This document shows positions 1-32,833 of a stretch of 32,833 nt of DNA, one piece after another. The DNA comes from a virus. The stretch's first letter is position 1, and the number at the start of each line of letters is the position of its first letter. The notes beneath the pieces were generated by a model. The model was given only the letters and a program-made list of their open reading frames with translations, was not told the DNA's origin and ran no database searches. The stretch is taken from positions 1 to 32,833 of the IMG/VR virus record IMGVR_UViG_3300035180_001353; one strand, 5' to 3'. A program made the translations under genes and the position numbers.

Positions 1-713
1 ATGAATTACAAGATGCACAGTTAAAAATATCTGATGCTTTCAATCAGAAGGTTAATGAGTTAGTTCCTGCTATGGTTTTGAATTTAGCTAAATCTCCTTT
101 TGGTCAGTTTACTGATACAGACTTAGCGCAAAAGATTGGTGATGTTATGCAGTATTTGCCTTATCAGCAGATTGAATCATATTTGCCTAAAGTAGTGCAA
201 GGATATTATTTAACTAAAACACATGGTGTTGATACTTCACAATTATCAATTCAGGATTTAGCAGTGGCTGCTGAAAATCCTTCATTAGTTCAGGATATAC
301 CACAAGAGGTTGGGCAGGTGTTAAATTCTACAGCTCAGACTTTGGCTTTACAGGCTAAAGCTGCATTGGGTAAAATAGGTATTTATAAAGATATGGCTGC
401 CCAGCAGATGGAGTCTATGAAAACACAGGCTATGATGTTAGGTGAAATTGGAAGACTGATGAATGAGGAAGTTTCAAAACAATTACAGTCTGCTCAAGTT
501 GGTGTTCAAGCTTCAAGAGTTGCAGTTGAAAATGCTGCAACACAACAACAAATGCAGATAAATAAAGAAATGGAGCCTGTAAGGAAGGCATATACAGAAG
601 CTTTAACAAAAAAAGCTCAAACATCAACCAAAGATAATCCATTAGATTTAGCAAAAATACTTACTACGACTTCAGGTAATACTCCTGGTTTTACAGCTAA
701 CAGTGTGCAATAA
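1..713 (+). CDS. Virion-type protein, 5' end missing (partial)
   Basis: The reading frame is already open at base 3 and stays open to the TAA ending at 713, so the first in-frame ATG (72) is probably internal and the gene starts before the window. About 236 residues are visible. They are predicted helical and rich in Gln, Ala and Met (AAQQMESMKTQAMM, near residues 123-136), with no membrane span and no catalytic motif that I recognise. The next gene starts 11 bases later behind an AGAGGT ribosome binding site, so the two are co-transcribed. The Q/A-rich helical character and the position before a giant virion-type protein suggest an internal or neck/tail-associated virion protein. That role is inferred from context only. 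Confidence 0.8.
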   Translation, partial: ELQDAQLKISDAFNQKVNELVPAMVLNLAKSPFGQFTDTDLAQKIGDVMQYLPYQQIESYLPKVVQGYYLTKTHGVDTSQLSIQDLAVAAENPSLVQDIPQEVGQVLNSTAQTLALQAKAALGKIGIYKDMAAQQMESMKTQAMMLGEIGRLMNEEVSKQLQSAQVGVQASRVAVENAATQQQMQINKEMEPVRKAYTEALTKKAQTSTKDNPLDLAKILTTTSGNTPGFTANSVQ

Positions 714-723
714 GAGGTAGATT

Positions 724-3700
724 ATGGATGCTGGGTTTTTGAACGAAGCTCTTAATACTGTTCTTGGTAAAGTAGCTAAACTTGCTGGAACGCAGAATTA
801 TAATTTTGCAGAGCAGGTTAATACTTTAACTCAAGATATTTTTAATACTAAAGTATTTGATAATATGCCAAGTGCTAATGATAATGCTGATGAAGCTAAT
901 AGACTTGCGCAGTATAATCTTGAGCATAGGAATTATTCTGCATTACAGGCAATGACGCAATCTGAGAATAAAAACTCTGTGGCCGCAGCAGCAAATGTTG
1001 CATTGCTTGATGTTAATAAGCAATTACAGGCTATGGGTAATTCTTTGATGGATAAGTCAGTTCCAGAATCTTCTCCATTTAATGCTATTCAATACTCTAA
1101 ATCTTTTGAAACTTTAGCTAATTCATCTCAAAGAATACCAGAGTTACAGCCTGTAATAGCAGCGTTTCATCCAGCTAATGTAGAAAATGTTTTAGATAAA
1201 TTATCTCAACAAGACCCATCATTAAACCCTGTTGTTAATCAGATTAAGAATGGGTTTCATACAAATGAAATTTTAGATAGTGTGAATCAGTATGGCACTA
1301 TAGCTTCCACTGCTGCTTTGGTATTAGGTTGGGGTTTAAGAGCAATACCTTCTTTGCCAACACAGGGTATAGGGCTTGCTTTAACTACTCTTGGTGGTTT
1401 AGGTGATGCTGCATTTTTAGGAAGTTCTGTAATACAAGATGTAAAATCAGGTAAGTCTTTGAAAGATGTAGTTACAGACCCTACTTATATCATGACTGGG
1501 TTGGGTGTAAAGGGTGCTTTTAATGTTGCCAAAGACGCAGGATTAGGAATTGAAGCTCAAAAAATCTTAAATGCTACCCCAACAGATTTTGCCTCTACAC
1601 ATCTTCCAGACCTAATGGATTTGTTTGTTGGTAGTAGAAATATCAATGAAGATAGGTTAGCTCGTATTACAGATGATATAGCACAATTAAATGAAAGTAA
1701 TTCAAAACTTGCTAAAGTAACACCCACCACAGCACAAGCTTTATCGGATACAGGAGTAGCTGGTGAAGGATTAGCTACCACCATTTTAGAAACTCATGCT
1801 GGTTTTCTCAAAGAAAAAGAAAGCGCTCGTTTATTTAGTGCTTTACAAGATGCTTATTTTAGTGACCCCGAAGTTAAAGCACTGCATGATGATTATGCTG
1901 CTGGTAAAATTGCGGTAGGTGATGCTGAAGCTAAACTACAACAATTAGCTGAAAACGGTAATAATGTTGTAGCTAACTTTCAAACACTTATAAGAGAAAA
2001 TTATTTTAATGATATTGTGAATACCATAGGCAGAAAGGTTGACCCAGAGAAAGGTATTTCAATTATAAGCCCTACAGCACAAAGCACTGTAATTTTACCT
2101 GGTAATGCTGCTGTAACGGATATAAGGGAGGCTGTTTCAAGTATCAATGAAGCAACCAAAGACCCTGCTATTATTTCTTTTGTTGATAAAAACGGTGTGA
2201 ATCATAACTATTCCTTTGATTTTAATCGTTTCTATATTCCAACCAATGATGCCTTTACAGTAAGTAGCGGTAAAGTAGCGGTTCAAGATTTAACTACCAA
2301 CACCGTAAATGTTCAAGATGTAAAAGATATAACTATACCTATGTCCGCACAACACAATTGGCAGGATATAGTTGAACAGTCTATTCAAAGTAACAATCCA
2401 AATAGTAAAGTTCTTTGGTCTCATCCTGATACAGAAATTCAAACTGTTATTCCAATGGCTAATCTATTTCCAAATAAAATAAACCAGCTGGAAAAGAGTC
2501 TGCAAAGTGTACAGCAAATAGTTAGCAGTAAATTATTTAATGATTTTGATAGATATGATGAAGCTATTTCAAAGGTATTAAATAAACCCATAGTTGATAC
2601 AGCTATGGCTGGTGCGACCAAAGTTGGTCAAAGAATGGAAAGTCAATTTGGTAGCGTATCCACTAAATTAGATTCTTTGAAAGATACGATAACTGATACA
2701 AGTAATATAGATGAGACTTTACAAAAATTAGGTGATAAGCAATTAGAGGTATTAAAAAAAGTAGCTAACTATGATGTTCAGTCTGGTCAAAGGATAATGC
2801 AGTTAGCTGATGATTTAGGTTATAGCAGTCATACTGATTTCATCAAAGACATTTTTGCTTTGAAGAAAGCTGGTTTAAGTGCTGATGAGATACAAGATTT
2901 TTATAGAATGAAATTCTCTTTGGATTCACCTTTGAAGATGCAATTAGAGAAGGATTTTACAAGTTTAGCTGAAGGCAGACCAAGACCTGCGGTTCAAGCT
3001 AATATGCAGATAAGTCTTCTTGGTGAGGATAAAATTCAAAATCTTTTTGATAAATTACAAGATGCTGATATTAAAAACCCCAGTTCAGTTTTGGACTCAA
3101 CATTAGAAAAAATTAAAAGTTTTGATGGTGATGTCAACGCTTATCATAGTGCTGTATTTGATACACCTATAACTAATATAATTCAACAAACGAACTGGGC
3201 AAGTATAGCTGACACTGTGTTGAAGGACAGTAACTTACTTGGTGATATTAAATCTACCTTAAATATTTTTGAAGAAGGTGCAAAACAAAGTAAAAAAGTA
3301 GGTAGTGTAGGAAATAAATTTGAAGATTTTATTGATGCTTCACAGAATAATATAAGTAAAGGTCAAGTTAAAGTTGATGCTGGAGTATTAAAAAATGCTA
3401 ATAAAGTAGATACAATTTCAGACCTTTTAGCCAAGAAACTTGGTATATCTCAGGATATAACAAAAAATTTTGCTTTAGATTTAGTTGATAAAATAAACAA
3501 AGGCTACAATACCATTGATGATGTTTTGAATAGAATGGCTAAAGGCACTGTAAATGTAGTAGCCAAGCAGGATAAAGTTATTCAACGTGCTTTGGATTTA
3601 GTTGATAAAATGCGTTATCCATCTACAACAGGTGTCTATGCCAGAGAAGGTAATGGTTTTGCAGTTAAGTTTGATGACGTTGAACATTTAGAAGATTACT

Positions 3701-5652
3701 TAAAACAAAAGTATAGTTCCACTATTTACAGAAATTCTGTTGTATCACAAGGATATAGAAAAGCATTAGATTTCTTGAGTATGGTGGAAAATACAGGTGG
3801 AAAATTAAATGATACCCAGCAATTAGCTAAAGATACACTTACAAATTTAATGAACAAAGATGTAAATGTATTAGGAAGAATGCAAAGTGTCTATGGTCAA
3901 ATGCTTACTTTTATGAAGCCGTACATTGCTATTAGTAATACCATATCTAATTTTAATGTGTTTCATCATTTATTTCCTGAAGCCAAGGTATTTAAGATTA
4001 GTGAGTTCATGGATACAGCTAAAAAGGAATGGCAAGAATGGCTTACCACTTCTTCTCCTTTGAGACAAGCGCAGGCCTACAATCCTATATCCGCATTTTC
4101 TTCAGCTACTTTAAGAAGCCATATCCTATCTAATTTACAAGATGTTAATTTGAATAGCCAAATAGCCAATAGATTTGCTGATATAGCTGGGGTTAAAACT
4201 CCACAGTTTAGACAGCAAATTTTAGACATGTTTGCCAAAGACCCTGAGAATGCTGCTGATACACTGTCTAAATTTATAGAAGGTTCATCTCCTTTGGCAA
4301 TGATGCCAATCTTTAATAACCTGGCTGGGGTTGGTAAAAATATAATGCCTTGGTATAATTATATTTTTACACCTTTTTCTTTGGCAGTTCAAGGAATGAA
4401 GAATACATACATGACACCAAATTCAATTAAGAATGTAGCTAAAAATATAGGGTTGACTGTAGCAACAGGTGTATTATTAAGTTCAGCAGCAACACCTGAA
4501 ATGGCAATTCCTGAAACAATAAATAACTTAAGAAAAGATATTTGGAATACTTTGGTTCCTTTCTTTGGTGGACAGCCAACAGGTGATAATACATTATTGG
4601 CTTCAGCTTTATCCAAAGTCTCTCCAGTCTTTGACCCATTAGCCAAGAATAATTTTTATACTCATATGGGTGATACCATTATGCGTGCTATTACAGGGCA
4701 TGACATGGCAGGGCAAGATACTTCAAGTGTAGAAAAACTTATGGCTAATGCCATGAATTTTATTGGCCGTATGAGTAACTACAAAGTAACTTCAGCTTCA
4801 TCTGGTGCTACAGCTTTTGATGTTCCTTTGCCAGTATTCACAGCAGCTTCAAAGATTATGAAAGACTTGCAGGATATAGCTACACAAACATCACAGCAAA
4901 CCAAGGATGAAAGATTACTTCATGCTCTTTCAGAAGCTATTCCTATTATAAAACAATTTAGGTATAATCTCTTTGAAAGAACTCTTGTTAGTGGTTTAGG
5001 TGACAATGTTAAGATAAATGAAGTAGCCCCAACCATTCAAGCCTTTGAAAATGCTAAACAACTTAAAGGTATCTATGGTGCTTTAGCTACTCTTGGTGGA
5101 ATAGTGACTTATGCAGATGGAATGTTCAATAACGGATTATTTACGAATGTTTTGAATTTAACCAAAGAGTCATTTATTACACCTGAAAAAGCTATGATGT
5201 CTGCAAAAAGCCCTGTTGGTAATGCTTACTATGCAGCTATAAATCTCAAAGATTATAGTGTATTTAATGACCCTGATACTGTAACACAAACATTCCAGAA
5301 AGTGTTAACAATGGATTCTCAAAACTCTGTTCCTATTTTTAAGAAAATGGAGTCTTTGCAGAATACAAACATCAAAGCATTAACTCGAATGATGCAACAA
5401 GGAACTATAAATGATGAATATCAACAAAGAGTAGAAAGTTTAATGAACTATGCTTATATTATAAGCAATGTATCTGATTATTTACCTGAAAAGATTAAAC
5501 CTGCCTTACAAACTTATGTTTCTAATGTGGCTAATTTATCAAATGCTCTTGTTAAATACGGCTACCAACATGGCCTTGATATTCAAACTATACATCCTGA
5601 ACTTATTAAAAATGTAACGGAGGTGAAGAATGGGCTCGGTAACAATAAGTGA
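724..5652 (+). CDS. Giant (1642 aa) virion or DNA-ejection protein candidate
   Basis: Start ATG is preceded by AGAGGT at 7-base spacing. The product is 1642 residues, mostly predicted helix with many short coiled-coil-like stretches. There is a Gly/Ala/Leu-rich hydrophobic segment around residues 190-235 (TAALVLGWGLRAIPSL) and more hydrophobic patches near 1205-1280 (WYNYIFTPFSLAVQG, then VATGVLLSSAATPEMA). I see no lysozyme/transglycosylase signature, protease triad or RNA polymerase motif. Giant helical proteins with scattered hydrophobic patches are typical of ejected internal virion proteins of short-tailed phages (the T7 gp16 class), but I do not recognise a specific family. It overlaps the following small membrane-protein gene by 23 bases, which points to coupled translation. 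Confidence 0.9.
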   Translation: MDAGFLNEALNTVLGKVAKLAGTQNYNFAEQVNTLTQDIFNTKVFDNMPSANDNADEANRLAQYNLEHRNYSALQAMTQSENKNSVAAAANVALLDVNKQLQAMGNSLMDKSVPESSPFNAIQYSKSFETLANSSQRIPELQPVIAAFHPANVENVLDKLSQQDPSLNPVVNQIKNGFHTNEILDSVNQYGTIASTAALVLGWGLRAIPSLPTQGIGLALTTLGGLGDAAFLGSSVIQDVKSGKSLKDVVTDPTYIMTGLGVKGAFNVAKDAGLGIEAQKILNATPTDFASTHLPDLMDLFVGSRNINEDRLARITDDIAQLNESNSKLAKVTPTTAQALSDTGVAGEGLATTILETHAGFLKEKESARLFSALQDAYFSDPEVKALHDDYAAGKIAVGDAEAKLQQLAENGNNVVANFQTLIRENYFNDIVNTIGRKVDPEKGISIISPTAQSTVILPGNAAVTDIREAVSSINEATKDPAIISFVDKNGVNHNYSFDFNRFYIPTNDAFTVSSGKVAVQDLTTNTVNVQDVKDITIPMSAQHNWQDIVEQSIQSNNPNSKVLWSHPDTEIQTVIPMANLFPNKINQLEKSLQSVQQIVSSKLFNDFDRYDEAISKVLNKPIVDTAMAGATKVGQRMESQFGSVSTKLDSLKDTITDTSNIDETLQKLGDKQLEVLKKVANYDVQSGQRIMQLADDLGYSSHTDFIKDIFALKKAGLSADEIQDFYRMKFSLDSPLKMQLEKDFTSLAEGRPRPAVQANMQISLLGEDKIQNLFDKLQDADIKNPSSVLDSTLEKIKSFDGDVNAYHSAVFDTPITNIIQQTNWASIADTVLKDSNLLGDIKSTLNIFEEGAKQSKKVGSVGNKFEDFIDASQNNISKGQVKVDAGVLKNANKVDTISDLLAKKLGISQDITKNFALDLVDKINKGYNTIDDVLNRMAKGTVNVVAKQDKVIQRALDLVDKMRYPSTTGVYAREGNGFAVKFDDVEHLEDYLKQKYSSTIYRNSVVSQGYRKALDFLSMVENTGGKLNDTQQLAKDTLTNLMNKDVNVLGRMQSVYGQMLTFMKPYIAISNTISNFNVFHHLFPEAKVFKISEFMDTAKKEWQEWLTTSSPLRQAQAYNPISAFSSATLRSHILSNLQDVNLNSQIANRFADIAGVKTPQFRQQILDMFAKDPENAADTLSKFIEGSSPLAMMPIFNNLAGVGKNIMPWYNYIFTPFSLAVQGMKNTYMTPNSIKNVAKNIGLTVATGVLLSSAATPEMAIPETINNLRKDIWNTLVPFFGGQPTGDNTLLASALSKVSPVFDPLAKNNFYTHMGDTIMRAITGHDMAGQDTSSVEKLMANAMNFIGRMSNYKVTSASSGATAFDVPLPVFTAASKIMKDLQDIATQTSQQTKDERLLHALSEAIPIIKQFRYNLFERTLVSGLGDNVKINEVAPTIQAFENAKQLKGIYGALATLGGIVTYADGMFNNGLFTNVLNLTKESFITPEKAMMSAKSPVGNAYYAAINLKDYSVFNDPDTVTQTFQKVLTMDSQNSVPIFKKMESLQNTNIKALTRMMQQGTINDEYQQRVESLMNYAYIISNVSDYLPEKIKPALQTYVSNVANLSNALVKYGYQHGLDIQTIHPELIKNVTEVKNGLGNNK

Positions 5653-5821
5653 TTTGCAATTTGTTGTAGCTGTATTAAATGTTTTAGCTTTAATAATTAT
5701 AATACCTACGTTTAATTTTGTTAAACTTACGATGATTAAATTAACAGAACTTGAGACTCTTGTTAAGCTCTTAAAAGAAGATATAGATGAGCTTAAGAAG
5801 ACTGTGTTCTGTAAAGTATAA
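5630..5821 (+). CDS. Small membrane protein with C-terminal coiled coil (63 aa)
   Basis: A near-perfect ribosome binding site, GGAGGTGAAG, sits directly before the ATG, inside the end of the preceding gene; the overlap is 23 bases in another frame. The protein has one strongly hydrophobic span at about residues 10-33 (VVAVLNVLALIIIIP). A short charged heptad-like helix follows (LETLVKLLKEDIDELKK), ending at CKV. This topology resembles small holin-like or spanin-like lysis proteins and small virion membrane proteins, but nothing in the sequence decides between them. No endolysin is visible in the window to support a lysis cassette. Its stop codon overlaps the ribosome binding site of the next gene (TAAGGAGG). 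Confidence 0.85.
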   Translation: MGSVTISDLQFVVAVLNVLALIIIIPTFNFVKLTMIKLTELETLVKLLKEDIDELKKTVFCKV

Positions 5822-5832
5822 GGAGGAATAAT

Positions 5833-5997
5833 ATGGCAAGAATTACTATTGACTATGGAACTTACACTTGTAATGTAGAGGAAGAGTTTATGAATGAAGA
5901 GCAGAAAGCTCTGTATGAAACTCAAAAACAGAAACTTCAAACTGATGACACAGATAATTCAGTAAACACACGAAAATCTAAAACCGATTCAAAGTAA
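5833..5997 (+). CDS. Small hydrophilic protein (54 aa), last gene of the late operon
   Basis: ATG follows TAAGGAGG with 7-base spacing, an excellent ribosome binding site that also contains the stop codon of the previous gene. The 54-residue product starts MARITIDYGTYTCNVEEEF and continues as a charged, Gln/Lys/Asp-rich helix ending in a basic, low-complexity tail (VNTRKSKTDSK). No family recognised. The TAA at 5995-5997 is followed within three bases by the bidirectional terminator, so this is the last gene of the plus-strand operon. Very short phage proteins here can be head or tail decoration or connector components, but that would be a guess. Confidence 0.75.
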   Translation: MARITIDYGTYTCNVEEEFMNEEQKALYETQKQKLQTDDTDNSVNTRKSKTDSK

Positions 5998-5999
5998 AT

Positions 6000-6039
6000 A
6001 AAAACCCCAAGGTAGATTAAATTCTATCATGGGGTTTTT
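6000..6039. terminator. Bidirectional intrinsic terminator between convergent operons
   Basis: Outer stem AAAAACCCCA (6000-6009) pairs perfectly with TGGGGTTTTT (6030-6039). After one A-A mismatch, an inner stem GGTAGA/TCTATC (6011-6016 with 6023-6028, one G-T wobble) closes on a six-base TTAAAT loop. The A-run on one side and T-run on the other supply a U-tract for either direction. It lies exactly between the convergent late operon and the reductase gene, whose stop codon begins at 6043. Confidence 0.88.
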
Positions 6040-6042
6040 AGT

Positions 6043-8181
6043 TTAACTACATTTGGAATAGCCACATGCAGTGCAAATAAAACAACCACTATCAGGCTTC
6101 ATTTCAGCACCACATTCAGGACAAGGCACTTGCCCCACAGGCTGTGAGGCATCTACCTCTATCTTAAATTCTTCTTTTAATGTTTGGGCGATAGCATCTG
6201 GACAAGATAAAATCTGATTGCCTTCATACCATGTCGGAGATGGACATCTAATCCCATGCAACTGTTTAATAATCCTTTCGGGTTTAATCCCAGACCTTAA
6301 TCCAAGAGAAACTAATCTACAAATAGCTTCACCTTGGCAAATAGCACAACCACCTGCCTTACCTATATGACTCAATACTTCAACAGGCTTACCATCAATT
6401 TTATTTATTGTGATGTAAAAATTCCCACAACCAGTCTTTACTCTTTTTGTTACACCTTCCAAGACATTTGGTCTCTCTTGCACATTTGATTCATCTTTAG
6501 GTAATTCAATTTTTTTATCATCTTCTTTGGTAGATTTGGTTACAGTCAAAACTTGATTTGACCTTGAACCATCTCTGTAAACGGTAATTCCCTTACACCC
6601 TAATTCATGCGCCATAAGAATAGCGTCTTTGACATCTTGAACCGTCATGTTATTCTTGAAGTTAATTGTTTTAGATATAGAACTATCTGTAAGTTTTTGA
6701 AATACAGCTTGCATTTTTATATGGTCTTTATAGTCAATATCCATTGCTGTAACAAAAATCCTTTTAATCTCATTAGGGATTTCTTTGATATGCTGGATGC
6801 TACCTGTCTTCTTTATATCCTCTATTATTTCTTCTTTATCCAAATTTAATTCTTTAAGTTTATCAAGCAAATACTCATTGATATAAGTGAAACTTTTACC
6901 GTCCATGACATTCTTTGTATAGCTCAAAGCAAATAAAGGCTCTATACCAGAGGAACAATTTGCAATCATTGACAAAGTTCCCGTGGGAGCTATACATGTA
7001 AGTGTTGTATTATGTCTATCTTCATAAACATAACCATAAAACTGACCTAATTCTCTACTTTTCTTGTAAGCATATATTTTAATAGCATACATAAGTTCAT
7101 GAGCTTTTTCTAACGCTTCGGGAGAATCATAGGGAATGCCTAATTGTATCAGAGCATCAGCCCATCCCATTATTCCAAGACCAATCATCCTATGCCTTTT
7201 GGTTACCTCTTCTATTTGCGGTAAAGGATATTTATTTACATCAATAACACAATTAAGAAAATCAACAGCTATCCTAACAGTGCGTCTTAATTTGTCATAA
7301 TCAAAATCTGTTTTATCTTCGTTGATAAATTTGGATACATTGATTGAACCAAGATTACAAGAACCATACGGTGGCAAAGGTAGTTCACCACAAGGGTTTG
7401 TGGCTGTTATAGGTCTAATTGAAGCTGGTGCGTAATTATTAATTGTATCATAAAACAACACCCCAGGCTCACCTGTTTTCCAAGCCTGTTCAGCTATCAT
7501 GTTAAATAATTCATTGGCATCAACTTCTTCAACTGTTTTACCTGTATAAGGGTCTATTAAAGACCACAGCTCTTTGTTTTTGACTGCTTGAATAAACGCA
7601 TCAGGTATCATCACAGAGAGATTGAAATTATTGAGTTTATTCAAGTCTGATTTTATGGTTATAAAATTCTTGATTTCAGGGTGACTGACATTGAGAACGC
7701 CCATATTAGCACCTCTACGCCTACCTCCTTGTTTAATCTCACCTGTGGCTGCATCAAAGATAGACATGAAAGAAATAACACCACTTGCCACACCATGTGT
7801 TGAATTTACCATTGACCCTTTAGGTCTAATTTTACTAAAATCAAATCCTGTCCCACCACCAGTCTTATGAATGAGCGCTGTATGTTTCAAAGCGGTAAAA
7901 ATACTATCCATGCTATCTTCAATGGGCAAAACAAAACATGCTGATAACTGCCCTATACTTGTTCCAGCATTCATAAGTGTAGGTGAATTTGGTAAAAATC
8001 TTAAATTATAAATTGCATCAATTACTTCTTGTTCAAATATCGGGTCGTTACCTTGTGGATTAACAATACTACATGCTACTCTTACACACATATTATACCA
8101 ATCCTCCACAAAGTGACCACAATTACTTTTACGATAATATCTCTCTCTTAAAACTTTCTCTGCTGTATCAGACAATTTCAT
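6043..8181 (-). CDS. nrdJ: Class II (adenosylcobalamin-dependent) ribonucleotide reductase
   Basis: Makes deoxyribonucleotides from ribonucleotides by thiyl-radical chemistry, using adenosylcobalamin instead of a separate radical subunit. The 712 residues show the family's landmarks: FLPNSPTLMNAG at 62-73, redox Cys82 in LSACFVLP, the GGGTGFDFSKIRPKG loop at 108-122, and the catalytic triad Asn262-Cys264-Glu266 in NPCGELPLP. Cys275 lies exactly 11 residues after Cys264, as expected for the second redox Cys. CIAPTGTLSMIANCSSGIEP, a C-terminal TSCPD-like domain and a Cys-rich tail (CPECG...CFICTACGYSKC) complete it. Length is typical and no intein is seen. It is the last gene of the minus-strand operon; its ribosome binding site overlaps the stop of the upstream nuclease gene. 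No cobalamin riboswitch could fit upstream. Confidence 0.96.
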   Translation of the reverse strand: MKLSDTAEKVLRERYYRKSNCGHFVEDWYNMCVRVACSIVNPQGNDPIFEQEVIDAIYNLRFLPNSPTLMNAGTSIGQLSACFVLPIEDSMDSIFTALKHTALIHKTGGGTGFDFSKIRPKGSMVNSTHGVASGVISFMSIFDAATGEIKQGGRRRGANMGVLNVSHPEIKNFITIKSDLNKLNNFNLSVMIPDAFIQAVKNKELWSLIDPYTGKTVEEVDANELFNMIAEQAWKTGEPGVLFYDTINNYAPASIRPITATNPCGELPLPPYGSCNLGSINVSKFINEDKTDFDYDKLRRTVRIAVDFLNCVIDVNKYPLPQIEEVTKRHRMIGLGIMGWADALIQLGIPYDSPEALEKAHELMYAIKIYAYKKSRELGQFYGYVYEDRHNTTLTCIAPTGTLSMIANCSSGIEPLFALSYTKNVMDGKSFTYINEYLLDKLKELNLDKEEIIEDIKKTGSIQHIKEIPNEIKRIFVTAMDIDYKDHIKMQAVFQKLTDSSISKTINFKNNMTVQDVKDAILMAHELGCKGITVYRDGSRSNQVLTVTKSTKEDDKKIELPKDESNVQERPNVLEGVTKRVKTGCGNFYITINKIDGKPVEVLSHIGKAGGCAICQGEAICRLVSLGLRSGIKPERIIKQLHGIRCPSPTWYEGNQILSCPDAIAQTLKEEFKIEVDASQPVGQVPCPECGAEMKPDSGCFICTACGYSKCS

Positions 8182-8195
8182 AATTATAGCTCTCC

Positions 8196-8543
8196 TTATT
8201 TATTATTTAATCTATAAATTTCAACATGCAAAAGTTCACCATACTGGGGCTCACAATATACAAAGAAACAATCCTGAAACTCACACGTATTTTTTATGAA
8301 AAATCTTTGGTTAGATGACAATTGTTTTGTCTTAAATTTTACTTCATACCAACCTTCAGGTATGTATATATCATCATGGAATTCATAAACAAGAAAATCT
8401 GGAACACCTCTTACTACCAAAGAATATATCTTAAAGTATTTTTTGAAAAGATATTTCTTTAGATAATGGTAACATTCTTTTTCATTTCTTACTAAACCTG
8501 GAAATGTTCTTTCAAAAATCTTGGTGTAATTAAAGTTCTGCAT
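8196..8543 (-). CDS. VRR-NUC-like PD-(D/E)XK nuclease (115 aa)
   Basis: A short single-domain protein with the pattern of the VRR-NUC branch of PD-(D/E)XK nucleases. VVRGVPDFLVY places the metal-binding Asp at residue 49, and GWYEVKFKTKQLSSNQRFF places the E-x-K pair at Glu67 and Lys69, followed by the family's conserved S-x-N-Q at about 77-79. Such enzymes cut branched or structured DNA; in phages they are often proposed as junction resolvases, which would suit its place among the replication genes. The start ATG lies 14 bases inside the end of the upstream methylase gene, implying coupling. The structure-specific activity is inference. Confidence 0.75.
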   Translation of the reverse strand: MQNFNYTKIFERTFPGLVRNEKECYHYLKKYLFKKYFKIYSLVVRGVPDFLVYEFHDDIYIPEGWYEVKFKTKQLSSNQRFFIKNTCEFQDCFFVYCEPQYGELLHVEIYRLNNK

Positions 8544-9441
8544 TTACTTTTTCTCCTTGAATTTGCATTAAATGAACGGCTTTAGGGTTAGAATAAACAC
8601 ATTCAACTCTTGGAACATGCTCTAAGTTAGAATTTTTACCTTGTAAATTAGAAATTCTTGTATTAACCGCAGCATGGCAAGCAGTATGATATTTAGTGCA
8701 CTCCCAACCAGCATCAATTAGAGGTTGATAAATCTCATGCTCATAACCAGACAATACCACAACACCTTTACAATCTAAAATAATTTGAACTAAATTTTTA
8801 TGATAATCATTATTCAATTCTTGATTGTAAACATTTTTAGACTTCCTTGTGTCATGGATATAAGGTGGGTCTATATAAAATATCGTGTCATTTGAATCCC
8901 AGTATTTAATAACCTCTAATGCGTCTCTGTTATCAATCTGTGCCATAAGTAAACGCTTATGCCAATTTTCTAACATTGTTAACCGCATAATCCAAGAATT
9001 TACATTATCAGCACATCCTCCACTACTCTTAAATTTTCTACTCCAACCACCAGCTGAATTTGATGTATTGCTTATGCCCATGTTAAGTTTAACAAAAAAA
9101 GCCCAAGCACGTAACACCTTATCTGTAATGGATTTATCATGCCATATTTTAAGAGCTTCAATAAACTCATCTCTTGCATAAAGTGTATAACGGATTTTGT
9201 GTGCTAATTCCTCAAACATATTTTTATCCTGAAGACATTTGAATAAGTTAACGAGGTCACCATCTGTATCATTCAAAACTTCTACCGGTGCAGGTGGTCG
9301 GGCAAAGAATAAACTTGCAGCACCCATAAAAGGTTCACAATAGGGTTTACCACCTAATGGCACATGATTCATAAGCTTCTTTATCATTTTACCTTTGCCA
9401 CCAAACCATAGAACAGGTGCTCTTAACATCTCTTGTTTCAT
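8530..9441 (-). CDS. Dam-type adenine-N6 DNA methyltransferase (D12 class)
   Basis: Transfers a methyl group from S-adenosylmethionine to adenine N6. Motifs run in the D12/Dam order: WFGGKGKM near residues 12-19, the SAM-binding EPFMGAASLFF at 36-46, LNDTDGDLVNLF at 56-67, and the catalytic DPPY at 191-194. Its 303 residues are close to the usual size. Three genes away from the polymerase and without a neighbouring restriction enzyme, it is probably an orphan methylase. Likely roles are evading host restriction or marking replicated DNA. Target sequence (GATC or other) cannot be read from the protein. Confidence 0.92.
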   Translation of the reverse strand: MKQEMLRAPVLWFGGKGKMIKKLMNHVPLGGKPYCEPFMGAASLFFARPPAPVEVLNDTDGDLVNLFKCLQDKNMFEELAHKIRYTLYARDEFIEALKIWHDKSITDKVLRAWAFFVKLNMGISNTSNSAGGWSRKFKSSGGCADNVNSWIMRLTMLENWHKRLLMAQIDNRDALEVIKYWDSNDTIFYIDPPYIHDTRKSKNVYNQELNNDYHKNLVQIILDCKGVVVLSGYEHEIYQPLIDAGWECTKYHTACHAAVNTRISNLQGKNSNLEHVPRVECVYSNPKAVHLMQIQGEKVNAEL

Positions 9442-9453
9442 TAAACTTTCTCC

Positions 9454-11121
9454 TTACTTTGAAATAGATTGAGATATAATCGGTTCCTCTATAACAAGAG
9501 GAACTGGATTAAACTTTTTGTTATGCGTATCACTTGCTAATTTCCAGTAATCCTGCCAAGACAAAGCCATTTTTTCTTTGATGATTTCTGCCACTTCTTT
9601 TGCATTATCTTTGGTGGTATCCACAATAACTTCATCATGAATTAAATTAGCTATACTCAAATCATTAGGCAGCTCAAACACAAGAAGTTTCAAAAGCTCT
9701 GCTCCGCTACCTTGCACTTGGATATTCAGGGCTTGAGTGTAACTACTGGTGCGATATTTACGACCTAATCCAGTTTTGCCCACCACACCATATTTAGCTT
9801 TAGCTAATGCTTCAGCTACCAGCTTATGTCTTTTTTTAACACCTTCATAAATCCCAAGCCAATTATATCTCAAGGAAGATACCTCTTCAATAGGTAAATC
9901 TATTCCAACCTGATTTTTGATATACTTCTGTAATGTAGCAGCACCAATCCCATACAGCAATCCAAAGTTCATTGACTTTGCAATCTGTCTTTGTTGTTTT
10001 GTAACATATTTAATATCAATGTTATTTACTTTAGCTGCAGTTAAAGAATGAATATCAATACCATTTTCATAGGCTTCTCGCATGGCTGCGTCATCCCAAA
10101 GGGTTGCAGCTAATCTTAACTCAATCTGGCTAAAATCAGCTATAACAAAACATCTATTATCATCTTCCAAATAACTAAAACAACTTCTAAATTCCCTTGG
10201 TATCTGCTGTAAATTTATATTATTACAGCTCATTCTTCCTGATACAGCACCTATAACATTAAATTTACCATAAGCCCTATTACCAAGTTTCAACAAAGAC
10301 TCAAGATAAGATATGCTCTTAAGTCGTTCTCTTTCTTTCAAAATGTTAGACGCTGTCTGACTAAATCCAGAATCACCCAACAAAGCTAAATCTGTCAAGG
10401 CATACTTATCAGCAGAATCTATACCTAATAATTCACTGACTTGTTTATGTGAGTTTACATTCACTTCCACAGGAATAGGATTGGCTTTCAATTCATCTAA
10501 TTTACGTTGAACTAAATCCTTATTGATAGGCAACCCTACTTTATGAATGTCAAGTAATCTCCTGGCCATTCTTAAATCCAAGAAATAATTATAGTTATAT
10601 CCTTGGTAATTCATGTGTAATGACCATAAAGCCTTAAACAAAGCTGGTAATACCTTGACATCATAAGCCATGTATCTAAACTGTTCTTCTGTAGGATTTC
10701 TAAAATCCGACTTTTGCATGGTTTTCTTGTCTATGTATGTTATTTCAGGAAATTCATTTGGCAATAATTCATTCACTACAGAATACAAATCATAGCTTTG
10801 ACAATCAATTAAATAAAATTTAGCCAAGAGATAACAGTCATCAAAAACTGGAACCATATCTCTTGTAAACCCAAGACATTCCCAATCATATAAACCATTA
10901 TAAGTAACAAACTTATAAGGTTTTTTCATTATTTCTTCTCTGATTTCTTTAGTTGAATAATCGAAAGCCCTAATAAATATAGGCTCTTGCATATGCTCTT
11001 GATATAGCTGCAACCATAAAACTTCTCCATACAATCCTTGTGTCTCTGTATCAAAGAAAATTTGTTTAGATTCATCTAAATACTTGTGTATGTCATGCAG
11101 ATTGACGATTGTCACCATCAT
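9454..11121 (-). CDS. Family A DNA polymerase with 3'-5' exonuclease domain
   Basis: Replicative polymerase of the Pol I/T7 type. The N-terminal exonuclease begins with FFDTETQG (catalytic Asp24 and Glu26) and has further exonuclease residues around Asp95-96 and Tyr153-Asp154. The polymerase domain carries motif A IADFSQIELR (Asp329, Glu334), motif B RQIAKSMNFGLLYG (Arg378, Lys382, Phe386, Tyr390) and motif C HDEV (His495-Asp496-Glu497). There is no 5' nuclease domain, so it is phage-like, at 555 residues. Phe at the motif B position implies ordinary discrimination against dideoxynucleotides. ATG-ATG start with AAGGAG seven bases upstream; it overlaps the end of the preceding gene by 29 bases. 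Confidence 0.96.
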   Translation of the reverse strand: MMVTIVNLHDIHKYLDESKQIFFDTETQGLYGEVLWLQLYQEHMQEPIFIRAFDYSTKEIREEIMKKPYKFVTYNGLYDWECLGFTRDMVPVFDDCYLLAKFYLIDCQSYDLYSVVNELLPNEFPEITYIDKKTMQKSDFRNPTEEQFRYMAYDVKVLPALFKALWSLHMNYQGYNYNYFLDLRMARRLLDIHKVGLPINKDLVQRKLDELKANPIPVEVNVNSHKQVSELLGIDSADKYALTDLALLGDSGFSQTASNILKERERLKSISYLESLLKLGNRAYGKFNVIGAVSGRMSCNNINLQQIPREFRSCFSYLEDDNRCFVIADFSQIELRLAATLWDDAAMREAYENGIDIHSLTAAKVNNIDIKYVTKQQRQIAKSMNFGLLYGIGAATLQKYIKNQVGIDLPIEEVSSLRYNWLGIYEGVKKRHKLVAEALAKAKYGVVGKTGLGRKYRTSSYTQALNIQVQGSGAELLKLLVFELPNDLSIANLIHDEVIVDTTKDNAKEVAEIIKEKMALSWQDYWKLASDTHNKKFNPVPLVIEEPIISQSISK

Positions 11122-11800
11122 TTTTATTCTCCTTTTTAATATAATTTATGAAATCATTGATATATTTAATTTTTTCAAAGGTATCTAAAAACTTATCTAA
11201 CAAATCTAAATCAGCCCAAATCTGTTTTTCCTTTTTACTTATTTTTTCTTTCCATGTTGGAATATAATTAAGTAATCTATTCCAATGTTCTGGAGTAAAC
11301 CATCTATTCTCATCCTGTTTAATAATATCTGCAACAGTCAAAGGATACAAACTATACCAAGAAAATAATCTATCCAGATACAGTCTAAAATCTTCTTCAG
11401 TAAAACCACACTTGTATATATTTGAAAAACATAACTGTGGAGTCATATACACAGTTCTTTTGGTCTCATTGTAATACTTTGAACTGATATATCTTTTATA
11501 CAAAAGAATGTAAACAAAATGTCTATATTGTTTTAATTCAGTATTGTTTTTGAAGCCATACAATTCTTGATATTTATTGAATACATAATTCAAATTTATC
11601 CTGTTAGCATCTGGTTCACGTAGTATAATGTCAACAGTTTTATCATAAAAAGATTCAAATGCACTCCTAATATAAAACAACTCTTCTTTTTCTGATAAAT
11701 CCAGAAGCTCTTTGATTGTAATGAAATGCTTTGTGTGGCATTCATCACACTCAAAACAAATAATCTTATCAACAGGAACAGTAGTGTTTGCAGTAGCCAT
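11093..11800 (-). CDS. Unknown protein with N-terminal Cys knuckle (235 aa)
   Basis: No family recognised. Near the N-terminus, Cys15, Cys18 and Cys21 in ICFECDECHTKHF, with nearby His, look like a small metal-binding knuckle. The rest is helical, aromatic- and lysine-rich (FSWYSLYPLT, WFTPEHWNRLLNYIPTWKEK) and ends in a charged tail. It lies directly upstream of the DNA polymerase gene, whose start sits inside it, so the two products are made together. A replication accessory protein is plausible from position but unproven. Ribosome binding site AAAGGAGA precedes the ATG. Confidence 0.85.
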   Translation of the reverse strand: MATANTTVPVDKIICFECDECHTKHFITIKELLDLSEKEELFYIRSAFESFYDKTVDIILREPDANRINLNYVFNKYQELYGFKNNTELKQYRHFVYILLYKRYISSKYYNETKRTVYMTPQLCFSNIYKCGFTEEDFRLYLDRLFSWYSLYPLTVADIIKQDENRWFTPEHWNRLLNYIPTWKEKISKKEKQIWADLDLLDKFLDTFEKIKYINDFINYIKKENKNDGDNRQSA

Positions 11801-11822
11801 TTCTATTTCTCCTTTGATTGAA

Positions 11823-12488
11823 TTAAAATGCTGTTACAGGATTTAGACATGTTCTTTGTTTTACAAAATCCTCAACATAACTATAACAATGCAGCCCTTT
11901 ACTTGACGCTATTATTTCACCATCTTTGAGACCCACCTCCTCGGCTATTATTTCTTTCAGCATTTGAAGCCCTGCAAGATTAACTGGGAACCCATTCCAT
12001 AAATCCCAAGACCTAAAATAAGCTACCATGTTTAATATACCATCTTTGGCTCTAAAATCAAGAACTCTTAAACAAGGTGGATGTTCTAAAGTAATAGATT
12101 GAGCATCTCCTATGTTTATACAGGCTTGATTTGTATTTGGTGTATGTTTAAGCATTTCTATAACATACCCTAACTGTGGCTCTATAAATTCACCATAAGT
12201 GTATTGCTCATTTTCTTGTTTCTCTGAAGTTATTAAATAACAAAGATATTTATCAAGGAACTCTTCATCAGCAGGTCTTGGTATTCCAAGATTAGGCGGA
12301 ATATCAGGCAATAAAGGCCTTGTCCCTGGATACTTTATATGAACTGTTACATAGTCATACTCAATCCTTTCTTGGCCTTCATAAGAACCTTTATCAATTT
12401 TATATCTTCGGCCAAATGCAAACAAATGATACAAACACTGAAACCACGCATCGTTAATAGTGGTAGCTTCAATCAATTCAATCTTCAT
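11823..12488 (-). CDS. Thymidylate synthase family protein (TS or pyrimidine hydroxymethylase)
   Basis: Transfers a one-carbon unit to C5 of a pyrimidine deoxynucleotide. Evidence: QYTYGEFIEPQLG at 95-107; the nucleophile in HPPCLRVLDFR (Cys139); phosphate- and substrate-binding FRSWDLWNGFPVNLAGLQ (Arg159, Ser160, Asp162, Asn170); and GLHCYSYVE (His200, Tyr202). At 221 residues it is short and closer to archaeal-type than to E. coli ThyA. Asn170 occupies the place where dUMP-using enzymes have Asn and dCMP hydroxymethylases have Asp, so dUMP is the likelier substrate. Methylation versus hydroxymethylation cannot be settled by eye. Its ATG overlaps the stop of the primase-helicase gene (TAATG). 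Confidence 0.85.
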   Translation of the reverse strand: MKIELIEATTINDAWFQCLYHLFAFGRRYKIDKGSYEGQERIEYDYVTVHIKYPGTRPLLPDIPPNLGIPRPADEEFLDKYLCYLITSEKQENEQYTYGEFIEPQLGYVIEMLKHTPNTNQACINIGDAQSITLEHPPCLRVLDFRAKDGILNMVAYFRSWDLWNGFPVNLAGLQMLKEIIAEEVGLKDGEIIASSKGLHCYSYVEDFVKQRTCLNPVTAF

Positions 12489-15400
12489 TAGATTTCAACC
12501 TCCTGTTCAACCATATAATTTTTATTTTGTTGTTCATAATAATTTTTAGCTTTATTATAAAACTCATCTAATAATTTCAAAACATCTTTGTTATCAGTCA
12601 TTTGAATTTCTTTCTTTGTTTCAATGTAAAATGTAGTTAAGACACGAAACCCTATACTGTAAAACAAATCATTTGTTAAAGTTATATACTTAAAATCCAA
12701 TTCAAGTAACCAATTGACAAAATCAGATTCATCTTCATACCAAGAAAACAATCTTTTATATGTAGCAAAGTAACTCCTTTCAATATAAATCTCTGGTAAA
12801 TCACCACTATCTTTTCTATTTACTGGATTTAGCATCCAGTATAAATTGTAAACAACATGATTATAACTCTTATCTTTTTTGAATAACATCACACCTAAAA
12901 AACGTTTAACTTTTGAAATGTGTTGATTAGGCACATTCTGTTTTGATAAGTTATACAAAACAGTCATATTTTTAATCTTAACTTTGTGAGTGTTGGTAAA
13001 AGCTTTCAATGCTTTCAAAAAAATTCTTTCTTTGTGTTTACCTACATACACATTATCTTTCTTTTTTCTTGGCACATCTTTTGTTATATTGATTGAATTT
13101 AATTTTGTTTTAATTAAACGTTTTACACTTTCAACCTCATCTATAGGTGAATCATCTTTTATTTCTTCAATATCTTCGCTATGATTATCTTCTTCTATAT
13201 CCTCCTCTTGATTATTACTTTCAATAGAAACTTCATTTATATTCACTAACAACTCCTTCCAGTAAGAAGAAATCATATTCACCCAATCTATAACAGTATC
13301 AAATTTTAACTGTCTTCTGTTTATCAATCTGTCAAAGAATATGGCTGAAGCATAGGAAGCTATAACAGTAAGAGTGGGCTCTTCAAATAAATTTCTCTCA
13401 ATTCTAACCGACCTTCTTAACTCATTAAAAATAGCTATAAAATCATTCTTGTTCTCAAGAATAGTAGGCCAAAGATTACACATGAAACCAAAGTTATCCT
13501 TGAGAATATCCAAACTTGCCAAGATAGGTTTAACATATGAAACTAATTCTTCATCATCTTGAGACATATTTATTGGAACCATTCTTCTAAAATGTCCAGC
13601 TCTATCAGATTCAGTAAATGATACAACATCTACCTCACCTATAAATACCGTTGGCGTTCCTATTCCTGTTACAGTTCCAAACTTATTTGTTCTAATCCCA
13701 GGATTTATAGCTGCATTAAATATGGCATCTTCAGACAACAAATCCTTGTTATTAAAATCAACTTCATCTATTACAAAAGGAATAGATAACTTACTTCTAA
13801 TCTCTGTATATTTAGGATAGGTAATGTTGTTATAGCTAAATACTTTCAAAGAACCAAACAACGCCGAAGCTACCTTGGCTCGTAATGTTTTACCTATTTT
13901 ACTATCTCCTGACATACACACCACAGGATTTATATCCATTTCTTGAATAAATCCTCTGGTAACAAGAGTCATAAAATAACCTATCAATAGCCATGTCACC
14001 CAATCATTAGGCAAATTACGATAGGCTTTAAGCCAATTATCATACTCACCATATTTCATTGGCACAGGATATGAGCTTAACTTAGATTTCAAATCATATT
14101 CACTTATACCACTATTCTTGTCTGAATGATAGACATTCAGGATAGTGAAATCTAAAAAGTCATCTGTGATAATAGGATTAAAAACAGTGCCGCTGTAATT
14201 ACGATAACCTATTGGATATATCATTCTAAACTGACCTTCTTTTCTTGCTTTATTATAAAACAAAGTCAAGAAAGTGTTCAAATGAAATTCCATATTAGGC
14301 TCAACTATAATTTTCTTCAAGGAAATAGGAAGAATAGTCAAACCTTTATCTTTACCATTACCAATTTTAATACTCAACCATTCTGGCTTTAATTCATCTT
14401 TTCGATTAACAAGAACCTTAAAAAAAATTAAATCAGAACCACCTATATCATCATAAACACCATCAATTGAAACTATATCACATACTAATTTATTGCTAAA
14501 TTCACCTTCTTTATCTCTGACCTGCAAAAACAATCCTTCTTTAGTGAAGAAAAACGGAAACCAATCCTGTTCCAAAACATCTTTGAGCTTAAATGGTGTA
14601 TTGTATAACGCTAATTCGCATTGTTTCTTGAATTTACAAACACCATTTACATAAGCCCCAACAGTCTTGGCGAACTTTGGGCAGCCATACAAATGAAGTA
14701 TCTTTGCATCTTTAGTAATCCAAGAGAACTGGTGTAGAAACTGCTGTTTAATTAGTTTCTCATTAGTCTCACCTTTCCATGTCAAAGACTTCTGAAGAAA
14801 ATCAAACTCTGCTGTTTTATCAAAAACTGACTTAACTGCATATACATGAGACATTATGTCCCATTCTTCATACCTGTGATTACTCCAGTCACTGTCTAAT
14901 TGCTTCAATACTTCACAATGCTGCAATGCAAAGTTAACATGCTCTACCGAAAACTCACTTAAAGAATACTCCTTACTATCTATAGAAATCAACTTCAATT
15001 CATTTTTAACAAGAGAATTTATTTTATTGATAGACAAAAGTTTACCAAATTTAACCGTAAATAATTCCTCAGTAAATGTTCTTGTCTTGGCTACAATACT
15101 ATTGACAGCATCAGATTGCTTGATATTTTTCTTAACCAAAGAAGAAAACGCTGTCAATATAGCTTTATCATCAATCCAATCTTCACAGACCCAAAGAAAA
15201 TGCCAACCTTTATATGTCTTGTGAAGGTATGTTGGCTTAATAAATTCATTCTCATTGAATAAAGACTCTATTTCTTCAAGAGATAAACGGCTATCCAAAT
15301 CAGCATAACCTACACACTTTGTTCTAAAGAAAGTATCGTGTGAAGGTGCACCATCTAACGTATGTAAAGCCAAACATATCCTATGTGTATTGTTAAAAGT

Positions 15401-15571
15401 CTTAAATGTATCTTCAATACTAAATGAACCTACCATACTATTCAATGGATAGTATTTATACTTGTCATTGTCATGAATAGTGACGATAACATTGTCATTG
15501 ATTTTGCCTTTATCATCAATCCAACCTAAATCTTGACAAACATCTCTGACCTTACATAATTCTTGTTTCAT
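12488..15571 (-). CDS. Primase-helicase fusion (AEP-like primase plus DUF927-like ATPase)
   Basis: 1027 residues with two modules. The N-terminal part resembles archaeo-eukaryotic primases: VGYADLDS with the D-x-D metal ligands (Asp91, Asp93), then KTYKGWHFLWV with the nucleotide-contacting His124. A Cys cluster (Cys297, Cys312, Cys318) lies between the modules. The second part has Walker A GDSKIGKT (555-562), Walker B PFVIDEVD (598-604) and TPTVFIGEVD (639-648), the order seen in DUF927-type helicase ATPases. A strongly acidic linker (EEDIEEDNHSEDIEE) lies around 800-830. It would unwind and prime DNA for the phage polymerase. The primase assignment rests on motif pattern; the ATPase is clearer. 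GGAG precedes the ATG. Confidence 0.85.
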   Translation of the reverse strand: MKQELCKVRDVCQDLGWIDDKGKINDNVIVTIHDNDKYKYYPLNSMVGSFSIEDTFKTFNNTHRICLALHTLDGAPSHDTFFRTKCVGYADLDSRLSLEEIESLFNENEFIKPTYLHKTYKGWHFLWVCEDWIDDKAILTAFSSLVKKNIKQSDAVNSIVAKTRTFTEELFTVKFGKLLSINKINSLVKNELKLISIDSKEYSLSEFSVEHVNFALQHCEVLKQLDSDWSNHRYEEWDIMSHVYAVKSVFDKTAEFDFLQKSLTWKGETNEKLIKQQFLHQFSWITKDAKILHLYGCPKFAKTVGAYVNGVCKFKKQCELALYNTPFKLKDVLEQDWFPFFFTKEGLFLQVRDKEGEFSNKLVCDIVSIDGVYDDIGGSDLIFFKVLVNRKDELKPEWLSIKIGNGKDKGLTILPISLKKIIVEPNMEFHLNTFLTLFYNKARKEGQFRMIYPIGYRNYSGTVFNPIITDDFLDFTILNVYHSDKNSGISEYDLKSKLSSYPVPMKYGEYDNWLKAYRNLPNDWVTWLLIGYFMTLVTRGFIQEMDINPVVCMSGDSKIGKTLRAKVASALFGSLKVFSYNNITYPKYTEIRSKLSIPFVIDEVDFNNKDLLSEDAIFNAAINPGIRTNKFGTVTGIGTPTVFIGEVDVVSFTESDRAGHFRRMVPINMSQDDEELVSYVKPILASLDILKDNFGFMCNLWPTILENKNDFIAIFNELRRSVRIERNLFEEPTLTVIASYASAIFFDRLINRRQLKFDTVIDWVNMISSYWKELLVNINEVSIESNNQEEDIEEDNHSEDIEEIKDDSPIDEVESVKRLIKTKLNSINITKDVPRKKKDNVYVGKHKERIFLKALKAFTNTHKVKIKNMTVLYNLSKQNVPNQHISKVKRFLGVMLFKKDKSYNHVVYNLYWMLNPVNRKDSGDLPEIYIERSYFATYKRLFSWYEDESDFVNWLLELDFKYITLTNDLFYSIGFRVLTTFYIETKKEIQMTDNKDVLKLLDEFYNKAKNYYEQQNKNYMVEQEVEI

Positions 15572-15580
15572 ATTGAACTC

Positions 15581-16324
15581 CTACATATTGAAGTATTTAC
15601 AAGCATCTGAATAAGTGCAATACTTACATGCCCAAGAATGAAACTTTCCTAATGGGGCTACAACTCCTGTCATACCATCAGAAACATACTTAACAACTTT
15701 CTCAACATACTTTTTATCTAAAGGCTTACATTTACATATCTTAACTTCATTCTTTGTAATATAATGCAATTCCTTACTGATAATAAAATCACTAACTTGA
15801 TTACGATACATAACATTATATAAACTCACTTGAAACAAATGACTAAAATCAGGAACATCATGTTTAATAGCTGAAGTAGTTTTCAAATCTATAATACGTT
15901 TATCAGTAAGGATATCAATATAACCAACTACTTTCTGATTATCAAAATAATCCTCTAAATAATACTCAACTCCCTCTATATTTTCATCCATAACTTCATA
16001 CAAAACATCACGATAAGAATCAACCATACACTCAACAGTCTCAATAATCTTATCTGTTACTTTATCATTAGGATTTCTTTCCTCAAAGAGATACTTGGAT
16101 TTTTCGATAGCTTTTATGAAATTTACACTATCTGAAACCAAAAGATTCTCTATAGCACCATGAAAAATTAATCCTCCTATAAGACTACTTGATAAAGGTG
16201 GTTTCTTGTATTGTGCGTCCTGCTTTAATTTCAAAGCATAAGGACACCTCAAAAACAAAGAAATAGTGGAAGCAGATAAGTGCTGAGGTAAATTTTCTAT
16301 AATAAAATCAGTTTCATTTTCCAT
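15581..16324 (-). CDS. Cas4/RecB-like PD-(D/E)XK nuclease with Fe-S cysteines
   Basis: Predicted DNA exonuclease. His55 lies in LIFHGAIEN; GYIDILTDKRIIDLKT supplies Asp137 and the D-x-K pair Asp146/Lys148; Gln165 follows in the QVSLYN helix. Four cysteines, Cys27 in RCPYALKL plus Cys233, Cys236 and Cys242 in CKYCTYSDAC, match the split iron-sulphur clamp of Cas4 and AddB. No CRISPR array or cas1/cas2 is nearby, so this is a phage recombination or end-processing nuclease rather than an adaptation enzyme. 247 residues is a usual size. It is two bases from the helicase gene, and the pair may act as a helicase-nuclease. Confidence 0.9.
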   Translation of the reverse strand: MENETDFIIENLPQHLSASTISLFLRCPYALKLKQDAQYKKPPLSSSLIGGLIFHGAIENLLVSDSVNFIKAIEKSKYLFEERNPNDKVTDKIIETVECMVDSYRDVLYEVMDENIEGVEYYLEDYFDNQKVVGYIDILTDKRIIDLKTTSAIKHDVPDFSHLFQVSLYNVMYRNQVSDFIISKELHYITKNEVKICKCKPLDKKYVEKVVKYVSDGMTGVVAPLGKFHSWACKYCTYSDACKYFNM

Positions 16325-16325
16325 T

Positions 16326-17507
16326 TTAAATCTCCTCTAAATTAAATTGACTATCACGCAATACATCTGTAACATCTTTTTTACTTTGTAATATCTGATA
16401 AACTTTGTTATCTATAGCATTGCCAAGAATATGATATACCACCACCTTATTCTTCTGTCCAGCTCTGTAAACCCTACTTAAACTCTGAACATAATCCCTA
16501 TAAGCCAAAGGCAAAGATAGAAATACAATATTCTTATATCTCTGTAAATTCAACCCTTCCTTGATACAGTATGAGGCAATCAAAGGTTTATCTTGCCTAA
16601 ATACACAAGTCTCTAATAGTTTCTTGTCATCACCTGTTATGAAATAACCATCAACATGCTTGGCTAACTCCTTAACAGGTGCAACAAAGTTACTAAACAC
16701 AACCGTATCAGGATTGTCCTTAATAAACTCAACCAGCCAAGCTATCTTTGTGTGATTAAAAACTTTCCCGTCCCACACACCTTGGGCAATCTGATACTTG
16801 GCTATAAACTGCGTCAAAACATTGACGCTATTATCTAATACAATCTCTTTAGGTTTCCTGATAGGCTCTGTTTTAATTGTAACATTTGATAACTCTGGCA
16901 ACTCTATTACATCTTCTCGTTTTACGATACTGAGATAAGGCTTGAATAATGCGATATAATTTTCTTGACTTATTCTTAACCTTTTAGGATTAAAGAAATT
17001 ATCAAGAAAAAAATATCTATTAACAAGAACAGAATAACCAGACATGAAAGGCCGCTGATTAGGGCATAAAATTTTGAATGGGAACAAAAGCTCATGCCAT
17101 TTATCAGCGGGAGTTCCGGATAACATTAAACAAGGAATATCAGGAAACTTCTGCCGTAATTGCAAAGCTACCTTTGAAACCTTGGCTTTATTAGATTTAA
17201 GACGATGAGCTTCATCGAAGATTATGAAATCAAATTTTTGAAATTTATCATCTGTCATACGATTGCGGAATGTCTCGTATGACATGATTGTAAATATGTT
17301 AGGATTCAATCCATATGTATTTATCTCATCTTGCCAAGATATAAACACATTTTTAGGACACACCACAAGTATATTATTGCTATGCAGTGTATCTACACAG
17401 GCACAAGCAAATCTTGTCTTGCCTGTGCCTGTATCCCAATAAGCATACATCTTTCCTAATGATTGGAATAAATTTACTCCATCCTGCTGGTGTTTCCAAA
17501 GAGACAT
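16326..17507 (-). CDS. SF2 DNA helicase/translocase (SNF2-like)
   Basis: ATP-driven DNA translocase of superfamily 2. Visible motifs: N-terminal KHQQDGVNLF, Walker A DTGTGKT (25-31), motif II DEAH (98-101), motif III LSGTPAD (129-135), and motif VI SLSRVYRAGQKNKV in the C-terminal lobe; the last is characteristic of SNF2/Rad54-type proteins. At 393 residues it is a compact two-lobe enzyme without accessory domains. Its neighbours, an SSB-like protein upstream and the Fe-S nuclease downstream, suggest a role in recombination-dependent replication or fork remodelling. Ribosome binding site GAAAGGATAAG precedes the ATG. Confidence 0.93.
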   Translation of the reverse strand: MSLWKHQQDGVNLFQSLGKMYAYWDTGTGKTRFACACVDTLHSNNILVVCPKNVFISWQDEINTYGLNPNIFTIMSYETFRNRMTDDKFQKFDFIIFDEAHRLKSNKAKVSKVALQLRQKFPDIPCLMLSGTPADKWHELLFPFKILCPNQRPFMSGYSVLVNRYFFLDNFFNPKRLRISQENYIALFKPYLSIVKREDVIELPELSNVTIKTEPIRKPKEIVLDNSVNVLTQFIAKYQIAQGVWDGKVFNHTKIAWLVEFIKDNPDTVVFSNFVAPVKELAKHVDGYFITGDDKKLLETCVFRQDKPLIASYCIKEGLNLQRYKNIVFLSLPLAYRDYVQSLSRVYRAGQKNKVVVYHILGNAIDNKVYQILQSKKDVTDVLRDSQFNLEEI

Positions 17508-17525
17508 AACTTATCCTTTCAAAAA

Positions 17526-18191
17526 TTAAAATGGCAATTCATCGTCATCTTCAGTATGCTGTGGTATTTCTTTATAACCTTTGTTGTAACTTGTAAGTAA
17601 TTCTTTAACTGTAGTGTAATTTTCTTTTAATACTTCATCTTCTATTTTTATCTCTTCATTGACATTCATAATTACTGGTGTATAATACACAATTGAACCC
17701 TTCTTGTTCTTCTTTAGCCCCATTGTCACTTCATTCAACAATGGAGGATTTTTACCGAAATACTCAATCCACGCCTTAATAGCTGAACCCTTCATGGGAA
17801 ACCAAGACAAAACATACCTATCTGGCATTTCAAGATAACCAAAGACAACTTGAATATAAGTCATCTTGGCACCCTGTTTTTCAAGACTGTCTGCTATCTC
17901 TGATAAAGGCTTCCTTGTTATCAAACAGGAAGCATTCTTGAGATTTTTAGGCACATCTATTGGAGATAGATACTTCAAAGTTTCTGTATCAACATCGAAG
18001 TATAGATACTGCCCTCGGATAGCCAAGACAGTGAAAGTTATCTTGCTATCCAAATCTATATCTCCAGTGGCTTTATCAACCAAAGTAAACTTGCCATGCT
18101 GATGATTTATTTTTATCATCGGCAACCCCAAAGACCTACCTGCCTTCAACCCATTTGACTCTTCTGAAATAATTTGTTCTTTAATACTCAT
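17526..18191 (-). CDS. Single-stranded DNA-binding protein candidate
   Basis: I do not recognise the body of this 221-residue protein. The C-terminus, HTEDDDELPF, has the acidic stretch ending in hydrophobic-Pro-Phe that bacterial and phage SSBs use to recruit partner proteins. The central part is beta-rich (KITFTVLAIRGQYLYFDV, then YIQVVFGYLE), compatible with an OB fold. Its place between helicase, nucleases, clamps and polymerase is where phages usually keep SSB. The function is inferred from tail and context. Strong ribosome binding site AAAAGGAGG before the ATG. Confidence 0.7.
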   Translation of the reverse strand: MSIKEQIISEESNGLKAGRSLGLPMIKINHQHGKFTLVDKATGDIDLDSKITFTVLAIRGQYLYFDVDTETLKYLSPIDVPKNLKNASCLITRKPLSEIADSLEKQGAKMTYIQVVFGYLEMPDRYVLSWFPMKGSAIKAWIEYFGKNPPLLNEVTMGLKKNKKGSIVYYTPVIMNVNEEIKIEDEVLKENYTTVKELLTSYNKGYKEIPQHTEDDDELPF

Positions 18192-18211
18192 GATAAAATC
18201 CTCCTTTTGAT

Positions 18212-19087
18212 TTATTTAATCTTACCTGCTTTGTAATCTTCCCACGGGACTGTATTATATATTGCCTTGTGGTTACACCATCGGGCAAAATGTTTTTGTT
18301 CTTGTGTTGGCTCGTTTCCTTCCATGTCCCTGTAAGGTTGACAAAATGGATTAACATATATTCCTTTCAAAAATCGCACACGTTCCAAAGCATCATCAAT
18401 ATCTTTAACTAAGACATAACAAAAATACTTTGAAGGTGTAACATTATGCCAACGTAATAATTCAACTGCTTTACGCACAGGCTCCATCATTGATTGAGAA
18501 TCACAAGCTAAACGTATATATGGTGACCATTTAACCTTGCCAAGCAAACGAGCTATACCATCATCAATCAAACGTGCATCAAGCCCTTGATTAAAATCTA
18601 TTTTTAATCCCAACTTGGCTATCTTCTCAATTTGAGCTATACCATGAGAATGAGCCAATACATTATTATCCATCAAGACAACTTCTTTATGCCTGGTAAA
18701 ATCCTCGATATCGTGATGAGCTCTTATCTTGCCTTCTTTCTTTGGAACAAAACACCAAGGACATGACCTAATACAACCTCGAGTCAAAAACCCATAAGAT
18801 TTATCACAATTATAAAGGCTATAATCAGGTACCATATTTTCAACTTCATCATCTAATGTTTTTGTAATATCAAAACCTGTCCCACCATAAACTGTTATCT
18901 CTGGTGGCAAGTATTGATTGGCCGGTGTCCATGTAAAAATTTTTGACGTATAAACTCTATCATAATCACCCAAAATAGGATTAAACCATTCAACTATATC
19001 ACCATGGACTTTATGCCATGATGATATTTTCATCAGAGCTAAATTAGGATAACCATTATTTTCATGGTCATAAAGTGCGATTTTCAT
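18212..19087 (-). CDS. Radical SAM protein
   Basis: Cys105, Cys109 and Cys112 in RGCIRSCPWCF form the C-x3-C-x2-C motif that binds the 4Fe-4S cluster used to cleave S-adenosylmethionine. The N-terminal ~90 residues (IALYDHENNGYPNLALMK, then ITVYGGTGFD) resemble the cobalamin-binding-like domain often fused to radical SAM enzymes, but I see no cobalamin-ligand motif. The C-terminus has another His/Cys segment (FARWCNHKAIY). I chose the ATG at 19087 over an upstream TTG at 19141, because the TTG would overlap the clamp gene and has no ribosome binding site. The AAAGGAGG is about 15 bases from this ATG, unusually far. Substrate unknown. Confidence 0.88.
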   Translation of the reverse strand: MKIALYDHENNGYPNLALMKISSWHKVHGDIVEWFNPILGDYDRVYTSKIFTWTPANQYLPPEITVYGGTGFDITKTLDDEVENMVPDYSLYNCDKSYGFLTRGCIRSCPWCFVPKKEGKIRAHHDIEDFTRHKEVVLMDNNVLAHSHGIAQIEKIAKLGLKIDFNQGLDARLIDDGIARLLGKVKWSPYIRLACDSQSMMEPVRKAVELLRWHNVTPSKYFCYVLVKDIDDALERVRFLKGIYVNPFCQPYRDMEGNEPTQEQKHFARWCNHKAIYNTVPWEDYKAGKIK

Positions 19088-19115
19088 TGACTTTGATAAA
19101 ATCCTCCTTTTTATT

Positions 19116-20252
19116 TTAATAACTTTTCTTAAAATAACCAACTATATAATGAAAATCCTTATCTGGTGAAGTAATTTTATAAATATCTTTAAGAGAATGT
19201 AAACTACTTATAGATACATTATTACCACACATCTTTAATATAGAAGTTAAAAATTGACTTTGTATAGTTAATTCAAATTCTTTATCAGAATTTAACTCAC
19301 AATTCACTCTTCTTTTCCTCGATTCATTACCACAACTATATACAATAACTTCTTTATTTTTAGCTTTTATAATTACAGCATTATCCACATCACCAATAGC
19401 TGCATACTCAACAGCTTTAATAAAAGATTCTGTTGAAACTGTTAAAACACAATCAACATCTGATTTTATAAAACCCTGCACTGGTGGAAACTCTTTTGTA
19501 ATACCACATACCATCCGATATGCACCATACTCAAATGAAATATAATCACCATGCACCTTAACAATAACATTCTTATCTCTTTGCTTTTTTAACTTGGTAA
19601 TCCAAGCTATCGCATCCCTTGGCACAATAACACAACCAAAAGGCCATGCAGTCTCCAAAGAAAAATCATAATACATCAATCGCATACTATCAGTGCGCAA
19701 AATCAATAAACAATTTGACTTCAAAGGGTGACTGTTAAAAACTACACTATTAAAATGAGTATCTTTCAAATCCTTTGTTGGCGGAATAAATTTTAATAAA
19801 TCTTGTATATTGTCAATAAATACTGTTGATAAAGAAATACTTTTCTCATCGTAAAACAAATCTAATATCTGAACATAACTATAATCTGGCTCTGATGACC
19901 AATCATTATAAAGTATATCATCCTTACACATAATCTTAAGAGTATCTTTATCGTACTTAAATGTAAGAAAATCAGTCTTATCAAGAGTCTTAAAAGCAGG
20001 CAATAAATCAAAGGCGTGCGGAATACCAAACATACCTTGACCAACACAGTTTTCAACATCCATATAAGCATAATAATCACTATACTTATAATGATTATTA
20101 TTATGAGCTTTCATGTTTACACACAGCTCACAATGGGAGTTTGTAACACGGCAATTCACATCATAATACTGCTTCGATACACATAACTTGACCTTTGCTA
20201 ATGTTTCTAACCTTTCAATCAAATCTTTTACTTGACAAGTAAACTCTATCAT
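19116..20252 (-). CDS. Sliding clamp-like protein, paralogue A (DnaN/PCNA-type fold)
   Basis: 378 residues. The pattern fits a processivity clamp: LRTDSMRLMYYDFSLE followed by CVIVPRDAIAWITKLKKQ matches the conserved region of bacterial beta clamps (TDGHRLA, then iPrk). Near the C-terminus, FELTIQSQFLTSILKMCG and DKDFHYIVGYFKK correspond to the last clamp domain. It would encircle DNA and tether the polymerase. It is clearly paralogous to the upstream gene at 20266-21399: same length, with matching blocks along the whole protein such as GDV(D/N)(N/S)AV and RRVNC. Sequence identity to known clamps is low, so the family call is moderate. AAAGGAG precedes the ATG. Confidence 0.75.
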   Translation of the reverse strand: MIEFTCQVKDLIERLETLAKVKLCVSKQYYDVNCRVTNSHCELCVNMKAHNNNHYKYSDYYAYMDVENCVGQGMFGIPHAFDLLPAFKTLDKTDFLTFKYDKDTLKIMCKDDILYNDWSSEPDYSYVQILDLFYDEKSISLSTVFIDNIQDLLKFIPPTKDLKDTHFNSVVFNSHPLKSNCLLILRTDSMRLMYYDFSLETAWPFGCVIVPRDAIAWITKLKKQRDKNVIVKVHGDYISFEYGAYRMVCGITKEFPPVQGFIKSDVDCVLTVSTESFIKAVEYAAIGDVDNAVIIKAKNKEVIVYSCGNESRKRRVNCELNSDKEFELTIQSQFLTSILKMCGNNVSISSLHSLKDIYKITSPDKDFHYIVGYFKKSY

Positions 20253-20265
20253 ATTAGCTCCTTTC

Positions 20266-21399
20266 TTATTTTCTACAACTTGTAACGATATAATAAAAAT
20301 CCTTATCTGATGAAGTAATTACATACAAATCTTTACTGAAAAGTAATTGATTTACGAATACCTTATCACCACACTTCTGTAAGATAGAGGTTAAAAATTT
20401 ATTTTTTACATTCCATTCAAATTCTTTCTCTAACACACAATTTACTCTTCTTGACCTTGACTCATTATCATTCCAATTAGAGATAACCAAATTTTTATTT
20501 TCAGATTTTATAGTGACAGCACTATTCACATCACCAATCGTTGCATACTCAACAGCCTTAAGAAACGGCTTCGTTGAAACGATGAAAACCAAATCAACAT
20601 CTGATTTTATAAAATCAGCAACAGGCAAAAACTGTTTATCAACTAAACATACAACACGATAATCATCATACTCCAATGATAAAACATGTTCATGAAGCTT
20701 AACCAAAACACTCTTGTTCTTTTTATTTTTTAACTTGGAAAACCAAGTCATGACCTCTTCAGGAATAACAATACAACCAAATGGCCATTCAGTATCCAAA
20801 GAAATAGGATAATACATTAACCTAATACTATCTGTTCGCATCACAACCAAACTATTGGATTGTAAAGGGTTTTTATCAAAAACAATACTATTAAAACGTG
20901 CATCTTTAGAATCCTTTCTTGAGGGAATAACCTTAAGTAAATTAGTTGTATAATCAAGTAATGCTGAAGGTAACTGAATTTCCTTATTAAATTCAAGAGT
21001 GTTTAATAGCTGAATATAACTATCATCTGGAACTTCTGAAGAACCCTTAAGAAGTATATCATCACCATATAAAACAGTTACTTTCTTATCATCAAATCGA
21101 ATTGCTATATAATCATTCTGACCAATAGTTTTAAGTATCTCAAGTAACTCAATGAATGATGGTATTACAAACATACCATTACCTTTGCATGTAACATTAT
21201 TAAGATAAGCATAATAATCAGCGTATGTAGAACGCTGATTATTATTAGAGTTAAATACTAAACATAACTCACATAAATTATTATGCTCGTTTACCCTAAC
21301 TGAAATAGGTGCCGAAGACTTCTTTGAAACTAACTTGACTTTAGATAAGACAGTCAATTTCTCAATCATTTCTTTTACTTGACAAGTAATTTCTATCAT
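20266..21399 (-). CDS. Sliding clamp-like protein, paralogue B
   Basis: 377 residues and collinear with the next gene: MRTDSIRLMYYPISLDTEWP and IVIPEEVMTWFSKLKNKKN mirror the clamp blocks of paralogue A, and both end in a similar DKDF(H/Y)YIV strand. Differences are spread evenly, so both copies appear to be under selection rather than one decaying. The ribosome binding site AGGAGG overlaps the stop of the 33-residue membrane peptide gene. The two paralogues may form a hetero-oligomeric ring, serve different partners or act at different times; the sequence does not say which. Confidence 0.75.
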   Translation of the reverse strand: MIEITCQVKEMIEKLTVLSKVKLVSKKSSAPISVRVNEHNNLCELCLVFNSNNNQRSTYADYYAYLNNVTCKGNGMFVIPSFIELLEILKTIGQNDYIAIRFDDKKVTVLYGDDILLKGSSEVPDDSYIQLLNTLEFNKEIQLPSALLDYTTNLLKVIPSRKDSKDARFNSIVFDKNPLQSNSLVVMRTDSIRLMYYPISLDTEWPFGCIVIPEEVMTWFSKLKNKKNKSVLVKLHEHVLSLEYDDYRVVCLVDKQFLPVADFIKSDVDLVFIVSTKPFLKAVEYATIGDVNSAVTIKSENKNLVISNWNDNESRSRRVNCVLEKEFEWNVKNKFLTSILQKCGDKVFVNQLLFSKDLYVITSSDKDFYYIVTSCRK

Positions 21400-21403
21400 A
21401 ACA

Positions 21404-21505
21404 TTACCTCCTAATAAGTTTAATAACTTTCAGACCAAATTCACAAGCTAAAAATACCACCATAAACCCCAACAAATAAATCCCAAACATAAACATGACT
21501 TCCAT
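21404..21505 (-). CDS. 33-residue membrane peptide
   Basis: A short gene with its own strong ribosome binding site (AAAGGAG, nine bases before the ATG), ending at a TAA that overlaps the AGGAGG of clamp paralogue B. The peptide begins MEVMFMFGIYLLGFMVVF and continues LACEFGLKVIKLIRR: one hydrophobic span of about 20 residues, then a basic tail predicted to be cytoplasmic. The stop/SD overlap suggests translational coupling to the clamp gene. Function unknown; it could anchor replication to the membrane or be a small regulatory or toxic peptide. Confidence 0.6.
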   Translation of the reverse strand: MEVMFMFGIYLLGFMVVFLACEFGLKVIKLIRR

Positions 21506-21577
21506 ACTTGAAGTCTCCTTTCATTGAAGTATTTTATTAAATGTGCTTCATAACTGCCGATGAATATGTTTAATATA

Positions 21578-21663
21578 TTGCCAAGGAAGGGACTCGAACC
21601 CTTATGGCTTTACAGCCAAGAGATTTTAAGTCTCTTGTGTCTACCTATTTCACCACCTTGGCA
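21578..21663 (-). tRNA. tRNA-Leu (anticodon UAA)
   Basis: A complete class II tRNA of 86 bases. The acceptor stem TGCCAAG pairs with CTTGGCA, the anticodon stem AGAGA/TCTCT encloses loop CTTAAAA (anticodon TAA), and there is a long variable arm (GGCTGTAAAGCC) and a T-arm with GGTTCGAGTCC. The discriminator is A and CCA is not encoded. It reads UUA, heavily used in this AT-rich genome, so it probably supplements host tRNA. Its first 19 bases overlap the 3' end of the dCMP deaminase gene. Confidence 0.95.
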
Positions 21664-22094
21664 TCTAACTCTGCTTCATCAAGTAAATCTTGTGTAAGAT
21701 TATCTGAATAACCTTCAGAATAAACTATCCTAATAATACCTGCATTGATAAGCATTTTAGCACAGATTACACAAGGAAACGTTGTGCAATATAACGTCGC
21801 ACCATCAACAGAAAATCCAAACTTGGCCGCCTGTATCAAGGTATTCTGCTCTGCATGTAAACCTCGACACAATTCATGCCTTTCACCCGATGGTATGCCC
21901 TTCTTGTCACGCATACAACCTGTATCTAAACAGTGACGCAGACCAGACGGCGCCCCGTTATAACCAGTCGCTAAAATCCTCTTATCCTTAACCAACACTG
22001 CCCCAACCTGTCTTCTTATGCAGGTTGACCGAGTCGCCACCATACTGGCCAAAGACAAAAAATAATCGTCCCAAGATGGTCTGTTAAAACCCAT
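21645..22094 (-). CDS. dCMP/deoxycytidylate deaminase
   Basis: Converts dCMP to dUMP, the substrate of thymidylate synthase. The zinc site is HAE (80-82) with catalytic Glu82, and PCVIC (107-111) with ligands Cys108 and Cys111. The N-terminal [17 protein letters not shown] and NGAPSGL blocks are typical of phage and bacterial dCMP deaminases. 149 residues is full length. AAAGGAG lies six bases before the ATG. It is the first gene behind a TTGACA/TTTAAT promoter, so it leads the replication operon. Its last codons and TAG stop are embedded in the tRNA-Leu gene. Confidence 0.95.
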
Positions 22095-22114
22095 AACTGT
22101 CTCCTTTGTTTTTT

Positions 22115-22143
22115 ATTAAACCCTAACATTTAACGATTGTCAA
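22115..22143 (-). promoter_or_regulatory. Sigma70-type promoter for the replication operon
   Basis: On the minus strand, perfect TTGACA (22138-22143), a 17-bp spacer and TTTAAT (22115-22120, five of six consensus bases). Initiation near 22108 would give a very short leader beginning close to the AAAGGAG of the dCMP deaminase gene. It lacks the upstream repeat module seen at the accessory promoters. Confidence 0.75.
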
Positions 22144-22165
22144 GGGATTTTTTTGCAGACTTTTA

Positions 22166-22507
22166 TTACAGTAAATCATGTAAAAATCTGTAATTATTTT
22201 TCACAAAAAAGTTATTATACTCCTCCCTTAAATCAAAAAATAAACTTAAACAAAGTAAAGACTTCAACCTTTGAAACCTGGAATAACTCATACACACCCC
22301 TGTTAATGAATAACCTTTACAATATATTTTATTCACAAGTAAAGTATAAAAATCATACTGAATTTTTCCTTTATTCATGTCAACCAAATCTAAAAATAAC
22401 TTAATTTCAGACTCATCATTAAAAAATTTATAAATGGCTCTCTTGACCTCTTTGCCATGAACACAATTAAAATCCTGTAAATACTGCTCATAATCTATTC
22501 TTTTCAT
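22166..22507 (-). CDS. Unknown protein (113 aa)
   Basis: No family recognised. A helical, Phe/Tyr/Leu-rich protein that begins MKRIDYEQYLQDF and contains SYSRFQRLKSLLCLSLFFDL (about residues 74-93). There are no metal-binding motifs and no convincing membrane span. A strong AAGGAG with seven-base spacing precedes the ATG. It is the last gene before the promoter of the replication operon, and a long inverted repeat lies just upstream (22555-22640). An early accessory role is inferred from location only. Confidence 0.75.
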   Translation of the reverse strand: MKRIDYEQYLQDFNCVHGKEVKRAIYKFFNDESEIKLFLDLVDMNKGKIQYDFYTLLVNKIYCKGYSLTGVCMSYSRFQRLKSLLCLSLFFDLREEYNNFFVKNNYRFLHDLL

Positions 22508-22554
22508 TTTTTATCTCCTTAAGTATGTATTTTTGTAAAATCAATTCTAATGCC

Positions 22555-22640
22555 CTTAAATGCCACCAGGACGAGACCGGCTGAAAAAGAATACTATCCT
22601 ACCAGAATAATGCTCAAGTCTTTTCCTGCTGGCATTTAAG
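22555..22640 (-). repeat. 17-bp inverted repeat, possible structured RNA
   Basis: Arms 22555-22571 and 22624-22640 are complementary at 16 of 17 positions (CTTAAATGCC... with ...GGCATTTAAG), separated by 52 bases. The centre can add a short AGAC/GTCT pairing. A third related copy, TTAAATGGC, follows at about 22646-22654. The 153-base gap between genes (22508-22660) holds no convincing open frame. On the minus transcript it would fold just upstream of the 113-residue gene. It could be an attenuator, a small RNA or a relic of a small mobile repeat; I recognise no known riboswitch. Confidence 0.5.
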
Positions 22641-22660
22641 ACCATTAAATGGCAATCCTG

Positions 22661-22900
22661 CTATTGAACAAGGATAGAATAACAACAGTCGTATTTAATG
22701 ATTCCATCTTTATCCAAATAAGGCCATGATATTTCATGGGCTGTTAACTCATGCTTTGGCAATGCAGTTTTCAAAACCTTTTGCCAAGCATCCAAAAATT
22801 CAGCACCACAAATGATTTGAATGACCGTGTTATGAAACGTTATGTCATAACAGGGTATTTCATAATACATTAAATGTTTTATAATAAAATCTTTTTCCAT
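22661..22900 (-). CDS. Unknown small protein (79 aa)
   Basis: No family recognised. Begins MEKDFIIKHLMYYEIPCYD and contains CGAEFLDAWQKVLKTALPKH. It mixes beta and helical segments and has no membrane span. The ribosome binding site is moderate (TAAGGT, seven bases before ATG). It is co-directional with its neighbours, 25 bases after the 119-residue gene and upstream of the inverted-repeat region. Probably an early accessory protein; no specific function can be argued. Confidence 0.65.
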   Translation of the reverse strand: MEKDFIIKHLMYYEIPCYDITFHNTVIQIICGAEFLDAWQKVLKTALPKHELTAHEISWPYLDKDGIIKYDCCYSILVQ

Positions 22901-22925
22901 TAAATTAACCTTAAAAATCTCAATT

Positions 22926-23285
22926 TTACTCTCCTTTCATAAATCTATACTGCAACAACCCACCAGATAAAGATAAATAAAACGTGTCAATAAACTTTTT
23001 TGTTTCACATTTCCACTCACTCCAGACAGTGGTTGTAGTGTTGACAGGCATTTTTAACATAACCAAACCTTGTCCAAGATAGTTGACCTCGACGTCCTTG
23101 TCAAACGGAGCTAAAAGTTTTTCAAAAGTAAAATAAAAAATGTATTTTTTCTTTCCTGTAATATACAACTGGACATGGCTATTTGGATTATACGATATAA
23201 TCTCATACTTGTCCCCAACAGCCATGCCATATTGCCCTTGTAAAAGCGTTTGATGTGCCTGAATCCAAATAGAACGATTTTTCAT
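22926..23285 (-). CDS. Unknown accessory protein, family A (119 aa)
   Basis: No known function. It is visibly related to the protein at 25677-26006. Both have a G-x-(Y/F) start of the core, then K-(Y/F)-x-x-YFT (KKYIFYFT here), then LK(M/V)P(V/F)N (LKMPVN here), then KFIDTFYLSLSGG matching EFIYRCYLSYHGV, in the same order and spacing. The core is beta-rich and has no cysteine motif. AAGGG about 11 bases before the ATG gives a modest ribosome binding site. The shared pattern defines a small phage paralogue family scattered through the accessory cassettes. Confidence 0.75.
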   Translation of the reverse strand: MKNRSIWIQAHQTLLQGQYGMAVGDKYEIISYNPNSHVQLYITGKKKYIFYFTFEKLLAPFDKDVEVNYLGQGLVMLKMPVNTTTTVWSEWKCETKKFIDTFYLSLSGGLLQYRFMKGE

Positions 23286-23289
23286 TGTC

Positions 23290-23416
23290 TTAAATCCCTT
23301 TCATAATATAAAAATTAACTACATAAAAACCTTTTTCTAATGTCCCATAATTCCAAGCCAAATCAGTTTTGTCAAGTAAACAATCTATCAACAACTCATC
23401 AAATTTCGATTAACAT
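23290..23416 (-). pseudogene. Frame-disrupted small gene (about 42 codons)
   Basis: An excellent ribosome binding site, GGAGG with nine-base spacing, precedes the ATG at 23416, but this frame stops after MLIEI. One frame over, an uninterrupted stretch from about 23409 to the TAA at 23290 reads KFDELLIDCLLDKTDLAWNY and continues GTLEKGFYVVNFYIMKGI, with protein-like composition. A single-base indel near 23405-23416 would join them. It could be a mutation, a sequencing error or a programmed shift. The 25-residue gene upstream overlaps the ribosome binding site. Confidence 0.45.
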
Positions 23417-23420
23417 TATC

Positions 23421-23498
23421 TTAATCCTCCAATTGAGAAGTTAATAAATGCTTCAAATTATCCGTCTCATAACTTTTCCCATCAAAGTTAATTTTCAT
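23421..23498 (-). CDS. 25-residue peptide
   Basis: ATG preceded by AAAGGAG with eight-base spacing, in a leader nearly identical to that of the gene at 24693-24893 (AAGGAGATTAAAAAATGAA). The peptide is MKINFDGKSYETDNLKHLLT plus SQLED. It is the first reading frame downstream of the promoter at 23555-23583 and the leader hairpin at 23527-23540, so it is probably translated. It may act as a leader peptide for the following frames or as a small effector. Function unknown. Confidence 0.5.
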   Translation of the reverse strand: MKINFDGKSYETDNLKHLLTSQLED

Positions 23499-23526
23499 TT
23501 TTTAATCTCCTTTATTTTTTAGATTT

Positions 23527-23540
23527 AAGCCTCTTGGCTT
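23527..23540 (-). promoter_or_regulatory. 5'-leader hairpin, cassette 1
   Basis: On the minus transcript AAGCC-AAGA-GGCTT forms a five-bp stem with a four-base loop, starting about eight bases after the expected transcription start of the 23555-23583 promoter. The same element recurs at 24663-24676 and, altered, at 25261-25275, always at the same distance. Probable mRNA 5'-end protection or regulator binding. Confidence 0.6.
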
Positions 23541-23554
23541 ATTATGTAATTTCA

Positions 23555-23583
23555 ATATTACCATCATAATTTAATCTTGTCAA
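23555..23583 (-). promoter_or_regulatory. Accessory-cassette promoter 1
   Basis: Minus strand TTGACA (23578-23583), 17-bp spacer, TGG extended element and TAATAT (23555-23560). The repeat module R1 lies immediately upstream. Drives the small genes from 23498 downward. Confidence 0.7.
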
Positions 23584-23738
23584 GAGATATTTTTGATTAT
23601 TTCAAATAATAATTCTGAAATAATCGTGTTAAAATTGCCATTTAATCCAAAGAAAATAACAAAAATAGACTGCCCGTTAAATTCAGACAATTGTCCGATA
23701 GAATTAAACAACTGTCCGTTAAAACTAAATAAATTCAT
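23580..23738 (-). repeat. Upstream repeat module R1, with an open 52-codon frame
   Basis: This is one of four related modules directly upstream of accessory promoters (others at about 24718-24850, 25317-25543 and 26086-26160). Shared landmarks, read on the plus strand, include AATAATAATTCT, GTGTTAAAATTG, CAAAGAAAT(G/A)A, and CCGTTAAATTCAGACAA. Here the minus strand is also open for 52 codons (MNLFSFNGQLFNSIGQLSEF then NGQSIFVIFF), with a stop that overlaps TTGACA. There is no ribosome binding site. Module R2 encodes a similar LSEFNGQSVFVI stretch, so coding is possible but unproven. Confidence 0.5.
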
Positions 23739-23776
23739 GCCATAAATTGTAAACCATCAGAAAAATAACTCACAAA

Positions 23777-23834
23777 TTTTTATTTTATATAATTTTATAA
23801 ACAAAAGTATTTATAAAATTATATAAAATAAAAA
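23777..23834. repeat. 25-bp AT-only inverted repeat
   Basis: Arms 23777-23801 and 23810-23834 are perfect 25-base complements made only of A and T, with loop CAAAAGTA. It follows the GC-stem terminator in the direction of minus-strand transcription. It could form a cruciform or reinforce termination. A very similar element is at 25568-25630. Confidence 0.85.
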
Positions 23835-23868
23835 CCCTTGCCATATGGTTTAGGATATGGCAAGGGTT
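23833..23868 (-). terminator. Intrinsic terminator after the 107-aa gene
   Basis: Perfect 14-bp stem AACCCTTGCCATAT (23833-23846) with ATATGGCAAGGGTT (23855-23868), eight-base loop. On the minus strand it is followed directly by TTTTATTTTATA. It lies seven bases beyond the stop codon of the gene at 23876. Confidence 0.9.
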
Positions 23869-23875
23869 GATTAAG

Positions 23876-24199
23876 TTAAAAATTCTGATAAACAATCGTA
23901 TCGTGCTCTGTTACTCCAAGCACGATGGCGTTTTGATTTAAGAACTCAATTACTGTTTGCTTATCAGCCTCTGCATCGAGGCCTTGCGCATTAAGATTAT
24001 TCTCTGAAATAATCTCATTAAATGAGCTTTCAGAAAATCTGCCCCGAAAATCTGCAGGGTCAAATTCGGTTTCATTCATATCATCTTCATCTTCGGTTAA
24101 GTAATCCCATAACAATTCAAGAGCTTCATAAGAAAAAGAGTTATATGGTGCGTCTCTCATCCAATCGATAAATTCATTTTTGTTTAACGTGTATTTCAT
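23876..24199 (-). CDS. Small acidic phage protein (107 aa)
   Basis: Strongly acidic (LWDYLTEDEDDMNETEFD, about residues 29-46) and without Cys. It contains the order FSYEALELLWDYL, acidic stretch, then EFDPADFRGRFSE. This resembles a widely spread uncharacterised phage and mobile-element family that I recognise by pattern but cannot name. Highly acidic small early proteins are sometimes DNA mimics, including anti-restriction proteins; that is a hypothesis only. AAAGGAG nine bases before ATG. It shares promoter 24690-24718 with the upstream gene and ends at the strong terminator 23833-23868. Confidence 0.8.
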   Translation of the reverse strand: MKYTLNKNEFIDWMRDAPYNSFSYEALELLWDYLTEDEDDMNETEFDPADFRGRFSESSFNEIISENNLNAQGLDAEADKQTVIEFLNQNAIVLGVTEHDTIVYQNF

Positions 24200-24226
24200 T
24201 GTCTTATTCTCCTTTATTTTTAGATT

Positions 24227-24634
24227 TTAATTATATTGAAAATCTTTCAACCGGTTAATTAAATCTTCTGACCATGGCACGCCCGAAAGTGTGAGGATTA
24301 TAGGGTCATGCCGGAGCTCCGTTTCTTTCAAAACCCAAATAGTTTTATCTGAATAAAAAACAACAAAATCAAAAAATAAAATTACACAACAAACAGTTGA
24401 ATTTTTTGAATTCTTTGCCACTGTGGCAATACAACCACCATCAATAAAATCAATGTTACCCCAAAAAGAGGTAACCCATTGTGAAGAATTTTTGTCTGAA
24501 ATAAATTCATAAACTTCATAATTTTTTTCAGTTTTAATAAATTTCAAATAACCCTTGGCAGGCAAGCTGTCACCCGCTTGCCCATAAATCACAAAACCCT
24601 TATGCCAGTTCCGATAATCAAGTAAAATTTTCAT
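24227..24634 (-). CDS. Unknown accessory protein, family C (135 aa)
   Basis: Start chosen at the ATG at 24634 (MKILLDYRNWHKGF). The longer frame begins at a TTG that is part of the TTGACA promoter box and would lie upstream of the transcription start. GGGGA lies about 11 bases before this ATG. The N-terminal FVIYGQAGDSLPAKGYLKF aligns with LIIYGISKKDLPIKGDIIEF of the gene at 24990-25235, followed by Tyr/Phe and Trp at matching places. Near the C-terminus, ILTLSGVPW resembles the YLS-x-x-G end of the family A proteins. A hydrophobic beta stretch (VCCVILFFDFVVFY) lies near residue 85. Function unknown. Confidence 0.75.
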   Translation of the reverse strand: MKILLDYRNWHKGFVIYGQAGDSLPAKGYLKFIKTEKNYEVYEFISDKNSSQWVTSFWGNIDFIDGGCIATVAKNSKNSTVCCVILFFDFVVFYSDKTIWVLKETELRHDPIILTLSGVPWSEDLINRLKDFQYN

Positions 24635-24662
24635 TGACTTTATCCCCTTTATTTTTAGATTT

Positions 24663-24676
24663 AAGCCTCTTGGCTT
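24663..24676 (-). promoter_or_regulatory. 5'-leader hairpin, cassette 2
   Basis: AAGCC-AAGA-GGCTT on the minus transcript, identical to the hairpin at 23527-23540. It starts about seven bases after the expected start site of promoter 24690-24718. Confidence 0.6.
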
Positions 24677-24689
24677 TTCTTTAATTTTA

Positions 24690-24718
24690 AGATTACCATA
24701 ACCTTGAAGTCTTGTCAA
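24690..24718 (-). promoter_or_regulatory. Accessory-cassette promoter 2
   Basis: Minus strand TTGACA (24713-24718), 17-bp spacer ending in TATGG, then TAATCT (24690-24695). The -10 hexamer is weak but carries the TG extension. It overlaps the 3' end of the small frame at 24693-24893. Confidence 0.6.
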
Positions 24719-24893
24719 TAGCTTTTTGTGATTTTATCTTGAATAATAATTCTAAAATTAAAAATGCCATTTGAGTCAAAGAAATGACAAAAACAGACTG
24801 CCCGTTAAATTCAGACAAATTTTCCGATAAAATTAAACAACTATCCGATTTTATTTCATTCACAAAATCAAATCTTGATAATGTCATTTTCAT
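24693..24893 (-). CDS. Small protein overlapping repeat module R2 (66 aa)
   Basis: ATG with AAAGGAG at eight-base spacing in a leader almost identical to that of the 25-residue peptide gene, so initiation is likely. The N-terminal MKMTLSRFDFVNEI is unique. The middle LSENLSEFNGQSVFVIS matches the frame in module R1, and the C-terminus runs through the upstream module and promoter 2, stopping at TGG-TAA inside the extended -10. A hydrophobic stretch (TQMAFLILELLF) could span a membrane. It may be a real peptide, or a gene start that now reads into repeat DNA. Confidence 0.45.
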   Translation of the reverse strand: MKMTLSRFDFVNEIKSDSCLILSENLSEFNGQSVFVISLTQMAFLILELLFKIKSQKAIDKTSRLW

Positions 24894-24972
24894 TTTTTAA
24901 TCTCCTTTATTTTTTATTTTTAGCCTATCGAATTTTTGTTGAAACCTGACAACACACGCCTTTATACTCAAA

Positions 24973-24991
24973 AATGCCTTTATCCGGCATT
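24973..24991 (-). terminator. Weak terminator hairpin at the end of the 81-aa gene
   Basis: AATGCC (24973-24978) pairs with GGCATT (24986-24991), seven-base loop, followed on the minus strand by TTT. It overlaps the stop codon of the gene at 24990. Short stem and short U-run, so partial termination at best. Confidence 0.4.
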
Positions 24992-25235
24992 AAAAAATTG
25001 TAACATCTTGAATAGTTTTTTTATAAAAATAGAAAGCATAGGATACAATCGAACCTTGTTCAAGGCCTCGAATTGTAACTATACCTTTTTTAATATATAG
25101 CCAATGACCTTCACTTGACGGATAAAACGCATAAAGTTTTCTCATGCCCTTCTGCCCAAATTCAATAATATCGCCTTTAATAGGCAAGTCTTTTTTACTA
25201 ATGCCATAAATAATTAAATTTTTGTAACGAATCAT
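24990..25235 (-). CDS. Unknown accessory protein, family C, short member (81 aa)
   Basis: Starts MIRYKNLIIYGISKKDLPIK. The block IYG-x5-LP-x-KG, followed by Y-x-F and a Trp about 25 residues later, is shared with the N-terminal half of the 135-residue protein at 24227-24634, so the two are paralogues and this one is shorter. Predicted mostly beta strands. AAAGGAG with eight-base spacing before ATG. It is the first gene after promoter 25289-25317 and the leader hairpin 25261-25275. Function unknown. Confidence 0.75.
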   Translation of the reverse strand: MIRYKNLIIYGISKKDLPIKGDIIEFGQKGMRKLYAFYPSSEGHWLYIKKGIVTIRGLEQGSIVSYAFYFYKKTIQDVTIF

Positions 25236-25260
25236 TTTTTAACTCCTTTATTTTAGATTT

Positions 25261-25275
25261 AAGCCTTATCAGCTT
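25261..25275 (-). promoter_or_regulatory. 5'-leader hairpin, cassette 3 (variant)
   Basis: On the minus transcript AAGC pairs with GCTT around a seven-base loop. Same position relative to the promoter and the same flanks (TTAAATCTAAAA on the 3' side) as the two perfect copies, but with changed stem bases. Confidence 0.45.
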
Positions 25276-25288
25276 TTCTTTGATTCCA

Positions 25289-25317
25289 ATCTTATCATAT
25301 TATGTTGTCATTGTCAA
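25289..25317 (-). promoter_or_regulatory. Accessory-cassette promoter 3
   Basis: Minus strand TTGACA (25312-25317), 17-bp spacer ending TATGA, then TAAGAT (25289-25294); extended -10. Repeat module R3 lies immediately upstream. Confidence 0.7.
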
Positions 25318-25406
25318 TAGCTTTTTTTTTGATTTACTTGAATAATAATTCTAAAATAATTGTGTTAAAATTGTCAGTTAAGCCAAAGAAATGACAAAAA
25401 CAGGCG

Positions 25407-25543
25407 TCCGTTAAAATTCAAACAATTTACTGTTAAAATTTAAGATTATCCGATAAAATTTAGGATTATCCGTTAAAATTTTAATTTTTCCGATAAAATT
25501 AAATAAATTGACCGTTAAAATTTTAACACAAAAAGATAAAATT
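25407..25543. repeat. Seven AT-rich iteron-like repeats, 20-22 bp period
   Basis: The core (T/A)TAAAATT occurs at 25411, 25433, 25453, 25473, 25493, 25515 and 25536, mostly preceded by CCG or a derivative. Spacings are 22, 20, 20, 20, 22 and 21 bases, about two helical turns, which would place all cores on one face of the DNA. It is an extension of the CCGTTAAA end of modules R1 and R2. No coding frame stays open through it. Candidate protein-binding array or origin iterons. Confidence 0.75.
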
Positions 25544-25567
25544 AATATATTTCCCAAAAAAAAGTGA

Positions 25568-25630
25568 TTTTTATTTTATAAAATAAAATTTTAGATTGTA
25601 AAAAATAAATTTTATTTTATAAAATAAAAA
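25568..25630. repeat. 24-bp AT-only inverted repeat built from two palindromes
   Basis: Arms 25568-25591 and 25607-25630 are perfect complements, 15-base loop. Each arm contains the self-palindrome TTTTATTTTATAAAATAAAA. It follows the terminator at 25630-25672 in the direction of minus-strand transcription, the same arrangement as at 23777-23868. Confidence 0.85.
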
Positions 25631-25672
25631 AGCCCTAAAAAGCATGATTTTTTGTCACGCCTTTTAGGGCTT
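25630..25672 (-). terminator. Intrinsic terminator after the 109-aa gene
   Basis: An 18-bp stem (25630-25647 with 25655-25672) built on AAGCCCTAAAA. Two positions pair only as G-U wobbles on the minus-strand RNA and mismatch on the plus-strand RNA, which fixes the working orientation. A T-rich tract follows on the minus strand, four bases beyond the gene's stop codon. Confidence 0.9.
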
Positions 25673-25676
25673 AAAT

Positions 25677-26006
25677 TTAATCAACTTCACGGAGCCATTT
25701 GACTCCGTGATAACTTAAATAACATCGATAAATAAACTCCTTATCGTCCCTGTCTTGCATAAAAAATAAGCAAGATTTATTAAAAGGAACTTTTAATAAA
25801 TCAATTTCTCCAAATCTTTTTACGACACCCTCAGATGTAGAAATTATGCAATCAGAGGTAAAATAATACAAAAACTTCGGTGCACCCTTCACAACAAAAG
25901 AAAAATACCAGGGGTCTTTTTTGAGACCCTCATAAATTAATGTGTTACCAATAGCAAAATTCCCGTTTTTTACCGCCCCAGATACTGCAAAATCTGTGAT
26001 AATCAT
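25677..26006 (-). CDS. Unknown accessory protein, family A (109 aa)
   Basis: Paralogue of the 119-residue protein at 22926-23285. FVVKGAPKFLYYFT, LLKVPFN and EFIYRCYLSYHGV line up in order with its counterparts, whereas the N-terminus (MIITDFAVSGAVKNGNFAIG) differs. Beta-rich and soluble. It sits alone in a complete transcription unit: promoter 26058-26086, ribosome binding site AGGAGGAG, terminator 25630-25672. It is the outermost minus-strand gene, next to the putative origin region, and so likely among the first expressed. Function unknown; a host-takeover or anti-defence role is possible. Confidence 0.8.
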   Translation of the reverse strand: MIITDFAVSGAVKNGNFAIGNTLIYEGLKKDPWYFSFVVKGAPKFLYYFTSDCIISTSEGVVKRFGEIDLLKVPFNKSCLFFMQDRDDKEFIYRCYLSYHGVKWLREVD

Positions 26007-26057
26007 TTTTTACTCCTCCTAAAATTAAAATTAAAATCAACCTACATCGTTGGCTAT

Positions 26058-26086
26058 ACAATAGCATATCCAATTTACCATGTCAA
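26058..26086 (-). promoter_or_regulatory. Accessory-cassette promoter 4
   Basis: Minus strand TTGACA (26081-26086), 17-bp spacer ending TATGC, then TATTGT (26058-26063). Extended -10. A decayed upstream module (R4, to about 26160) keeps the AAGAGCTTTTTT and AATAATAAGTTTA landmarks. Drives the gene at 25677-26006. Confidence 0.7.
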
Positions 26087-26178
26087 GAGCTTTTTTGAGT
26101 TATTTGAAATAATAAGTTTACAAAAATCGTGTTACTTTGATTACTCAAGGAAATAGGGAAAGACAACGGCTTGGATTA

Positions 26179-26266
26179 GGCCCGGCCCGAACAAGGATAG
26201 CATGGCAGGGCATGACATAGGCAAGGATAGGATAGATGGGCCCGACTCGAGCAAGGATTGCATGGC
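26179..26266. repeat. GC-rich island with a duplicated 28-bp element
   Basis: Copies at 26179-26206 and 26239-26266, exactly 60 bases apart, match at 24 of 28 positions (GGCCCG...CAAGGAT-GCATGGC). The surrounding DNA is AT-rich, so the island stands out. Blocks ATGGGCCCG and GCAAGGATTGCATGG also match the 29-bp tandem repeats at 27162-27335, in inverted orientation. Confidence 0.75.
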
Positions 26267-26491
26267 TTGCACAAAAATCTTATTAAAAAAATGGCATTTT
26301 TATAACTGTTTTATAATAAAATCAAATAGTTAAACCATAATTTAACATGAAAAAAACATGAAAAAACATAAAGTCAAAAAATGAGAAATGAGCTTTTTAA
26401 TAAGGATTTTTTTAATTATAACAATAGGTTAAGTATCAAAAAATCTTATGACTTTTTTTTTTATATTAAGGGTGTAAAAACTGAAAAAAGT

Positions 26492-26570
<79 letters not shown>

Positions 26571-26773
26571 TTATTATTTGAAGTTATATAAATATATATA
26601 TATATATCATGGAATTTTTTCACCTGTTTCTTGACTCTGTAAAGCTCTGTTTTTATTAAGTCTTTTTGTGGGGCTTTTTTCTTTGAATTAAAGCCGATTT
26701 GGGGCCTATATAAAATTTTTTAATAGCCAAAAATCGACTAACTTTTTAACAATTTACTATAAAAAATTTTTAT

Positions 26774-26940
26774 TTATAGTAATAAATTTTATAGTGAATT
26801 TATAAGTTACTTATAAATTGAAAATTTTTTTAATTAAATCAATATGTTATAAGGGCTGTTTATAACATATTGATTTTATTGCGTTTTGAAATGAAAATTT
26901 ACAAGTAACTTATAAATTCATAATTTTATAGTTACTATAG
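26774..26940. repeat. 167-bp nested imperfect palindrome
   Basis: Three pairs of arms share one centre near 26857. The inner pair is a perfect 16-bp stem (26836-26851 with 26861-26876, nine-base loop). The middle pair is a 24-base arm with one mismatch (26796-26819 with 26896-26919). The outer pair is TATAGTAA/TTACTATA (26775-26782 with 26932-26939). The middle arm at 26797-26819 is itself a palindrome (AATTTATAAGT-T-ACTTATAAATT). Almost pure A+T outside the inner loop. Candidate origin or cruciform. Confidence 0.85.
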
Positions 26941-27161
26941 GTTTTATCTATATGTGCAAAAATTGCACTTTTTAATAAAATTATTTAATTAAATAAGTTA
27001 ACTTAAAAAAGTTTCGTATGAAGTTAAGTTGCATTATGCAACATTCGCTTATTTTTAATAAATTATTTAATGTTAAGAATGTTTCTGTTTTATGTCGTAT
27101 AACTGCCATTATGTAAAATTCCAAGATTTTTCAAGATTACTTTTAACTTTAGAATGTTAAT

Positions 27162-27335
27162 GCCAAGCCAAGTGGGCCCATTCAAGCCTTGCCAAGCCAA
27201 GTGGGCCCATGCAAGCCTTGCCAAGCCAAGCGGGCCCATGCAAGCCTTGTCAAGCCAAGTGGGCCCATTCAAGCCTTGCCAAGCCAAGTGGGCCCATGCA
27301 AGCCTTGCCAAGCCAAGCGGGCCCATGCAAGCCTT
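27162..27335. repeat. Six 29-bp GC-rich tandem repeats in an 87-bp higher-order pattern
   Basis: The unit starts GCCAAGCCAAG(T/C)GGGCCCA and ends (T/G)CAAGCCTT. Starts: 27162, 27191, 27220, 27249, 27278, 27307, then a partial unit at 27336. Variants recur as a three-unit block: 27162-27248 and 27249-27335 differ at one base. Every unit carries the palindrome GGGCCC. There are no spacers, so it is not CRISPR. Confidence 0.97.
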
Positions 27336-27353
27336 GTCAAGCCAAGCCAAGTT

Positions 27354-27488
27354 ATGGCATTTGACGCAAGAGACGACAATCGGCGTTATGCGGAGGTAAG
27401 GAGGGCCAATGAAAATTTCCCAGAACGCAAAACGCCCACAGGCCTCTTCTTTCTTACTATCCGTGTCTGCGCAAAATTAGTTATATAA
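27354..27488 (+). pseudogene. Possible gene fragment of GC-richer DNA (44 codons)
   Basis: Directly after the tandem repeats, a frame from an ATG with no ribosome binding site reads MAFDARDDNRRYAEVRRANE and continues NFPERKTPTG. It has protein-like charge patterning and higher GC than the phage genes. Nested in another frame, GGAGGTAAGGAGG precedes an ATG at 27409 encoding 23 residues (MKISQNAKRPQASSFLL...) to 27480. Either could be a relic of acquired DNA; neither is convincing as a working gene. Confidence 0.25.
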
Positions 27489-27548
27489 TGCGAGGCTTTA
27501 CTTGATTAAACCACCTTTATTTTTTCTTAATCCTTATTCTTTATTTTA

Positions 27549-27577
27549 TTGACAAATACGTTTTTTATTTGTAAGAT
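27549..27577 (+). promoter_or_regulatory. Late-operon promoter P1
   Basis: TTGACA (27549-27554), 17-bp spacer, TAAGAT (27572-27577). Confidence 0.6.
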
Positions 27578-27582
27578 ATTTC

Positions 27583-27610
27583 TTGACAAATATATTTTTA
27601 GTTGTATAAT
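27583..27610 (+). promoter_or_regulatory. Late-operon promoter P2
   Basis: TTGACA (27583-27588), 16-bp spacer, perfect TATAAT (27605-27610). Shares the TTGACAAAT start with P1 and P3. Confidence 0.75.
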
Positions 27611-27617
27611 ATATGTA

Positions 27618-27646
27618 TTGACAAATGTTTTTTAGTATGTTATAAA
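27618..27646 (+). promoter_or_regulatory. Late-operon promoter P3
   Basis: TTGACA (27618-27623), 17-bp spacer ending TATGT (extended -10), TATAAA (27641-27646). The three promoters are spaced 34-35 bases apart and all begin TTGACAAAT. Confidence 0.75.
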
Positions 27647-27648
27647 CA

Positions 27649-27676
27649 ATTAACCTATAATCAAATATAGGTTAAT
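27649..27676 (+). promoter_or_regulatory. Leader hairpin/operator at the P3 start site
   Basis: Perfect 11-bp inverted repeat ATTAACCTATA (27649-27659) and TATAGGTTAAT (27666-27676) with a six-base loop, overlapping the expected P3 start site near 27653. Either a repressor operator or a 5'-end mRNA hairpin. Confidence 0.7.
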
Positions 27677-27701
27677 CAAATTCTTTAATGAGGGTTTAAT
27701 A

Positions 27702-29588
27702 ATGGATAGCATAATAGAAACCAGTATAGATAACGTGAGTAATGTGCAAAATATACACGATGAAAACAAAGAACCAGATAATATCCTTGAAGGTAATAAT
27801 AAAGATTTAATTTTATTATCAACTTCAGGCAGTAAACTTCTTGGATATAATGAAGTAAAGTCCTTTGTATTAGGAGCTAAAAATAGGGCGGTATCTGCTT
27901 GCACATTACGTCAGATGAAGGTAATAGACTACCTTCGTGAGTTAAATGGCAATTCAATAATAACAGAGCCTGATTTAGAAACAGGAAATTGGCGTACTAA
28001 TGTTAAGTCTTCTTTGTTTTTTCAGAAAGTAATTTTCATATCTTTGTATTTACGTAGTCTATTAAAATCAGCTCAAGAGAATTTTATCAATTTCAGTTCT
28101 GAAAATCCTATTCTTCCTTCCTTGTATAAAAAGATTTTTGATATAGCAGCGAGTAAAACTAATTTTTATGAATCTATAGAGAAGAGTTTGTTTTATAGTG
28201 TGTTATCTTCTTATTTATCTCTTGAGATAAAGTGTGATTATGTTGTTAATGAATTAGGTGAGGTTACACAAGATGTATCGGTAAAACCTATACATCCTTT
28301 GCTTTGTAATTTTAATGAAGATAAGACGATAATAGAAGTTATAAATTATATACCATATGAGGTTGCATATAAGCATAATTTAGTATGGGATTATCCAGTA
28401 GAGGATTTGAAACCCTATTATAAAACTAAAGAAGTTGACAAAGTTTTTTATAATGTAGTATCAACAGACCCATCTTATTCAGCTTCTGTGAAGGTATCTG
28501 ATGTTTATTGTCGTTTTGTTAGTCCTGATTTTGTATCTTCTTTGTATAAGTTTACGATAGTGAATGACATATATTTAGTCTCTTATTCTCTTGTATCAGA
28601 CTTAGATAGTGGAGTTCCTATTATATTTGAGAGTTTTTACAGTGATGATGTGCAGGTATCTTTTGCTGATTTGGTATGGGATTATTTCAAAGAGGATTCG
28701 AGATTTTTGAGGGGTATAGTAGATAGGGGTGTTTTGTCAACTGCTTCTGGATTTAACTTAAACACGCAGGCATTAGCTGAGGGAGAGAATACTATAACTA
28801 TATCTCCGTTTACAGTAGTTAAGTCTATAGGAGAGAAGCCAGCAGTATCCACATTTCAGTTAGCTTCCTTTGACCCTAATCTTCTTCCTGTTAGGCAGCT
28901 TTTGGTTAATGAAGTTCAGAATATAACTGGAATGACAGAGTTTTTGATGGGTATGCCTACATCTAAAGGTCGTCCTACTGCTAAAGAAGTTTCCTTGAAA
29001 ACACAGCAGAATTCTGAAATGATTTCAACTATTATATCCAGAATAGAGAGTAGTTTTTTTGTTAAGGCTGCAAAGAAGATGTTAGCGTTGTATTGTTTGT
29101 ATAAGTTTGATGATATAAAAGATTTGCTTAATGATAACGAGAATCAAGTTCTTGTTGAAAAAATGGCTTCATCGCAAGAATATACTGATACTAATAAAGT
29201 GTTGTATAGTATGTTATTAGATGGGGTATCAATTACAGTCAATGGTATGACTACTTTAGTTAAGTCACAGAATGAAGTTCAGAGTATAATGGAATTTGTG
29301 CAAGTGTGTGCACAATTAGGTTTAACTCCGTATATAGATATGGTTATGGTATTTAAGGAATTGTTTAAGCGTATGAATTTACCGTCTGATTTTGTTAGGA
29401 TACCTACGCAAGAAGAGATGGTTGCTATGGCTCAGCAGCAGCAGGCTCAGCAGCAGAAGTTACAAGAAGTTGGTGCGAAGGTTGGAAATGAAGTTATATC
29501 TGATAAAGATTTACTTAAGACAACGCTTGGTAATAGAAATAACAATATATTTAGTTCAATACTTAACATGGTTGCTGGGGGTAAGTAA
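27702..29588 (+). CDS. Portal-like protein (628 aa)
   Basis: Predicted head-to-tail connector through which DNA enters and leaves the capsid. The pattern in residues ~400-460 is typical of portal proteins of short-tailed phages: ITGMTEFLMGMPTSKGRPTA, then KEVSLKTQQNSEMISTIISR, then ESSFFVKAAKKMLALYCLY. The C-terminal tail is Gln-rich (MAQQQQAQQQKLQEV). The first ~45 residues are acidic and probably disordered. The size fits portals. No nucleotide-binding site is seen, so it is not the terminase. It leads the plus-strand operon behind three promoters, with GAGGG before the ATG. It overlaps the next gene by one base (TAATG). Confidence 0.75.
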   Translation: MDSIIETSIDNVSNVQNIHDENKEPDNILEGNNKDLILLSTSGSKLLGYNEVKSFVLGAKNRAVSACTLRQMKVIDYLRELNGNSIITEPDLETGNWRTNVKSSLFFQKVIFISLYLRSLLKSAQENFINFSSENPILPSLYKKIFDIAASKTNFYESIEKSLFYSVLSSYLSLEIKCDYVVNELGEVTQDVSVKPIHPLLCNFNEDKTIIEVINYIPYEVAYKHNLVWDYPVEDLKPYYKTKEVDKVFYNVVSTDPSYSASVKVSDVYCRFVSPDFVSSLYKFTIVNDIYLVSYSLVSDLDSGVPIIFESFYSDDVQVSFADLVWDYFKEDSRFLRGIVDRGVLSTASGFNLNTQALAEGENTITISPFTVVKSIGEKPAVSTFQLASFDPNLLPVRQLLVNEVQNITGMTEFLMGMPTSKGRPTAKEVSLKTQQNSEMISTIISRIESSFFVKAAKKMLALYCLYKFDDIKDLLNDNENQVLVEKMASSQEYTDTNKVLYSMLLDGVSITVNGMTTLVKSQNEVQSIMEFVQVCAQLGLTPYIDMVMVFKELFKRMNLPSDFVRIPTQEEMVAMAQQQQAQQQKLQEVGAKVGNEVISDKDLLKTTLGNRNNNIFSSILNMVAGGK

Positions 29589-29839
29589 TGGATTTATCTT
29601 TTATTTTATTATTGTTATTTTTTCTGTGTGGGTTTTTGGTGTGTTGTTTACTTGTGTTAATGTGTTTTGTTTATAATATAAAAACAGATATGAAAAAAAT
29701 CTTAAAATGTGTTAGTGGTTTATGTGGTGATAATAAAATTAAGATTAAATCAGATATAGGTAGTAATATATCTATATCTGGGAGTGATATAAATAAACTT
29801 CGTGATTTTTTGATTCCGAAGGTGAATACTAATGAATGA
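29588..29839 (+). CDS. Small membrane protein (83 aa)
   Basis: ATG overlaps the portal stop codon (TAATG). A long hydrophobic segment of about residues 4-28 (FILLLLFFLCGFLVCCLLVL) forms one membrane span, with four Cys in or near it. A basic, soluble C-terminal domain follows (NIKTDMKKILKCVSGLCG, then ISISGSDINKLRDF). No family recognised. Its position between head genes is unusual for a lysis protein. It might belong to the virion or to membrane penetration. Confidence 0.8.
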   Translation: MDLSFILLLLFFLCGFLVCCLLVLMCFVYNIKTDMKKILKCVSGLCGDNKIKIKSDIGSNISISGSDINKLRDFLIPKVNTNE

Positions 29840-30287
29840 ATTTCATCATGATTTAGATTTTGATAGAGACATATTTAGCAGTAAAGATGGTTTCTTGACA
29901 TATAAAGGTATCGAGGTTGGTCGTAAATGGGGCAGGTCTATCTTTATAGAGTATTCATCTGATATAGGTTTATTGGATGCGTTGGTTATAGATTTGATAG
30001 ACAAGTTAAATTTCTATGATGCAGTTGCATTAAATGATTTAGATAGGCCAAATAGGTTTTATTTTGTTACCAGGAATGGGTTTAATGTGTATTTTACTTT
30101 GTCTGTATATGCTTATAATTATATAGAAAAGACTTATTTTAATAAATTATTAAAGCGTTCAGTATTTACTTGTGATGCTCCTTGGTTAAGTAATGCTTCG
30201 AGGTTATATTTAATAGAGCAGAATAAGTTAACATTTGAGCAGTCTGATGATATAGATGAGCAGGTATGGAAAGAGGCTATTAAATAG
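29832..30287 (+). CDS. Unknown protein in the head-gene operon (151 aa)
   Basis: ATG overlaps the end of the preceding gene by eight bases, with AAGGTGA upstream. Begins MNEFHHDLDFDRDIF; contains GRKWGRSIFIEYSSDIGLLD and FYFVTRNGFNVYFTLSVYAY. A mixed alpha/beta, soluble, acidic protein with many aromatics. No motif recognised. Its place between the portal and an all-helical protein suggests a head or connector component. Confidence 0.8.
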   Translation: MNEFHHDLDFDRDIFSSKDGFLTYKGIEVGRKWGRSIFIEYSSDIGLLDALVIDLIDKLNFYDAVALNDLDRPNRFYFVTRNGFNVYFTLSVYAYNYIEKTYFNKLLKRSVFTCDAPWLSNASRLYLIEQNKLTFEQSDDIDEQVWKEAIK

Positions 30288-30289
30288 AT

Positions 30290-30730
30290 ATGGCTACAGA
30301 CATAGTCAAATATACTCCAGCCACTAAAGGTGATTTAGTAGCTGATAAAGTTAAAGACTTAAAAAATTTAATAAATTTTATTCAAAACAAGACAGAATCT
30401 TTGAGTGCATGCAGGGATGAGATAGACACAACTCTTCTTGTTACGCAGGTTCAGATAATACAGGAGTTGTTGAATAAGTTAGAGCGTGTTGAGTTAAACA
30501 TGGTTTCTAACAGGACAGATATATTTTCTAAGGTAGATAATGAGTATTTGAAGAGGAAGTTATTGGCAGAGGTAGATAAGGTTTATTTGCAGGCTATGAA
30601 GATAAAAGTTGATTTATTGAATGCTATATCAAATATGGGTAAGACAAAAGAGGAAGCTAAAGTTATGGTTCCTGTGCAGATAAATGTTATGGCTCAGGAG
30701 TCTAATATACCTGTTGTTGAGGATTTATAG
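30290..30730 (+). CDS. Helical head-operon protein (146 aa)
   Basis: Almost entirely predicted helix with coiled-coil-like heptads (VADKVKDLKNLINFIQNK, then IIQELLNKLERVELNM, then LKRKLLAEVDKVYLQAMK). A short hydrophobic PVQINVMAQ segment and acidic tail VVEDL end it. The helical composition and the place after the portal would suit a scaffold-like or connector role, but terminase small subunits can also look like this. I cannot decide. It starts two bases after the previous stop. Confidence 0.8.
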   Translation: MATDIVKYTPATKGDLVADKVKDLKNLINFIQNKTESLSACRDEIDTTLLVTQVQIIQELLNKLERVELNMVSNRTDIFSKVDNEYLKRKLLAEVDKVYLQAMKIKVDLLNAISNMGKTKEEAKVMVPVQINVMAQESNIPVVEDL

Positions 30731-31531
30731 ATGAACACTAAACCTTTGACATATAATAAAATAGATAATGCTGATGTTAATGTTATATCTTGGAACACTA
30801 TATCGAGTCAGTTTAATTCTTGGTCAGATTTCAGTAATTATTATGTGTGGTCTATTTTAGCTGGGACTTTATCTTTTATCCAACCTGAAACATTGAGTTT
30901 ATTTTATATCTTTGATACTGAAATTATTAAAGGTTCTACTATAGATATAAAATTTCCTTGTGTTGTTAGGATGTATGTGGGTTCAAATGAAGTTGTTTTT
31001 GTAAGTAAGAATAATGTCAAAGTTTTGACGGTAGGTAAAGAGTTTGTTGTAGGTGATTATTTTGTAATTAAGGTTAGTGATGATAAATTATTTTTTACGC
31101 AGTATGCTGATAATTTAGTTAGTAGGTTTATCACTTCTTCTGTGAGTAGAATTTTTCAGGATTTATTTACTGTAGCAGCTAATTTTTATACTAACATTTT
31201 ACATTTAGTATTGACAAATTCTTCATTTAATGTTATACAAAATTTTATAACAAATTTATTAAGACAAATTTTTATTAGTAATAATTCAAAATGTAATATA
31301 AATGTGAGCTCTAAAGTATGTTATAGTGAGTCTTTATCAAGATGGTATGAGAGATTTTGTAATAATGTTTGGACTGATAGAAATTATTGGTGTGATGCTA
31401 ATAGTGTTATAAGGGGTAGATATTTAATTTCTGAGATTTACAAAGCTACAATTTCATATAATAATCCGAAGCAGGTTTGGTGGCAGTGGTTTACAGGTGA
31501 TGTTTGGTCAGCGAGAGGTACTTGGTTATGA
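30731..31531 (+). CDS. Unknown structural-type protein, Trp-rich C-terminus (266 aa)
   Basis: ATG follows the previous TAG immediately, with GAGG upstream. The N-terminal half is beta-rich (KFPCVVRMYVGSNEVVFVS). A helical, hydrophobic middle (IFQDLFTVAANFYTNILHLV, about residues 139-158) follows. The C-terminus is strikingly rich in Trp and Cys (SLSRWYERFCNNVWTDRNYW, then VWWQWFTGDVW). No family recognised. Likely a virion protein of the head-tail region. The stop overlaps the next start (ATGA). Confidence 0.8.
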   Translation: MNTKPLTYNKIDNADVNVISWNTISSQFNSWSDFSNYYVWSILAGTLSFIQPETLSLFYIFDTEIIKGSTIDIKFPCVVRMYVGSNEVVFVSKNNVKVLTVGKEFVVGDYFVIKVSDDKLFFTQYADNLVSRFITSSVSRIFQDLFTVAANFYTNILHLVLTNSSFNVIQNFITNLLRQIFISNNSKCNINVSSKVCYSESLSRWYERFCNNVWTDRNYWCDANSVIRGRYLISEIYKATISYNNPKQVWWQWFTGDVWSARGTWL

Positions 31532-32745
31532 ATGTAGTATCTATAAAACAATTTCCATTAGACAGTTTCTTTGGTGATGGTGTGATTTACACTGCCAGTA
31601 AAGGTATTCAGTTACCTTACACTAAGCAAGCATTTTCAATTCCTATAGTATTACAGGATTTAATAGATACTGCTGCATTTAAGTTTAACGTTTATTATAA
31701 TAATTTCTTTGTTTATCAGTCAGGCAGTAATGTTATCTGTTCTTTTTATTCTAATGGAGTATTAAAATATACAGTTACAGTTACTCAATATCTTGGTCAG
31801 TTAATGTTTGGTAATCAGTTTTATTTCTTTTATCAAGATAGCAGTAACTTGAAATGTGTTGTAATAGATTTATCTTCTTATACCACAAAAACTATTATAG
31901 TTACATTGAATGGTGCTTCAGTAACAGGTCTTAAGATTAGGCAGTTTACTTCACAGTTATTTTCTATTATATCAGCAAATCCAACCACTGTTAATCTTTT
32001 TACTATGTTAGATGCATCTGCTATATCTTCTGCTAATAATGGTGCAACAGTTAATTTAATACCTTTTACTTATTCTGCAGTAGCTAATCCTACATTAAAC
32101 ATAGATTGTATTTATAAAGATAATGTAGTTCATCTTTTTGGTGATGATGGTACTGTTGAGTTTAAGTTAAACATAGGTGATTTTACTTATTTAAGTATGT
32201 TAAGAGTATTGCAGTATAGGCAAACTCCGTTTGAGACGATGGATAGTATAACTGAATTAGGTCAGGGTTTGCAGTATTTATATACTTTGAATAATAATTT
32301 TTATAAATTTTATAATAAGATATATCAGAATTACTTATGGATGGATAGTAGTGGTAAAAATATATTTTTAGGTGTATCTTATCATTACTTAAGCCCTGTG
32401 TGTTATTATGATTTTCTTAAGCAGACTGTTAATTTCTTGACTTTTGATTTGATGGATGATGGTAAGCAAGGTAGTTTATTTTATAGTTTTGGGTGTAATG
32501 TATTATATCCTAACAAACCTTTTTATGTGCATAGTGTTAAAGTAGATTATGGAGAGTATTTTGATACAGGTGATTATGAGTTTATGTTTGATATTATGTA
32601 TAAAGGCGTTAATAGAGTTTTTCCGTTTAAGGGTGATTTTATTAGAACTACTTATCCTGTATCTATTTGGGCTGATAGGTGTTATTTTTCTTTGGTGTCT
32701 AATTACTCTGGTTTAATAAGAAACATTGAATTTAGTGTTGGTTAG
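31528..32745 (+). CDS. Unknown beta-rich structural-type protein (405 aa)
   Basis: I take the ATG at 31528, which overlaps the preceding stop (ATGA) and has GAGAGGT at eight-base spacing, rather than the TTG at 31504. The product is almost all beta strand, with repeated Tyr/Phe/Asn-rich short strands (YNNFFVYQSGSNVICSFYSN, then YLGQLMFGNQFYFFYQD, then NIDCIYKDNVVHLFGDDG) that suggest a propeller-like or receptor-binding tail/neck protein. No catalytic motif and no recognised family. Codon use is as AT-rich as its neighbours. Confidence 0.8.
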   Translation: MNVVSIKQFPLDSFFGDGVIYTASKGIQLPYTKQAFSIPIVLQDLIDTAAFKFNVYYNNFFVYQSGSNVICSFYSNGVLKYTVTVTQYLGQLMFGNQFYFFYQDSSNLKCVVIDLSSYTTKTIIVTLNGASVTGLKIRQFTSQLFSIISANPTTVNLFTMLDASAISSANNGATVNLIPFTYSAVANPTLNIDCIYKDNVVHLFGDDGTVEFKLNIGDFTYLSMLRVLQYRQTPFETMDSITELGQGLQYLYTLNNNFYKFYNKIYQNYLWMDSSGKNIFLGVSYHYLSPVCYYDFLKQTVNFLTFDLMDDGKQGSLFYSFGCNVLYPNKPFYVHSVKVDYGEYFDTGDYEFMFDIMYKGVNRVFPFKGDFIRTTYPVSIWADRCYFSLVSNYSGLIRNIEFSVG

Positions 32746-32747
32746 TT

Positions 32748-32833
32748 ATGATAAAATTTTTTAATAAAAATTTGAAAGTAGATAAAGGAGTTGTTATATT
32801 AGTGAAAGGTGGTTGGATTGTATCAATAGTAAT
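32748..32833 (+). CDS. Start of a further late gene (partial)
   Basis: ATG two bases after the previous stop. The frame stays open to the window's end, reading MIKFFNKNLKVDKGVVILVK then GGWIVSIV. No strong ribosome binding site, so translation is probably coupled to the upstream gene. Too short to assign. Confidence 0.55.
   Translation, partial: MIKFFNKNLKVDKGVVILVKGGWIVSIV

Follow-up and report, generated by a model that had tools for sequence, protein, structure and literature searches.

Gene layout around the divergent gap

The sequence under study is the whole of IMG/VR record IMGVR_UViG_3300035180_001353, which stems from an uncultured phage and measures 32,833 nucleotides; it is referred to here as the window. 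The record is probably a fragment of the phage genome, since a portal-like gene is present but no terminase was found within the record. Plus-strand genes run from 27702 to the record end and from 72 to 5652, and minus-strand genes occupy 6043-26006. The gene at 27702 (plus strand) encodes an SU10-like portal (PF23899) for which ~50,000 phage records yielded no match, and no portal relatives that could assign a host were found in genome contigs. The best radical SAM match (49% identity) is in a phage that appears otherwise unlike this one over the 41 kb compared.

The minus-strand block encodes ribonucleotide reductase, a DNA methyltransferase, a family-A DNA polymerase (PolA), thymidylate synthase and dCMP deaminase, and further a PD-(D/E)XK nuclease, an SNF2-type helicase and two clamp-like proteins. 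The neighbouring genes 19116-20252 and 20266-21399 both resemble DNA polymerase processivity clamps (phrog_947), and a tRNA-Leu (TAA) gene lies at 21578-21663 on the minus strand. Two features of this layout bear on the interpretation of the locus:

26007-27701, no strand: non-coding gap between the divergent gene blocks (ORF list, gap list)
12488-15571, minus strand: gene for a candidate initiator of 1,027 aa that carries Walker A/B and primase-like motifs (motifs by eye)

In the 1,027-aa protein, YADLD and GWH match by eye the hhhDhD and sxH pattern of archaeo-eukaryotic primases (PMC5862659), and Walker A and B motifs are found as GDSKIGKT and FVIDEVD. At motif level only, the protein may thus be termed primase-helicase-like. 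It had no match in Pfam, NCBIfam or PHROGs, nor among PDB sequences, and comparison with a profile of the Bordetella phage BPP-1 primase detected no homology, a weak negative given the narrow alignment (Neff 1.9). Two AlphaFold models, with mean pLDDT of 31 and 38, were not usable.

The gap of 1,695 bp is the largest non-coding stretch of the record and its only gene-orientation divergence, in agreement with the placement between divergent operons given in an initial annotation of a candidate replication origin. The same annotation put the element near early promoters, which does not hold: the best promoter-like sites facing the gene blocks (26086-26058, minus strand; 27583-27610, plus strand) lie ~700 bp away on each side. 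It had also proposed a GC-skew switch as a check. The minimum of the cumulative GC skew does fall in the gap, but at third codon positions the coding strand has a G excess of +0.40 for the plus block and +0.33 for the minus block, and since gene orientation alone yields the same curve, the switch cannot separate replication from transcription. The skew argument for an origin is therefore weak, being fully confounded with gene orientation. No conserved reading frame was seen by eye in the gap when aligned with its relatives, and a conserved short ORF was rejected because frames are not kept between them.

A row of hairpins in the A+T-rich core

The following features, none of them assigned to a strand, make up the core of the gap:

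26705-26778: hairpin A, an imperfect dyad just left of the palindrome, present in all relatives (consensus fold, pair counts)
26774-26940: the nested palindrome as first reported (dyads, shuffles, fold of single-stranded DNA, identity between genomes)
26797-26819: left copy of a 23-bp self-palindrome, found only in this record and in relative L003
26832-26880: inner dyad, 21-bp arms and a 7-nt loop, absent in relative L004
26896-26918: right-hand copy of the self-palindromic 23-mer, shared by all six genomes but degraded in L003 and L004
26936-26952: hairpin F, of the type TATAGG-N5-CCTATA, paired in 5 of 5 aligned genomes
26954-26968: hairpin G, GTGCAA-N3-TTGCAC and then T5, resembling a terminator on the plus strand, paired in 5 of 5 aligned genomes
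27061-27150: second conserved non-coding block, 84-96% identical between genomes, with a possible leftward promoter by eye

The palindrome had been described as three concentric arm pairs centred at ~26857 in nearly pure A+T DNA. Two strong dyads with almost the same centre are indeed present: the inner arms (26832-26852 and 26860-26880) pair at 20 of 21 positions (95%) around 26856, and the outer arms (26795-26819 and 26896-26920) at 24 of 25 (96%) around 26857.5, with one mismatch in each, whereas the third arm pair amounts to only ~8 bp (TATAGTAA/TTACTATA). The inner and outer dyads reach ungapped scores of 18 and 22. When the surrounding 560 bp (26591-27150) were shuffled 200 times with dinucleotides preserved, the highest score was 17 and the 99th percentile 16. 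The A+T content is 84%, short of nearly pure although at the 99.5th percentile of the window.

The nested appearance arises in part from the repetition of a self-palindrome. Each 25-bp outer arm holds one copy or near copy of a 23-mer of the form AATTTATAAG-TTA-CTTATAAATT, and the arms pair as an inverted repeat because each contains a copy of this one self-palindromic sequence; at the same time they form a direct repeat with a spacing of 99 bp. A mobile palindromic element was considered and rejected, as the palindrome is single copy in the record and a core 23-mer was found elsewhere only in the five relatives described below, with no copies in phage or plasmid records. Within the window the outer dyad is the third-best ungapped dyad. 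Stronger, perfect A+T dyads of 25 bp (23777-23834) and 24 bp (25568-25630) immediately follow, on the 3′ side, G+C-rich terminator hairpins that belong to minus-strand genes; in most relatives either the dyads or these terminators are found again at corresponding positions. The palindrome at 26774-26940 is not 3′ of any predicted gene.

Folded as single-stranded DNA, 26774-26940 reaches -33.9 kcal/mol (z -9.2), and 0 of 200 shuffles were as good. Along the gap, strong folding excess is confined to ~26700-26999; it occurs on both strands, the minus strand showing as much as the plus strand or more. The block is thus better described as a row of hairpins over ~26705-26968 (hairpin A, the 23-mers, the inner dyad, hairpins F and G) than as one palindrome. 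The loop of hairpin G reads AAA in this record and L007 and TTT in the other relatives on an unchanged stem, as if the hairpin had been inverted. In a consensus fold of five aligned genomes 94% of cells are paired, a value equal to that of the shuffled control because the alignment columns hardly vary. In the same five genomes, with columns nearly invariant, no covariation beyond shuffles was found in the hairpin block, a result that speaks neither for nor against structure; a structured RNA backed by covariation was rejected, as was a known RNA family, the block having no Rfam match up to E = 1.

Searches for initiator sites of known types gave the following picture. DnaA box-like sites occur at chance level with no cluster in the gap, unlike the cluster beside A+T-rich DNA of a DnaA-dependent origin, and no repeated initiator site was found beyond the 23-mers, of which there are two here and one in four relatives, rather than an iteron-type array.

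Constraint and loss among relatives

The same gap was found in five contigs encoding a close relative of the portal (L003-L007), with 94-97% portal identity over the four full-length copies, the L007 copy being partial. Among genomes retaining the block, identity over the palindrome region is 90-98%, and comparisons with L004 give 84-90% over the columns that remain; the inner dyad, where present, is 92-98% identical. As a neutral comparison, four-fold degenerate portal sites show 72-81% identity between the genomes, and the flanking G+C-rich array 53-84%. Since 90-98% stands against 72-81% at the four-fold sites, the palindrome block is, as judged from these alignments, under constraint.

What is kept is not the concentric nesting, which is near exact in this record but occurs in only two of the six genomes (this record and L003). 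In L005-L007 it is gone because the left 23-mer is missing. L004 lacks ~100 bp that include the inner dyad, as well as the left arm, and its folding excess is reduced to z about -3. Its sequence is close to the expected product of a deletion between the two direct 23-mers of L003, 99 bp apart, and from this match we infer that a repeat-driven deletion took place. L004 is a metagenome assembly in which an assembly error is possible, but it carries substitutions of its own across the deletion junction, which argue against a simple chimera. Taken together, the natural variants, with both 23-mers, with one 23-mer or with the inner dyad missing, show what the element can lose.

The surroundings of the core are variable in another way. 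All six phages have a trinucleotide array of 22-27 copies, a range that short-read assembly may have limited, at one shared location in the gap (26492-26570 in this record). Its unit changes from genome to genome: (AAC)26 in this record, (AGT/GTA)n in L003, L005, L006 and L007, and (GTT)22 in L004. G+C-rich short-repeat arrays at 26160-26280 and 27160-27350 flank the A+T-rich core on both sides and vary in repeat unit and length between close relatives. Just upstream of the portal start, a dyad AACCTATA...TATAGGTT at 27652-27678, kept in most relatives, is a possible operator or leader hairpin.

Possible functions and comparison with known origins

Hairpins in excess over chance, under constraint and placed in the only divergent gap are directly shown at this locus, and the best single reading of them, which we hold tentatively, is that the hairpin row at 26705-26968 is a cis-acting phage replication-origin region. 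Within this gap, the easily melted A+T-rich core with its hairpins would serve as origin. The initiator would be a phage protein, possibly the primase-helicase-like one of 1,027 aa; it would recognise either the 23-bp palindrome or hairpins that extrude when the DNA is supercoiled, open the core and prime there, after which the phage family-A polymerase and the clamps would copy outward in both directions. The origin reading is supported by dyads and folding far above shuffles combined with the high identity of the block, by the location in the only divergent gap, which is also the largest non-coding stretch and holds the cumulative GC-skew minimum, and by the family-A polymerase, two clamp-like proteins, helicase and nuclease that the phage encodes. 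The primase and P-loop motifs of the 1,027-aa protein also support it, in light of the precedent of plasmid pRN1 (PMC4234260). It is weakened by the confounded skew, by the loss of the inner dyad in L004 and of the left arm in L005-L007, by the absence of covariation, of an iteron array and of a DnaA-box cluster, and by the motif-level assignment of the primase-helicase. The origin proposed by the initial annotation is thus partly supported, in that a constrained non-coding element lies in the only divergent gap of a phage with replication genes, although this putative origin lacks a DnaA-box cluster and, in one relative, the inner dyad.

The main rival to the origin reading is a regulatory or RNA region, in which the hairpins would be operators bound by a phage regulator or parts of a structured RNA of ~300 nt ending at the hairpin and T-run at 26954-26973. 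The terminator-like hairpin G with its T5 on the plus strand fits this, as does the position between divergent gene blocks, and a TTGACT-type site at ~26632 (by eye in the alignment) and the conserved block at 27061-27150 could be promoters. However, the folding excess on the minus strand is at least as large as that on the plus strand, neither an Rfam match nor covariation was found, and the main promoters of both blocks are ~700 bp distant. We regard this explanation as somewhat unlikely.

It could also be that the palindrome is passive and unstable, as A+T-rich inverted repeats build up in the spacers of this phage, and functionless here. The window has further strong A+T dyads in its spacers, arms have been gained and lost between relatives, and the loss in L004 resembles a simple direct-repeat deletion. 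Such a view is nevertheless hard to square with the constraint, the inner dyad being 92-98% identical whereas four-fold sites and the nearby G+C-rich array are less so, and we consider it improbable. Even less probable is a packaging, terminus or recombination site (pac, cos, a joined direct terminal repeat or a resolution site). The gap lies immediately before the portal gene, and a terminally repeated genome can have its ends joined in assembly, but L006 has its large terminase gene ~10 kb further on from the start of the portal gene, away from the gap, which makes a packaging or terminus site less likely. All six contigs run through the gap, which argues against a terminus though a joined one would also fit, and no recombinase gene was found next to the gap.

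If confirmed, the locus would give a phage group with a portal unmatched among ~50,000 phage records a mapped origin candidate that has been tested by comparison. A fuller proposal, to which we give little credence, would be a hairpin-cluster origin that is served by a divergent phage primase-helicase and a family-A replisome and tolerates loss of its main stem-loop, with flanking short-repeat and triplet arrays that are stable in position but variable in unit between close relatives.

Several known origins offer points of comparison. The origin of phage lambda is an iteron origin with palindromic sites, in which short palindromic repeats lie beside A+T-rich DNA. Short palindromic repeats beside A+T-rich DNA are seen here as well, but as one or two 23-mers whose number is not conserved, and not as an iteron array. 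The primase-polymerase of phage NrS-1 starts at an 8-nt template motif, TTTGGTTA, of which the genome has two copies, and no palindrome is described there, in contrast to the present locus (PMC7102993, PMC8718748). The two phages would have in common a phage-encoded primase-polymerase with a helicase domain, here a motif-level candidate, and candidate origin sites inside the genome; however, the NrS-1 enzyme is the only polymerase of its phage, whereas a family-A polymerase is present here.

The crenarchaeal plasmid pRN1 requires a 100-nt stem-loop for replication and encodes a Rep protein combining a primase with an SF3 helicase, and a similar stem-loop has been proposed for Bordetella phage BIP-1 (PMC4234260). 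As in these systems, a large stem-loop (100 bp or more) lies in non-coding DNA, here with the strong single-strand fold noted above, and the replication protein, a primase-helicase there, may be one here by motifs alone. In pRN1 and BIP-1 the replication gene is followed directly on its 3′ side by the stem-loop, whereas here ~11 kb separate the hairpin block from the candidate gene; there the structure is kept and the sequence is not, whereas here the sequence is kept; and here the stem-loop is incomplete in some relatives, both the inner dyad and the left arm being missing from L004, and the left arm from L005-L007. The 1,027-aa protein further differs from the BIP-1 case in its lack of detected homology to the BPP-1 primase, a weak negative as noted. 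We therefore do not class the element as a member of the pRN1/BIP-1 type, but by analogy it may work like an origin of that kind.
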